From Deltaproteobacteria bacterium (lineage in GTDB: Bacteria > Desulfobacterota > DSM-4660 > Desulfatiglandales > HGW-15): a stretch of 45,672 nt of DNA. The stretch's first letter is position 1. Each line of letters begins with the position of its first letter. The position numbers and the translations under genes were made by a program. The notes beneath the pieces are model-generated. The model was not told where the DNA came from. It did no database searches and saw only the letters and a list, made by a program, of their open reading frames with translations. Location: contig JAFDHO010000008.1 of the NCBI GenBank assembly GCA_019308745.1, forward strand, positions 1 through 45,672, written 5' to 3'. Shown here piece after piece: positions 1 through 45,672 of the stretch.

Positions 1-520
1 AAGACATAAATCAGAAGGGGAGGCAGAGGCCGACAAAAAGATTGGGTGGAGGGATTCTCCAGATTTCTCCAACATCTCTTCTGCCCATGAAACTCTCAGA
101 TCTTCCCGGGGAAGACCCTCATGCGAGTCATCAGGATCGGGTTTTCTTTCTAAGCCATGGTTTTCACTTGACATCCAAATGGAAGTTCTCTAAATTTTCC
201 CACCAGCAGAAGATCACTATCAAATAAACCCTTGAGAATATCGAAGGAGTTGACCTCGCGGAAAGGCCATTGGAGATCACAAAAGGCCACGTGTTCCAAA
301 CAGGAGGGCGTGCTCCCAGATGAGATCATTTGCGGCCCCGTGACCCGGCTCAACCATTCATGTGGGACGTTCTCTATTGGAGTCTCAACTCTAAGCAGCA
401 CCAGGCGTTCCAGCTTCTGGCATCCGAGTGTAACCAGATCAACTTCCAACACAATCCTGTTTGAGGCTTTGTGACTGTATCCTCCAAGTAAGATCCATTT
501 AAAGGCGAAAACAAAAAGGA
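1..520. other. Left edge, no supported gene
   Basis: No recognisable gene lies here. The longest plausible frame is on the minus strand (about 150-452, roughly 100 codons). It stays open some distance upstream and its codon use is not absurd, but I recognise no domain or motif and see no convincing ribosome-binding site. Short plus-strand frames over the same bases are equally unsupported. The last 15 bases hold the Shine-Dalgarno sequence of the downstream cyclase gene. The stretch may be a decayed gene or simply the upstream regulatory region of that gene. Confidence 0.4.
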
Positions 521-527
521 GGTGAAC

Positions 528-1334
528 ATGAACAAGAAGATCCTTTGCTGGTCAATGCTCGGCGTCTTATGCATTGTTTTGTCGGCTTGCGGGGCCAGGT
601 TCGCGAAGGGGCCCGCTATCATGGGTAAACCCGTCAATGCCATACCCGAGGGAAAGATCGTGGATTTGAGTCACGCGTTTTCCCCGGGAATACCGGTCCC
701 GGACGGACTGCCGAAACCGGAGAGAAAGGCCATTTACGGAGGAGCCGTGCAGATCTTTACCCATGCAGGCCAATACGGCACCCACCTGGATGCACCAGGT
801 CACTTCCACAAGGGGATGAGGCTCGTAGACGGCATTCCTGCCCATGAATTCATTCTTCCGGGATGTGTCATCGACATATCCAGGCAGGCAATCAATAACT
901 TCGACTACCAGCTTCAGCTATCGGATGTGAAGAAGTGGGAAGAAAAATATGGCCCCATCCCAGAAGGGTCCATGGTCATGCTGAGAACGGACTGGAGTTT
1001 TAGGTGGACCGATCCGAACGCCTTTTTTGCAAAGGACAAACAGGGCCAGAAACACTATCCCGGCTGGGGGAAAGAGGCCCTGGAATATCTCGTTGAAAAG
1101 CGCAAGATAAGGGCCATAGGTCATGAGACCCCCGATACCGATAGCGGCATTACCTGCGGTGTGGACAAAGGATGGCCCCTCGAATCCTATGTCCTGGGCA
1201 AGAACCTCTGGCAGATTGAGATGCTCAACAACCTGGATCAGCTACCCCCAAGGGATTTCCTTGTGTTTGTCGGGGTCCCCAAGGCCGAAAAAGGGACCGG
1301 CTTCCCTGTCAGGGTGTTGGCAGTCCTGCCTTAG
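528..1334 (+). CDS. Cyclase-family (kynurenine-formamidase-like) exported lipoprotein
   Basis: This is a metal-dependent hydrolase of the PF04199 cyclase family, which includes kynurenine formamidase and isatin hydrolase. The hallmark H-x5-THLD-x-PGH-type motif is visible as GTHLDAPGHFH about 85-95 residues in, followed later by a GHETPDTDSG stretch that supplies further conserved residues. The ATG at 528 is chosen over an in-frame GTG at 522 because AAGGAGGTG sits directly before it. The N-terminus is a lipoprotein signal: a short basic start, a hydrophobic stretch and the lipobox VLSAC, so the mature protein should be lipid-anchored outside the cytoplasmic membrane. Most family members are cytosolic, so export is unusual. 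It precedes a Liv-type ABC operon by about 250 bases and may process the transported compound in the periplasm (inference). The substrate cannot be told from sequence. Confidence 0.8.
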   Translation: MNKKILCWSMLGVLCIVLSACGARFAKGPAIMGKPVNAIPEGKIVDLSHAFSPGIPVPDGLPKPERKAIYGGAVQIFTHAGQYGTHLDAPGHFHKGMRLVDGIPAHEFILPGCVIDISRQAINNFDYQLQLSDVKKWEEKYGPIPEGSMVMLRTDWSFRWTDPNAFFAKDKQGQKHYPGWGKEALEYLVEKRKIRAIGHETPDTDSGITCGVDKGWPLESYVLGKNLWQIEMLNNLDQLPPRDFLVFVGVPKAEKGTGFPVRVLAVLP

Positions 1335-1590
1335 AGAGGCCTGGAACTCGAACCCTTTCCGGGGCATGTCCCTGGCTGGGAGGCTTGTCTGAAAGGGGGA
1401 AGGATTGAGGTCCCAGGGGTATCTCGGGTCATTGACAGGAAGACGCTTCAGTGCTAAAGATGCCTAAACATAAGAGTCCGGGGTCCCCGCGGTGACATAA
1501 GGTCTCAGAACCTTGGCCGCGTCTCCTCCAGTATCGTCGAAAAGAGAATTCCTAACCTTTAACCCTTTAAGTGAGAAGGAGGCATGGAAA

Positions 1591-2751
1591 ATGAAAAAGT
1601 TCATTGTTTTGGGGCTATGTGCATGTTTCTTGGTCTTCTTTACCGGTGCGCCCGGACAGGGGGCCGATGTCTCAACGGGGTTGAAAATCGGGGCCGCAGG
1701 ACCATTTACCGGGGCTGCTGCGGCACCGGGAATGGAGATCTTTAACTCCATAAAGATCGCCATAGACGAAAAGAACGCTGCCGGTGGCATCAAGGGAGTT
1801 AGGGTCAAGCTCGTCATGGGTGATGATGCCGGGGATGCTGCCCAGGGAGTCAATGTGGCCGAGAAGTTCTGTGCGGACAAGACCATGTACGGGGTGATCG
1901 GACCACCCATGAGCAACGTGGCCGAAGCAACCCTGCGCATTTACGGCGGCTGCAACCTCACCTGCATAACCACGGCCGCGTCGAAGCCAGCCCTGACAGA
2001 AAAGGGGTACAAGCATTTTTTCAGGGTCAATGCGAGGGATGATGCCCACGGGCCGGCTGTTGGGACTTTCATTGCCAGGGATCTTGGTGTCAAGAGTGTC
2101 TACGTGCTCAACACGAAGGATACCTATTCCCAGGGTTACGCAGATCAAGTGGTGGCTACCTTAAAGAGATTGGGCGTTACCAGGATGTGGCGAGATACCA
2201 TCGTCGCCGGAGCAAAGGACTTCTCTCCGGTCCTGACAAAGGTAAAGGCCCAAGGGCTGGATCTGGTGCTGGTCGGTGCCAAGGCCGCTCCTGATCATGC
2301 GGTTATGGTCCGGCAGATGAGAGAACTTGGGATCAAGGCCATCTATTTCGGCTCAGAGGGTGCAAGGGATCTCAAGGACTTCATAGAGGCCGCAGAAGGG
2401 GCCGCAGAAGGGGCCTATCTCAATCACTTTGCCCCCGACATATACAAGATTCCCGAGGCAGCCGGTTATGTAAAGTCCTATGAGAGCAAGTACGGGAGCC
2501 TGAGCGGTTTTGGCCCCCCGGCATACGAAGCCACGAAGATCCTTTTGGCCGCAATGGAAAAGGCCGCGGCAGACGGGGACATTACACGGCAAGAAGTCAT
2601 GAAATTCGTGGCCGGCACCAAGGACTACAAAGGCATATTGGGCTTTCCCGTGAGCTTTGACAGTAAAGGCGACTTGAAAGGAGGCGCCACCTATATCTTC
2701 AAGGTCGTGGGGAAAGGCTTCAAGCTGGTGAAGGTGGCCAAAGGTGAATAG
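1591..2751 (+). CDS. livJ: Liv-type ABC transporter periplasmic substrate-binding protein
   Basis: This periplasmic binding protein (Peripla_BP_6 / LivJ type) captures ligand for the permease encoded downstream. It starts with a clear Sec signal peptide: MKKF, a hydrophobic core and an A-x-A-like end near GADVS. The mature start has the typical LKIGAAGPFTGAAAAPG pattern of the family, with a later NVAEATLRIYGG stretch. The ATG at 1591 is preferred because GAAGGAGG lies just upstream; in-frame codons further upstream have no such site. At about 386 residues it has normal family length. It is the first gene of a livJ-livH-livMG-livF set, and a perfect hairpin terminator follows it. The ligand could be a branched-chain amino acid, but this family also binds aromatic acids, amides and urea, and the neighbouring catabolic enzymes argue for caution. 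Confidence 0.88.
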   Translation: MKKFIVLGLCACFLVFFTGAPGQGADVSTGLKIGAAGPFTGAAAAPGMEIFNSIKIAIDEKNAAGGIKGVRVKLVMGDDAGDAAQGVNVAEKFCADKTMYGVIGPPMSNVAEATLRIYGGCNLTCITTAASKPALTEKGYKHFFRVNARDDAHGPAVGTFIARDLGVKSVYVLNTKDTYSQGYADQVVATLKRLGVTRMWRDTIVAGAKDFSPVLTKVKAQGLDLVLVGAKAAPDHAVMVRQMRELGIKAIYFGSEGARDLKDFIEAAEGAAEGAYLNHFAPDIYKIPEAAGYVKSYESKYGSLSGFGPPAYEATKILLAAMEKAAADGDITRQEVMKFVAGTKDYKGILGFPVSFDSKGDLKGGATYIFKVVGKGFKLVKVAKGE

Positions 2752-2792
2752 ACCCGGAAGGGTTTCTCTATAGCCCCTAGCGGCATGTGACC

Positions 2793-2833
2793 GGTGGGAA
2801 AGACAGACGGTATTATGTCTTTCCCACCTTTTT
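2793..2833 (+). terminator. Intrinsic terminator/attenuator between livJ and livH
   Basis: A perfect 13-bp stem runs from GGTGGGAAAGACA (2793-2805) to TGTCTTTCCCACC (2816-2828). It has a 10-base loop and is followed directly by five T residues (2829-2833). This is the classical form of a Rho-independent terminator. It sits inside the operon, 41 bases after the livJ stop and 22 bases before the livH start, so it most likely lets a fraction of transcripts through and keeps the binding protein in excess over the membrane and ATPase subunits. Confidence 0.85.
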
Positions 2834-2855
2834 GTTTTCTGATAGGATTTCGTCT

Positions 2856-3788
2856 ATGGACCTCATCTTAGAACAACTGCCCCAGCAGCTCGTCAACGGC
2901 ATAACCATCGGCGGGGTATATGCCCTCATCGCCCTGGGGTATACCATGGTATACGGCATTCTTTTCATGCTCAACTTCGCGCACGGAGAAGTGTACATGA
3001 TCGGTGGTTTCACGGGTTGGTGGGTGCTTCACCTCCTGACAACGAGCCACGGCCCTGTTGTAAACGGGTTCGTGGTGATAGTGTTGATGATCCTGGTTGC
3101 CATGGCCTTGACAGGCTGCCTGGGAATGGCCATAGAGCGGCTGGCCTACCGCCCCCTCAGAAAGGCGCCGAGGATGAACCTCCTCCTTAGCGCCCTCGGG
3201 GTTTCCATTGTCCTCCAGAACCTGGTCCTGAGGTTTCAAGGTGCCGAGGTCCGTTTCTTCAAGACATCAGCCCTGATACCGGATTGGCTCCGGATCTTTG
3301 AAGTCGGCGGGGCAGTGATCTCTTTCATGCGGTTGCTCGTCATCCTTGTGTCCCTGGCCCTCATGGGTGCCCTCACCTGGTTCGTGAAGAGCACCAAGAT
3401 GGGAAAGGCCATGCGCGCCACCGCACAGGATACGGAGGCCGCCACCTTCATGGGAATCAATACCAACAGGATCATCCTCCTCACCTTCCTGATAGGATCC
3501 GCCCTCGGAGGTGCGGCCGGGACCCTGGTGGGTCTCCTCTTCACCCAGGTAGACTATTACGTGGGTTATGCGGCTGGCCTCAAGGGATTTACCGCGGCCG
3601 TACTGGGTGGCATAGGCAACATCCCCGGTGCAATGCTCGGGGGGTTCATCCTGGGCATCGTGGAAAGCCTGGGGACCACATTGATTTCCTCTACCTACAA
3701 GGACATCATCGCCTTTATCGTCCTCATCCTTGTGCTGATCATCCGGCCCTGGGGAATCATGGGAGAGAGAGAACCGGAGAAGGTCTGA
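2856..3788 (+). CDS. livH: Liv-type ABC transporter permease (LivH family)
   Basis: This is an inner-membrane permease of the branched-chain amino acid/amide ABC family. The protein has about eight to nine hydrophobic segments and family landmarks: QQLVNGITIGGVYALIALGY at the N-terminus, then GYTMVYGILFMLNFAHGE, the mid-protein loop GKAMRATAQDTEAATFMGI that contacts the ATPase, and the C-terminal GGIGNIPGAMLGG. The ATG at 2856 is used because the first family-conserved residues follow it at once; an earlier in-frame start at 2787 would lie in front of the terminator hairpin and encode a non-conserved leader. It is about 310 residues long, normal for LivH. It follows livJ and ends one base before the next gene, so translation is probably coupled. 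Confidence 0.9.
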   Translation: MDLILEQLPQQLVNGITIGGVYALIALGYTMVYGILFMLNFAHGEVYMIGGFTGWWVLHLLTTSHGPVVNGFVVIVLMILVAMALTGCLGMAIERLAYRPLRKAPRMNLLLSALGVSIVLQNLVLRFQGAEVRFFKTSALIPDWLRIFEVGGAVISFMRLLVILVSLALMGALTWFVKSTKMGKAMRATAQDTEAATFMGINTNRIILLTFLIGSALGGAAGTLVGLLFTQVDYYVGYAAGLKGFTAAVLGGIGNIPGAMLGGFILGIVESLGTTLISSTYKDIIAFIVLILVLIIRPWGIMGEREPEKV

Positions 3789-3789
3789 A

Positions 3790-5670
3790 ATGCCGCACTT
3801 CGATTGGGCCAGCAAGAAGATCGGAGATATCCCCGTAGCCAACCTCGGGCTCATCCTGGCCCTTGTCATCATCGTCCCCTTGGTCATGCCCAGCAACTAC
3901 TGGATCCGCATCGCCGGCAATGCGGGGCTCTGGATCATGCTCGCCCTCGGGTTGAACGTGGTCGCAGGATTTGCCGGTCTGCTGGACCTGGGTTACGTTG
4001 CCTTCTACGCCGTCGGCGGATACTTGTACGCCCTGCTCTCTTCAGGCCACTGGAACATCCATTTGCCCTTCCTCCTGGTACTGCCGATCTGCGGCCTGGT
4101 GGCCTCCGGGTTTGGCTGGGCACTGGGCTCCACCTCCATGCGGGTCAGGGGGGACTACCTGGCCATTGTCACCCTCGCCTTTGCCCAAATCATGAGGCTC
4201 CTGCTGCTGAACCTGGATCGCCCCGTGAATATTACAGGAGGTCCGAACGGTCTTGTGGATCTTGACTACGCCGGGATATTCGGCTTCACCTTCAGGACCG
4301 TGACCCAGTACTACTATCTCATAATTTCCATGGCCCTTCTGGTGGTCCTTGCCTCATACCGGCTGAAACGCTCGAGGCTCGGCAGGGGATGGGAGGCCAT
4401 AAGGGAGGACGAACTGGCAGCAAACGCCATGGGTGTCAATGTCACATACATGAAGCTCCTGGCCTTTGGTATCGGGGCCGGCATAGCGGGCGGCGCGGGC
4501 GCGGTGTTTGCCTCCTGGCAGGGGGGCGTGTTCCCCAACAACTTCGACTTTCCCCAACTGGTGACGGTCTACTGCATGCTCATCCTCGGCGGGGTGGGGA
4601 ACATATGGGGGGTTATCCTGGCAGCGATCATCCTCTCCATCCTGCCTGAGGCCCTCAGGGAGTACGGGGCCTACAGGATGATTGGTTACGGCCTGCTCCT
4701 CGTCATTCTCATGGCGGTTCGGCCACAGGGGCTCCTTGGCGAGATTACTTTTCTCTCCTTCAGGCGCAAGAAAGAAAAGGGGGAGGAGGTCGGCGAGCTA
4801 AAATCCGCGGAAGAGCTGTTCTACGGGGAGGGGAGCCGGGACTTTGTCAAGCCCCTCAGGAAGGGCGGCCTGGACAGGGATCGGGTGCTCCTGGAGTTGA
4901 AGGATCTCACCATGGACTTCGGGGGACTGCGGGCGGTGAACATGCTTTCCCTGGAGGTGCGGGAGGGTGAAATCGTAAGCATCATAGGCCCCAACGGCGC
5001 AGGCAAGACGACCGTCTTCAACCTGATCACGGGTATCTATCCGCCCACGAGCGGAGCGATCCTGTTCGAAGGCGAGGATATTACGGGGAAAAAGCCCCAT
5101 CAGATCGTCAGGATGGGAATCGGCAGGACCTTTCAGACCCTGAGGCTCTTTAACAACATGACTGTGCTGGAAAACGCGATGGTCGCCCAGCACTGCCGGT
5201 CGAGTTCTTCTCTGTTCAGTGTGCTGGTTCGGACTCCGGGTTTTCTGAGGGAAGAGGAAAGAATCGAAAGGATCGCAAAGGAAAACCTCGGGCTCTTTGG
5301 CGCCAGGTTGACCGGGTTTCGATACAACCAGAAGGCCATGAACCTGTCCTACGCCAATCGCCGCCGGATGGAAATGGCCAGGGCCCTGTCCACGGACTCC
5401 AAACTGGTCCTCCTGGATGAACCCTCGGCCGGGATGAACCCCAAGGAGACGGAGGAAATAACCAGGTTTATCAGGCAATTGCGCGACGACTATGGCTACA
5501 GCTTCCTGATCATCGAGCACAAGCTCAAGGTGGTAAAAACCATCTCGGATCGGGTCATTGTCCTTGATTACGGGAGCAAGATCGCGGAAGGCGAATACGA
5601 CGACGTGGCAAACAACGAGCATGTGATCCAGGCCTACCTGGGAAGGAAGCATGGAAAAAGGGCGCGATGA
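3790..5670 (+). CDS. Fused Liv-type permease and ATPase (LivM-LivG)
   Basis: One uninterrupted reading frame joins two normally separate subunits. Residues about 1-315 are a LivM permease with multiple membrane spans, including ALGLNVVAGFAGLLDLGYVA and the cytoplasmic loop REDELAANAMGVN, ending in the typical RPQGLLGE. A charged linker of about 45 residues follows. Residues about 360-626 are a LivG ATPase with Walker A GPNGAGKTT (from about residue 400), the LSYANRRRMEMARAL signature and Walker B LVLLDEPSAGMNP, then a switch histidine in IIEH. The second Liv operon in this window keeps the two proteins apart, which makes a good internal comparison. Fusion would hold the permease and its nucleotide-binding domain at fixed stoichiometry. 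The start at 3790 follows livH by one base, and the 3' end overlaps livF by 20 bases. No sign of a sequencing frameshift is visible. Confidence 0.9.
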   Translation: MPHFDWASKKIGDIPVANLGLILALVIIVPLVMPSNYWIRIAGNAGLWIMLALGLNVVAGFAGLLDLGYVAFYAVGGYLYALLSSGHWNIHLPFLLVLPICGLVASGFGWALGSTSMRVRGDYLAIVTLAFAQIMRLLLLNLDRPVNITGGPNGLVDLDYAGIFGFTFRTVTQYYYLIISMALLVVLASYRLKRSRLGRGWEAIREDELAANAMGVNVTYMKLLAFGIGAGIAGGAGAVFASWQGGVFPNNFDFPQLVTVYCMLILGGVGNIWGVILAAIILSILPEALREYGAYRMIGYGLLLVILMAVRPQGLLGEITFLSFRRKKEKGEEVGELKSAEELFYGEGSRDFVKPLRKGGLDRDRVLLELKDLTMDFGGLRAVNMLSLEVREGEIVSIIGPNGAGKTTVFNLITGIYPPTSGAILFEGEDITGKKPHQIVRMGIGRTFQTLRLFNNMTVLENAMVAQHCRSSSSLFSVLVRTPGFLREEERIERIAKENLGLFGARLTGFRYNQKAMNLSYANRRRMEMARALSTDSKLVLLDEPSAGMNPKETEEITRFIRQLRDDYGYSFLIIEHKLKVVKTISDRVIVLDYGSKIAEGEYDDVANNEHVIQAYLGRKHGKRAR

Positions 5671-6379
5671 CATCCTGAGGCTCTCCGACGTGGATGCCTT
5701 CTACGGGAAGATCCAGGCCCTGGGGGAGATCAATATCTCCATGGAGGATCGGGAATTGGTCTGCCTCTTGGGGGGGAATGCCTCGGGGAAGTCCACGACC
5801 CTCAAGACCATCCTGGGCGTGGTAAGGCCTGCCAGGGGCACGGTGGAGTTCATGGGAGAGAGGATCGACGGGCTCTCCACGGGCGAGATCGTGGCCAGGG
5901 GTATTTCAATCGTTCCCGAGAATCGCAGGATCTTTCCCAAGTTGACGGTCCTGGAAAACCTGGAGCTGGGGGCCTATCTGCGAAAAGACACGCAGGGGAT
6001 CGCCCGTGACATGGAAAGGGTCTTTGAGCTCTTTCCCCGTCTCAAGGAGAGGCTGAAGCAATATGGGGCGACCTTGAGTGGGGGGGAGCAGCAAATGCTC
6101 GCCATGGGCCGGGCCTTGATGTCGAGGCCAAGACTGCTTCTCATGGATGAACCCTCCATGGGGCTTGCCCCCATCCTGGTAGAAGGCTCCTTTGAGATCA
6201 TACAGCGGGTCAACCAGGAGGGCGTGACCATCTTCATGGTGGAGCAGAATGCCAATATGGCTCTCTCCATTGCTGACCGGGGCTATGTCCTCCAACTGGG
6301 AAGGATCGTGCTCCAGGACAGCGCAGAGAATCTCCTGAACAACGAGATGATGAAGAGGGCCTATCTGGATACGGGATGA
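5651..6379 (+). CDS. livF: Liv-type ABC transporter ATP-binding protein (LivF family)
   Basis: This is the second ATPase of the transporter. It shows a Walker A of the form GGNASGKSTT, the signature LSGGEQQMLAMGRAL, Walker B LLLMDEPSMGLAP and the switch histidine replaced by a glutamine-type end (MVEQNANMALSI), all usual for LivF. At about 242 residues it has normal length. Its ATG lies inside the end of the fused LivM-LivG gene (20-base overlap), so translation is coupled. It should pair with the fused LivG domain to power uptake through LivH and LivM. The next gene, the threonine-synthase-like enzyme, starts one base after its stop, so the operon continues into it. Confidence 0.92.
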   Translation: MEKGRDDILRLSDVDAFYGKIQALGEINISMEDRELVCLLGGNASGKSTTLKTILGVVRPARGTVEFMGERIDGLSTGEIVARGISIVPENRRIFPKLTVLENLELGAYLRKDTQGIARDMERVFELFPRLKERLKQYGATLSGGEQQMLAMGRALMSRPRLLLMDEPSMGLAPILVEGSFEIIQRVNQEGVTIFMVEQNANMALSIADRGYVLQLGRIVLQDSAENLLNNEMMKRAYLDTG

Positions 6380-6380
6380 G

Positions 6381-7607
6381 ATGAAAGTCCTTTGCAGCAA
6401 ATGCAGGAAAGACTATTCCCAGGGCACCATGGGACGCTGCCCCTCCTGTGACGGCATCCTGCGGCCCGAGTATCCGGACGGGGCGGTGAGGAAGCTCCGG
6501 GACATTATCCCGGGGCCTGGAATTGACAGGTACACGGGCCTGTTCCCCCTGGAGGGGGCCGTGCCTTGCCTGGGGGAGGGGGATACCCCTCTCATCGGAT
6601 CCAGAAGGATAGGGCCGGCCATGGGTTTGAGGCGCCTTTGTTTCAAGGTCGAGGGCTGCAACCCCAGCGGATCTTTCAAGGACCGGGGCGGGGCCCTGGC
6701 CGCCGGGCTGGCCCTTGAAAGGGGACTCAAGGGGATCATCACGGCATCTTCGGGAAACGCTGCGGCGTCGATTTCCGCTTACAGTGCTGCCGCGGGCCTG
6801 GAATGCCTCATACTCATGGAGCCGGGCAGCCCCCCGAACAAGATCAGGCAGACCCTTGCCACGGGAGCCACTGTCATACCCGTTGACGGAGTCTTTGACC
6901 ACGGGCCGGAGGCGATCGGCAGCCTCATGCTACGGCTCGCAGAGGCCCTGGATTACTACCCCGCCTTGGTGTGGGCGCCGGTCAACCCCTACATATTGGA
7001 AGGGGTCAAGACCATGTCCTACGAGATCGTGGCCCGCCTGGGAAAGGCCCCGGACCTGGTGATCTGCCCTGTAGGGGGCGGGGACATGCTGGCGGGGCAG
7101 TGGCGGGGTTACCTGGAACTCAAGAGGGCAGGCCTCATAGATCGCCTGCCCAGGATGATCGGTGTCCAGTCCTCTTCTGCCCCGCCCCTCGTGGAGGCCT
7201 TCCGCTCCGGATCCAGGCGTGTTAAGCCCCTGCCATATGCAAGGTCCAGGATCTCGGGAATAAACGTGCCCTTTACCGGAGAGCACGCCCTTGAGGCGGT
7301 CAGAGAATCCGGAGGCATGGTGCTGAGTATTGAGGACGAGGAGGCCCTGGCCCTTCAACAGAAGGTGGCCTTCGATGAAGGCCTCTGGATCGAACCGGTC
7401 TCTGCCGTCCCCCTCGCTGGCCTGAAGGTGCTTTTGGAAAGGGGCGGCGTGGAAAAGGATGACCTGGTGGTGTGTATTATGAGCGGGGCAGGGTTCAAGG
7501 ACAGCAACCTTGCCCACAGTGAGGCAGAAGAGGTATCGAGGCGCAATCCCATGCCCTTTGACATCGAGGCGATAATAGCCGAGGCAAAGGCCCTCAGGGC
7601 TTCTTGA
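6381..7607 (+). CDS. Threonine-synthase-like PLP enzyme with N-terminal zinc ribbon
   Basis: This is a fold-type II PLP enzyme of the threonine synthase/threonine dehydratase group. An N-terminal zinc ribbon is formed by CSKC and CPSC within the first 25 residues. The PLP-lysine motif follows as NPSGSFKDRGGAL, then the phosphate-contacting SSGNAAASI and, near the middle, PVGGGDMLAG. It is about 408 residues long, normal for this family. It starts one base after livF, so it is part of the transporter operon. That link suggests the enzyme acts on the imported compound or a derivative, perhaps by beta- or gamma-elimination or replacement on an amino acid; true threonine synthase activity is only one option. 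The 3' end overlaps the convergent AOR gene by 14 bases. The family call is firm; the exact reaction is not. Confidence 0.78.
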   Translation: MKVLCSKCRKDYSQGTMGRCPSCDGILRPEYPDGAVRKLRDIIPGPGIDRYTGLFPLEGAVPCLGEGDTPLIGSRRIGPAMGLRRLCFKVEGCNPSGSFKDRGGALAAGLALERGLKGIITASSGNAAASISAYSAAAGLECLILMEPGSPPNKIRQTLATGATVIPVDGVFDHGPEAIGSLMLRLAEALDYYPALVWAPVNPYILEGVKTMSYEIVARLGKAPDLVICPVGGGDMLAGQWRGYLELKRAGLIDRLPRMIGVQSSSAPPLVEAFRSGSRRVKPLPYARSRISGINVPFTGEHALEAVRESGGMVLSIEDEEALALQQKVAFDEGLWIEPVSAVPLAGLKVLLERGGVEKDDLVVCIMSGAGFKDSNLAHSEAEEVSRRNPMPFDIEAIIAEAKALRAS

Positions 7608-9408
7608 GGGGGCGTCCCTGTTCGTCCCATCCCCTCAAGCGATAGTAGTCCCTGACCATGTCTCCCACGGGGACCACGTGCCCCTTGGAGGCCCCTTCTT
7701 GTAAGGGTTCATGGGTGAAACGCCTTGGAAGGGTGTCCTGGCTCACATCTATCCCGAACGCGATATTGAGCAGGCGGTCCCTGTCAATGGTTTCCCTCAG
7801 GGCCTCGTCGACTTTCTCAGGTGTGAACTTCAATCCGGTCCCGGCCGTCAGTAACCGTGCCGCAAAGCCGAAATCCAGGATGTCCATGCTCAGGCCCACA
7901 TTCTTGCACATGGTAAGGCAATCCGTCAATAGGGCCTGTCGCTCCGTGTATTCCACCAGGACCGCCTTTCCTTTGTCGGAAAGGCGATCTGCGGCATCCC
8001 GGGTTCCAAATCTCTTCTCGCTCTCTTCGTATCTTTCCGTAAGCTCGAAGAAGGGCTCTGCCCTCAAGTGATCCGCACCCCTTGAGGCAATGGCATAGGT
8101 CAGGCCGAAGGCCTTGAGCCCCCGAGGGTCACCACATATCATGTCCAGGCCCTTGATCTGAAAGGCGTAGAGGTCCGTTCCCTTGCCGAAGTGTCTGGCA
8201 AGAGCCCGGGTCCCTTCCGCAAACACATTGCCGATTCCTTCCCTGTGGACGATCATGTGAACTATGTTCTCAATCGTCTCCCTGTTCCCCCAGGAAAAAT
8301 CAAGGCCGTCCAGTTCGTCTTTGGTGAGAAGCCCCCTCTGGACACACTCCATGGCCCAGCCTATGGTCTCTCCCGAACTGAGGGAATCGACTCCCATTCG
8401 GTTGAGGTAGGCGTTCATCTTCAAGGCGAAGCGCAGATCATCGTTGCCTATGCGGGAGCTATAGCTACAAAGGGTCTCGAACTCGGGGCCTTCGGCCTCA
8501 TCGTCTTCCGTTATGTAGTAGCGGGAGCAGTGGATGTTGCAGTTAAAACAGCTCTTATTCTTGACCTTGTAAACTTCGGCGATCCTCTCCCCGCTGACCT
8601 GATCCACATATTCCGCGATTCCCTTCTGGAAGTGATCCGTGGGCAGGATCCCCAGGTTGTTGAGGGCCTTCATCAGGAGGGTGGATCCCAGGGCCTTGCG
8701 GCGGTCGTATTCGGGATGCGCCATGATCCTCTTGTCGAATTCCCGGCAGAGGTCAAGGAAAACGAGGGTGTCATGGACCGTAAGCCGATTGGTCCCACGG
8801 ACTGCTATGGCCTTCAGGTTCTTGGAGCCAAAGAGACACCCCATGCCCGTTCGGCCGCACATCCTGGAGTTGTTGCATGCCACGGTGGCGAATTTGACCA
8901 GGTTCTCTCCGGCAGGTCCTATGGCTGCCACCTGGACGTTGTTGTCGTTGAGTTCCTTGCGCAAGGCCTCCGTGGTCTGAAACATGTCCTTGCCCCACAG
9001 GTGGGTTGCGTCCCGTATTTCCACCCGGTCATCAGAAATGAGCAGGTAACTCGGCTGTTCGGCCTTACCGGTGATGACCACCTGGTCATAGCCGGCATAT
9101 TTGAGTTCCGGGCCAAAGAAACCCCCTGCGGCCGAGTCCCCGAGGATACCCGTCAGAGGGGACTTGCCCGAGATAGTCATGTAGGCCGACGTGGAAAAAA
9201 GCGTGCCTGTAAGGGGTCCCACACCTATGAGCAGCATGTTCTCTTCGCTCAAAGGATCTACGTCCCTCTTCAGTTCATCAAAGAGCCTTCGCGAGTTGAG
9301 GCCCCGGCCCCCGATCACCTTTAGCATGTAAGAGGTATCGGTGCTTTCCCTCTTGATATGCCCCGTTGATAGATCAACCCTCAAAATATGTCCGCCATAT
9401 CCGTGCAT
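7594..9408 (-). CDS. Aldehyde:ferredoxin oxidoreductase family protein (tungsten type)
   Basis: This AOR-family enzyme should carry a tungsto-bis-pterin cofactor and one [4Fe-4S] cluster and oxidise an aldehyde to an acid using ferredoxin. Visible landmarks are the N-terminal RVDLSTG and IGGRGLN, the pterin-binding GRTGMG with SKNLKAIAV, the cluster motif CFNCNIHC, the domain-2 EGPEFETL and SRGADHLRAEP, and a later cysteine in DCLTMC that should complete the cluster. At 604 residues it has normal length. The start at 9408 begins the conserved region at once. It is the last gene of a three-gene minus-strand operon with a four-cluster ferredoxin and a TIGR04076-like protein, an arrangement like AorAB of aromatic-aldehyde oxidising bacteria. 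BamB-type enzymes belong to the same family, so the substrate is open. Confidence 0.88.
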   Translation of the reverse strand: MHGYGGHILRVDLSTGHIKRESTDTSYMLKVIGGRGLNSRRLFDELKRDVDPLSEENMLLIGVGPLTGTLFSTSAYMTISGKSPLTGILGDSAAGGFFGPELKYAGYDQVVITGKAEQPSYLLISDDRVEIRDATHLWGKDMFQTTEALRKELNDNNVQVAAIGPAGENLVKFATVACNNSRMCGRTGMGCLFGSKNLKAIAVRGTNRLTVHDTLVFLDLCREFDKRIMAHPEYDRRKALGSTLLMKALNNLGILPTDHFQKGIAEYVDQVSGERIAEVYKVKNKSCFNCNIHCSRYYITEDDEAEGPEFETLCSYSSRIGNDDLRFALKMNAYLNRMGVDSLSSGETIGWAMECVQRGLLTKDELDGLDFSWGNRETIENIVHMIVHREGIGNVFAEGTRALARHFGKGTDLYAFQIKGLDMICGDPRGLKAFGLTYAIASRGADHLRAEPFFELTERYEESEKRFGTRDAADRLSDKGKAVLVEYTERQALLTDCLTMCKNVGLSMDILDFGFAARLLTAGTGLKFTPEKVDEALRETIDRDRLLNIAFGIDVSQDTLPRRFTHEPLQEGASKGHVVPVGDMVRDYYRLRGWDEQGRPLKKP

Positions 9409-9411
9409 TTC

Positions 9412-9933
9412 CTAACCCCTTGTGGAGGCGAGCCACTTCTGCCTCAATCGGTCAGTGGATGAGAGGGCAAAGCCAAGCCGTTTTTCCCCTGGCGGGATCT
9501 TTGCCCCTTTTTTCTTGTAGGTTGCCAGGCTGACCTGGTCCATGATGTCAGGTTCAAAGGCGATGGCGTCCAGGGTGCATGCCTTTACACAACGAGGATC
9601 CCCTCCGCACAGGTCGCACACGTGGGGGATGCCCTCAAAGATCTCAATGGCACCGATAGGGCACAGGTTCTCACAGATGCCGCAGGCCGTGCACAGGACC
9701 GTGGATACCACCACCTGCCCGTAAGGCCCGATGGAGATGGCCGACTCGGGGCATTTGGCACAATACCTCTCCTCGCACTGCTGGCACACGAGCGGAAAAT
9801 CAATCCCCTTGCCTTCCACTTTCACCACCCTGATACGGGTGCCACTCCTTCCCACCTTGCCCGAGTGGAAAAAGGAGCACTGGACCTCGCATCGGCAGCA
9901 ACCGGAACATTTCTCGGGATCAATGCTCAACAT
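9412..9933 (-). CDS. Four-cluster [4Fe-4S] ferredoxin subunit (AorA/HybA-like)
   Basis: This is an electron-transfer subunit with sixteen cysteines arranged for four [4Fe-4S] clusters. They read in order CSGCCRCEVQC, CQQCEERYCAKC, CTACGICENLC and CDLCGGDPRCVKAC. This is the pattern of the small subunits of HybA/DmsB type and of AorA/BamC-like partners of AOR enzymes. It is about 173 residues long. It lies three bases upstream of the AOR gene on the same strand and its start overlaps the preceding TIGR04076-like gene by seven bases, so all three are co-translated. It should pass electrons between the AOR active site and a ferredoxin or a further acceptor. An equivalent module is fused to the second AOR in this window and to the beta subunit of the 2-oxoacid oxidoreductase. 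Confidence 0.9.
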   Translation of the reverse strand: MLSIDPEKCSGCCRCEVQCSFFHSGKVGRSGTRIRVVKVEGKGIDFPLVCQQCEERYCAKCPESAISIGPYGQVVVSTVLCTACGICENLCPIGAIEIFEGIPHVCDLCGGDPRCVKACTLDAIAFEPDIMDQVSLATYKKKGAKIPPGEKRLGFALSSTDRLRQKWLASTRG

Positions 9934-10214
9934 GACTCCCTGATCCTTTCTATTCGGTAGTGGACGAGGCCTTTAGGATCCGGGCACACGAATACCTGGC
10001 CTTCCTTGCTCGCCCAATCGCCTTTCTTGGGTTCGGATCTCTGCAAGAGGGGGAATATGGGCATCATACTCTGAAGGGCCCAGAGGCAGATGTGTTTCCC
10101 TTCCGGTACCGTGAGCTGCATACCCTCCCTCTCGATGTAGAAACAATCCCCCACAAGGAGGGATTGGCTGCAATAGCCGTCAATCCTTTCCACCGTGACC
10201 TTTAGTATGTTCAT
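9927..10214 (-). CDS. TIGR04076-like small protein
   Basis: A 95-residue cytosolic protein that resembles the TIGR04076 family. The landmarks are an N-terminal strand ILKVTVERIDGYC, a central ICLWALQSMMPIFPLLQR and the C-terminal VCPDPKGLVHYRIERI. The family's role is not established; members tend to be found beside anaerobic redox enzymes, and this one heads an operon with a ferredoxin and an AOR. The start at 10214 is supported by AGGGGTG a few bases upstream. It may help maturation or partner binding of the AOR system, but that is inference from location only. It has one cysteine in the N-terminal part and one in the middle, plus the one in CPDP, and no metal motif that I recognise. Confidence 0.7.
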   Translation of the reverse strand: MNILKVTVERIDGYCSQSLLVGDCFYIEREGMQLTVPEGKHICLWALQSMMPIFPLLQRSEPKKGDWASKEGQVFVCPDPKGLVHYRIERIRESC

Positions 10215-10289
10215 ATCACCCCTCGCTCAAGTATCCCCACTCTACACCAAACGGCTGTCCTATTCAAGGTTCAAAGCTGGCCCCATTTT

Positions 10290-10317
10290 GGACCGAGGCA
10301 ATCGTGTTGACGACCCC
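10290..10317 (+). repeat. Dispersed palindromic repeat, copy 1
   Basis: The core GGACCGAGGCAATCGTGTTG (10290-10309) is continued by ACGACCCC. It matches copies at 10458-10485 and, on the opposite strand, 34464-34489. The better-preserved copies contain the palindrome GGCAAC-N3-GTTGCC; this copy has lost part of the palindrome through two or three substitutions. No function is known to me. Confidence 0.6.
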
Positions 10318-10327
10318 CTCCCGGTCG

Positions 10328-10365
10328 TTCCGGACGGATCCGTCTTAGACGGATGAGATCCGGAA
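10328..10365. repeat. Nested hairpin (REP-like)
   Basis: An inner perfect stem ATCCGTC/GACGGAT (10338-10344 and 10348-10354) with a three-base loop is enclosed by an outer pair TTCCGGA/TCCGGAA (10328-10334 and 10359-10365). It sits close to a second hairpin and a REP-associated transposase remnant, which suggests a decayed REP or BIME-like unit and not a terminator, since no T-run follows. Confidence 0.55.
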
Positions 10366-10397
10366 TCCAGGCAGTTCACATCGCTTGAGATATCTGG

Positions 10398-10420
10398 ATC
10401 CCCCGGTCAAGCCGGGGGAT
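10398..10420. repeat. GC-rich hairpin (REP-like)
   Basis: A perfect 9-bp stem ATCCCCCGG/CCGGGGGAT has a five-base loop TCAAG and is followed by GACGAATTG. The form 'ggatccccc...gggggatgac' is that of the short palindromes scattered through many proteobacterial genomes. No T-run follows, so a REP-type repeat is more likely than a terminator. Confidence 0.6.
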
Positions 10421-10457
10421 GACGAATTGCACCAAAGGAGCCTATGAGCGCGTTTAT

Positions 10458-10485
10458 GGACCGAGGCAACCATGTTGCCGGCCCC
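10458..10485 (+). repeat. Dispersed palindromic repeat, copy 2
   Basis: The core GGACCGAGGCAACCATGTTG (10458-10477) continues with CCGGCCCC. It has the perfect palindrome GGCAAC-CAT-GTTGCC. It matches copy 1 at 10290 in the same orientation and the copy at 34464-34489 in the opposite orientation, about 24 kb away. Confidence 0.65.
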
Positions 10486-10576
10486 AGGTTGCGCCTCTCT
10501 CTCTGTCCATCGGCGATGAACCCCGATCCACTGCCCTCCACATTTGACCTGATCTAGTATGGCTAGTAATACATAA

Positions 10577-10714
10577 CCATACCGAAGAATTTATCAAGAT
10601 ACTCTAACCAAACCCAAGAAACATATATATCTTGATCATATGTATTCATTGTCAGAAATCGGCCAGCACCTGGGACTTCATTATGCAATAATCAGTAGAA
10701 TCGTCAAATCATGA
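10577..10714 (+). pseudogene. C-terminal remnant of a REP-associated tyrosine transposase
   Basis: A frame with no start and an upstream stop (10574-10576) encodes about 45 residues ending at a TGA at 10712. Its end reads YSLSEIGQHLGLHYAIISRI, followed by VKS and stop. This helix-turn-helix tail is the one found at the C-terminus of many REP-associated tyrosine transposases (IS200/IS605-related TnpA_REP). Nothing of the catalytic HUH domain remains. Two REP-like hairpins lie 160-250 bases upstream, which fits a decayed REP/RAYT locus. The assignment rests on the helix-turn-helix sequence alone. Confidence 0.6.
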
Positions 10715-10788
10715 ATGTTATGATACAATACTTGACCCCGGCATTAAAGAGAATCAAACAGCAATCTCTTCATAGGGGAAGATAGAAA

Positions 10789-13449
10789 ATGGCACCACAG
10801 TTCGGGTATGCGGGTTTTCGTCTTCGTGTGGACCTGTCAGAAAGGAAGGCCGTTATCGAGGAAATCCCCGACTCCTATGCAAGGAAATGGATGGGGGGAA
10901 GAGGTTTCAACATGGAGGTTTTTTTCCGGGAGATCCCTGTGGACGCAGACCCCCTCGGAGAAGAAAACCTCTTGATTTTTGGAGTCGGACCAATAACGGG
11001 TACGGCTTTTCCTGGGTCAAGGATCAATGTTACCGGCAAGTCTCCCCACACGGGATACCTGGGAGACTCAAATGCGGGAGGCCATTTCAGCGCAGAGATA
11101 AAGTTCGCCGGCATTGATCAGATCGTGTTTGACGGAAAGGCCGATGCCCCCGTCTACGTGCGTATCATGGATCACCAGGTAGAATTCCGTGACGCTAGCC
11201 ATTTATGGAAGCTTGATACATGGGACACAACCGCTGCCATACGCAATGAATGTTGCGACCATACGGTACAGGTTGCCTGTTGCGGAACTGCTTCTGTAAA
11301 TGGAGTTACCTTTGGCAGCATCATCACCAACAATGCGCGCGCTTGTGGCCGCACCGGGATGGGTACTCTGATGGCCTCAAAGAACCTCAAGGCCGTTGCC
11401 ATTTCGGGCAGCGGGGGCGTGCGTGTGGCCGAGCCCGAGAAGTACAAGTCACTCGTCAACTATATTTATAGAGCCACCTACAACCATTCCAATTTTCAAG
11501 AGAGGGGAATAACAGGGACCACGAACCTGATAAGGCTTTGCAACCGGGCAGGGATACTTCCCACCCGCCATTTCCAGACAGGTGTGTTCAAAGAATGGCT
11601 GAAGGTTTCAGGTGAGACGGTAGCGGCCAAATACAACGTAAAGCGTAAGGCCTGTTTCTCATGCATAAACCCTTGCAGCCGTTTTTACATTGTCCCTGGA
11701 GGCTTTGATGGTGAAGAGCTCAAGGCGGAAGGGCCGGAATATGAAACCCTTGCAGGGTTCACGGCCAGGGTGGGCAACGCCGATCTCAAGCTGGCGCTCA
11801 AGTGCGCGGAGATTGTCAATCGTGCCGGCTTGGACTCCATAACCGCATCCGAAGTGATTTCGTGGGCTCAGGAAATGTATGAGATTGGCCTATTGAGCCA
11901 AAGGGAGTGCGACGGCCTTGACTTATCCTGGGGTAATTCCCGGGCGGTCTATGAACTCCTTCTTAAGATCGTCAAGAACGAGGGTTTTGGGGCAGTGCTG
12001 TCGAAGGGCGTTGTCCATGCTGCAGAGACGCTCGGCATCGGGCGTGATCTTTGTATGGAGGCCAAGAATCTGGAGATTTTCCAGGCAGATGTTCGCGGAC
12101 TAAAGGCTTATGGGCTCGGCAATGCTGTGGCCTCGCGTGGGGCCGACCACCAAAGGGCGGATCCCTTTTTTGAGATGTCCGGCAGGACTGAGGAGGCTCG
12201 GGAAAGGTTCGGATCGTCCGAGTGCGCTCTCATGGAGAAATGGAAAGGGAAGGGCAAGATGGTCCCCTGGTTTGAAGAGATGTGCGCCCTGGCCGATTCC
12301 CTCAGCTTCTGCAAGATCCTGGGCATCTCAATGGAAATTGTGCCGGAGCGGGTGGCAAGAGATCTTTACCGGTTCGCAACAGGATTCGACGTGGATATAG
12401 AGGAAGTTCTGCGCATCGGTGAAAGAATCAACAATCTTGAACGGGCAATCCTGGTTAGGTACGGCCTTTCAAGAAAGGATGATTATCTCCCCAAAAGATT
12501 CACAGAAGAGCCACTTCCGGAGGATTCCAATCTGGCCGCTGGGATGATCTTTGAAAACGATGCCCTGCTCTCCGAATATTACCGTTTTCGGGGGTGGGAC
12601 CCGAAGACGGGCTGGCCGACGGAAAGGAAGCTTGAGGAGCTGGGCCTTGGATTTGCGATAGAGGACCTCAAAGGCAGAGGCCTTGCATTGGCAAAGGACT
12701 ATGAGACTTCTGAGAAGGACAATAACGACACGACCAGGACCCGCTGGGCTTACCTGTCCGAGAAGATCGGTGAGGGTTCAGGGTACATGAAGAAGTTCAA
12801 GAAGATAAGAAAAGGAAGAAGAAAGGGGACTGAAGGTCCCAAAATGCTTGGCAAAAGGCTGGTGGTGGATCCTTCCCTCTGCTCGGGGTGCCGGGCCTGT
12901 GAAACAGCCTGTTCATTCTTTCATCACGGGATTTACTCGCCCTCACTCGCTCGGCTCCACGTCGTCAAACTTGAGGATCTGGGGGTTGATAAGCCCATTG
13001 TTTGCCTTCGATGTGCCAGAGCTCCGTGCGCCGCTATATGCCCGGAGAGTGCCATTGTTCGAGATCCTGAGAGAAGGATAGTTGTGGTCGATGAAGGGAA
13101 ATGCGTCGGTTGCGGTCTTTGTGTCGAAGCGTGCGTTTCAGGCGTGATTCAACTTCATCCTCAAAAGCAGGTTCCCCTCCTGTGTGATCTGTGTGGGGGC
13201 GAACCAGATTGCGTCAAGAAATGTCCTACAGGGGCCCTCGTCTTCGTAGAGGGAACCGGTCATGCCGGGAAAAGGAAACGGGAACATCTTGGGCAAAAAG
13301 TGGGGAGGGAATTTCTGGAGGGGAAAGCTTTGGATGGGAGAAGACCGGTAGACAGACCCATGAGCCCGCCTGATCCTGAGACGGGAGAATCCATCACACC
13401 TCCTGAGGCCTATGGAGGCAATCCACCCCCTCCCTTTCGCAAAAAGTAG
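10789..13449 (+). CDS. AOR-family oxidoreductase fused to a four-cluster ferredoxin
   Basis: This 886-residue protein joins two parts encoded separately at 7594-9933. Residues about 1-620 are a complete AOR enzyme: RVDLSERK, MGGRGFN, GRTGMGTLMASKNLKAVAI, the cluster motif CFSCINPC, EGPEYETL, SRGADHQRADP and a late cysteine in SLSFC. A linker of about 65 residues, ending in a lysine/arginine-rich stretch, leads to residues about 690-820. These hold the sixteen-cysteine ferredoxin: CSGCRACETAC, CLRCARAPCAAIC, CVGCGLCVEAC and CDLCGGEPDCVKKC. A proline-rich tail follows. No stop or frameshift interrupts the linker; an internal ATG at 12844 could in theory give a free ferredoxin. It heads an operon, with a Liv permease starting 46 bases downstream. 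Predicted role: tungsten-dependent aldehyde oxidation coupled within one chain to electron export. Confidence 0.88.
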   Translation: MAPQFGYAGFRLRVDLSERKAVIEEIPDSYARKWMGGRGFNMEVFFREIPVDADPLGEENLLIFGVGPITGTAFPGSRINVTGKSPHTGYLGDSNAGGHFSAEIKFAGIDQIVFDGKADAPVYVRIMDHQVEFRDASHLWKLDTWDTTAAIRNECCDHTVQVACCGTASVNGVTFGSIITNNARACGRTGMGTLMASKNLKAVAISGSGGVRVAEPEKYKSLVNYIYRATYNHSNFQERGITGTTNLIRLCNRAGILPTRHFQTGVFKEWLKVSGETVAAKYNVKRKACFSCINPCSRFYIVPGGFDGEELKAEGPEYETLAGFTARVGNADLKLALKCAEIVNRAGLDSITASEVISWAQEMYEIGLLSQRECDGLDLSWGNSRAVYELLLKIVKNEGFGAVLSKGVVHAAETLGIGRDLCMEAKNLEIFQADVRGLKAYGLGNAVASRGADHQRADPFFEMSGRTEEARERFGSSECALMEKWKGKGKMVPWFEEMCALADSLSFCKILGISMEIVPERVARDLYRFATGFDVDIEEVLRIGERINNLERAILVRYGLSRKDDYLPKRFTEEPLPEDSNLAAGMIFENDALLSEYYRFRGWDPKTGWPTERKLEELGLGFAIEDLKGRGLALAKDYETSEKDNNDTTRTRWAYLSEKIGEGSGYMKKFKKIRKGRRKGTEGPKMLGKRLVVDPSLCSGCRACETACSFFHHGIYSPSLARLHVVKLEDLGVDKPIVCLRCARAPCAAICPESAIVRDPERRIVVVDEGKCVGCGLCVEACVSGVIQLHPQKQVPLLCDLCGGEPDCVKKCPTGALVFVEGTGHAGKRKREHLGQKVGREFLEGKALDGRRPVDRPMSPPDPETGESITPPEAYGGNPPPPFRKK

Positions 13450-13495
13450 CCCTGATACTACAGGTGTGGACGAGATTATCGATTGTTAGGAGATA

Positions 13496-14371
13496 GTGGA
13501 CTTGTTCTGGCAGCAGCTCGTCAATTGGGTCAATCTTGGTGCCATGTATGCTCTCTTGGCTATTGGCTACACGATGGTCTATGGGATCATCAAGCTGATC
13601 AATTTCGCCCACGGCGAGATCTTCATGTTTGGTGCCTTCTTCACTTGGTGGTTCATGGCAGCGCTGTCCCTCCCTTTTGGCCTCGCCGCCCTTGTCGGGG
13701 TGATTCTCGCGACATTAGTCGGAATGGGGATTGAACGCGTTGCATACCGGCCTTTGCGCAATGCTCCGAGGTTTGCTGTCGTAATCAGTGTCCTGGGAAT
13801 GTCCATCTTTCTGCGAAGCATGGCAAGGATTATATGGGGGGCGGAATTTCAGGTCTTTGACGTTGACGTAGGCATAGGGCCTATTCATGTTGGAAGCGTG
13901 GTGATTCCGTTCAAGAAGGTTCTCATCCTACTCACTTCATTGGTCTTGATGGTGGCGTTGAGTGTGTTTGTGAAAAGGACTTCTCTCGGCAAGGCAATGC
14001 GCGCCACTGCTGCTGACAGTGAAGCTGCAGAAATGATGGGTATCAGTGCGAATTCCTTAATCGTTCTGACCTTCGCGATTGGATCGGCTCTGGGGGCCGC
14101 GGCTGGGATACTCTATGCCATAAACTACAACAGCATTGATCCATTCATGGGATTCAACGCGGGCATGAAGGCTTTTGCGGCCGCCGTACTGGGTGGAATC
14201 GGGAATATATACGGTGCTATGCTTGGAGGGCTCTTTCTCGGGATATTCGAGGGCATTGGGGCGGGATATGTTTCGTCCATGTACCGGGATGCCTTTGCTT
14301 TCGGTGTGTTGATCATGGCCCTGGTTCTAAGGCCGCAGGGCCTCCTGGGCGAAGGGGGATCCCGTGAATAA
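13496..14371 (+). CDS. livH: Liv-type ABC transporter permease (LivH family), second set
   Basis: This inner-membrane permease of about 291 residues has the LivH landmarks: QQLVNWVNLGAMYALLAIGY at the N-terminus, YTMVYGIIKLINFAHGE, the coupling loop GKAMRATAADSEAAEMMGI and the C-terminal GGIGNIYGAMLGG. The start is a GTG at 13496, supported by TTAGGAG about five bases upstream; no ATG lies near. The gene follows the AOR-ferredoxin fusion by 46 bases with no terminator between them, which points to one transcript and a functional link between the imported compound and the oxidoreductase. It overlaps the next permease gene by eight bases. Confidence 0.9.
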   Translation: MDLFWQQLVNWVNLGAMYALLAIGYTMVYGIIKLINFAHGEIFMFGAFFTWWFMAALSLPFGLAALVGVILATLVGMGIERVAYRPLRNAPRFAVVISVLGMSIFLRSMARIIWGAEFQVFDVDVGIGPIHVGSVVIPFKKVLILLTSLVLMVALSVFVKRTSLGKAMRATAADSEAAEMMGISANSLIVLTFAIGSALGAAAGILYAINYNSIDPFMGFNAGMKAFAAAVLGGIGNIYGAMLGGLFLGIFEGIGAGYVSSMYRDAFAFGVLIMALVLRPQGLLGEGGSRE

Positions 14372-15410
14372 GAAAAGATTAGATGACCTGACTGGGGTAT
14401 CGCAGGTTACGCCTTCCGAGGCGGGGGCCCACGAGGCGCCCCTCCTCAGGATGGCCGAGCTCTTTTCTGTTTCCAGATGGTACATCAAGGTTTTGATCAT
14501 CGGCGCGTCACTCTTGATCCCTTTCCTGGTGCAAAGCAACTATGTGATGCGGGTCATAATCTACATACACCTCTATATAGTCCTCGCCCTGGGCCTGAAC
14601 GTGGTTATGGGTTTCACGGGTTTGCTCAATATCGGCCATGCCGCCTTTTACGCCACCGGGGCTTACACCACGGCAATCCTCATGACCTCCTATGGACTGC
14701 CCTTCTGGCTAACCGTACCGGTCGGCATGGCAATCGGGGTCCTGTTCGGGTTGGCCATAGGATTTCCTACCCTCAGGCTCAGGGATGACTATTTGGCCAT
14801 GGTTACTCTCAGCTTTGGGCAGATCGTGTACATTGTTGCCAATAACTGGACGGGTCTTACAAGAGGCCCCAGGGGCATACCGGCAATACCGCCGCCGACT
14901 ATTGGGCTTCCCGGTTGGTCTTTATCGTTTGACAGCTACAGGGCTTATTACTATCTGATTCTTTTCTTCGTATTTTTGACGGTGTATGCGTGCGTGAGGG
15001 TGAGAGACTCAAGGGTTGGGCTTGCGTGGATGGCAATCAGGGAAGACGAAGATGTGGCAGCGGTCATGGGCATCAACCTGGGACTCTACAAAACTTTATC
15101 TTTTGCGTTCTCAGCCGCTCTCGGGGCTTTGGCGGGGAGCTTCTTTTCCGTTTTCCAGAGTTTTGTGAGCCCCAACAGCTTTACCATTCTGGAATCGGTT
15201 ACGATTGTGACAATTCCTATTCTGGGGGGCCTGGGGAGTATCCCCGGCACCATCCTGGGGGCCATAATCATAATTGGTATCCCAGAAATATTTCGCGCAG
15301 CCAGTGAGTACAGGATGGTAGCGGTGGGGGCTTTCATGGTGGTCATGATGATCTTTAGGCCACAAGGGCTTCTTGGAAAAAGACTTTACCAGCCGACCTA
15401 TAAGATTTGA
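14364..15410 (+). CDS. livM: Liv-type ABC transporter permease (LivM family), second set
   Basis: A multi-spanning inner-membrane protein of about 348 residues. It has a cytoplasmic N-terminal stretch of about 45 residues, then the LivM core with ALGLNVVMGFTGLLNIGHAA, the loop REDEDVAAVMGIN and the C-terminal FRPQGLLG. It starts with GTG at 14364 inside the end of livH (GTGAATAA overlap), so translation is coupled. Unlike its counterpart at 3790-5670 it is not fused to the ATPase. It should form the transmembrane channel together with LivH. Confidence 0.9.
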   Translation: MNKKRLDDLTGVSQVTPSEAGAHEAPLLRMAELFSVSRWYIKVLIIGASLLIPFLVQSNYVMRVIIYIHLYIVLALGLNVVMGFTGLLNIGHAAFYATGAYTTAILMTSYGLPFWLTVPVGMAIGVLFGLAIGFPTLRLRDDYLAMVTLSFGQIVYIVANNWTGLTRGPRGIPAIPPPTIGLPGWSLSFDSYRAYYYLILFFVFLTVYACVRVRDSRVGLAWMAIREDEDVAAVMGINLGLYKTLSFAFSAALGALAGSFFSVFQSFVSPNSFTILESVTIVTIPILGGLGSIPGTILGAIIIIGIPEIFRAASEYRMVAVGAFMVVMMIFRPQGLLGKRLYQPTYKI

Positions 15411-15414
15411 GAAA

Positions 15415-16185
15415 ATGGCTCTTCTTACTGTGCGATCACTAACCAAGTATTTCGGGGGCTTGACCGCCCTCAATGGCTTCAGCCTTGATGTTGAGGCAGG
15501 GGAAATCCTGGGGATCATTGGACCAAACGGTTCAGGGAAAACCACTTTCTTTAATGTTCTGACAGGCATGCATAGGGCCAACGGAGGCGAAGTCTATCTG
15601 AGCGGGATCAAGGCCAACCTCTTGGAAACAAAGACCCACACTATAATAAGGCATGGAATTGCAAGGACTTTTCAAAACCAGAGGCCCTTCAACAATCTTA
15701 GCGTTCTGGAAAACGTGATGGTGGGCGGCCATTCCCGCACGAGAGGCGGGGTGTTTTCTGCTTTGTTTGGCTTGAGGGCGGCTCGTAGAGACAGGGAACG
15801 ACTCAAGGGTGAAGCGAGAGAAGTAATGGCCATCTTCGGCAAGCGTCTTCTCAGCATGGAGGATGCTCCCGCCTGGAATCTCTCATATGCAAACAGAAGA
15901 CGCCTCGAAATTGCCAGGGCAATTGTTTCCAAACCTCGAATCCTTCTCCTGGATGAGCCAACCGCGGGTATGAATCCTGCCGAGTCTCTCCAACTTGTCA
16001 AAAACATAAAGGACATAAATAGAATGGGAATTGCGGTTATTGTCATAGAGCACGATATGCGGGTCATAAAGCAGCTCTGTCAGAGGGTCGTTGCCCTCGA
16101 CCACGGGGAAAAGGTGGTGGAAGGTGCCTATTCTGAGGTGAGAAACAACCCAAGGGTCATTGAGGCCTATTTGGGAAAGGACTAA
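15415..16185 (+). CDS. livG: Liv-type ABC transporter ATP-binding protein (LivG family), second set
   Basis: An ABC ATPase of about 256 residues with Walker A GPNGSGKTT, Q-loop region RTFQNQRPF, signature LSYANRRRLEIARAI, Walker B ILLLDEPTAGMNP and the switch histidine in VIEHDMRVI. The ATG at 15415 begins the conserved domain (LLTVRSLTKYFGG). An in-frame TTG at 15373 would overlap livM by 38 bases and add a non-conserved leader, so it was not used. The ribosome-binding site before 15415 is weak (TTGAG), so initiation may depend on coupling to livM, which ends five bases before. Confidence 0.9.
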   Translation: MALLTVRSLTKYFGGLTALNGFSLDVEAGEILGIIGPNGSGKTTFFNVLTGMHRANGGEVYLSGIKANLLETKTHTIIRHGIARTFQNQRPFNNLSVLENVMVGGHSRTRGGVFSALFGLRAARRDRERLKGEAREVMAIFGKRLLSMEDAPAWNLSYANRRRLEIARAIVSKPRILLLDEPTAGMNPAESLQLVKNIKDINRMGIAVIVIEHDMRVIKQLCQRVVALDHGEKVVEGAYSEVRNNPRVIEAYLGKD

Positions 16186-16228
16186 TCTCATTGGCAAAAG
16201 CCGGTTCTATTTGTAGAGAAAATTCAAA

Positions 16229-16942
16229 ATGTTGAAATTAGCTCAGGTGACTACCTACTATGGCCCACTCAGGGCACTGCACGATATCTCACTCCAGGTT
16301 CATCGGAAGGAAATAGTCTGTCTCTTGGGGGGCAACGCTTCAGGGAAATCCACGACAATGAAAGCCATATTGGGTATTGTGAAGCCTAGAGCAGGACAAA
16401 TACATTTTATGGGGAACCGAATTGACGGCCTTCGCACTCATAACATAGTGCGGCAGGGAATTTCACCGGTGCCGGAGGCAAGAAGGATATTTGCCCGACT
16501 CACGGTCGAAGAAAACCTTGAAATGGGTGCTTTTGTTCGTCGTAGAACTCCTGGATATGATTTCGAAAGAGAAGCAGGGGAGGTTTTCAGGCTTTTTCCC
16601 AGACTCAGGGAGAGGGTCAAGCAGGATGCAAGCACATTGAGCGGGGGAGAGCAGCAGATGCTGGCTATCGGGCGGGCATTGATGGCTAAACCCAAGATGA
16701 TCATAATGGATGAGCCTTCCATGGGATTGTCCCCATTGCTCGTAAACGAGGTTTTCGGCGTGATCCAAAGGGTAAGGGATCTTGGGATTTCCATATTCGT
16801 GGTCGAGCAGAACCTGAGAAAAGCCTTGTCAATTGCAGATAGGGGTTACATATTGAATGCAGGAGAAATCGTCATGGAAGATACTGCTGAAAACCTGTTA
16901 GGAGATGAAAATGTGGTTAGGGCGTATCTTGGGGAGGAGTAA
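16229..16942 (+). CDS. livF: Liv-type ABC transporter ATP-binding protein (LivF family), second set
   Basis: A LivF-type ATPase of about 237 residues. It shows Walker A GGNASGKST, signature LSGGEQQMLAIGRAL, Walker B IIMDEPSMGLSP and the family end VVEQNLRKALSIADRGY. It is closely similar to the livF at 5651-6379, including the unusual Walker A spelling, which suggests that the two operons share an origin. It lies 43 bases after livG and 44 bases before the binding-protein gene. The ribosome-binding site is not strong. Confidence 0.92.
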   Translation: MLKLAQVTTYYGPLRALHDISLQVHRKEIVCLLGGNASGKSTTMKAILGIVKPRAGQIHFMGNRIDGLRTHNIVRQGISPVPEARRIFARLTVEENLEMGAFVRRRTPGYDFEREAGEVFRLFPRLRERVKQDASTLSGGEQQMLAIGRALMAKPKMIIMDEPSMGLSPLLVNEVFGVIQRVRDLGISIFVVEQNLRKALSIADRGYILNAGEIVMEDTAENLLGDENVVRAYLGEE

Positions 16943-16986
16943 CGTTATTTTTCGAACAATGTCAAGAGAACGAAAGGAGGGTTAGC

Positions 16987-18147
16987 ATGAAGTCGAGATT
17001 TTTCGTGGCCATTTTGGTGCTGGCATCTGGTCTGGTTTTGGGCTCACTGTCCATGGCAGCTGAACCCCTGGGAATCGGGCTTTGTGCCCCCATGAGCGGC
17101 GGGGCCGCCTCTTGGGGGAAGAAGGCGGAATTGGGGACCCAGTTTGCCATAGAGAGGATTAATGCAGCCGGTGGCGTCGTGCCGAAATGTGAAGGAAAGG
17201 CGCGAAAGCTCAAGCTTATTGAGGTTGCGGATGACAAGAATGACCCTAGGGAGGGAGCCGCGATTGCGCAGCGTTTTGTCGATAATGACAAAATGCTGGC
17301 CATGGTCGGACCAATAACAAGTACCGTGGCTTTGGCGGGCGCGCCAATTCTTAATAAGCACGGCCTTGTGCAATTGGCAATAGGAGCTACGGCTCCCGTT
17401 TATAGTGCAGCAGGCCCGTATTCTTTCAGAGTTGTCCCAACCGATGCCTTTCAAGGAAGATACATGGCTGAGTGGGCACTGAGTCAGAAAGAATGGAAAC
17501 GCTATGCCACCATATACGTTAATGATGATTACGGCAGAGGACTAAACGAGGTCTTCGTCGCTGCCATGAAGGAGTTGGGCGCAGCCCAGCGCATAAAGGT
17601 TGTTGCATCCGAGGCTTATCTGCCCAACGACACAGACTTCACCGTCCAGCTTTCGAAGATAAAGTCACTGCGCGCGGACGCCCTCTTCATCGCAGGTCAT
17701 TATAGGGAAGGCGCGCTTATTGCTCGACAGTCGCGCGAGCTGGGGCTTAACGTTCAGATCCTGGGTACAGATGGCATAGGGCATCCGGAGTATATAAAGG
17801 TGGCGGGAAAAGCAGCTGAAGGAACAATCTACTCCGGATACTTTTCCCTGAAAGACAAACGGCCATACATACAGCAGTGGGCTGCTCAATTCAAAAAGAA
17901 ATACGGACGTGACCCGGGACTCGTGGAGGGACTGGCCAATGATTGCGTTGAGCTCCTGGCCAAGGCAATAGAACTTGGGGGAGTAAATCGGCGAGATATA
18001 GCTGTTGCCCTTTCGGCCATCGGCGCTTACTATCCGCCCGTTATGGGAGCGCTTGGAGAGAACAAGTTTGACAGCAACGGCGACATGGTACGAAGTATGC
18101 TGATGTACATGGTGAAGGATGGAATGGCCGTGCTGTACCATAAATAA
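16987..18147 (+). CDS. livJ: Liv-type ABC transporter periplasmic substrate-binding protein, second set
   Basis: A periplasmic binding protein of 386 residues with a Sec signal peptide (MKSRFFVAILVLASG to about SMAAEP). The mature start IGLCAPMSGGAASWGKKAELG is of the Peripla_BP_6 type, and FAIERINAAGGV follows. The start ATG at 16987 has an excellent AAAGGAGGG site seven bases upstream, probably to give strong translation of the binding protein. It is the last gene of the AOR-Liv operon, the reverse of the first Liv operon in which the binding protein comes first. The ligand is not inferable; the AOR gene upstream hints at a compound that is converted to an aldehyde or an aromatic acid. Confidence 0.88.
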   Translation: MKSRFFVAILVLASGLVLGSLSMAAEPLGIGLCAPMSGGAASWGKKAELGTQFAIERINAAGGVVPKCEGKARKLKLIEVADDKNDPREGAAIAQRFVDNDKMLAMVGPITSTVALAGAPILNKHGLVQLAIGATAPVYSAAGPYSFRVVPTDAFQGRYMAEWALSQKEWKRYATIYVNDDYGRGLNEVFVAAMKELGAAQRIKVVASEAYLPNDTDFTVQLSKIKSLRADALFIAGHYREGALIARQSRELGLNVQILGTDGIGHPEYIKVAGKAAEGTIYSGYFSLKDKRPYIQQWAAQFKKKYGRDPGLVEGLANDCVELLAKAIELGGVNRRDIAVALSAIGAYYPPVMGALGENKFDSNGDMVRSMLMYMVKDGMAVLYHK

Positions 18148-18528
18148 ACACTTGGCTTGCTCTCCCAGAAGGGTTGCCAGGTTGGCGTGAAGCGAGTCGG
18201 CCAGACTTCGTGTATTGGCTTTTGAGTGTGTGCTGAAAGCCCAGGTCCCTGTAGTTGAGCGGTCGGGCTGTTGCGGTCGGTGCATCGCGTCGGCGGTCGG
18301 GCCGCGCCAAATATTTGAAGTTGTTCGAAAGAGGTCTGAATTGAGGCTCAATTTAGACCCCATATGGCCCTTTTTGGTGAAACAGCAAGTCTGTGGTGCC
18401 ATCACGGGTAGGATCCTTGTCTTGGGACTCAGGTATGGTAAAGGTGCGGTTCCCGGCCTCCACAAGACCCTTCTCTTGCCAAGGGTGCAACACGACTCCA
18501 TTATGCCGTTAAACGGAAGGGGTGGATT
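18148..18528. other. Intergenic stretch, nothing recognised
   Basis: About 380 bases between the second Liv operon and the UPF0158 gene. Open frames cross it on both strands but none has a recognisable domain, and the minus-strand one overlaps the end of livJ. I see no clear terminator after livJ. The last 15 bases contain the strong GGAAGGGGTGG ribosome-binding site for the next gene. Confidence 0.4.
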
Positions 18529-18945
18529 ATGGCTATCTCATACGATGATATTGAAAATGCATTCCTTTTTGTCAGCATGGGTCAACAATTTATGAACAAC
18601 GCCTACCTATGTAAGGAAACGGGGGAGATATTCTACACTTCCGAGATGGGTGATTCAGACGATCTTCCGGAGGATATTGAAGACCTGGAGAAGTACATAG
18701 CCATCCCCCACAAGAACGACCTTGACCTAGGCAAAGCCCTCGTATTTGAGTTTGTATCGGAATATTTGCCCGAGGAGTTGGAAAGGGTGTACTCAATCTT
18801 TCGTCGCAGGGGTGCATATTCGAGGTTTAAGGACCTTCTGGCGAGCAAAGGTGCTCTCGAAGATTGGTACGAGTTTGAAGACCAACGGCAGAAAGATGCA
18901 CTCAAAAGATGGTGCCGCGATAACGACATAGAAATAGAGGATTAG
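18529..18945 (+). CDS. UPF0158-family protein
   Basis: A small acidic protein of 138 residues that matches the uncharacterised UPF0158 family (PF03682). The landmarks are an N-terminal YDDIENAFLFVS segment, a central acidic stretch (DDLPEDIEDLEKYIAIP), and the C-terminal end W-Y-x-F-E ... ALKRWCRDNDIEIED. No catalytic motif is known for the family and I can assign no function. The start is well supported by GGAAGGGGTGG just upstream. It stands alone between the second Liv operon and a toxin-antitoxin pair. Confidence 0.72.
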   Translation: MAISYDDIENAFLFVSMGQQFMNNAYLCKETGEIFYTSEMGDSDDLPEDIEDLEKYIAIPHKNDLDLGKALVFEFVSEYLPEELERVYSIFRRRGAYSRFKDLLASKGALEDWYEFEDQRQKDALKRWCRDNDIEIED

Positions 18946-19111
18946 ACAAAACCGCAGAGGCTACCTCCTTCATGGGGGCATTCCTGATGCAGTTTCAGTG
19001 GATCACGGGCAGACTCCAGAGAATTGACAGCCCCTTTTTTGGAGTGGTTGTTGGATGATTTGGGCAACAATATGGTAAGACTCGAATCCAAAAGCTTGAC
19101 AAAATGACCTC

Positions 19112-19134
19112 TATAATGTACAAGTAGATGTACA
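19112..19134 (+). promoter_or_regulatory. Probable -10 box and paired TGTACA operators of the toxin-antitoxin operon
   Basis: A consensus TATAAT (19112-19117) is overlapped by the first of two TGTACA palindromes (19117-19122 and 19129-19134). Their centres are 12 bases apart, about one helical turn. TGTACA is the core recognition motif of YefM-type antitoxins in the paired operators of yefM-yoeB, so this arrangement fits autorepression by the Phd/YefM antitoxin that starts 18 bases later. A TTGACA at 19096-19101 is only 10 bases from the TATAAT, too close to serve as its -35 element. Confidence 0.65.
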
Positions 19135-19152
19135 TCTCAGGGGGACGCAGCT

Positions 19153-19386
19153 ATGAAGACGGTCACATTCACTGATTTCCGCAAAAAAGCATCCGTTTTC
19201 ATAACCGAGGTAGAACACGGAGAAAGGCTTATTCTGCTCCGCCGTGGGAAACCTGTGGCCGAAATCGTCCCCTTCTTCGACATCTCCCGAAAAACCCCTG
19301 CATGGAAGGAGCCGGGAATCCGCTTGCGGATACAAGGAAGAGATCTCTCCTCCGCAATCTTGGAAGAGCGAGAGACGGCCGCATGA
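19153..19386 (+). CDS. Type II antitoxin, Phd/YefM family
   Basis: A 77-residue DNA-binding antitoxin. The N-terminus KTVTFTDFRKKASVFITEVE followed by GERLILLRRGKPVAEIVPF is the classic Phd/YefM fold, in which the N-terminal half dimerises and binds the operator. The C-terminal part from about residue 55 (RLRIQGRDLSSAILEERE) should wrap the toxin. A GGGGGA site lies nine bases upstream. Its stop overlaps the toxin start (ATGA), the usual coupling in such pairs. Paired TGTACA motifs upstream fit autoregulation. Confidence 0.88.
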   Translation: MKTVTFTDFRKKASVFITEVEHGERLILLRRGKPVAEIVPFFDISRKTPAWKEPGIRLRIQGRDLSSAILEERETAA

Positions 19387-19802
19387 AGGTGGCAATTGAT
19401 TCATCATCCCTTGCCAAAAGATATGCGCAAGAGCCCGGAAGCGACAAACTTGATCGGATTCTCCAGGACGCTTCGGAGTTGGCTTTCTGTGTCATCTTGG
19501 TGCCTGAGATCGTCTCTGGTCTCAATCGGCGATTGAGAGACCGGGCGCTTTCTATCGGAGGCTACCGGGCGGCAAAAAGACAACTATTGGCTGACGTACA
19601 CGACTCGACGGTTCTCCAGATTACTCCCTCGGTTGTATCTCGTTCAGTAAGGCTTTTGGAAAACAATATCTTGCGCACACTGGACGTCCTCCATGTTGCT
19701 TGCGCTCTTGAGTGGGAAGCAGATCTATTCGTAACATCGGACAGAAGACAATCCATTGCAGCAATGAAGAGCGGGCTTCCAACTGAGTATCTAGGTCAAT
19801 GA
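19383..19802 (+). CDS. PIN-domain toxin (VapC-like)
   Basis: A 139-residue PIN-domain ribonuclease, the toxin partner of the Phd/YefM antitoxin. Conserved acidic positions are visible: the first Asp in VAIDSSSLAKRY, a Glu in VPEIVS, an Asp in RTLDVLHVACA and the last Asp in FVTSDRRQ. These form the Mg2+ site that cleaves RNA. The start at 19383 is chosen because ATGA overlaps the antitoxin stop and the conserved domain begins at once; an earlier in-frame ATG at 19302 lies inside the antitoxin. It appears intact. Confidence 0.87.
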   Translation: MKVAIDSSSLAKRYAQEPGSDKLDRILQDASELAFCVILVPEIVSGLNRRLRDRALSIGGYRAAKRQLLADVHDSTVLQITPSVVSRSVRLLENNILRTLDVLHVACALEWEADLFVTSDRRQSIAAMKSGLPTEYLGQ

Positions 19803-19880
19803 AGTGCCTTGACCCAAGACTGATCGGTGCCACTAAGTTCCACGTTTGCGGATTACGGTTCTGTTGGTTTTTGCGTGTCC

Positions 19881-20077
19881 AATTATGATGGTCTCGTAAA
19901 AAGTGTGAAACTGCTCATTTCTGTCATTCCTGCCCCGCATCTCAGGTGCGGGATGAACTCCAGCAGGAATCCAGTAATTTCAAGAGCTTCCGGATGCCGG
20001 TGGAAGATCCCGTGTTCAGCGGGGATCAACGTAGTCCGGCATGACAGTTTTGGACTTTTTGCGAATTCATCAATTAT
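19881..20077. repeat. MITE-like inverted-repeat element
   Basis: The left arm (about 19881-19928) and the right arm (about 20041-20077) are imperfect inverted copies. Left TCGTAAAAAGTGTGAAACTG matches the reverse complement of the right, TCGCAAAAAGTCCAAAACTG, and both lead into CTGTCAT. Two further hairpins lie inside: one around the shared GCAGGAAT/ATTCCTGC pair and one around GATCCC...GGGGATC. No gene is carried. It resembles the non-coding 'TGTCATTCC...GGAATGAC' elements frequent in deltaproteobacterial genomes. Confidence 0.6.
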
Positions 20078-20132
20078 GGAAGAGTCGATTCCAAGGCCAT
20101 GATTAAACTAAGAAGACTATTCACGCCGGTCC

Positions 20133-20261
20133 ATGGATCTTTACCTGCGTTTGTCAGGGGGGTCTCCGGAGGCTCTGTCGAAGAATCTCCTCCAGAAGAT
20201 AGCGCAAGAAGAAAAGCACCATCTTTCCACCGTGGCGCACATGCTTGAAGACCAAATCTGA
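20133..20261 (+). pseudogene. Probable rubrerythrin C-terminal fragment
   Basis: A 42-residue frame reads MDLYLRLSGGSPEALSKNLL and then QKIAQEEKHHLSTVAHMLED, ending QI and stop. The second half looks like the last helix of the ferritin-like domain of rubrerythrins (L-x-x-I-A-x-E-E-K-x-H-L). An in-frame stop lies 24 bases before the first ATG, so only the tail survives and the metal site is missing. It sits between a MITE-like element and a chimeric gene, in a region that has lost DNA. The family call rests on one helix. Confidence 0.42.
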
Positions 20262-20305
20262 GGATCACTGACCAGGCCGGATTTCATGGTGAAGGGATCT
20301 CGCAT

Positions 20306-21106
20306 ATGACAGAATTGATCGTGCGAAATGAGCCGGCGATCAGAATGGGGTTTTTTGTGGGTATCTTCCTGGCCGTGGCCCTGGTCGAACTGGTTGCCCC
20401 GCGCCGGGGTCTGACCGTATCAAAGAAGACTCGATGGTTTGGAAACATCGGCATAGTGGCCATCAATACCTTCCTTCTGAGGATCCTGTTTCCTGCCGGC
20501 GCCGTAGGGATCTCGATATGGGTAGGGCGTCAGGGCTGGGGGATATTCAATCTTGCCGAATGGCCCTTCTGGCTTGAGATTGTCTTAACGGTCATCATAC
20601 TTGACTTTGTCATCTACATGCAGCACGTGATGTTCCATGCCGTCCCTGCCCTGTGGCGTCTCCATATGATGCACCATGCGGACCTGGACATCGACCTTAC
20701 CACCGGGACGCGGTTCCATCCCATTGAGATCATCATATCCATAGGGATAAAGGCAGGAGCCATCATCATACTGGGGGCCCCTCCGGTGGGTGTCATCATC
20801 TTTGAGATCATCTTGAACGGGACGGCCATGTTCAATCACGGTAATTTCTTTATTCCCCTGGGAGTTGACCGGGTATTGAGGCTCCTGGTAGACTTTCAGA
20901 TGGGGCACGAGCCTGACAAGTTACTCCAAAGGATCATGGCCCGTATTGTCCCGGGTCCCGAAGTGAACAGGGGCAGTGATACATGTCTCGTGAGCCTCAT
21001 ATCCTGGAGGGCCGAAGGCATGTCCGATGCTCGGTGGAAGAGACTGTGCGTGTCACACGAGACACAGATGTTTATCATCAAGCACATGATAGAGAGCGGC
21101 GCTTGA
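20306..21106 (+). CDS. Chimeric ORF: truncated fatty acid hydroxylase/sterol desaturase joined to an SRPBCC-like tail
   Basis: Residues about 1-194 are a membrane fatty-acid-hydroxylase/sterol-desaturase domain (PF04116) with hydrophobic helices and the metal-binding boxes H107-VMF-H111, H120-MM-H123-H124 and FNHGN at 177-180. The last box (H-x-x-H-H), which is needed for the di-iron site, is absent. From about residue 196 (VDFQMG) the sequence instead matches the end of the protein at 25661-26107: both share R-x-VPG, W-R, MSD-x-RW-x-RLC-x-SH. The join falls at RLLV (about 20879-20890), a short sequence that both parents would share. An in-frame deletion fusing two genes is the simplest reading. 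It is probably inactive as a desaturase. The start at 20306 follows GAAGGGATC. Confidence 0.72.
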   Translation: MTELIVRNEPAIRMGFFVGIFLAVALVELVAPRRGLTVSKKTRWFGNIGIVAINTFLLRILFPAGAVGISIWVGRQGWGIFNLAEWPFWLEIVLTVIILDFVIYMQHVMFHAVPALWRLHMMHHADLDIDLTTGTRFHPIEIIISIGIKAGAIIILGAPPVGVIIFEIILNGTAMFNHGNFFIPLGVDRVLRLLVDFQMGHEPDKLLQRIMARIVPGPEVNRGSDTCLVSLISWRAEGMSDARWKRLCVSHETQMFIIKHMIESGA

Positions 21107-21274
21107 CAGGGCCGAGCCTTTCCAATATATTGCTTGAACATCCAGGGAGATCCCCATTCCTTCCTATTCGGTTGGATCAATTATGGGCTGGTGGCGAACA
21201 TGATCTTCCTACAAGTTGACCTTTGACAGAGGCCCTGTTATTCCCCGGGGCGTCGAGCAACAGGGAGTTTCTTC

Positions 21275-22759
21275 ATGAGAAATATAGTTACGGGCGAGGA
21301 CGTGGAAATAGCCATACGTTCAGGGGAAAGGGAGATTGTCGTCGGCCCTGATGACATCATCACAAGCGTTGCCCATGAGGTGGCTGAAAGGGGCGGTATT
21401 CGGTTTGTCCGGGCTGAAGGATCGGCACACGGAGAGGCCAGCCCGGATGAAGGCACCACTCCGAAAGGCACGGCAGAGGCAAGCTCGGCCCCTTCGGGCC
21501 TTGACCTCCAGGTGGGTGAGAGGGCCCGAGCAGAGCAAATCCCCCAAAGAGAGGCCTCCTCCGTCCCCCCCTTTGACATGGACTGGTGGCGAAAGCAGTT
21601 CCCCATTCTGGAACACTATCTTCACGTGGCCAATTGTTCCCAGGCCCCCCAATCCACCTTCACCAGGGAAGCAGCCATGGAATACCTGGACAGCTGGAAT
21701 CAAATGGGTATGGACTGGGAAAGGTGGATGGAAGAGATCCATTATGCAAAGGAAGAATTCGGGAGACTTATCAATGCAAGCCCCGGGGAAATAGCGGTGG
21801 GGACATCCGTATCCGAACTCACCAGCACCATAGCCAGTTCCCTTCCCCTGGACAGGGAAAGAAACAAGGTGGTGGTGACGGATGCGGAATTTCCAACCGT
21901 GGGACATGTGTGGCTGGCCAACAGGAAATACGGCTTTGAAGTGGATTTCATTCCCGTGAAGAACGGAATCATCGAGGTCGATGACTATGACCGGTACGTG
22001 GATGAAAAAACGATCATCACCTCTGCATGCGACACCTATTACTACAACGGATTCCGGCAGGACCTATCCAGGATCATTCCCAAGATCCATGAAAAGGGAT
22101 CCCTGGTCTATGTTGATGCGTACCAGGGCCTGGGCACCCACGCCTTGGACGTGAAGGCATTAGATGTGGACATCCTGGCTTCCGGAAACCTCAAGTACCT
22201 CCTGGGCGTGCCGGGGATCGCCTTCCTCTACGTGAAGAAGGAAATCATCGAATATCTCCAACCCGCCTTTACCGGGTGGTTCGGGCAGGAGAACCCCTTC
22301 GCCTTTGATATCCACAACTTTATATACGCCACGGATGCCAGGCGTTTCGACAATGGCACGCCACCGGTGCCCACTGCCTACATCGCCAGGGCGGGTATGG
22401 GCATTATCAACAGGGTCGGGGTAGAAAACATCTACAGGTGGACCAACGTGCTTTCGGAACATTGCCTCAGAGGGGCCATGGAAAGGGGTCTTGATGTGGC
22501 CAGTCCGACGGATTTGAGCATAAAGGCACCCAATACCGCCATAAGGGTCCCGGGCGATTCCCACGAGTTTGAACTGGCCTTGAGGGAAAAGGGGGTGATA
22601 GCCTCGGCCAGGAGTGACGTGGTCAGGATTGCGCCCCATTTTTTCATCACCCTCGAGGATATCGATTACATCCTTGACTGCTACGCAGAGCTTCTGAAAA
22701 AGAAGAGAAACGGTCAGAGGCTGATATACGGAAAGATGAAGGTGTGGAACCTCGGCTAG
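21275..22759 (+). CDS. Class-V-fold PLP enzyme with EutQ-like N-terminal segment (microcompartment-associated)
   Basis: Residues about 104-494 are a class-V aminotransferase/cysteine-desulfurase fold. D281 and Q284 in YVDAYQGLGTH should contact the PLP ring, and K307 in SGNLKYLLGVPG should bind PLP. A 100-residue extension precedes this. Its first 45 residues (ITSVAHEVAERGGI at about 29-42) resemble the N-terminal segment of EutQ and related microcompartment proteins, and a P/E/A-rich linker of about 55 residues follows. The ATG at 21275 has CAGGGAG upstream. The shell-protein genes start 125 bases downstream. Likely cargo of the compartment, with the extension acting as a tether (inference). 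Candidate activities are aminotransferase (for instance on a ureido-glycine-type amino donor), kynureninase-like cleavage or desulfuration; sequence alone does not decide. Confidence 0.8.
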   Translation: MRNIVTGEDVEIAIRSGEREIVVGPDDIITSVAHEVAERGGIRFVRAEGSAHGEASPDEGTTPKGTAEASSAPSGLDLQVGERARAEQIPQREASSVPPFDMDWWRKQFPILEHYLHVANCSQAPQSTFTREAAMEYLDSWNQMGMDWERWMEEIHYAKEEFGRLINASPGEIAVGTSVSELTSTIASSLPLDRERNKVVVTDAEFPTVGHVWLANRKYGFEVDFIPVKNGIIEVDDYDRYVDEKTIITSACDTYYYNGFRQDLSRIIPKIHEKGSLVYVDAYQGLGTHALDVKALDVDILASGNLKYLLGVPGIAFLYVKKEIIEYLQPAFTGWFGQENPFAFDIHNFIYATDARRFDNGTPPVPTAYIARAGMGIINRVGVENIYRWTNVLSEHCLRGAMERGLDVASPTDLSIKAPNTAIRVPGDSHEFELALREKGVIASARSDVVRIAPHFFITLEDIDYILDCYAELLKKKRNGQRLIYGKMKVWNLG

Positions 22760-22884
22760 CCCTCTGGCAAAAGGCGGCCGTAATCCTGGGTGCCTTGTCA
22801 CCCTGGCCCCGGAGGGGTGAAGGGCAATAACGGGGATCATTCATGTATTATCTACTGCTATTCAACGTGTAACAAGGAGCTGTT

Positions 22885-23184
22885 ATGAAGATCTGTAAAG
22901 TCATGGGATTTGCGACGGCCTCTTTGAAGATTGAAGGCCTGGCCCCCTACAAGTTGCTCATAGTCAAGGGGATAGACGACGAGGGGGAACCGACGGGTGA
23001 AACCCTCCTTGCGGTTGATACCTTCGGGGCCGGGCTGTCGGAGGTGGTTGCTGTGGTGACGGGCTCCACTGCCAGCAAGGCAATCCACAACAAGGATCTG
23101 CCCGTTGATGCAGCGGTGGTAGGTATTATTGATCATGTCTCCATAAACAAGAAAGAAATCTACAGCAAAAACAGGGAGGAATAA
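22885..23184 (+). CDS. Microcompartment vertex protein, BMC-P (EutN/CcmL family)
   Basis: A 99-residue pentamer-forming vertex protein (PF03319) that caps the corners of a bacterial microcompartment. Family landmarks are the N-terminal MKICKVMGFATASLK, LLIVKGID, the central VDTFGAGLSEVVAVVTGSTA and the C-terminal PVDAAVVGIIDHV. Length is normal. A strong AAGGAG site lies upstream. It is the first of three consecutive shell genes; the BMC-H gene begins at the base after its stop. Its presence shows that a closed shell is intended. Confidence 0.93.
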   Translation: MKICKVMGFATASLKIEGLAPYKLLIVKGIDDEGEPTGETLLAVDTFGAGLSEVVAVVTGSTASKAIHNKDLPVDAAVVGIIDHVSINKKEIYSKNREE

Positions 23185-23478
23185 ATGGACAAGGCTCTAG
23201 GAATGATCGAGACAAAGGGTTTGGTGGGGGCCATTGTGGCCGTGGACAGCATGTCAAAGTCGGCCAGTGTGGAAATCCTTGGCTCCAGGGAAGTCGGTGC
23301 GGGGCTTGTATCCGTCTTTGTTAGAGGAGATGTGGGAGCGGTAAAGGCGGCAATAGATTCGGCTGCAACATCAGTCAAGAAGGTAGGAGAAATTGCCTCC
23401 ATTCATATCATTGCAAAGCCGAGCGAAGAGACGCTCCGGATGATCCCGGGAGTCGGAGCAGCAAAGGCAAAGAAGTAA
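23185..23478 (+). CDS. Microcompartment hexameric shell protein, BMC-H (PduA/CcmK family)
   Basis: A 97-residue single-BMC-domain protein (PF00936) that tiles the compartment facets as hexamers. It has the typical start KALGMIETKGLVGAIVAVDS, SASVEILGSREVGAGLVSVF with the pore-lining loop REVGAG, RGDVGAVKAAIDSAA, and HIIAKPSEE near the end. The loop is small and uncharged at its tip, suggesting passage of small polar molecules (inference). It is coupled to the vertex gene, with GGGAGGA overlapping that gene's end. Only one BMC-H gene is seen, so this is a minimal shell. Confidence 0.94.
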   Translation: MDKALGMIETKGLVGAIVAVDSMSKSASVEILGSREVGAGLVSVFVRGDVGAVKAAIDSAATSVKKVGEIASIHIIAKPSEETLRMIPGVGAAKAKK

Positions 23479-23509
23479 ACCAAAGGCTGATCAGCCGGAA
23501 AGACCTGAA

Positions 23510-24124
23510 ATGGCCGAAGAACATTTTCAGTTGAGGACCTATGCACTGATAGATAGCATGCAACCTCAGTTTGCTGCCTTTCTTGCATCGGAGCTCGACG
23601 GGGACGTCCCCTTGGCAAAGATGGCCGAGCTATGGATGGAGCTGGCCCCCGGCAGTGAGATCTATAACCTCCTTGATGTGGCGCTCAAGGAGTGCAATGC
23701 GAAACCAGGGCTTCAGATGGTGGAGAGGGAGTTCGGGGTCCTCGAGGTTCATTCTTTTGACCTGGAGTCCGTAAAGGGTGCGGGCGAGATCATTCTGAGG
23801 ACCTGCGGGCTGGAAGTCTCCCAAAGGCTGAGGCCAACCGTGGTTTCCGCCAAGATCATCAATAAGGTAAACCCCTACCAGGCGCAACAGATCAACAAGG
23901 TAAGGAAAGGCACGCTCCTTTTGCCCGGCAGGTCCCTCCTGGTCTTTGAGGTCGAGCCCGCGGCATACATCGTCCTAGCCGCAAACGAGGCAGAAAAGGC
24001 ATCCAATATCAATCTCGTACACTTCAATCCCTTTGGCCGTTTTGGAAGGCTCTTTCTTTCGGGCAGCGAATCGGAGATAAAAACCGCAAGAGAGGCAGCC
24101 GTGGCTGCCATCGAAGGCATATGA
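23510..24124 (+). CDS. Microcompartment trimeric shell protein, BMC-T (tandem BMC domains)
   Basis: A 204-residue protein with two BMC domains in tandem, forming pseudohexameric trimers. Domain 1 covers about residues 8-95 (LRTYALIDSMQPQFAAFLAS, ELWMELAPGSEIYNLLDVAL, VEREFGVLEVHS). Domain 2 covers about 105-204 (VSAKIINKVNPYQAQQINK, GRSLLVFEVEPAAYIVLAAN, GRLFLSGSESEIKTA). Proteins of this type often have a gated larger pore for bulky substrates or cofactors. The last bases overlap the next gene (ATGA), coupling it to the amidohydrolase. The ribosome-binding site upstream is weak (GGAAAG). Confidence 0.88.
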   Translation: MAEEHFQLRTYALIDSMQPQFAAFLASELDGDVPLAKMAELWMELAPGSEIYNLLDVALKECNAKPGLQMVEREFGVLEVHSFDLESVKGAGEIILRTCGLEVSQRLRPTVVSAKIINKVNPYQAQQINKVRKGTLLLPGRSLLVFEVEPAAYIVLAANEAEKASNINLVHFNPFGRFGRLFLSGSESEIKTAREAAVAAIEGI

Positions 24125-25650
24125 GCAATTACAAGGCCCCATTCGTGCCCGCCTATCTGAAGAGGCAGGAGCACAATAGTGGAACGGTTTTCATACCCCG
24201 GTGGCTCAAGGAAGAAGGGCCGTCCCCTGATTCCGAAGTCGCGGCGGTTTCTGAACGAAAGGCCCCCTTTCCGGACAAATACGTCAGCGGAGACACGCCC
24301 TATATATTAAAGGGCGGGACGTGCATCATTCCCGGCCAGGGAATCCTGCCCCTGGATATCAAGATCCATAGGGGTACCGTTGTCTCAACGGGAAGGGACA
24401 TGGCCCATGATGGCTGCGAGGTCATAGACCTTGGGGGGAGGCTAGTCGCCCCCGGCATCATAGACCCCCATTTCCACATGGGCATTTTCTCGCCCTTTGA
24501 CGAAGAAGTTGTGACGGAATCCAGGTCGGCACTACTCAACGGCATCACGACCCTGGGGCTTTATGTGGGCGGGACGGATTCATACCTCGGCATTCTCGAC
24601 GAAGTCACTGAAAAGATAGAGAGGCGGAGCTATGCGGATATCTTTATCCACCTCGCCATCCATACCCGTGAGCAACTGGAGGAAATTCCTCTCTATTTTT
24701 CCGGGTACGGGATCACCTCTTACAAGGCCTACATGTGCGGCATACCCGGACTTATCCCTGAGGTAGAGGATGATTTCCTCATGGATCTCATGGAGAAGGT
24801 GGCATCCCTGGGACATGATGCGGTCCTCAACATCCACGCGGAAAACCACCGGCTTGTCAATAGAACGACGGCCCGCCTCAAGGCCAGGGAACCGGAAACT
24901 GTCTCCATGAGGACGTGGGAGGAGAGCCACCCAGGATTTGCCGAGGCAGAGGCGATCCAGAGGGCCGCTTTTCTGGCAAGGAAGACAGGGGCCAGGACCT
25001 ATTTTGTCCATCTTTCCGCAAGGGAATCTGTCCAAAGGGCAAGAGCGCTCAAAGGCGAGACGAAAGACATCTTTTTCGAGACAACCTCTCCCTATCTCAC
25101 CCTGGCGCTGGAACAGGATCTGAGCGTCCTCACCAAGATGACTCCGCCGGTAAGGACGCTGGATGACCAGGATGCCCTCTGGGGGGGGCTGGGCGATGAT
25201 ACGCTTGACAGCATCGGGACGGACCACACGCCCATGACCCGGAGCCAGAAGGTGTCGAGCCCCAACCTGTGGGAAATACCTCCCGGTTACCCTGCCGCAG
25301 GGACCCATGTGCCATCCCTCCTGGACCGGGCCATGGCGAGGGGTTTCCCCTTGCTCAAGCTGATGGAGAAGATGACCTCATCTCCTGCAAAGATCTTCGG
25401 TCTCTATCCCAGGAAGGGCACCCTGCTGCCGGGGAGTGACGCGGACCTGGTCATTATTGATCCACTGGTGGAAAGGGTGGCGAGCCCGGAGATCGCAGCT
25501 TCCAGGGCCGACTATTGCCTCCACCAGGGGCAATCGCTGAAGGGCTGGCCCGTGGCTGTTGTGAAGGGAGGGAGGGTCGTCACGAGGGAGAATTTCGACC
25601 GGATCAAAGATTCCCCCGGAGGACGATACTTGAGGAGGCAGAAAGGCTGA
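24121..25650 (+). CDS. Cyclic amidohydrolase (hydantoinase/dihydropyrimidinase/allantoinase type), microcompartment-associated
   Basis: A metal-dependent cyclic amidohydrolase. All binuclear-metal residues are visible: H117 and H119 (DPHFHMG), the lysine to be carboxylated K202 (SYKAYM), H239 (NIHAENH), H297 (FVHLSAR) and D368 (GTDHTPM). It should open a cyclic amide or ureide ring such as a hydantoin, dihydropyrimidine or allantoin. The catalytic domain starts near residue 60; the first 60 residues are an extension that carries two copies of a short motif, F8-VPAYL-K14 and F24-IPRWL-K30, not expected in soluble relatives. Its start overlaps the BMC-T stop, so it is made with the shell. Probable cargo, with the extension as a candidate targeting peptide (inference). 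Confidence 0.87.
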   Translation: MSNYKAPFVPAYLKRQEHNSGTVFIPRWLKEEGPSPDSEVAAVSERKAPFPDKYVSGDTPYILKGGTCIIPGQGILPLDIKIHRGTVVSTGRDMAHDGCEVIDLGGRLVAPGIIDPHFHMGIFSPFDEEVVTESRSALLNGITTLGLYVGGTDSYLGILDEVTEKIERRSYADIFIHLAIHTREQLEEIPLYFSGYGITSYKAYMCGIPGLIPEVEDDFLMDLMEKVASLGHDAVLNIHAENHRLVNRTTARLKAREPETVSMRTWEESHPGFAEAEAIQRAAFLARKTGARTYFVHLSARESVQRARALKGETKDIFFETTSPYLTLALEQDLSVLTKMTPPVRTLDDQDALWGGLGDDTLDSIGTDHTPMTRSQKVSSPNLWEIPPGYPAAGTHVPSLLDRAMARGFPLLKLMEKMTSSPAKIFGLYPRKGTLLPGSDADLVIIDPLVERVASPEIAASRADYCLHQGQSLKGWPVAVVKGGRVVTRENFDRIKDSPGGRYLRRQKG

Positions 25651-25660
25651 GGGGTTTTCT

Positions 25661-26107
25661 GTGAAAGGACACGAAACTTCGTGTTATACGGTAGGCATTG
25701 AGATCGCGGTCGGGGCTGAGAGGGCCTTTCAGTATCTTTCCGATCTTGAGAAACTGGGCCTCTGGGCCCTGGGCTGCTTTGATACGAAACCTTCGGGCAA
25801 AGAGGGCCTGTACAAGGGGCGGTCACTCTTTGATGGTTCGGAGGTGTTTGTGCGCACCGAGACAGACGAGGGTCGCCTTCTCATTGACTATTATGTCGGA
25901 GGTCCTGAAAGGCAAATCCCGCGGATCTTCACCAGGGTTGTGCCCGGCCATACCTATGGAGGGGGTCCTGATCATTGTCTCGTCATCATGACCGCTTGGC
26001 GAACAAAGGACATGTCGGATCCCCGCTGGAGGAGGCTATGCGCGAGTCACGACGCAGAGATCTTGATGATCCAGTCCCAACTGGAGAGACAAAGTCCCTG
26101 TCCGTAA
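25661..26107 (+). CDS. SRPBCC-like protein closing the microcompartment operon
   Basis: A 148-residue protein that looks like an SRPBCC/START-fold protein (polyketide-cyclase-like), judged from the opening YTVGIEIAVGAERAFQYLSD, a ligand-pocket fold that binds small hydrophobic molecules. The C-terminal half has a distinctive pattern W-R-x3-MSD-x-RW-x-RLC-x-SH. The same pattern ends the chimeric ORF at 20306-21106. It starts with GTG at 25661, ten bases after the amidohydrolase stop, with GAGGGG upstream, so it belongs to the same operon. Its job is unknown; a lyase, cyclase or binding role on the amidohydrolase product is possible. The fold call is moderate. Confidence 0.6.
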   Translation: MKGHETSCYTVGIEIAVGAERAFQYLSDLEKLGLWALGCFDTKPSGKEGLYKGRSLFDGSEVFVRTETDEGRLLIDYYVGGPERQIPRIFTRVVPGHTYGGGPDHCLVIMTAWRTKDMSDPRWRRLCASHDAEILMIQSQLERQSPCP

Positions 26108-26271
26108 ACAATTGTTCCATCCCCAAGAAACGCTCCGGGAAGGTTCTCCCGCCTCCAGGAAAATTGCACATTTCATTCTAACTGGGGAACCCCGGTCCTC
26201 TGGCTCCGGATATTTACTAAGCCCTGGGCGGGTGCTCGCCTGGTCGGGAACCCGGTGGAATAGGCCCCCTC

Positions 26272-27561
26272 TCACAGGAGGCCGAGCAATGCCGGCAGGG
26301 TCAGGGTGACGGCCGGGATATAGGTCACAAGGCCAAGTGTGAAGAGAGAGGCCACGAGGAAGGGCAAGACGGCGATCACTATGTGGCTTACGGGGTCTTT
26401 GGAGATATCTGCTGCTGCGAAGAGGCATACCGCCAGCGGTGGTGTGAGCAGCCCGATGTTGAGGTTGACAATCATCAGGACGCCAAAGTGAACGGGGTGG
26501 ACCCCCAGCTCCACGGCCAAAGGGGTCAACATGGGGGCAAAAAGGATTATGGATGCGGAACAATCCAGCCACATACCGAGAAGGACCAGGAAGAGGTTTA
26601 TCATGAGCAAGACAAGATACTTGTTCCGGCTTATGGAGTAGAAGATCCCTTTGATCTTTTCAGGGACGTTCTCTATTCCAAAGACCCAGGCAAGGATGGC
26701 GCCACAACCGACGATCAGGAGGAGCTTTGCGGAGAATATGACGGCGGTCTTGAATATGGGGAGGTACTCGGTGATTTTGAGGGAGCGATAGATCAAGGAG
26801 GCCACCACAAAGGCGTAAAGGACCGCGACACCGGCCGCTTCAGTGGGGGTGAAGACCCCGGAGAGGATGCCGAAGATGATGATCGCCGGCATGACCAGGG
26901 GCACCAGGGCATCCCTTGTTCCCAGGGCCAGCTTCTTGGGTGTCAGGGGGACGGTAATCTTCGGGTAGTTTCTCTTCTTGGCCAGATAGACAACGATACA
27001 CATCTGGGACAGGCCCATCAGGATACCCGGTATGATTGCCGCTGCAAACAGTGCCCCTATGGAGACGGATGTCACCGCGCCGTAGATGACCATGATCATG
27101 GAAGGGGGAATGATGGGACCAATAATGGATGAAGAGGCCGTCACCGCTGCTGAAAATGGGCCATCGTAGCCTTGCTTCTTCATCGCGGGGATGAAGATGG
27201 AACCCAGGGCGGCTATATCTCCCAGGGCCACACCGGTTATACCGGCAAAGAGCATGGAGGCAAGTATATTCACGTGTGCGAGACCTCCGCGCCACCTGCC
27301 GACCACCAGATTTGCGAACTCCACTATTCGGTCAGCGATCTTCCCCTTGGTCATGATCTCTCCGGCCAGGATAAAGAAGGGGATGCACATGAGCACGAAG
27401 GCGTCCATGCCCGAGAAGAGTTTCTGAGGGGCCATATCCAGGAATGACGCCTGTGGGGAGAACAGGAGATAAAGAGAAGCGGAAAACCCCATAATGAACG
27501 CCACAGGCATCCCTGCAAGGAGCATAAGGATGAAAACAAGGACCATCCACCCCAAAGACAT
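26272..27561 (-). CDS. dctM: TRAP transporter large permease (DctM)
   Basis: The 12-helix ion-coupled permease subunit of a TRAP transporter (429 residues). Landmarks are the N-terminal LLAGMPVAFIMGFSA, FILAGEIMTKGKIADRIVEF, GITGVALGDIAALGSIFIPAM and IGPIIPPSMIMVIYGAVTSV, then the C-terminal NIGLLTPPLAVCLF. It takes ligand from the DctP binding protein and co-transports it with Na+ or H+. The start overlaps the dctQ stop by one base (TAATG). It converges with the microcompartment operon, leaving 164 bases between them in which I see no clear terminator. Confidence 0.93.
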   Translation of the reverse strand: MSLGWMVLVFILMLLAGMPVAFIMGFSASLYLLFSPQASFLDMAPQKLFSGMDAFVLMCIPFFILAGEIMTKGKIADRIVEFANLVVGRWRGGLAHVNILASMLFAGITGVALGDIAALGSIFIPAMKKQGYDGPFSAAVTASSSIIGPIIPPSMIMVIYGAVTSVSIGALFAAAIIPGILMGLSQMCIVVYLAKKRNYPKITVPLTPKKLALGTRDALVPLVMPAIIIFGILSGVFTPTEAAGVAVLYAFVVASLIYRSLKITEYLPIFKTAVIFSAKLLLIVGCGAILAWVFGIENVPEKIKGIFYSISRNKYLVLLMINLFLVLLGMWLDCSASIILFAPMLTPLAVELGVHPVHFGVLMIVNLNIGLLTPPLAVCLFAAADISKDPVSHIVIAVLPFLVASLFTLGLVTYIPAVTLTLPALLGLL

Positions 27562-28145
27562 TATGATTCCTCTCCTGAAGGGGAGGCCCCCCGGTCAGAC
27601 CTCCCTGTCGCAGGATTCCCGGGGGAAGATCCTTCATCCTCGTCTCCGCTCCTGTCGGCGGGCCCCGCACACAGGAGGTAGATGTCCTGAATGAGGGAGA
27701 TAACCGTATATACACCAATGAGCGTGGCCCCGACAGGGATGGCAAGGGTGGGCCAGAGCATACTGATCCTGAGCCCGGAACTTTCAAAGAGCCTGTTGAA
27801 GAGGGCGATCTTTATGCCCTTGACCGTGATGATCACCAGGAAGGTCAGGGTGCAGAGGCGGAAGGCGGTCTCCATGATCCTCCTTCCGTTGTGCCCCGCG
27901 AGGAGGGGAAAGAAATCAATGCGGATATGATCGTTCCTGGATTGGACGAGGGCCGCGCCGATCATGACCATCCATATCATGAGATAGCGGACCAGTTCCT
28001 CCGCCCACACGAAGGAGTAATTGAAGATATACCTGGAGAAGACCTGTAAGATGACGACAAGGCTCATGAGGAAGAGCAGAAACACGCAGACGCCCGTTTC
28101 CAGGGACTCGAAAAAGGGACCAAGCTTGAAGTCCCGTTTCATCAT
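27561..28145 (-). CDS. dctQ: TRAP transporter small permease (DctQ)
   Basis: The four-helix small membrane subunit of the TRAP transporter, about 194 residues. Visible features are the helix VCVFLLFLMSLVVILQVFSR, the family motif FVWAEELVRYLMIWMVMIGA and a C-terminal tail of about 40 hydrophilic residues that is longer than usual (rich in S, G, D, P). The ATG at 28145 is chosen because GAGAGGGG lies seven bases upstream; an earlier in-frame start at 28175 has no such site. Ends within the dctM start, so the two are co-translated. Confidence 0.85.
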   Translation of the reverse strand: MMKRDFKLGPFFESLETGVCVFLLFLMSLVVILQVFSRYIFNYSFVWAEELVRYLMIWMVMIGAALVQSRNDHIRIDFFPLLAGHNGRRIMETAFRLCTLTFLVIITVKGIKIALFNRLFESSGLRISMLWPTLAIPVGATLIGVYTVISLIQDIYLLCAGPADRSGDEDEGSSPGNPATGRSDRGASPSGEES

Positions 28146-28231
28146 GGGACCCCTCTCATTGCTCAGAGGAAACATTGTTTGGAATTTTGGTCACGCGCAG
28201 CGCAGGCGCAGCCGCCGCGTGTTGGAAATTG

Positions 28232-28270
28232 CCCTTCGACTTTGCTCAGGATGGTGAGCTGGCCGAACCG
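28232..28270. repeat. Short imperfect palindrome of a widespread type
   Basis: The stretch has a central GCTCA-GGATGG-TGAGC hairpin (28244-28259), preceded by CTTCGACTTT and followed by TGGCCGAACC. This is the form of the short 'CTTCGAC...GCTCAGGATGGTGAGC...CGAACC' palindrome scattered in many bacterial genomes. It lies between dctP and dctQ, where a hairpin could also damp read-through after the binding-protein gene. Confidence 0.5.
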
Positions 28271-28361
28271 TTTGATATTGGGGATTTGGTATTGGAATTT
28301 CAATGAGAAAAACGAACTTCCAGCAAACCAAATCCCCTCGGGCCATAACCGGGACAAAGGG

Positions 28362-29387
28362 CTACTTGGCGTCCTCTGCGGCCTTGAGCATCCCGTCTAC
28401 CCATCTGTCTCCCACTTCTCCCCTCAGCCATTCAAGCACCGGTCCCTGGGCCTTGGCCTTGAAAAGAGCCCTCTGTTGGGGGGTCGGGACATAGATCTCC
28501 ATGCCGTTCCTTTTCAAACCTTCGATGGCCATGTGGTCCGTGTAACGGGATACACCCCGGTTCACGGCCAGGGCAAGGGCCTGGGCCTTGTCTATGACCT
28601 GTTGGAGGTCCTTTGGGAGCGACTGGTAGAACTTGTCATTGATGACCATGGCGGAGACCGCGTAGACGTGGTTATCCACGGTGACATATTTTTGTACCTG
28701 GTACCATTTGAAGAGGTTGACCAGGGAAAGGGCATTGTTCTGCCCGTCAACCGTCTTGTTCTTCAAGGCCCCGTAAAGTTCCCCGAAGCTGATGGGGGTG
28801 GGAGATCCCCCGAGGCTTGAGACGAGTTTTTGGAAGATGGGAGACGGCATGACACGGATCTTGAGACCTTTCATGTCTTCGGGGGTGCGGACGGGGCGCT
28901 TGGAATTGGTCCATTGTTTGAACCCGCCTGATTCCCACCAGTGAAGGACCCTGAGTCCGGTCTTTTTTCGGAGCGCTTCATTGAGTTGTTTGACGAAGGC
29001 GCCGTCATAGAGTCGCCAGGCCTGGTACTCATCCTCAAGCAGGTACGGGATGGAAAAGACCTGAACGGGCTTGAAGACCTGGGCTATGGGGCCCTCGGCC
29101 GTGTCCGCACCTTGGATCTGCCCCATCATGACCTGTTTCATGCGATCCGAGGGGCTCCCTAGCGCCCCTCCCCATATGAGCTCCACCTGGATGCGGCCGT
29201 TGGATTTTCTTTCGACCTCGTATTTGAACATGTTGTAATGGGTCGCCCAAAAGCTGGGGTTGATGTCAGGAGCAGCAAGGCCGAACTTCATGACCCACTG
29301 TTGCTGGGCATGGCTTGAAGTTGGGGTGAGAATAAACCAGATCCCACAGGCGATCAAAAGCACGCAAAATGTCAATCTTCTCTTCAT
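28362..29387 (-). CDS. dctP: TRAP transporter periplasmic substrate-binding protein (DctP)
   Basis: A periplasmic solute receptor of 341 residues with a Sec signal peptide (MKRRLTFCVLLIACG to about SSHAQ). The DctP fold shows as the WVMKFGLAAPDINPSFWA start, GRIQVELIWGGALGS, MKGLKIRVMPSPIFQKLV with the conserved arginine that binds the ligand carboxylate, and ELYGALKNKTVDGQNNAL. A strong GGGAGGAGGAACC site precedes the start. It is the first gene of the dctPQM operon and diverges from the 2-oxoacid oxidoreductase genes. The arginine indicates a carboxylate ligand; an aromatic or 2-oxo acid would fit the divergent operon (inference). Confidence 0.92.
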   Translation of the reverse strand: MKRRLTFCVLLIACGIWFILTPTSSHAQQQWVMKFGLAAPDINPSFWATHYNMFKYEVERKSNGRIQVELIWGGALGSPSDRMKQVMMGQIQGADTAEGPIAQVFKPVQVFSIPYLLEDEYQAWRLYDGAFVKQLNEALRKKTGLRVLHWWESGGFKQWTNSKRPVRTPEDMKGLKIRVMPSPIFQKLVSSLGGSPTPISFGELYGALKNKTVDGQNNALSLVNLFKWYQVQKYVTVDNHVYAVSAMVINDKFYQSLPKDLQQVIDKAQALALAVNRGVSRYTDHMAIEGLKRNGMEIYVPTPQQRALFKAKAQGPVLEWLRGEVGDRWVDGMLKAAEDAK

Positions 29388-29578
29388 GGTTCCTCCTCCC
29401 TTTTAAGTTTATTTTATCCTGAAAAAACTGTTCTTTGACACCGTCGAACAATATATTAATTTCACAAGCAGGCATCAGGGTCAAGGGAAAATATGGTTCG
29501 GTGGCGGGGAGTAAGGTCCCTTTACCTTTGCAGTTCAAGCCTCGGCCAAAGACCGGTCCGGAAGGGTGGAGTTTTGAA

Positions 29579-29606
29579 TTGACAAACAAAGGGGAAATAG
29601 TATTCT
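29579..29606 (+). promoter_or_regulatory. Candidate sigma-70 promoter for the 2-oxoacid oxidoreductase operon
   Basis: A perfect -35 box TTGACA (29579-29584) is followed, after 16 bases, by TATTCT (29601-29606), and the first gene starts 37 bases later. It lies in an AT-rich divergent region shared with dctP. The evidence is sequence fit only. Confidence 0.5.
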
Positions 29607-29642
29607 GATTGCATAACATCTGTATACAAGAGGGCTGGACAA

Positions 29643-30215
29643 ATGTACGAGATCCGTTTCCATGGCCGGGGCGGGCAGGGCGCTGTCCTGGCCGCCAAGA
29701 TCCTGGCCAAGGCCCTGGTAGAAGAGGGTAAACATGTCAAGGCCATCCCTTCCTTTGGTTTCGAGCGCAGGGGTGCCCCTGTGGAGGCCTATCTCCGCTT
29801 TGACGAGAGGCAGATAAGGCAGATCACCAACATCTATGAACCAGATTGCGTCGTCTGCCTTGACCCCACCCTTGGCAGGTCAGTGGATATCTTCAGGAAC
29901 CTCAAGGACGAGGGCACCTGGGTCCAGGCTACCAAGAAGCGGTTGGAGGAACTGGTGATTCCGGGCACTGTCGCAAGGGTAGGTCTCTGCGATGCCTTCG
30001 GAATAGCCCTCCAGATCTACGGGAGAACCATTACCAATACCATTATGCTGGGAGCCCTGGCAAAGACCACGGGGATGGTGTCCCTGGAGGCCCTGTATTC
30101 GGGCATGGCCTCTGTGGCCTTTCGGGATGCGGACCTCGAGAAGAACCGGGATGCCGTGAAGACGGGTTATGCCGAGACAAGGGTCTTTGAGCCCGGCAGG
30201 GAGGAGTGCCCATGA
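29643..30215 (+). CDS. padE: 2-Oxoacid oxidoreductase gamma subunit (PadE-like)
   Basis: The gamma subunit of a CoA-acylating 2-oxoacid oxidoreductase, 190 residues. The typical start is YEIRFHGRGGQGAVLAAKIL, followed by KAIPSFGFERRGAPVEAYLR and a late NTIMLGALAKTTG. It forms a complex with the next four genes. The gene order gamma, delta, alpha, FAD subunit, ferredoxin-beta is that of padEFGHI, phenylglyoxylate:NAD+ oxidoreductase of Azoarcus/Aromatoleum, which turns phenylglyoxylate, CoA and NAD+ into benzoyl-CoA, CO2 and NADH. The symbol is given on gene order and architecture; a related 2-oxoacid may be the real substrate. It overlaps the delta gene by four bases. Confidence 0.85.
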   Translation: MYEIRFHGRGGQGAVLAAKILAKALVEEGKHVKAIPSFGFERRGAPVEAYLRFDERQIRQITNIYEPDCVVCLDPTLGRSVDIFRNLKDEGTWVQATKKRLEELVIPGTVARVGLCDAFGIALQIYGRTITNTIMLGALAKTTGMVSLEALYSGMASVAFRDADLEKNRDAVKTGYAETRVFEPGREECP

Positions 30216-30505
30216 AGCGGCAGCCAAAAGAATTCTTTGATCAATCTCGAATACCAGGTGATCTCTGCCCCATCGCGACAGAACCTATGGACGTCAAGAC
30301 CGGAGATTGGCGCGCTGAACGCCCCGTGGTTGACCGGGAGAGGTGTGTGAAGTGTGCTACGTGCTGGCTCTTTTGTCCCACCCAGTGTGTCCTGGAGAAG
30401 CCCGCGTGGTTTGAGGCGGATCTGGAGATATGCAAGGGGTGCGGCATATGTGCCAGTGAATGCCCGCATCATGCCATAACCATGGTGGAAGAGGTGGAGG
30501 AATAA
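30212..30505 (+). CDS. padF: 2-Oxoacid oxidoreductase delta subunit, 2[4Fe-4S] ferredoxin (PadF-like)
   Basis: A 97-residue ferredoxin-type subunit with two cluster motifs, CVKCATCWLFCP and CKGCGICASECP, in its second half. The first half (DVKTGDWRAERPVVDRERC) is the normal lead of PorD-type subunits. The ATG at 30212 is preferred over a GTG at 30206 because GGGAGGAG sits five bases before it. It overlaps padE and precedes the alpha gene by two bases. It should carry electrons from the thiamine-diphosphate site to the FAD subunit. Confidence 0.88.
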   Translation: MKRQPKEFFDQSRIPGDLCPIATEPMDVKTGDWRAERPVVDRERCVKCATCWLFCPTQCVLEKPAWFEADLEICKGCGICASECPHHAITMVEEVEE

Positions 30506-30507
30506 TA

Positions 30508-31710
30508 ATGGGGAAAACCATTGTCTGTGACGGCAACGAGGCAGCGGCCTGGGGTGTGGCCCTTTCAAGGCCGGACATGGTGGCGGTCTATCCGATTACG
30601 CCCCAGTCTTCCCTTGCAGAATATATCTCCCAATTCGTTGCGGACGGCATTATCCAGGCCGACCTCATGGACGTGGAAGGGGAACATAGCGTCCTTTCGG
30701 TGCTTCAGGGGGCCTGCCTCGCCGGTGCAAGGACCTTCACTGCCAGTTGCGGCCAGGGTCTCGCCTTCATGTTCGAACCCTATTACAGGACGGCCCCCTT
30801 GAGGCTTCCCCTGGTGATGTCCATTGTAACAAGGGACGGAATAACGCCCCAGAGCGTTTGGGGGGGACAGCAGGATGCCATGACGGTTCGCGAAGCGGGT
30901 TGGATACAAATGTACACGGAAAACTGCCAGGAGATCCTCGACACCGTGATCATGGCTTACAAGATAGCCGAGAACCGTGACGTTATGCTCCCCGTGAATG
31001 TCTGCCACGACGGCAATTATCTATCCTATGGCGTGGAAAGGGTGGAACTTCCGGATCAAGAGGAGGTGGATTCATTTCTCGGGGAAAAGAATACCAACTG
31101 GCACGTCGCCTTGGACCCTGAAAGACCCATGGGCGTGGATCCCCTGACCGGGGGGTCAGGAGGGGTCGGCCCGGGGCTTTTCTTGCGATACAGGAAGGGG
31201 CATTGCAAGGGAATGCAGAATGCCCTCAGGGTCATAACCGAGGTCCACCAGGAATGGGCACAACGTTTTGGACGGGTCTACGCCCCCCTGATAGAAGCCT
31301 ACAGGCTCGAAAATGCCGACTACGCCATTGTCACCATCGGAAGCATGAGCGGGGCGGGAAAGGACGCTGTGGATGATGCCAGAGAAAGGGGTGAAAAGGT
31401 AGGCCTGATTAAAATCAAGACCTTCAGACCCTTTCCCCTTCGGGCTTTTTGCGGGGCCCTGTCTCAGGTGAAGGCGGTGGGAGTGGTCGATCGGTCGGTC
31501 AGCTTTGGCTGGAATTCAGGGCCCGTCTATCAGGAAATCCTCTCGGCCCTCCACCACGTGGAGACAAAGACGAGGGTCGTAAGCTTCATAGGCGGCCTCG
31601 CAGGTGCGGACATAAGGGTGGACCATTTCACCAGGGTCATTGAAACCACGGCCCGGGCCCTCAAGGGAGAAATGCCCCAGGGGCCCATTTGGCTTAACGA
31701 AGAGGATTAG
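30508..31710 (+). CDS. padG: 2-Oxoacid oxidoreductase alpha subunit (PadG-like)
   Basis: The alpha subunit of the oxidoreductase, 400 residues, of PorA type. It shows CDGNEAAAWGVALSRPDMVA, the characteristic YPITPQSSLAEYIS, a DVEGEHSVLSVLQGACLAGA stretch and SCGQGLAFMFEPYY. The C-terminal domain includes IGSMSGAGKDAVDDARERGE. The ATG at 30508 (GGAGGAATAAT upstream) begins the conserved domain; an in-frame ATG at 30460 lies inside the delta gene. This subunit, with beta, forms the active site that decarboxylates the 2-oxoacid. Length agrees with PadG-type subunits. Confidence 0.9.
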   Translation: MGKTIVCDGNEAAAWGVALSRPDMVAVYPITPQSSLAEYISQFVADGIIQADLMDVEGEHSVLSVLQGACLAGARTFTASCGQGLAFMFEPYYRTAPLRLPLVMSIVTRDGITPQSVWGGQQDAMTVREAGWIQMYTENCQEILDTVIMAYKIAENRDVMLPVNVCHDGNYLSYGVERVELPDQEEVDSFLGEKNTNWHVALDPERPMGVDPLTGGSGGVGPGLFLRYRKGHCKGMQNALRVITEVHQEWAQRFGRVYAPLIEAYRLENADYAIVTIGSMSGAGKDAVDDARERGEKVGLIKIKTFRPFPLRAFCGALSQVKAVGVVDRSVSFGWNSGPVYQEILSALHHVETKTRVVSFIGGLAGADIRVDHFTRVIETTARALKGEMPQGPIWLNEED

Positions 31711-31726
31711 AAGCGGGGTGCTGGAC

Positions 31727-32989
31727 ATGGCGCGATATAAGTATCTCATAGTGGGCGCGAGCCACGCCGGTCTCTCTGCACTGGACTCCATCAGATTGAC
31801 CGACAGGGAAGGGCCCATTACCATGGTGAACCGGGAGGCCCGTCTCCCCTATTCGCCGACCATCCTCCCATACGTCCTGTCAGGCAGGGTGGATCCGAGC
31901 AGGATCTTTCTCAAAGACAAGGAAGGCCTGAAGAGGATGGGAGTAAGGTATCTCCAGGGAACGACCGTCTCAGAGGTTGACCAGGACGCGGGAGAGGTGG
32001 TGCTCTCGTCAGGCGAACGCGTGGGATATGAGAAGTTGCTCCTTGCCACGGGGGCTTCACCTGCGTCACCTGAGATAGATGGTCTGGAAGAGGTGCCTTA
32101 CCACGTACTGAGGACCCTTGACGACGCATTGAAATTGCAGCGGGAGTTCGGGGAAGGAAGGTCTGCTCTTGTGATTGGAGCGGGTCTCATCGGCATGCAC
32201 GCGGCTGAGAGCATGGCAGAGTGGGGCATGGATGTTACGGTGCTGGAAGCCGAGGCCAGCGTATTGCCCGGGTATTTCGACGAGACCCCGGCGAGAATGA
32301 TCCAGGATGTATTCCAAAGAAATGGCGTCAAGATAAGGGTAGGGAGCAGGATTGGGAAGGTCTCCCGTTCAAAGGGGACCCATATTGTCGAGATCTCCTC
32401 AGGGGAGAGTCTTTCGGCCGACCTGATTCTCGTGGCAACCGGTGTCAAGCCCAACAGAGATTGTCTCAAGGAGAGCGGGATAAGGACAGACAAGGGCATC
32501 CTGGTAGATGAAAGGATGAGAACAAGTGCCGCGGCCGTGTGGGCCGCGGGAGACGTAGCCCAGGCCAAGGACCTTCTTGACGGCCAAAAGCGCTTGCATG
32601 CAACGCTTCCGGACGCCGTGGAACAGGGGCGCATTGCCGGCATGGACATGGCAGGAGATGCTTCCCTGAAGGATTACAGGGGGGGCATTCCCATGAACGT
32701 TTTCAAGTTTTTCGGGAGCAGGGCCCTCTCCCTTGGAACGAGTGTCAATGGAGAACCGGAAGCAGGGATAGAAGTGGACCAGGTCTTCTTACCCGGGACC
32801 GGGAAATTTCTGAAGCTCGTTTTCGAGGGCCCCTATCTGGTGGGCGCAGTGGCAATCAATACGGACCTGGATCCCGGTGTCATGCATGAGATCATTAGGG
32901 GAAGGATTGATCTGCGGGATAGCAGGGCCCTGTTTGTGGAGAGACCGAAAGAAATCGGCCGTATACTCATGACAAACCTGTGGCGATAA
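31727..32989 (+). CDS. padH: FAD/NAD(P)-binding oxidoreductase subunit (PadH-like)
   Basis: A 420-residue pyridine-nucleotide-disulphide oxidoreductase-family flavoprotein. The first dinucleotide-binding motif is YLIVGASHAGLSALDS at the N-terminus, the second (for NADH) is VIGAGLIGMHAAESMAEWG, and the FAD-ribityl Asp lies in VWAAGDVAQA. No redox-active CxxxxC is seen. It sits between the alpha and beta genes, exactly where padH (epsilon) stands in the phenylglyoxylate dehydrogenase operon, and should pass electrons from the ferredoxin subunits to NAD+. The ATG at 31727 is the likely start; a GTG nine bases upstream is possible. Confidence 0.82.
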   Translation: MARYKYLIVGASHAGLSALDSIRLTDREGPITMVNREARLPYSPTILPYVLSGRVDPSRIFLKDKEGLKRMGVRYLQGTTVSEVDQDAGEVVLSSGERVGYEKLLLATGASPASPEIDGLEEVPYHVLRTLDDALKLQREFGEGRSALVIGAGLIGMHAAESMAEWGMDVTVLEAEASVLPGYFDETPARMIQDVFQRNGVKIRVGSRIGKVSRSKGTHIVEISSGESLSADLILVATGVKPNRDCLKESGIRTDKGILVDERMRTSAAAVWAAGDVAQAKDLLDGQKRLHATLPDAVEQGRIAGMDMAGDASLKDYRGGIPMNVFKFFGSRALSLGTSVNGEPEAGIEVDQVFLPGTGKFLKLVFEGPYLVGAVAINTDLDPGVMHEIIRGRIDLRDSRALFVERPKEIGRILMTNLWR

Positions 32990-33071
32990 GGAGCGGGGGA
33001 CCTTAAGATAATGTAAGTGCTCCCGGCTCCAAGGGTGACCCGGAAGGTGACGCAAGACAAGGGAGGAGAAA

Positions 33072-34397
33072 TTGGGAAGAAGTTACAGAACAATCGCCTT
33101 TTATCCGGAAAGATGTAACGGCTGCAACGAGTGCATGGAGGCCTGTGCCCGGGTAAAATCGGGGAACGGAGATCCGAGCCATTCTAGAATAGGGATAGAG
33201 AAGGATGCAGAGGGTTCCTCCTACGGCTTGGCCCTTTGCAGGCAATGCGGTGAACCAAGATGCGTCATGGCTTGTCCGGCGGCAGCGTTGATAAAGGATG
33301 ATGATTCCGGTGTCGTTCAGTTGGATGATGCAAAGTGCGTGAACTGCCAATTGTGCACGCTCGCCTGCCCTTACGCAGGTATTACATACAAGGCGCAGAC
33401 CGACAAGGTGATCAAATGCGATCTTTGCGCCGGAGATCCTGAATGTGTCAAGGTGTGCAAGCCCGGTGCCCTGGAGTTCAAGAGGGCCGCGGACATCTAC
33501 AATGCCTGGGGCGAGGCTGAGGACCTGTTCGTGCCGGGGCTCTCTGCCTGTCTTGGTTGTAACTCCGAGTTGATCATGAGACACACCCTTCGCAAGATAG
33601 GCCCCAACACCGTCCTTGCGACACCCCCCGGGTGCATCCCCGGAGTCGGCGTGGTAGGGGTAAATGGCTTAACAGGGGTCAAGGTCCCGTCCATCATCCC
33701 GCTGCTCACAAACACTGCTGCCATGCTGGCCGGAGCAAAACGCTATTATAGCCGCATAGGCCGGGATGTGACAATGCTTGCCCTGGCAGGGGATGGGGGC
33801 GCAGCGGACGTGGGATTCCAGTCCCTCTCCGGCGCTGCGGAGCGGGGAGAGCAGATGATCTTTATCTGCGTTGACAATGAGGGCTACATGAACACGGGGG
33901 TTCAGCGGTCCAGCACGACACCCTATGGGGCATGGACGTCCACCACACCGGTCGGAAAGGAGCTCAGGGGCAAGAGCAGAGATGCGAAACCTTTGCCCCT
34001 GATCATGGTGATGCACAACTGCGAATATGTTGCAACAGCAGCAATGGCGTTCATGGAGGATTACTACGCAAAGCTGGATAAGGCGATCGAAGCATCCAAG
34101 CGGGGTATGGCTTTCCTGCACATCTTTTCACCCTGTCCGACGGGCTGGAGATTTTCGCCAAGCCAGCTCCTTGAAGTAACCCGTAAGGCAGTGGAGACCA
34201 ACATGGTACCCCTCTGGGAGTATGAAAGGGAGGTCGGTCGCATTCGGTTCACCATGCCGATAGAGGAACCACTTCCGGTCAAGGAATATTTGAAACTGAT
34301 CGGAAAATACAGCCACCTGGACGAAGGCCAGGTTCAATATCTGCAGCGTATGACCGAGGAGAGGATCGAGTTCCTGAAGAGATTTACTGCAGATTGA
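33072..34397 (+). CDS. padI: 2-Oxoacid oxidoreductase beta subunit with N-terminal four-cluster ferredoxin (PadI-like)
   Basis: A two-part subunit of 441 residues. Residues about 1-140 carry sixteen cysteines for four [4Fe-4S] clusters: CNGCNECMEAC, CRQCGEPRCVMAC, CVNCQLCTLAC and CDLCAGDPECVKVC. Residues about 155-441 are a PorB-type thiamine-diphosphate domain with CLGCNSELIMRHTLR, the TPP/Mg2+ motif GDGGAADVGFQSLSGAAERG and FICVDNEGYMNTG. A TTG at 33072 is the best start: GGGAGGAG ends four bases before it and no ATG lies near. The ferredoxin-beta fusion and the size of about 48 kDa agree with PadI, which supports the phenylglyoxylate dehydrogenase reading. Confidence 0.85.
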   Translation: MGRSYRTIAFYPERCNGCNECMEACARVKSGNGDPSHSRIGIEKDAEGSSYGLALCRQCGEPRCVMACPAAALIKDDDSGVVQLDDAKCVNCQLCTLACPYAGITYKAQTDKVIKCDLCAGDPECVKVCKPGALEFKRAADIYNAWGEAEDLFVPGLSACLGCNSELIMRHTLRKIGPNTVLATPPGCIPGVGVVGVNGLTGVKVPSIIPLLTNTAAMLAGAKRYYSRIGRDVTMLALAGDGGAADVGFQSLSGAAERGEQMIFICVDNEGYMNTGVQRSSTTPYGAWTSTTPVGKELRGKSRDAKPLPLIMVMHNCEYVATAAMAFMEDYYAKLDKAIEASKRGMAFLHIFSPCPTGWRFSPSQLLEVTRKAVETNMVPLWEYEREVGRIRFTMPIEEPLPVKEYLKLIGKYSHLDEGQVQYLQRMTEERIEFLKRFTAD

Positions 34398-34463
34398 ACC
34401 GATGGCCCATATTCTTTTCAAGGGAACCTATCCAGGAGTTTGGGGGTTGTAGAAGGCAGGAAG

Positions 34464-34489
34464 ACCCGGCAACACGGTTGCCTCGGTCC
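34464..34489 (-). repeat. Dispersed palindromic repeat, copy 3
   Basis: On the minus strand this reads GGACCGAGGCAACCGTGTTG followed by CCGGGT. It has the perfect palindrome GGCAAC-CGT-GTTGCC. It matches the copies at 10290-10317 and 10458-10485. It lies in the 241-base gap between padI and the dienoyl-CoA-reductase-like gene. The rest of that gap holds no gene that I recognise. Confidence 0.65.
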
Positions 34490-34638
34490 AAAGATGGAAG
34501 GAGCCAGACATCCCGGTAGTTGCCACGAAGGGACTTGCAGAATAGCATTGGGTGGAACGTTCGATGGGAATGGGAAGGGTTTCGAGCCCACCGTTGGGCT
34601 GGCGGAGCTGAATATCTCGTTGATCGGGGAGAGGGAAC

Positions 34639-36597
34639 ATGGATGAGAAAGTAGTATTCACCAAAATGCTTGAGGAGGCCAAGATAGGCCCTTTCACGGC
34701 ACGGAACCGGGTCAAGTATGCTGCCTGCTCCATATCCAACTTCAATGACCGTAATGGCTTCTATACCGAAAGGGAATTCGCAAGGGACGAGGTTATCGCC
34801 AGGACAGGCTGCGGCATTATTACCAACCAGGGTGCTTACCCGGATCCGAAAGGAGAAGGCAAGGCCTATTATAACCAGCTTGCGATCTATGATGACAGGT
34901 ACATACCCGGCTTTCGCAGGGTCGCGGAGATGATCAAGTCCAACGGGGCCATCGCCATACAGCAGGTCCTCCACGCAGGCCGCTACGGGGGCGTGGACCT
35001 GGGTTACTGTATCCAGCCGTCCGATGTCCCTCAAACCTTGAGGCATTTCCAGCCACCCAGGGAGATGTCAAAGGAGAAGATCAGGGAGGTCATAGAGGAT
35101 CATGCCAGGGCGGCGGAGAGGGCGATCAGGGCAGGATTCGACGGTGTCGAGCTGACGAGTTTCCAGGGCTACCTGATGGCCAATTTCCTGTCAAGTTGGA
35201 CGAACAAGCGCACGGACGAATACGGGGGGAGCCTCGAGAACAGGGCCCGTTTCATGGTCGAGGTCCTCCAGGCAGTGAGAAAGGCCATTGGCAAAGACAA
35301 GCTCCTGTGTGTGAGGCTCAACGGCGAGGACCTGACCGATGAATACGGAGGCTCAACACCGGAGGAGTGCCTCCAGTTCATGAGAATAGCAGAACAGGAG
35401 GGGGGAGTGGACCTGATCAGCGTTGTTGTCGGCTGGCACGAATCCCGGCGCGGTGCCCTGGGAAGGGACCTCCCCGTTGATCATTGGGTCTACCTGGCAC
35501 GGAGGGCAAAGGAAGTGCTGACCGTGCCCATAGCCTTTGGGCCCCGGTGCCGTGACCCTTTCCTGGCCGAGGAGTGCCTCCGGGAGGGGATCTTCGATTT
35601 CTGGGAGGTCTGCCGTCCTTTCCTTGCTGACCCGGACCTGCTTCACAAGATCAAGCAAGGTAAGCCCTCCCGAATCAGGCCCTGCCTCGGAGGCCTTACC
35701 TGTCTGGCGCGGATGTTCAACCACCTTGCCTACCTCTGCACCGTGAATCCAAGGTTGGGTCATGAGTACGATCCAGCCTACGACATAACTCCTGCCAAGA
35801 TCACGAAAAAGATCCTGGTGGCGGGCGGTGGCCCTGGAGGGCTGGAATACGCGTTGACAGCCGCACAGAGGGGTCATCATGTGAAGCTCTATGAAAAGAC
35901 GGGTGAGCTGGGCGGGCAGCTCAGAATGGCGGCAAAGGAGATCTCAAAGGGCAATAACATGCTCGAACTGGTGGACTATTACGAAAGAAGCCTCGCCGAG
36001 AGCCGAGTTGAAGTTCTGCTGGGCACGGAATTGACCCTGAAGACCGTAAGAGAGGAAATGCCCGACGTCGTGGCTCTTGCGACGGGTTGCCGGGTAGATA
36101 CTTCAAGGGTGCCCGGGTTCGATGACTTAGATAACTACTATGCCCTGGAGGACATACTCCTAAGGGAAAGGGATCCGGGCAAAAGGGCCATAGTGATCGG
36201 AGGGAAGAGGGCAGGGCTGGTCCTGTCGGAGTATCTCGCTAAGAAGGGCACGAAGGTTGCCCTGATAGAGGAGGGCGCGAGGTTGGGGGTAGATGTGACC
36301 ACGACCTTCAGGTGGCGGCACCGGGCATGGCTTGATGAGCTTGGTGTGGAAACGAGACTGGAGACCTCTGTAAGAGACTATAAGTCAGGGGGCGTGAGGG
36401 TGGTAAACAAAGAGGGAAGGGAAGAAGACATTCTTGCGGACAGTGTCGTCATCACCGAACCAAGGGTTCCAAACAGCGATATGGCCCGGGAGATTTCAGA
36501 ACTGGCAGATGAACATTACCTGTTGGGGGATGCGGTGGTGCCCAGATCCCTGTGGAATGCCATTCATGAGGGCTATAGGCTTGGCACAAGGGTGTAA
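34639..36597 (+). CDS. NADH:flavin oxidoreductase / 2,4-dienoyl-CoA-reductase-like Fe-S flavoprotein
   Basis: A 652-residue enzyme with an Old-Yellow-Enzyme barrel (about residues 1-345), an Fe-S linker and a C-terminal FAD/NAD(P) domain (about 390-652, with ILVAGGGPGGLEYALTAAQRG). Barrel landmarks are QQVLHAGRYGG, GFDGVELTSFQGYL and KRTDEYGGSLENRARFM. The cluster region is odd: family members have about C-x2-C-x3-C-x11-C, but here only C349, C355 and C367 are seen in RPCLGGLTCLARMF and YLCTVNP, with glycine in place of the second cysteine. The cluster may be absent or have another ligand. The enzyme probably reduces an enoyl or dienoyl compound, perhaps a ring-cleavage or reduced aromatic CoA-ester, next to padEFGHI-like genes (inference). 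GGGGAGAGGGAA precedes the ATG. Confidence 0.83.
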   Translation: MDEKVVFTKMLEEAKIGPFTARNRVKYAACSISNFNDRNGFYTEREFARDEVIARTGCGIITNQGAYPDPKGEGKAYYNQLAIYDDRYIPGFRRVAEMIKSNGAIAIQQVLHAGRYGGVDLGYCIQPSDVPQTLRHFQPPREMSKEKIREVIEDHARAAERAIRAGFDGVELTSFQGYLMANFLSSWTNKRTDEYGGSLENRARFMVEVLQAVRKAIGKDKLLCVRLNGEDLTDEYGGSTPEECLQFMRIAEQEGGVDLISVVVGWHESRRGALGRDLPVDHWVYLARRAKEVLTVPIAFGPRCRDPFLAEECLREGIFDFWEVCRPFLADPDLLHKIKQGKPSRIRPCLGGLTCLARMFNHLAYLCTVNPRLGHEYDPAYDITPAKITKKILVAGGGPGGLEYALTAAQRGHHVKLYEKTGELGGQLRMAAKEISKGNNMLELVDYYERSLAESRVEVLLGTELTLKTVREEMPDVVALATGCRVDTSRVPGFDDLDNYYALEDILLRERDPGKRAIVIGGKRAGLVLSEYLAKKGTKVALIEEGARLGVDVTTTFRWRHRAWLDELGVETRLETSVRDYKSGGVRVVNKEGREEDILADSVVITEPRVPNSDMAREISELADEHYLLGDAVVPRSLWNAIHEGYRLGTRV

Positions 36598-36683
36598 GGG
36601 ATATGGGAAATAGTATCTTAGATTTGAGTTTCCTGCTGTGACTGCGTTACGGATCGAGCCGGCCGTGTCGGTGGACACAGGAA

Positions 36684-36704
36684 GTGACGAGTGACGAGCG
36701 ACGA
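36684..36704 (+). repeat. Short tandem heptamer repeat
   Basis: Three consecutive heptamers, GTGACGA, GTGACGA and GCGACGA, in the 183-base gap before the VOC gene. The gap has low-complexity purine-rich sequence and no gene. No function is apparent. Confidence 0.6.
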
Positions 36705-36780
36705 GCAGGATAGCTGGAGGTAAAAAGGGGAAGTAAACAGCTAGCAGTGAGCAGAAAGGAGAGGGAGAAAGGGAAACTTT

Positions 36781-37197
36781 ATGATTGGAATTGAGAAGAT
36801 TGATCACATTTGTATCGCGGTTAAGGATCTCAAGGAGTCAAAATCCCGCTGGGAGGCCTTTTTGGGGAAGCAAAGGCCTGACCTGGAATACAGGCACGAC
36901 CCTGAGGCGATTGAAGTGGCCAGGTACTACGTGGGAGAAGTAGGTTATGAACTCATGTCGTCGACCCGGGAAGGAAGCGACGTGGACCGCTTCATCAAGA
37001 AGAAGGGTGAAGGGGTTATGATCATCTCCTTTAAGGTGCCCGATACCCTGGCTGCCATGAAAAAACTCAGGGCCGAGGGATTTGAACTCATTGACCGGGA
37101 GCCCCGCTCCTGGGGCAAATCAAGGTATGTGTTCCTGAATCCCAGGTTCATGAACGGGGTCCTTGTCGAAGTCATAGATGGGGATGAGGGCGCGTAA
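36781..37197 (+). CDS. VOC-superfamily protein, methylmalonyl-CoA-epimerase-like
   Basis: A 138-residue vicinal-oxygen-chelate protein close in form to methylmalonyl-CoA epimerase: IDHICIAVKDLKESKSRW at the start, YELMSS in the middle, RFIKKKGEGVMIISFKV, and GVLVEVI at the end. In the epimerase the metal ligands include a His at the start, a His in the GEG-x-HH segment and a Glu near the end. Here H9 and E130 are present, but the segment reads G-E-G-V-M-I-I, with no histidine. So the metal site is incomplete or altered, and epimerase activity is doubtful. It is followed after 33 bases by a GntR regulator. The substrate is unknown. Confidence 0.72.
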   Translation: MIGIEKIDHICIAVKDLKESKSRWEAFLGKQRPDLEYRHDPEAIEVARYYVGEVGYELMSSTREGSDVDRFIKKKGEGVMIISFKVPDTLAAMKKLRAEGFELIDREPRSWGKSRYVFLNPRFMNGVLVEVIDGDEGA

Positions 37198-37230
37198 AGA
37201 AAGACATGAAATACCGGGACTGATCAGCCT

Positions 37231-37926
37231 ATGAAATCCATGGCCATACCAAGAATCGAAGCAGACTCCTTGACCCAAAGGGTCTACAGGGATCTCCGCC
37301 AGGCCGTCATTACAGGAGACATACCCGGAGGGATGAGATTGGTGGAGTCCACTATCGCACAAAGAATGGGTGTTAGCAGGACCCCGGTGCGAGAGGCCCT
37401 CCAGAGGCTTGCCCTGGAAGGCCTGGTCTACTCCATTCCCAGGGCCGGTTACATCGTGGAAGAGTTGTCCCAGGAGGATATTGAGGACCTGTTTACCACA
37501 CGAATGGCCATCGAGAAGTTGGTGGCGGAGAGGGCGCTCAAGAGGATTACGCCCCAGGAACTGGGAATGCTTAGAAAGAACCTGGAGAGGACGGATGAAT
37601 TGATCAAGGGCGGCCGGACCGAAAACATGATGGACTTGGATATCGAATTCCACAACATCATCTATAGGGCCAGTCGGAGCAAGACCCTCTACCAGATCTG
37701 CAAGACAATAAGCGACCGCACCCTCAGGTTTCGCCTGGCGTGCATCCATATCCCTGAAATCGCCCGGAGGGCCAGGAATGACCACAGGAGAATATACAGG
37801 GCCATGGAATCGGGTGATTCCAGGAGGGTAGATGAATCCATAAGGTCACACATAAGGACGGTAAAAAAGGATATTCTGGCATTCCTGGACAAATCGAGGC
37901 TCGAGGCCTTCCTTCAACTGGAGTAG
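37231..37926 (+). CDS. GntR-family transcriptional regulator (FadR/FCD type)
   Basis: A 231-residue regulator. Residues about 10-75 are the winged helix-turn-helix (TQRVYRDLRQAVITGDIPGG, LVESTIAQRMGVSRTPVREA). Residues about 80-220 are an all-helical FCD ligand domain with metal-type residues in DLDIEFHNIIYRA and a later SHIRTV. Such regulators respond to a carboxylate or CoA-linked metabolite. It probably controls the upstream catabolic operon, with which it appears to be co-transcribed, or the ABC transporter downstream (inference). A second in-frame ATG at 37240 is an alternative start. Looks intact. Confidence 0.9.
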   Translation: MKSMAIPRIEADSLTQRVYRDLRQAVITGDIPGGMRLVESTIAQRMGVSRTPVREALQRLALEGLVYSIPRAGYIVEELSQEDIEDLFTTRMAIEKLVAERALKRITPQELGMLRKNLERTDELIKGGRTENMMDLDIEFHNIIYRASRSKTLYQICKTISDRTLRFRLACIHIPEIARRARNDHRRIYRAMESGDSRRVDESIRSHIRTVKKDILAFLDKSRLEAFLQLE

Positions 37927-38047
37927 CCCTTAACTCCTGCAAGCAGGCGTCGATCAATGCCGGCAGAATCCACCTCATGTCCATCCCCAAATGGCCTTTG
38001 ACATGGATTGCCACCAATAAAGTTTCAAATTCAGAAATGAGCCATTA

Positions 38048-38384
38048 ATGTCCGGTTAGGATTTTGCAAATAGAGACTTTGATTGTCAAAAGCTCGATCA
38101 ATAACACGTAGAGATGTCCCCTGGGAGGTCTTTTTCAAAGGCTCAATCAAAATTCCTCCCAGGCGCTAACACCGGCACCAAACACTTAATAGATGTCCTC
38201 AGTAGCCCCAAAAGATCATCTCTACCGGAGCCTCGGTCTTGTGTGCCTGTGAGGCAATGACTATGAGGCTTATGGGGGCGTGTAAAAGGGTTAGGACGAA
38301 TATTGAGCCTTTGAAAAAGACCTCCCAGGGGACACAACCGACTGCTCTAGGAATCAGTTATTCTGCAAAATCCCAACCGGACAT
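38048..38384. repeat. 337-bp inverted-repeat element (MITE-like)
   Basis: The ends are inverted copies. ATGTCCGGTT-A-GGATTTTGCA (38048-38068) matches the complement of 38364-38384 with one difference, and the 31 bases 38117-38147 are an exact reverse complement of 38302-38332. The segments between these matches differ, so the arms have drifted while their outer and inner blocks stayed constant. The centre (about 38148-38301) holds no gene that I recognise. The gap 37927-38593 contains only this element and unremarkable flanks. This is a non-autonomous, transposon-like or structured-RNA-forming element. Confidence 0.8.
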
Positions 38385-38593
38385 CAGTGATTATTATGGG
38401 GGTTTCTACACCCCTGGGGAGTTTTGGTTGAGGCCTGCTTCCTTGACATCCAGGGCCCATTTGTCATATTTTACGGTACTAGAGTGAATCTCCTAATCCT
38501 GGCGCGACACATGAGGATGGCTGTCCGGAAGCGGGAGCATCTCCGCCTGCGGGCAGGAATTCGATTTATACACCCAGTAACCTGACAAAGGGA

Positions 38594-39385
38594 ATGGAAC
38601 CCCACACGCCAGAACAACAGCCCGCCCCCATGCTTGTAGTCGAGGACCTTCACAAGAGCTTCGGTGACCTCTATGTGTTGAGAGGTGTCTCTTTGAGGGC
38701 AGGAGTGGGAGATGTCATTTCCATGATCGGGTCGAGCGGCTCGGGAAAGAGCACTCTTTTGAGGTGCATCAACTTTCTTGAGATCCCGGACTCGGGGCGG
38801 ATCTACGTGAGAAACGCCCTGATACGGGTCAAGAAGAACCGAAAGGGCCGGCCCGTCCCCGAAAATCCAAGACAGGTAGATCGTATCCGAACGAGGCTGG
38901 GCATGGTGTTCCAGCACTTCAATCTCTGGACCCATATGACAGTCATGCAGAATGTCATTGAGGCCCCGGTCCACGTCCAGGGAAAACCGAAGAAAGAGGC
39001 CGCCAGGTTGGCAATGGACCTGTTGGACAAGGTGGGGATCGCGGATAAGGCTAACTACTACCCGGCCCAGCTCTCAGGGGGACAACAACAGAGGGCAGCC
39101 ATAGCCAGGGCCCTGGCCATGGAACCGGACGTTATGCTCTTCGATGAGCCTACATCTGCACTGGACCCGGAGTTGGTAGGCGAAGTTCTCAGGGTTATAC
39201 AGCGTTTGGCCGAGGAAGGCCGGACCATGATCATTGCAACACATGAGATGGGTTTTGCGCGGGAGGTGTCGTCACATGTGATTTTCCTGCATGATGGGCG
39301 AGTAGAGGATGAGGGTTCCCCGGCCTACATATTCGGCAGTCCCAGATCCTCCCGGTGCCGACAATTTCTGGCGGCTTATCTGTAA
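38594..39385 (+). CDS. Polar amino acid ABC transporter ATP-binding protein
   Basis: A GlnQ/HisP-type ATPase of 263 residues with Walker [14 protein letters not shown]-loop VFQHFNLW, signature [16 protein letters not shown], Walker [15 protein letters not shown] and the switch histidine in ATHEMGFA. It carries an insertion of about ten residues between Walker A and the Q-loop ([20 protein letters not shown]), as in HisP. It powers the two permeases encoded downstream. It opens a four-gene operon, ATPase, binding protein, permease, permease. The ribosome-binding site is AAAGGGA. Confidence 0.92.
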
Positions 39386-39458
39386 ACATTTTCCAGATCG
39401 GGTTTAGGGAGCTTTGCGAAGCACAAACTTTGTTAACCCTATCATAAGGAGGGAGACC

Positions 39459-40244
39459 ATGAAGAAAGGATTTATCTTTATCACAGGCCTGATCATCGGT
39501 GTCTTGATGATGGCAGGCAACGGGACAGCGAAGGATTGGACAAAGGTCCGTATCGGAACAGAGGGAGCCTACCCCCCGTTCAACTATGTGGATAAGAAAG
39601 GGGAGTTGCAGGGATTCGATATCGACATTGCCAAGGCCCTCTGCAAGGAGATGGGGGCTGAGTGTACCTTCGTGATTCAAGATTGGGACGGAATTATTCC
39701 GGGTCTTCTGGCGAAGAAATATGATTGCATTATCGCGTCCATGTCCATCACCGAGGAGAGGAAGAAGAAGGTCGATTTCACAGACAAGTACTATATGACA
39801 CCTGCAAAATTTGTGGCCAAAAAGGGCTCGGGCATCCAGATATCGAAACAGGGACTCAAGGGAAAGGTCGTGGGGGTGCAGCGCGCCACGGTCACGGAAT
39901 ATTTTCTCCGGGACAATTACGGTGACACGGTCAAGATCAGGTCCTATGCCACGCTGGATGAAGCCAAGATGGATCTTCTCTCCGGGAGGCTTGACCTGAT
40001 ATTCGCTGACTCGGTTGTCCTGCTTGGTGGGTTTCTTGAGACTGAGGCCGGAAAGGACTATGAATTTGTCGGCCCAGGTTTTTCTGACAAGAAATGGTTC
40101 GGCGACGGAATTGGTATAGCCGTGAGAAAGGGAGACGATGATCTGAGGGAGATGTTGAACAGGGCTATCAAGGCGATCCGGGACAAGGGGATATACAAGA
40201 AGATAAATGCCAGGTACTTTGATTTCGACGTCTACGGTGACTAA
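39459..40244 (+). CDS. Periplasmic polar amino acid-binding protein
   Basis: A 261-residue binding protein of the HisJ/ArgT type (SBP family 3). It has a Sec signal peptide (MKKGFIFITGLIIGVLMMAG to about GTAKD). The mature start is VRIGTEGAYPPFNYVDKKGE, followed by GFDIDIAKALCKEMG and the conserved MSITEERKKKVDFTDKYY. The Asp in this last motif and a preceding Ser/Arg set bind the alpha-amino and carboxyl groups of the ligand. The ATG at 39459 has GGAGGGAGA upstream; an earlier frame start at 39414 is not supported. Specificity cannot be assigned; a basic amino acid is typical. Confidence 0.9.
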   Translation: MKKGFIFITGLIIGVLMMAGNGTAKDWTKVRIGTEGAYPPFNYVDKKGELQGFDIDIAKALCKEMGAECTFVIQDWDGIIPGLLAKKYDCIIASMSITEERKKKVDFTDKYYMTPAKFVAKKGSGIQISKQGLKGKVVGVQRATVTEYFLRDNYGDTVKIRSYATLDEAKMDLLSGRLDLIFADSVVLLGGFLETEAGKDYEFVGPGFSDKKWFGDGIGIAVRKGDDDLREMLNRAIKAIRDKGIYKKINARYFDFDVYGD

Positions 40245-40337
40245 CCCCGAGAGAAGTCGGCCACACTCCTGCCGCGTAAGTTGGGTTTGAGGGTGACCGG
40301 CTTTCTTGTCTATTGAGCGAGGTCGTCGGGTTTTTGA

Positions 40338-41027
40338 ATGCTGGATTTGAAAGGCTATGGCTGGATGCTGTGGAAAGGCGCGGAGCTGACCATCGCTGTC
40401 GGGCTGTTGTCCATGGTGGTGGCTTCCGTTCTGGGATTGATCGGCGCGTGGGGCAAACTGGCCAAGGGAAAGCTCGCCCGCCTTGTTGCCGACACCTATA
40501 CCACGGTCATCCGCGGCATCCCGGAATTGGTCCTGATACTGCTCGTCTACTACGGCATGCCCACCCTCATCCAGGATTTTGCAACCCTTGCGGGGAGAGA
40601 AGTCTTGATCAACTTGAACCCCTTCGTGGCAGGGGTCATTACAATAGGCTTCATCTACGGGGCCTTTTCCACTGAAGTCTTCAGGGGGGCTTACCTTGCG
40701 GTGCCGAGGGGGCAGATAGAGGCTGCCAGGGCCGTGGGCATGAGTTCAGTGAAGGCTTTTCGCAGGATCATTCTTCCACAGATGTGGCGTTTTGCTCTTC
40801 CCGGTCTGGGAAACGTGTGGATGGTGCTCATCAAGGCGACGGCCCTCATCTCCGTCATACAGCTCCCTGAATTGATGCGAAATGCCGACATTGCTGCCCG
40901 TGCAACACGCCTTCCCTTTACCTGTTTCTTTGCGGCTTCACTCATTTACCTCGGCATTACAATCATCTCGATGCTTCTCCAGCAGCGTGCCGAGGCCTGG
41001 GCAAGTCGTGGAGTAAGAAAGGAATAG
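40338..41027 (+). CDS. Polar amino acid ABC transporter permease (HisQ type)
   Basis: A 229-residue inner-membrane permease of the HisQM family. The core has five or so helices and the coupling motif EAARAVGMSSVKAFRRIILP, preceded by YTTVIRGIPELVLILLVYYG. It starts 93 bases after the binding-protein gene. It should form a heterodimer with the next permease. Confidence 0.9.
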   Translation: MLDLKGYGWMLWKGAELTIAVGLLSMVVASVLGLIGAWGKLAKGKLARLVADTYTTVIRGIPELVLILLVYYGMPTLIQDFATLAGREVLINLNPFVAGVITIGFIYGAFSTEVFRGAYLAVPRGQIEAARAVGMSSVKAFRRIILPQMWRFALPGLGNVWMVLIKATALISVIQLPELMRNADIAARATRLPFTCFFAASLIYLGITIISMLLQQRAEAWASRGVRKE

Positions 41028-41030
41028 GCA

Positions 41031-41753
41031 GTGGATCTGGACATCATATGGGAAAGCCTTCCCAGGCTCTTGCATGGGACCCTGATAACCGTGGAGCTGA
41101 CGGCGGTGAGCGTTATGATCGGCCTTTGCATGGCCGTGCCCCTCTCCCTGTTGCGGGTCTCACGCAACCCGGTCATGTGGATGCCCGTGTACGGTTTCAT
41201 CTTCTATTTCCGGGGCACGCCGCTTCTCGTCCAGATCTTTCTCATATATTACGGAAGCGGGCAGTTCCAGGGGTTTCTAAGCCAGATTGGGCTATGGACC
41301 TTCTTCCGGGAGGCCCACTTCTGCGCCATATTGAGCCTCACCCTCAACACGGCGGCCTATACCGCAGAGATCCTTCGAGGTGCCATACAGGCAGTTCCCT
41401 TCGGAGAGATAGAGGCTGCCAGGGCCTGTGGCATGTCCGGCGGGCTGCTCTACAGGAGGATCATACTGCCCAAGGCCTTCAGACTGGCATGGCCCGCCTA
41501 TACAAATGAAGTTGTCTTCTTGCTCCAGGCCACCTCCCTGGTCTCCATCATCACGCTGATGGATATCACCGGTGTGGCCAGGGTAGTGGCCGCCCGCACC
41601 TTTGCCTTCTATGAGTTGTTTATTACAGCAGCTCTCCTCTACCTTGTCCTGGTATACGGAGTGCTGTTCCTCTTTCGGAGGGTCGAAGCCCGGTTGTCGA
41701 GGCACCTGATGGATCTTCAGACTACTGCAAAAGGACAGGCCCCTGCCCTTTGA
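41031..41753 (+). CDS. Polar amino acid ABC transporter permease (HisM type)
   Basis: A 240-residue permease with the same family marks: FYFRGTPLLVQIFLIYYGSG, EAARACGMSGGLLYRRIILP and a C-terminal helix with LVLVYGVLFLFRRVEARLSR. It starts with GTG at 41031, three bases after the preceding stop, with AAGGAAT upstream. It closes the operon. A convergent gene on the minus strand ends 116 bases further on; I see no convincing terminator in between. Confidence 0.9.
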   Translation: MDLDIIWESLPRLLHGTLITVELTAVSVMIGLCMAVPLSLLRVSRNPVMWMPVYGFIFYFRGTPLLVQIFLIYYGSGQFQGFLSQIGLWTFFREAHFCAILSLTLNTAAYTAEILRGAIQAVPFGEIEAARACGMSGGLLYRRIILPKAFRLAWPAYTNEVVFLLQATSLVSIITLMDITGVARVVAARTFAFYELFITAALLYLVLVYGVLFLFRRVEARLSRHLMDLQTTAKGQAPAL

Positions 41754-41869
41754 TGTTGCCAATATTCCACCATCCCAACATTTTACTATTCCTACAGACC
41801 GAAGGCCGATTGCAAGGGAAGGGCACGAGGCGAGTGGTATGATCTGGGCGGCAGGCTGGTGACAGAGGG

Positions 41870-42355
41870 TCAGGCGAATAGGGCCCGGGCCAGAAGACCG
41901 GCTACGGGAGGAAAGATCACCACAGACGAGATCCTCACGGCCATGAAGCGGGGGCCGATGAGGGCCAGTTCAAAGGGCAATTGGCCGATGCCGATGAGGG
42001 CCCATGCCGAGATCAGGGAGACGATGGTCCCTATCCCTGCACCGCCCTGTGCAATGGCCGCGATGATGGGAAGGGCTATGTACGGACCGCCCGGGATCAG
42101 GGCCCCCGCGAGGGTCCCGAGGAGGATTCCACGGAGCCCGGATTCCTCACCGAGCCAGGAGCGTATGATCTCGGGGGGTATGGCCACCTGGATAAGGCCG
42201 GCAACAAGGAAGGCGACCAAGAGGAGAGGGATTACGCCTATCAGCATACTCTTGCCGATGATCAGTCCTCGGACATGGCAATCCCCTCCGCGCCGAAGAG
42301 CGGCAATGAAAAGGGCGATGCCCATTACCAACAGGACGAGAAAGGCGATCAACAT
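41870..42355 (-). CDS. Half-size permease B (DUF318/ArsP-like)
   Basis: A membrane protein of about 161 residues with four or five hydrophobic segments: IAFLVLLVMGIALFIAALRR, IGVIPLLLVAFLVAGLIQVA, a glycine-rich GILLGTLAGALIPGGPYIAL, and two more near the end. The pattern is that of PF03773 permeases (ArsP-like) but only half their length, and the ALIPGGPY turn stands where ArsP has a cysteine motif. It is the companion of the gene at 42459, with which it shares SGLRG...LAGALIPGGPY. The ATG at 42355 is used since membrane sequence starts there; a long leader further upstream is not membrane-like. Function unknown. Confidence 0.65.
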   Translation of the reverse strand: MLIAFLVLLVMGIALFIAALRRGGDCHVRGLIIGKSMLIGVIPLLLVAFLVAGLIQVAIPPEIIRSWLGEESGLRGILLGTLAGALIPGGPYIALPIIAAIAQGGAGIGTIVSLISAWALIGIGQLPFELALIGPRFMAVRISSVVIFPPVAGLLARALFA

Positions 42356-42458
42356 ATGTTCACCCGTAATGCTCCCCGAGCCAAGGACGGCCTGAGCGAC
42401 GCATCTGCCTTTCTCTTGCCTCTTCTGCCATCCTGGTCGCTCCTCCCCACGTCCCGGT

Positions 42459-43019
42459 TCAGAGAGGCTCGCCTGAGACCCTGTCCGGGCCTTGCAGTTC
42501 TCTGATCTGTTCGCGGATCTTGCCGGCAGAGGAGGAAAAGAGGACGTTTGCACCGAGGCCGATTATTATGGGAAAGGCGAGGGTGGCTATGTATCGAATG
42601 AAAGTTATTTCGGGACCCAGGAGGGCCACCTCCAGGGGCAGCCTGCTTATCGTCCAGAGGGATTTTGACACAATAAAGGCCATGACCACCCCAATCTGGG
42701 CACCCGAGATGAGAAAGGTAGCTGCCAGGGGGAAGAAGACGTAAGGCCCGCCCGGTATGAGTGCCCCGGCAAGGCACCCCAGCATCAGACCCCTGAGCCC
42801 GGATTTCGGGCCCAGCCACCGTGATACGGTGTCTTCGGATATGAGTGCCGAGATCAATCCTGCGGTGACAAAGGCGAGAAGAAGGAGGGGCGTGACCTGG
42901 AGGAGCATCTTCCCTCCGATGAGCGTCCCCTTGAGCACGAGGCTCCAACCTCCCTGGATCCAGGCCAGTATGGCCAACAGTATTGCCGAAATGGCAAGCC
43001 CTATGGTGGTTTTCAGCAC
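42459..43019 (-). CDS. Half-size permease A (DUF318/ArsP-like)
   Basis: A 186-residue membrane protein with an N-terminal helix (TIGLAISAILLAILAWI), LLQVTPLLLLAFVTAGLISA, LMLGCLAGALIPGGPYVFFP and two more hydrophobic segments (IGVVMAFIVSKSLW, FPIIIGLGANVLF), then a charged C-terminal tail. It is a paralogue of the gene at 41870, and the two would together make one full-length ArsP-like permease. It begins three bases after the stop of the CysK-CysS fusion gene on the same strand, so the three are one operon. Substrate unknown; a sulphur compound is one guess from context. Confidence 0.68.
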   Translation of the reverse strand: MLKTTIGLAISAILLAILAWIQGGWSLVLKGTLIGGKMLLQVTPLLLLAFVTAGLISALISEDTVSRWLGPKSGLRGLMLGCLAGALIPGGPYVFFPLAATFLISGAQIGVVMAFIVSKSLWTISRLPLEVALLGPEITFIRYIATLAFPIIIGLGANVLFSSSAGKIREQIRELQGPDRVSGEPL

Positions 43020-43022
43020 CCC

Positions 43023-45341
43023 CTACCCCCTTCTCTTTCTCCAGAGCGTCCCCTGTTTGGTGTCGATCAACTCAATGCCCATGTCCATCAGCTCCTGTCG
43101 AATGTTGTCTGCGAGCTCCCAATCCTTGGCCTTTCTGGCCTCATCCCTCCTTCTGATAGATTTTTCTATCCGTTCATCGGCCTCGGGATGTTCGAGATCC
43201 AAGACGCCCAAGACCGAGTTTATGCTGCTCAGTGCGTCCTGTGCCTTCTTCTTTGCTTCCGGGGACAGGCCTTCCTTGCCCATCATGCGATTCATCCTGT
43301 TGGTGAATTCGAACAGTGCGGCAAGGGCCCGTGCTATATTGAGGTCGTCGTCAAGGGATTCCACGAACTTGTGTTTCAGGTCATAGACCGCCTGGTCTAT
43401 CTCGGGGTTGTGTCCGCCGGGTGGGCAGCCATGGAGCTTGTGAACGAATTTGTCCAGGTGGTCGACCGTCTGCCTGGCGATCTCCAGCTTGTCCCAGGAA
43501 AAGTACATGGGTTTCCTGTAATGGCGGCTCAAGAGCCAGTACCTCACGACCCTGCCTTCATAGCCCTTTTCCAGGACACGCCTCAAGGTAAACACATCCT
43601 CATCGGAGTGTATGATGGGTTTCTTCCCTTCAACCATAACCAGTTCATTGTGGAGCCAGTAATTGGCCATGGGTCTTTCCGTAAGGGCACCTGTTATGGC
43701 AATGGCGTTCTCGTGATGGGGGAAGATGAGGTCTGTCCCGCTAGTATGGATATCGTAGGTGCCGCCAAAGAACTTTATCGCGATTGCAGGGCATTCCAGA
43801 TGCCAGCCGGGTCTAACGTTCCCCCACTGGGTCTTGTAGAAGATCCCCTTCTTCAATTCCTTCAGGGTCGACCTTTTGAGCAGCGTAAAGTCGCGCGGGT
43901 CTTCCTTTTCGTACTGATCCAGGTCCACGGTCTTCCCGAGACGGATCTTGTCGAGATCGATCTTCGAGAGCTTGCCGTAGTCTCCGGACCTGGCTATGTC
44001 AAAGTAGACAGAACGCAGCTTCTCATATGCGTATCCCTTTTCCAGCAGTTTCTTCGTGGCACGGATCATGTCATCCACGTAATGACTGGATCTTGGATAG
44101 TCCGATGCCTTCTTGATGTTCAGGGACTCGAGGTCCTTCTGGAATTCCTCATAGTATCTATCCGTAAATTCCTTCAGGGAGACCCCTTCCTTATCAGCCC
44201 CCTCGATTGTTCGGTCATTGAGATCCGTGAGATTCATGACCTGCCTCACGCTGTATCCCTTGAATTCCAGGTAGCGTCTTATTAGGTCTGAGAAGACCAG
44301 GAAGCGGCATTGCCCGACATGGATGCGCCGGCAGAGGGTAGGACCGCAGGAGTACATGGTGACGCTGTCTTCCTGGATGGGGACAAACTCTTCTTTCTTG
44401 CGGGTCAGGGTGTTGTAGAGGGACATGCCGGACTTCCTCTTGACCACGAACAGGGGGGTGCTGAGGTATCTCTCCCCGCCGTCCGGCAAGATCACCACGA
44501 TCCTTCCCTCTTCCATTTCCCGTGCCAGTTTCAGGGCAACCGCCATGGCTGCGCCTGAGCTCATTCCCACGAAGAGCCCCTCTTCCTTTGCCAGCAATCG
44601 GGAGGTATAGTAGGCCTCGTCATCGTCGATATTGAGGATGCGGTCGGCGCGGTCCTTTTCAAATATCCCCGGCCGGTAGGATTCCTTCATGTTCTTCAGT
44701 CCCTGAATCTTGTGGCCCAGATAGGGCTCTACGCCGACGATTTCAATATCCGGCTTGAGTTCTCTGAAACGCCTGGAGAGACCCATCAGTGTCCCGGTGG
44801 TCCCCATGGCACACACGATCTTGTGGAGGTTGCCCCCGGCCTGTTCCCAAATCTCAAGAGCAGTACCGTGGTAATGGGCGATCCAGTTGGATTCGTTGTT
44901 GAATTGGTCTGCAAGCCAGTATGTTTCAGGCTCCTCCCTGATGAGGTTGTAAACGAATTCAATGGCGCCATCCGTCCCCAGGTGGGCAGGGGTGAACTGA
45001 AGTTCGGCCCCCATGGCCCTGAGGATCTTTTTCCTCTCCTCGCTGACCGCCTCGGACATGACCAGGTGGATCCTATACCCCTTGACGGCTGCAACCAAGG
45101 AAAGGCCGATGCCCGTATTGCCGCTGGTGGCTTCAAGGATAATCTTGCCCGCCGTCAGTTCTCCCCTTTCCTCGGCGTCTTCAATCATTCTCAAGGCGGG
45201 CCTGTCCTTTACAGAGCCTCCGGGATTAAAGGATTCAAGCTTGGCCAGGATCTGGACCCTTTTGTTGCTGTTCAGCCTATTGACCGGGACCAGAGGTGTC
45301 CAGCCTATCAAGTCCAATATGTTGTGGTATCCCTTCTTCAT
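43023..45341 (-). CDS. Cysteine synthase fused to a degenerate cysteinyl-tRNA-synthetase-like domain
   Basis: A 772-residue two-part protein. Residues about 1-300 are a complete O-acetylserine-sulfhydrylase domain: PLP lysine K45 in NPGGSVKDRP, SGNTG at 73-77, and PDGGERYLST near the end. Residues about 305-772 are homologous along their length to cysteinyl-tRNA synthetase (CGPT at 332-335, GWHLECPA around C517, FPHHEN at 540-545, and the C-terminal ADNIRQEL...DTKQGTLWR). Key catalytic motifs are changed: HIGH reads HVGQ (341-344), KMSKS reads KPIIH (574-578), and the Glu after HHEN, the probable fourth zinc ligand, is Ala. So aminoacylation is doubtful while cysteine-pocket elements remain. 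The ATG at 45341 follows GGAG. It heads an operon with two half-permeases. Confidence 0.88.
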   Translation of the reverse strand: MKKGYHNILDLIGWTPLVPVNRLNSNKRVQILAKLESFNPGGSVKDRPALRMIEDAEERGELTAGKIILEATSGNTGIGLSLVAAVKGYRIHLVMSEAVSEERKKILRAMGAELQFTPAHLGTDGAIEFVYNLIREEPETYWLADQFNNESNWIAHYHGTALEIWEQAGGNLHKIVCAMGTTGTLMGLSRRFRELKPDIEIVGVEPYLGHKIQGLKNMKESYRPGIFEKDRADRILNIDDDEAYYTSRLLAKEEGLFVGMSSGAAMAVALKLAREMEEGRIVVILPDGGERYLSTPLFVVKRKSGMSLYNTLTRKKEEFVPIQEDSVTMYSCGPTLCRRIHVGQCRFLVFSDLIRRYLEFKGYSVRQVMNLTDLNDRTIEGADKEGVSLKEFTDRYYEEFQKDLESLNIKKASDYPRSSHYVDDMIRATKKLLEKGYAYEKLRSVYFDIARSGDYGKLSKIDLDKIRLGKTVDLDQYEKEDPRDFTLLKRSTLKELKKGIFYKTQWGNVRPGWHLECPAIAIKFFGGTYDIHTSGTDLIFPHHENAIAITGALTERPMANYWLHNELVMVEGKKPIIHSDEDVFTLRRVLEKGYEGRVVRYWLLSRHYRKPMYFSWDKLEIARQTVDHLDKFVHKLHGCPPGGHNPEIDQAVYDLKHKFVESLDDDLNIARALAALFEFTNRMNRMMGKEGLSPEAKKKAQDALSSINSVLGVLDLEHPEADERIEKSIRRRDEARKAKDWELADNIRQELMDMGIELIDTKQGTLWRKRRG

Positions 45342-45672
45342 CAAAGGCACTCCAGGATCTCTGCACCCCCTGTCGCTTTAGTGCGTCCGCACACGTCCGT
45401 CCAGCACGATAACAGAAAGCAAACCGGCAGGCATCCCCAAGGGCAATGGGATTTCCAAGGGGGTGGCAATCAAATAAGGTTTGCAATTTAGTACAAGAAA
45501 TCATAGTTTGCAACAGGGAAATGGGAGCCGGTCCGGTGCCGGGCCCAACAAAGAAACGTCGTAACGCTTTAGCCTTTTGAAATGCCTCCTCAGATACGGA
45601 GAACGGGTGATGATGCCTTTTCTGGAGTGACTGGCGGGAGGGCGCCGTCTTTTCCCGACTTATCAGTGGGGG
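45342..45672. other. Right edge, no supported gene
   Basis: About 330 bases upstream of the minus-strand fusion gene, so it should contain that gene's promoter on the minus strand. A minus-strand open frame crosses the first part but looks spurious. Two direct copies of GTTTGCAA, 30 bases apart (about 45479 and 45509), flank an AT-rich stretch; they might be a regulator site, but I have no partner for them. Nothing else is recognised. Confidence 0.35.

Follow-up and report, generated by a model that had tools for sequence, protein, structure and literature searches.

A compact, aldehyde-free microcompartment locus with a class-V PLP enzyme and a cyclic amidohydrolase as proposed cargo in Desulfobacterota and Spirochaetota

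Introduction

Nearly all characterised catabolic bacterial microcompartments (BMCs) house reactions of aldehydes. The existence of a third paradigm that does without aldehydes has been a standing question since the BUF loci were named in 2014. In its broad definition, a BUF locus encodes a full shell and none of the metabolosome core enzymes (PMC4207490). BUF1/Xau, predicted to be a xanthine utilisation BMC and found in Alkaliphilus metalliredigens (PMC4207490, PMC6620236), combines an XDH with two ring hydrolases, a decarboxylase and a formimidoyltransferase (PMC6620236), while BUF2 is confined to a single phylum (PMC8217296). Among the aldehyde-processing types, RMM/AUT loci have an aminotransferase as probable signature enzyme (PMC4207490, PMC6620236), and in the EUT system deletion experiments have demonstrated that helices H1/H2 of EutQ bind the Eut shell (PMC12487888).

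Here, we analyse a BMC locus on a 45,672-nucleotide stretch of DNA (hereafter the window), contig 85 of a metagenome-assembled genome (MAG; 5.06 Mb, 91% complete) with relatives in the Desulfatiglandales. We propose, with a probability of roughly 0.55, that this locus encodes a minimal, self-sufficient and aldehyde-free catabolic microcompartment, in which two tagged cargo enzymes would generate a 2-oxoacid for conversion to acyl-CoA in the cytosol.

Results

Searches with Pfam and NCBIfam models assign the plus-strand region 21275-25650 to five genes in the order PLP enzyme, BMC-P, BMC-H, BMC-T and cyclic amidohydrolase (AMH). The class-V PLP enzyme (21275..22759; PF00266, 3.5e-33), one of two proposed cargo proteins, is followed by a BMC-P (EutN/CcmL) vertex pentamer (22885..23184; PF03319, 4.2e-25) that is present at all loci, and by a BMC-H shell hexamer (23185..23478; PF00936, 4.4e-21) that is the sole single-domain BMC-H of the genome. 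The BMC-T (23510..24124) scores above the PF00936 cut-off and is assigned to the CcmP-like double-ring trimers on the basis of its NCBIfam CcmP match (221.6 bits). The last gene (24121..25650) encodes AMH, an enzyme of the hydantoinase/dihydropyrimidinase fold according to Pfam, NCBIfam and Foldseek, and the second proposed cargo. Neighbouring genes of the cassette are separated by 0-125 bp, except for BMC-T and AMH, which share 4 bp. All three classes that make up a complete BMC shell are thus found together, and the cassette BMC-H and BMC-T are the only PF00936 genes of the genome. These assignments confirm a preliminary description of this DNA, which had reported a tight set of shell genes of all three classes together with a class-V PLP enzyme and a hydantoinase-type enzyme. 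The same description had the locus end with an SRPBCC-like protein, a label that we do not retain: the small ORF in question (25661..26107, plus strand) has no Pfam or NCBIfam match and, as it lacks a counterpart at the other cassette loci except for a related fragment in L019, lies outside the conserved unit. Ahead of the cassette, a possible sigma-70-type promoter (TTGACA-17-TATATT; 21103..21131, plus strand) with 11 of 12 consensus matches is located 144 nt 5' of the PLP enzyme start codon; the motif scan was near chance overall (6 sites found versus 4.1 expected), and this promoter is treated as a lead only.

The BMC-T protein was used to search 84,980 species genomes, in addition to whole-genome searches. 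The identical five genes, in identical order, were found in 12 genomes of two phyla, seven from the Desulfobacterota (the window, G001 and L019-L023) and five from the Spirochaetota (L024-L028), all of which are MAGs. Such recurrence across two phyla indicates that the arrangement is not due to chance. The cassette is nevertheless rare: the Spirochaetota search recovered it from 3 of 393 sampled genomes, and the Desulfobacterota search (>70% identity) from 3 of 395. BMC-T identity among the 12 loci ranges from 70 to 89%, and the five proteins have pairwise distances that correlate at 0.57-0.92, as expected if their genes are passed on as one unit. The cassette BMC-H and BMC-T are the only such genes in 11 of the 12 genomes, so that the shell is built with one gene per class. 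Loci with a related BMC-T in Rhodobacteraceae and Desulfolinea hold AldDH and other enzymes and were therefore set aside as other BMC types. Among the homolog contexts checked, no pairing of the PLP enzyme with AMH was seen except in the BMC cassette. The nearest non-BMC homologs of the PLP enzyme occur on Priestia (41%), Bacillus badius and Natronosalvus plasmids, those of AMH on Haloarcula and Variovorax plasmids; function could not be assigned through these relatives, as the plasmid contexts are unrelated or uninformative.

A classical metabolosome associates an AldDH (PF00171), a PduL-type PTAC and an alcohol dehydrogenase with the shell. Neither PF00171 nor alcohol dehydrogenase was detected among the window ORFs scanned, and no PduL is encoded in the window genome. 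The only two PF00171 proteins of this genome are an L-piperidine-6-carboxylate dehydrogenase of the lysine pathway and ProA, both of which are untagged. With the MAG being 91% complete, the absence of AldDH and PduL cargo is strong but not absolute. The preliminary description had placed the locus outside the aldehyde paradigm and named an AldDH and PTAC elsewhere in the genome as the observation that would speak against this; the genome searches for both were negative, and a classical metabolosome with a remote core was rejected. Its statement that aldehyde cargo is lacking holds as far as PF00171, PduL and alcohol dehydrogenase are concerned; it must be tempered by two tungsten-type aldehyde:ferredoxin oxidoreductases (AORs) upstream of the cassette in the window (7594-9408 and 10789-13449). 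AOR genes are also found near the cassette in L022, L023 and L132, as might be expected if the locus were a fragment of a classical metabolosome with its aldehyde enzymes located elsewhere, or with the aldehyde handled by the nearby AORs. However, Spirochaetota cassettes have no adjoining AOR and, given the lack of PduL and of any tagged PF00171 protein, we consider this reading highly improbable and largely refuted.

The PLP enzyme retains the lysine that holds PLP, the Asp and the Arg near the C-terminus, the last of which binds the substrate carboxylate in this fold type; D281, Q284, K307 and R451 are invariant in the ortholog alignment. Motifs FPT, KYL, GWFG and GT.P are shared with Pseudomonas fluorescens kynureninase (1qz9), while a score of 51 bits against the kynureninase model TIGR01814 (cut-off 246) places the protein outside the curated family. 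A role as cysteine desulfurase (SufS/CsdA/IscS) was rejected: EFP replaces the SufS EHH, the Cys loop is deleted and the score is 88 versus 475 bits. The conserved PLP-site residues, the loss of the SufS His and Cys loop, and the kynureninase-like motifs identify this protein, as judged from its sequence, as an amino-acid-handling class-V enzyme.

Residues 1-46 of the PLP enzyme (21275..21412, plus strand) form an N-terminal extension that is homologous to the H1/H2 domain of EutQ (~45 residues). A profile derived from 11 orthologous N-termini matches residues 1-45 of E. coli EutQ with 21.9 bits, the EutQ-type profile yielding 3.8e-5 among 11,100 ORFs; a link to EutT through the same N-terminal profile was not significant. 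The PLP enzyme is present in all 12 cassette genomes, and in each it is the sole protein with a EutQ-type domain. The ~46 residues are missing in the non-BMC PLP relatives, whose matches begin near residue 90-108. The profile also finds ~30 proteins in other BMC loci (e.g. Ldh-like enzymes, Rhodobacteraceae). In an AlphaFold model, residues 1-46 fold as a domain of their own (pLDDT 76-92), and residues 49-93 form a disordered linker. We propose that the PLP enzyme docks to the shell by means of its own EutQ-H1/H2-like domain.

AMH contains the complete metal site of the dihydropyrimidinase/D-hydantoinase type (HxH, carboxylated Lys, His, His, Asp). All six ligands (H117, H119, K202, H239, H297 and D368) are present and invariant among orthologs, in line with the preliminary description of a hydantoinase/allantoinase-type enzyme with intact metal residues. 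The AlphaFold model resembles the D-hydantoinase 1k1d (Foldseek TM 0.87 by target), and D-hydantoinase is also the best NCBIfam match, at 233 bits against a cut-off of 393. Indeed, AMH falls under all curated cut-offs, including those for allantoinase (188 versus 358 bits), dihydropyrimidinase and dihydroorotase. The D-hydantoinase Tyr located five residues past the metal lysine is replaced by Gly207.

These properties bear on a ureide model, in which AMH acts as an allantoinase or hydantoinase, the PLP enzyme as an aminotransferase of the ureidoglycine type, and the shell retains a nitrogen intermediate. Ureidoglycine-glyoxylate aminotransferase has the class-V fold, which the PLP enzyme has in common with it, and the fold and intact metal site of AMH are likewise compatible with such a scheme. 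However, the model is difficult to reconcile with the low allantoinase and D-hydantoinase scores and the Tyr to Gly replacement. Furthermore, TIGR01879 (allantoate/carbamoyl amidohydrolases) exceeds its cut-off in just 4 of the 12 cassette genomes, the window genome being one of the other eight. The window genome accordingly does not combine an AllB above cut-off with an allantoate amidohydrolase, and an allantoin or carbamoyl-amino-acid route was rejected because the required enzymes are not conserved. We therefore regard the ureide model as improbable, and the pairing of allantoinase with ureidoglycine aminotransferase, put forward earlier as a chemical precedent, is not borne out.

The N-terminal ~50 residues of AMH are predicted to be disordered (AlphaFold pLDDT <50). 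This tail (residues 1-49; 24121..24270, plus strand) carries a tandem F-phi-P-x-[WYF] motif, identified by alignment and motif scan, with FVPAY and FIPRW as the two copies. The tail differs in both length and sequence among orthologs, with 2-3 copies of the motif kept; both tandem copies are present in every AMH ortholog, and F8, P10, F24, P26 and W28 are invariant. Among 5,076 ORFs, AMH alone carries two of these motifs in a stretch of 60 residues; a somewhat larger set would contain 0.18 such pairs by chance. The PLP enzyme linker has one F-phi-P motif copy in 6 of 11 orthologs, and none in the window, which counts against the model. We propose that the AMH F-phi-P-x-aromatic motif docks cargo to the shell and that, through it and the EutQ-type domain, both AMH and the PLP enzyme would be encapsulated. 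The very small size of the locus, with a single gene per shell class, could also be taken as a sign of decay, or of a scaffolding-only role with no active enzymes left inside the shell. The catalytic residues and both tags are, however, kept across two phyla at 47-89% identity, making this a most unlikely scenario.

In the window, the cassette is followed by convergent minus-strand genes for a TRAP transporter (DctM, DctQ and DctP; 26272..29387, family matches), a candidate uptake system. The transporter stands between the cassette and plus-strand genes for a PadEFGHI-type NADH-dependent 2-oxoacid (phenylglyoxylate) dehydrogenase (29643..34397), which we propose to act downstream in the cytosol. 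Its gamma, alpha, epsilon and beta subunits exceed the curated cut-offs, while delta reaches 139 versus 150 bits. A closer association is seen elsewhere: the Pad genes are co-directional and 5 bp upstream of the PLP gene in L023, and divergent at a distance of ~120 bp from the cassette in L021. In L024-L027, a 2-oxoacid oxidoreductase (POR) adjoins the cassette; the same neighbourhood holds an ADP-forming acyl-CoA synthetase and an Lrp-type regulator in divergent orientation. POR or Pad genes are thus located at 7 of the 10 loci with enough flanking sequence, the flanks of L020, L022 and L132 containing no POR. Of the Desulfobacterota cassette genomes, 6 of 7 encode a close homolog of PadG. 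G028 lacks one. Within the window's family, PadG is found in 4 of 4 genomes with the cassette versus 4 of 13 without (Fisher p 0.03, uncorrected for relatedness). The POR complex could alternatively serve an unrelated neighbouring amino-acid pathway. Genes for TRAP, Liv ABC and AOR proteins and for members of the XDH family are each found repeatedly, at some of the loci; TRAP genes also adjoin the cassette in L020, L022 and L132, belonging to a different lineage with ~25-39% identity to those of the window.

The flanking genes also raise the option of a pathway for N-heterocycles of the purine, indole or pyridine type, whereby a Mo hydroxylase makes a cyclic amide outside the shell, AMH opens it inside, the PLP enzyme performs a kynureninase-like cleavage and PadEFGHI takes the resulting arylglyoxylate or pyruvate. 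The cassettes of L022, L023 and L024 have XDH-family genes as neighbours, a PF04199 cyclase (isatin hydrolase family) is located upstream in the window and L020, and the kynureninase-like motifs of the PLP enzyme as well as the four Pad subunits above phenylglyoxylate dehydrogenase cut-offs would suit this chemistry. However, XDH genes occur at these three loci only, with none in the window, and the Spirochaetota POR is far under the Pad cut-offs (485 versus 700). We consider an N-heterocycle pathway unlikely.

Discussion

In our preferred reading, that of an aldehyde-free compartment with two tagged enzymes, the shell would consist of one BMC-P, one BMC-H and one double-ring BMC-T. The substrate would be imported via TRAP or ABC systems and pass through the shell, where AMH, docked by its disordered tail with 2-3 motifs, would open the ring of a cyclic amide or ureide. 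Still within the shell, the PLP enzyme would then remove or transfer the amino group, or perform a kynureninase-like cleavage of the ring-opened amino acid. The 2-oxoacid would exit to be oxidised to acyl-CoA by cytosolic PadEFGHI or POR, and in Spirochaetota the adjoining ADP-forming acyl-CoA synthetase could derive ATP from the acyl-CoA. We infer both the reaction order and the 2-oxoacid product. The AMH and PLP reactions do not yet form a named pathway, since ring opening of a plain hydantoin by a hydantoinase would yield an N-carbamoyl amino acid that is unusable by the PLP enzyme, and a carbamoylase is not conserved. For the same reasons, the substrate is more probably a lactam, imide or ring that bears a free amino group, or one of the first two without it, than a simple hydantoin or allantoin.

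Beyond the preliminary description, our analysis adds three features, namely a 2-oxoacid oxidoreductase next to the cassette, a EutQ-type domain on the PLP enzyme and a tandem motif on AMH. Placing the product at the entry point of a 2-oxoacid oxidoreductase narrows the substrate search. With three shell genes and two enzymes in 4.4 kb, the locus is about the smallest testable aldehyde-free case and could be cloned whole. It also offers two putative targeting signals for loading engineered shells, one tied to an experimentally studied docking domain and the other apparently new. In the open literature, we found no paper that joins a microcompartment with a hydantoinase or dihydropyrimidinase as cargo; matches to these terms were bioengineering reviews and unrelated brain-proteomics papers.

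The cassette falls within the broad BUF definition given above. It resembles BUF1/Xau in its three-class shell, the lack of AldDH, PTAC and AlcDH, an amidohydrolase core, a suspected nitrogen compound as substrate, and the presence of XDH near some loci. BUF1/Xau is, however, a Firmicutes-only type with two ring hydrolases, a decarboxylase and a formimidoyltransferase, and its published description includes no class-V PLP enzyme. In contrast, the cassette has two enzymes only, a EutQ-type domain and an adjacent POR, and is found in Desulfobacterota and Spirochaetota. Of the BUF1/Xau enzymes, the window ORFs scanned include one ring hydrolase (AMH) and no XDH, decarboxylase or formimidoyltransferase, and BUF1/Xau is excluded on gene content. 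BUF2 does not apply, as the cassette spans two phyla. Pending a gene-list comparison with BUF2 and BUF3, we provisionally regard the cassette as an undescribed aldehyde-free BMC locus type, set apart from BUF1/Xau by gene content and from BUF2 by phylum span.

With EUT the cassette shares the 46-residue domain homologous to the shell-bridging EutQ H1/H2 region (PMC12487888), here fused to a catalytic PLP enzyme, whereas EutQ itself has a cupin and EP-binding helices; ethanolamine genes are absent from the cassette. RMM/AUT loci likewise have a PLP enzyme as probable signature enzyme, as the class-V enzyme would be here, but carry a CoA-acylating AldDH and amino-alcohol genes (PMC4207490, PMC6620236), of which the cassette has none. 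AMH has the fold and full binuclear metal site of D- and L-hydantoinases and dihydropyrimidinase (1k1d, 1gkp, 1gkr), and departs from these in its sub-threshold scores, the Gly in place of the catalytic-loop Tyr and a 60-residue tagged N-terminus. Similarly, the PLP enzyme has the fold and PLP-binding residues of kynureninase and SufS, yet lacks the SufS His and Cys loop and scores far below the kynureninase cut-off. Tentatively, the cassette may exemplify a hitherto unreported type of microcompartment that relies on nitrogen-ring rather than aldehyde chemistry, with a two-enzyme core that converts a cyclic amide to a 2-oxoacid, and in which a EutQ domain in cis on one enzyme and a new multivalent tag on the other, unlike the usual amphipathic encapsulation helix, direct the cargo to the shell.

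Genes neighbouring the cassette

The cassette is adjoined upstream by a plus-strand ORF (window 20306-21106) in which a fatty-acid hydroxylase domain is joined to a C-terminal piece that matches the small ORF at window 25661-26107 at 37% over 97 amino acids. The upstream ORF is either a chimera or a broken paralog. Immediately past the amidohydrolase gene, 4Fe-4S proteins are encoded at two other Desulfobacterota cassette loci, L023 (9860-10993, plus strand) and L132 (15894-16652, minus strand); the L023 protein weakly matches a subunit of a reductive dehalogenase.

Xanthine-dehydrogenase-family genes neighbour the cassette in two phyla, at the Desulfobacterota loci L022 (12208-16955, together with a proline racemase family gene) and L023 (11248-14922) and the Spirochaetota locus L024 (17990-20497). 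Tungsten-type aldehyde:ferredoxin oxidoreductases lie close to four Desulfobacterota cassettes, those of the window (7594-9408, minus strand; 10789-13449, plus strand), L132 (4550-6355), L022 and L023.

Among the Spirochaetota, a truncated second class-V aminotransferase gene is located at a contig edge immediately upstream of the L028 cassette (2-811, plus strand), and genome G469 carries a further BMC-H and BMC-T gene set on a separate contig (G469:C7:291491-292695). Elsewhere in the window, a single minus-strand ORF (43023-45350) encodes a fusion of cysteine synthase (CysKM, residues 11-301) and cysteinyl-tRNA synthetase (residues 309-772), with both halves reaching curated cut-offs.

EutQ-H1/H2-like domains in other microcompartments

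At L085, a Rhodobacteraceae microcompartment locus of another type, an Ldh/MDH-family enzyme with a fused EutQ-H1/H2-like domain is encoded immediately after the BMC-T gene (10618-11793). The same fusion occupies the same position at approximately 20 further Rhodobacteraceae loci in the range L036-L097. Its occurrence on these Ldh/MDH enzymes suggests that the EutQ-H1/H2-like domain, found N-terminally on the cassette PLP enzyme, is a general cis shell-docking module for microcompartment cargo.

Follow-up and report, generated by a model that had tools for sequence, protein, structure and literature searches.

HisZ is an inactive paralogue of histidyl-tRNA synthetase (HisRS) that lacks adenylation activity and mediates the inhibition of HisG by histidine (PMC9437257, PMC10795190). 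A second CysRS in the Desulfobacterales, CysRS* (encoded by cysS*), lacks the anticodon-binding domain of cysteinyl-tRNA synthetase (CysRS) and charges selC* tRNA (PMC7609411). On the biosynthetic side, the cysteine synthases CysM and CysK differ in their substrate loops, that of Escherichia coli CysM containing R210-R211 (PMC9547175), and O-phosphoserine is used by mycobacterial CysM (PMC9547175) but is rejected by the CysM of Campylobacter (PMC9855970). Feedback by cysteine normally acts at CysE, the serine acetyltransferase (PMC9547175).

The window analyzed here, a stretch of 45,672 nucleotides from a deltaproteobacterium, includes a gene for a protein in which a CysM-type cysteine synthase is joined to a CysRS-like domain. 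The open reading frame lies on the minus strand and runs from 45350 (GTG) or 45341 (ATG) to a stop at 43023 with no internal stops, and the sequence GGAG is found 8 nt 5' of the ATG. The features of the gene, with residues numbered from that ATG, are as follows.

43023..45341, minus strand: fusion gene, CysM-type cysteine synthase plus CysRS-like domain, 772 aa from the ATG at 45341
44448..45317, minus strand: cysteine synthase domain of PLP fold type II, residues 12-301 (PALP, TIGR01136, Foldseek)
45207..45209, minus strand: PLP lysine K48 in GGSVKDR, kept in 117/119 fusions and gapped in 2
44682..44717, minus strand: substrate loop GHKIQGLKNMKE, residues 212-223, CysM-type with a 3-residue insertion
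43476..44426, minus strand: CysRS-like catalytic domain, residues 309-625 (Pfam and NCBIfam profiles, structure match)
44346..44348, minus strand: Cys335, equivalent to the zinc ligand Cys28 of E. coli CysRS, kept in 108/119
44310..44321, minus strand: HVGQ (344-347) where CysRS has HIGH, a motif degraded throughout the family
43791..43793, minus strand: Cys520, equivalent to the zinc ligand Cys209 of E. coli, kept in 102/119
43704..43718, minus strand: HHENA (545-549), in which His545 corresponds to His234 (119/119) and Ala549 replaces Glu238 (Glu in 59/119)
43608..43622, minus strand: KPIIH (577-581) in place of KMSKS, in an unconserved loop
43200..43370, minus strand: DALR_2 helical domain, residues 661-717 (Pfam)
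43038..43190, minus strand: CysS_C anticodon-binding-like domain, residues 721-771 (Pfam)

Pfam finds PALP at residues 12-290 (243 bits), tRNA-synt_1e at 322-625 (288 bits), DALR_2 and CysS_C, and the protein passes the NCBIfam models for both cysKM (TIGR01136, 353 bits against a cut-off of 344) and cysS (TIGR00435, 408 bits against 340), while the cysM equivalog cut-off is not reached (369 versus 394 bits). The two halves are joined by a linker of 12 residues in 81 of the 92 fusions in which its length is measurable. An AlphaFold2 model built with 50 family members as input (mean pLDDT 87.9, pTM 0.61) matched CysM (2bhs) with a TM score by target length of 0.95 and the CysRS-tRNA complex (1u0b) over 479 columns with a score of 0.86, both in Foldseek, and the nearest solved structures to the PLP half are of O-acetylserine sulfhydrylase B (OASS-B); at this pTM, contacts between the predicted domains are uncertain. 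We place the N-terminal half in the CysK/CysM family and regard the C-terminal half as a paralogue of CysRS, full-length in fold including the DALR and anticodon domains, that lacks the features by which a functional CysRS or MshC is defined. A preliminary description of this DNA had reported one frame encoding a cysteine synthase and a full-length CysRS homolog at these coordinates, and the reading frame, Pfam and NCBIfam bear this out; that account had left out the minus-strand orientation, the phylum-wide family, the graded and probably repeated decay of HIGH and KMSKS, and the link to the absence of cysE, which are described below.

The fusion is present in 67 of the 85 genomes of the same order, most full-length matches being 53-72% identical, and this conservation means that it is no chance joining. 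It was also found in 146 of 395 genomes drawn evenly across the phylum Desulfobacterota, a count of those listed matches whose open frame is roughly 630-1400 aa in length, as compared to about 500 for canonical ones; many of the sampled genomes are metagenome-assembled, and gene absences among them may reflect assembly gaps. Among the best 80 loci listed, the named relatives are Desulfobacterota (for example Delta proteobacterium NaphS2, Desulfonema magnum, and Desulfosudis oleivorans). On one contig titled Bacteroides sp. SM23_62_1 (LJUQ01000146.1) there is a fusion with 65% identity to the window protein over the part compared, and this is likely a mislabelled or mixed bin and not a transfer. 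No publication describing the fusion was found in the literature searched, a coverage outside which most subscription journals fall.

Nearly all fusion genomes also carry an ordinary cysS. That of the window's own genome (G000:C166) scores 565 bits as compared to 410 for the fusion, and its presence means that the case raised in the preliminary description, of the fusion being the housekeeping CysRS, does not arise here. In one single-contig genome that is 90% complete (G013), a canonical cysS was not found, and besides the fusion only a short CysRS-like protein matched; near relatives have the canonical gene, which may have been truly lost here or may be missing through faulty assembly. Such short CysRS-like proteins, of about 410-450 aa, occur in six genomes (L199-L204 in G013, G014, G024, G063, G066, and G007) and have an HIGN/HVGN-type motif together with KMSKS, no anticodon domain, and a replaced C209 ligand (WNIQDP). 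They were considered as a partner of the fusion and rejected; they are probably CysRS*, even though ARAGORN found no tRNA or selC* near them. Like CysRS*, the fusion adds a further CysRS to those of this broad bacterial group, and it differs from CysRS* in having the CysS_C domain and a joined cysteine synthase.

The PLP half looks catalytically intact, as had been claimed from the window protein alone, with the motifs GGSxKDR, TSGNTGIG, and GTTGT near-invariant across 119 fusions. It shares its fold, catalytic lysine, and a substrate loop with a 3-residue insertion with CysM and O-phosphoserine sulfhydrylases, and differs from them in its attached CysRS-like domain and in having K219-N220-M221 where E. 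coli CysM has R210-R211-W212; it does not resemble the GAG of CysK. The K219-N220 pair and E223 are found in 119 of 119 fusions, within the loop motif GLKNMKE.

The substrate of this enzyme is suggested by the distribution of cysE. In the window's own genome the fusion is the sole CysK/M-type synthase, cysE is absent (TIGR01172 matches at most 44.5 bits), and SerC is present (480 bits). To say that fusion genomes simply lack cysE proved too coarse, as this is the case in 74 of the 146, and the pattern becomes clean only once a separate CysK is considered: in the phylum sample, cysE is absent from 71 of the 74 genomes with no cysteine synthase other than the fusion and is present in 69 of the 72 that have a separate CysK in addition (odds ratio 544, Fisher p = 1e-33, in a test that ignores relatedness). 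Nine families of the sample contain genomes of both kinds, mostly with concordance genome by genome, the exceptions being G054, G176, G209, G222, G390, and G422, and in several genomes the separate CysK is adjoined by or near cysE (for example G067, G068, and G070). This pairing, of cysE absence with a lone fusion and of cysE presence with a separate CysK, is the new observation here. Since CysE accompanies CysK and is missing where the fusion stands alone, the fusion appears to be independent of CysE and O-acetylserine, and the pattern gives no support to O-acetylserine as an obligatory substrate. In 59 of the 249 genomes of the sample that have no fusion, no cysE match with an E value of 1e-35 or better was found either. 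The tRNA-dependent SepRS/SepCysS route was excluded for the order, because none of 48 of its genomes has a SepRS above the TIGR00470 cut-off. The cysE pattern, the presence of SerC, and the loop together make O-phosphoserine the likely substrate, which we infer rather than read from the loop because mycobacterial CysM uses this compound and that of Campylobacter does not.

In the CysRS-like half, the changes reported earlier for the window protein (HVGQ, KPIIH, DFTLLK, DIHTSG, and Ala for the fourth zinc ligand) are all present, and across the 119 aligned fusions the catalytic alteration is a conserved trend. In those fusions without KMS[RK]S/A/D, entropy is 2.91 bits per column in the KMSKS loop and 1.77 in HIGH, relative to a domain mean of 1.59, while the motifs of the amino-acid pocket (CGPT, TDLDD, KxxPRDFTLLKR, RPxWHxEC, DIHTSG, and FPHHEN) are at 0.34-0.74 bits. 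KMS[RK]S/A/D together with H-x-G is retained in 16 of the 119, so that some members may still activate cysteine, and almost none, even of the KMS type, has kept the final His of HIGH. The fusions group in a single clade separate from canonical CysRS (SH-aLRT 99). The best tree, a quick LG+G4 tree with the short paralogues on long branches, has 6 changes in the state of KMSKS, of which 2 are forced by well-supported branches. From these changes, decay of the ATP site was graded and probably occurred repeatedly.

The zinc ligands of CysRS are C28, C209, H234, and E238 in E. coli numbering. The first three are found together in 99 of the 119 fusions, and the other 20 lack at least one of them. 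Both cysteines, which are named in work on CysRS (PMC5660078), have been lost in the loci L158-L164 of families f74, f94, and f42 (VTGPPLD, WHIAS), which retain KxNPRDF[AT]LLKR and FPHLEN; in most members of f74 the fusion is the sole cysteine synthase. Any sensing of cysteine through zinc could not be universal in the family, given these losses. At the C-terminus, R735, R739, W744, D748, R751, and D763 are kept at 97-100% across the fusions, as in canonical CysRS, and correspond to R423, R427, W432, D436, R439, and D451 of E. coli, which we take to be tRNA contacts. Since the pocket and anticodon-domain residues have been kept while the ATP motifs decayed, the domain appears to be under selection, but not for tRNA charging. 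With HIGH and KMSKS lost, the fourth zinc ligand replaced by Ala, and a canonical cysS alongside, the window protein differs from a functional CysRS in each of these respects.

Based on these features, the fusion is proposed to be a CysE-independent cysteine synthase whose dead CysRS half acts as a built-in regulator by binding cysteine or tRNA-Cys, a proposal we regard as evenly balanced between right and wrong. The enzyme would be the cell's main cysteine synthase, running without CysE and most likely converting O-phosphoserine from SerC and sulfide to cysteine. Its C-terminal half would have arisen from a duplicated CysRS with once near-complete catalytic motifs and, in the window lineage, would have lost the ability to form cysteinyl adenylate, without which the fusion could not charge tRNA. 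Making cysteine from O-phosphoserine in the absence of CysE requires another brake, and the retained cysteine pocket and anticodon-domain residues may supply it by binding cysteine (or tRNA-Cys) and adjusting the PLP domain, thereby substituting for the end-product control of CysE. A CysRS pocket that binds cysteine without using ATP would lend itself to use as a gauge and, once joined to the synthase, as a feedback domain. A sensor was among the roles listed in the preliminary description and is the one favored here, with ligand binding and allostery inferred. HisZ is its nearest working parallel, since in both cases a dead synthetase paralogue is linked to an enzyme that takes part in making its cognate amino acid. 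HisZ, however, derives from HisRS, a class II enzyme, and is a separate subunit partnering the first enzyme of its pathway, while in the fusion a class I CysRS is part of a single chain, is joined to the last enzyme, and keeps its anticodon domain, so 'HisZ-like' is an analogy of mechanism and not of membership. Among the points that weigh against the proposal are the absence of Glu238 from the window protein, the zinc-ligand losses and KMS-type members described above, the lack of a conserved cysteine-related neighborhood, and the CysK and CysE that about half of the fusion genomes also have.

Several other readings have to be weighed against feedback by cysteine. In the main rival, the CysRS-like half would bind charged or uncharged tRNA-Cys and tune synthesis to translational demand, as the HisRS-like domain of GCN2 would parallel. 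Such gating would account for the retained C-terminal R, R, W, D, R, and D positions in a domain that otherwise diverges, for the full-length alignment to the CysRS-tRNA complex, and for the persistence of the domain where zinc ligands have been lost, as in L158-L164. The conserved residues may nevertheless be structural, and the C-termini of some fusions are eroded (for example in L134 and L113, which lack the final GT-WR), and tRNA gating is rather unlikely; its switch-like form, in which the dead CysRS would read tRNA-Cys charging or cysteinyl-tRNA to turn O-phosphoserine-dependent synthesis on and off, is judged unlikely. That the CysRS-like half is a structural passenger, a scaffold for folding or oligomerization only, would fit the drift of the ligand sites in some lineages, but few parts of the domain are as well conserved as the pocket motifs and identity in the catalytic domain is 68% among fusions versus 74% among canonical CysRS of the same order, making this distinctly improbable.

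The remaining readings give the CysRS-like half a chemical role. Like MshC, the fusion is a CysRS paralogue outside translation, and a ligase that activates cysteine fed directly by the synthase half and passes it to tRNA or to another amine, the second in line with a ligase role raised in the preliminary description, could draw on the three of four zinc ligands kept in the window protein and on the 16 KMS-type members, which could be bifunctional. MshC, however, makes cysteinyl adenylate, and the window protein and most others have lost the ATP loops with the pocket kept, so a ligase of this type is disfavored. It is further opposed by the replaced His of HIGH, by a score of 182 bits against an MshC equivalog cut-off of 485, and by the canonical cysS in the same genome; adenylation of cysteine by a protein missing the ATP loop is unlikely, and the ligase itself is very doubtful. 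Persulfide or sulfane-sulfur chemistry with cysteine held by the CysRS-like half, also raised earlier, would suit hosts that are probably sulfidic, and CysRS is reported to produce cysteine persulfide by means of its KIIK and KMSK lysines (PMC5660078). These lysines are not kept in the fusions, which have D-R/K-T-I-x-G without KMSK, and such a role is the most remote of those considered.

Neighboring genes do not point to a partner, as no conserved cysteine-related neighborhood, ligase acceptor, or regulator was found near the fusions. In the Desulfobacterales-type context, surE, an HD-domain gene, and tmk precede the fusion, which is followed by an unknown 337-aa protein, and this context looks like housekeeping. 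A family of ∼330-aa proteins with a YFPFTYI N-terminus (for example L125:11662-12672) directly adjoins the fusion on the same strand, downstream at 27 loci and upstream at 4, and one member scanned has no Pfam match. In the window, two half-size open reading frames lie downstream on the minus strand (41870-43019), beginning 4 nt past the fusion stop, the first matching the predicted permease ArsP_1 and the second resembling a similar half; they are not conserved near other fusions. A second PALP gene on the plus strand (6570-7487), with an N-terminal CxxC...CxxC zinc-ribbon-like segment, reads as threonine synthase-like and not as a cysteine synthase.

The fusion poses a hazard for annotation. 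Its score above the curated TIGR00435 cut-off would lead automated pipelines to name it cysS, although it probably does not ligate tRNA, and genomes that carry it might be judged to have no controlled cysteine pathway. The graded decay of the active site offers a natural series leading from synthetase to regulator. If tRNA gating were correct, amino-acid synthesis would be coupled to translational demand within one polypeptide. Cysteine in excess is toxic, and if the sensor proposal is true, the fusion would explain how cysteine is controlled in sulfide-rich cells without CysE and would be the cysteine counterpart of HisZ-HisG in widespread anaerobes.
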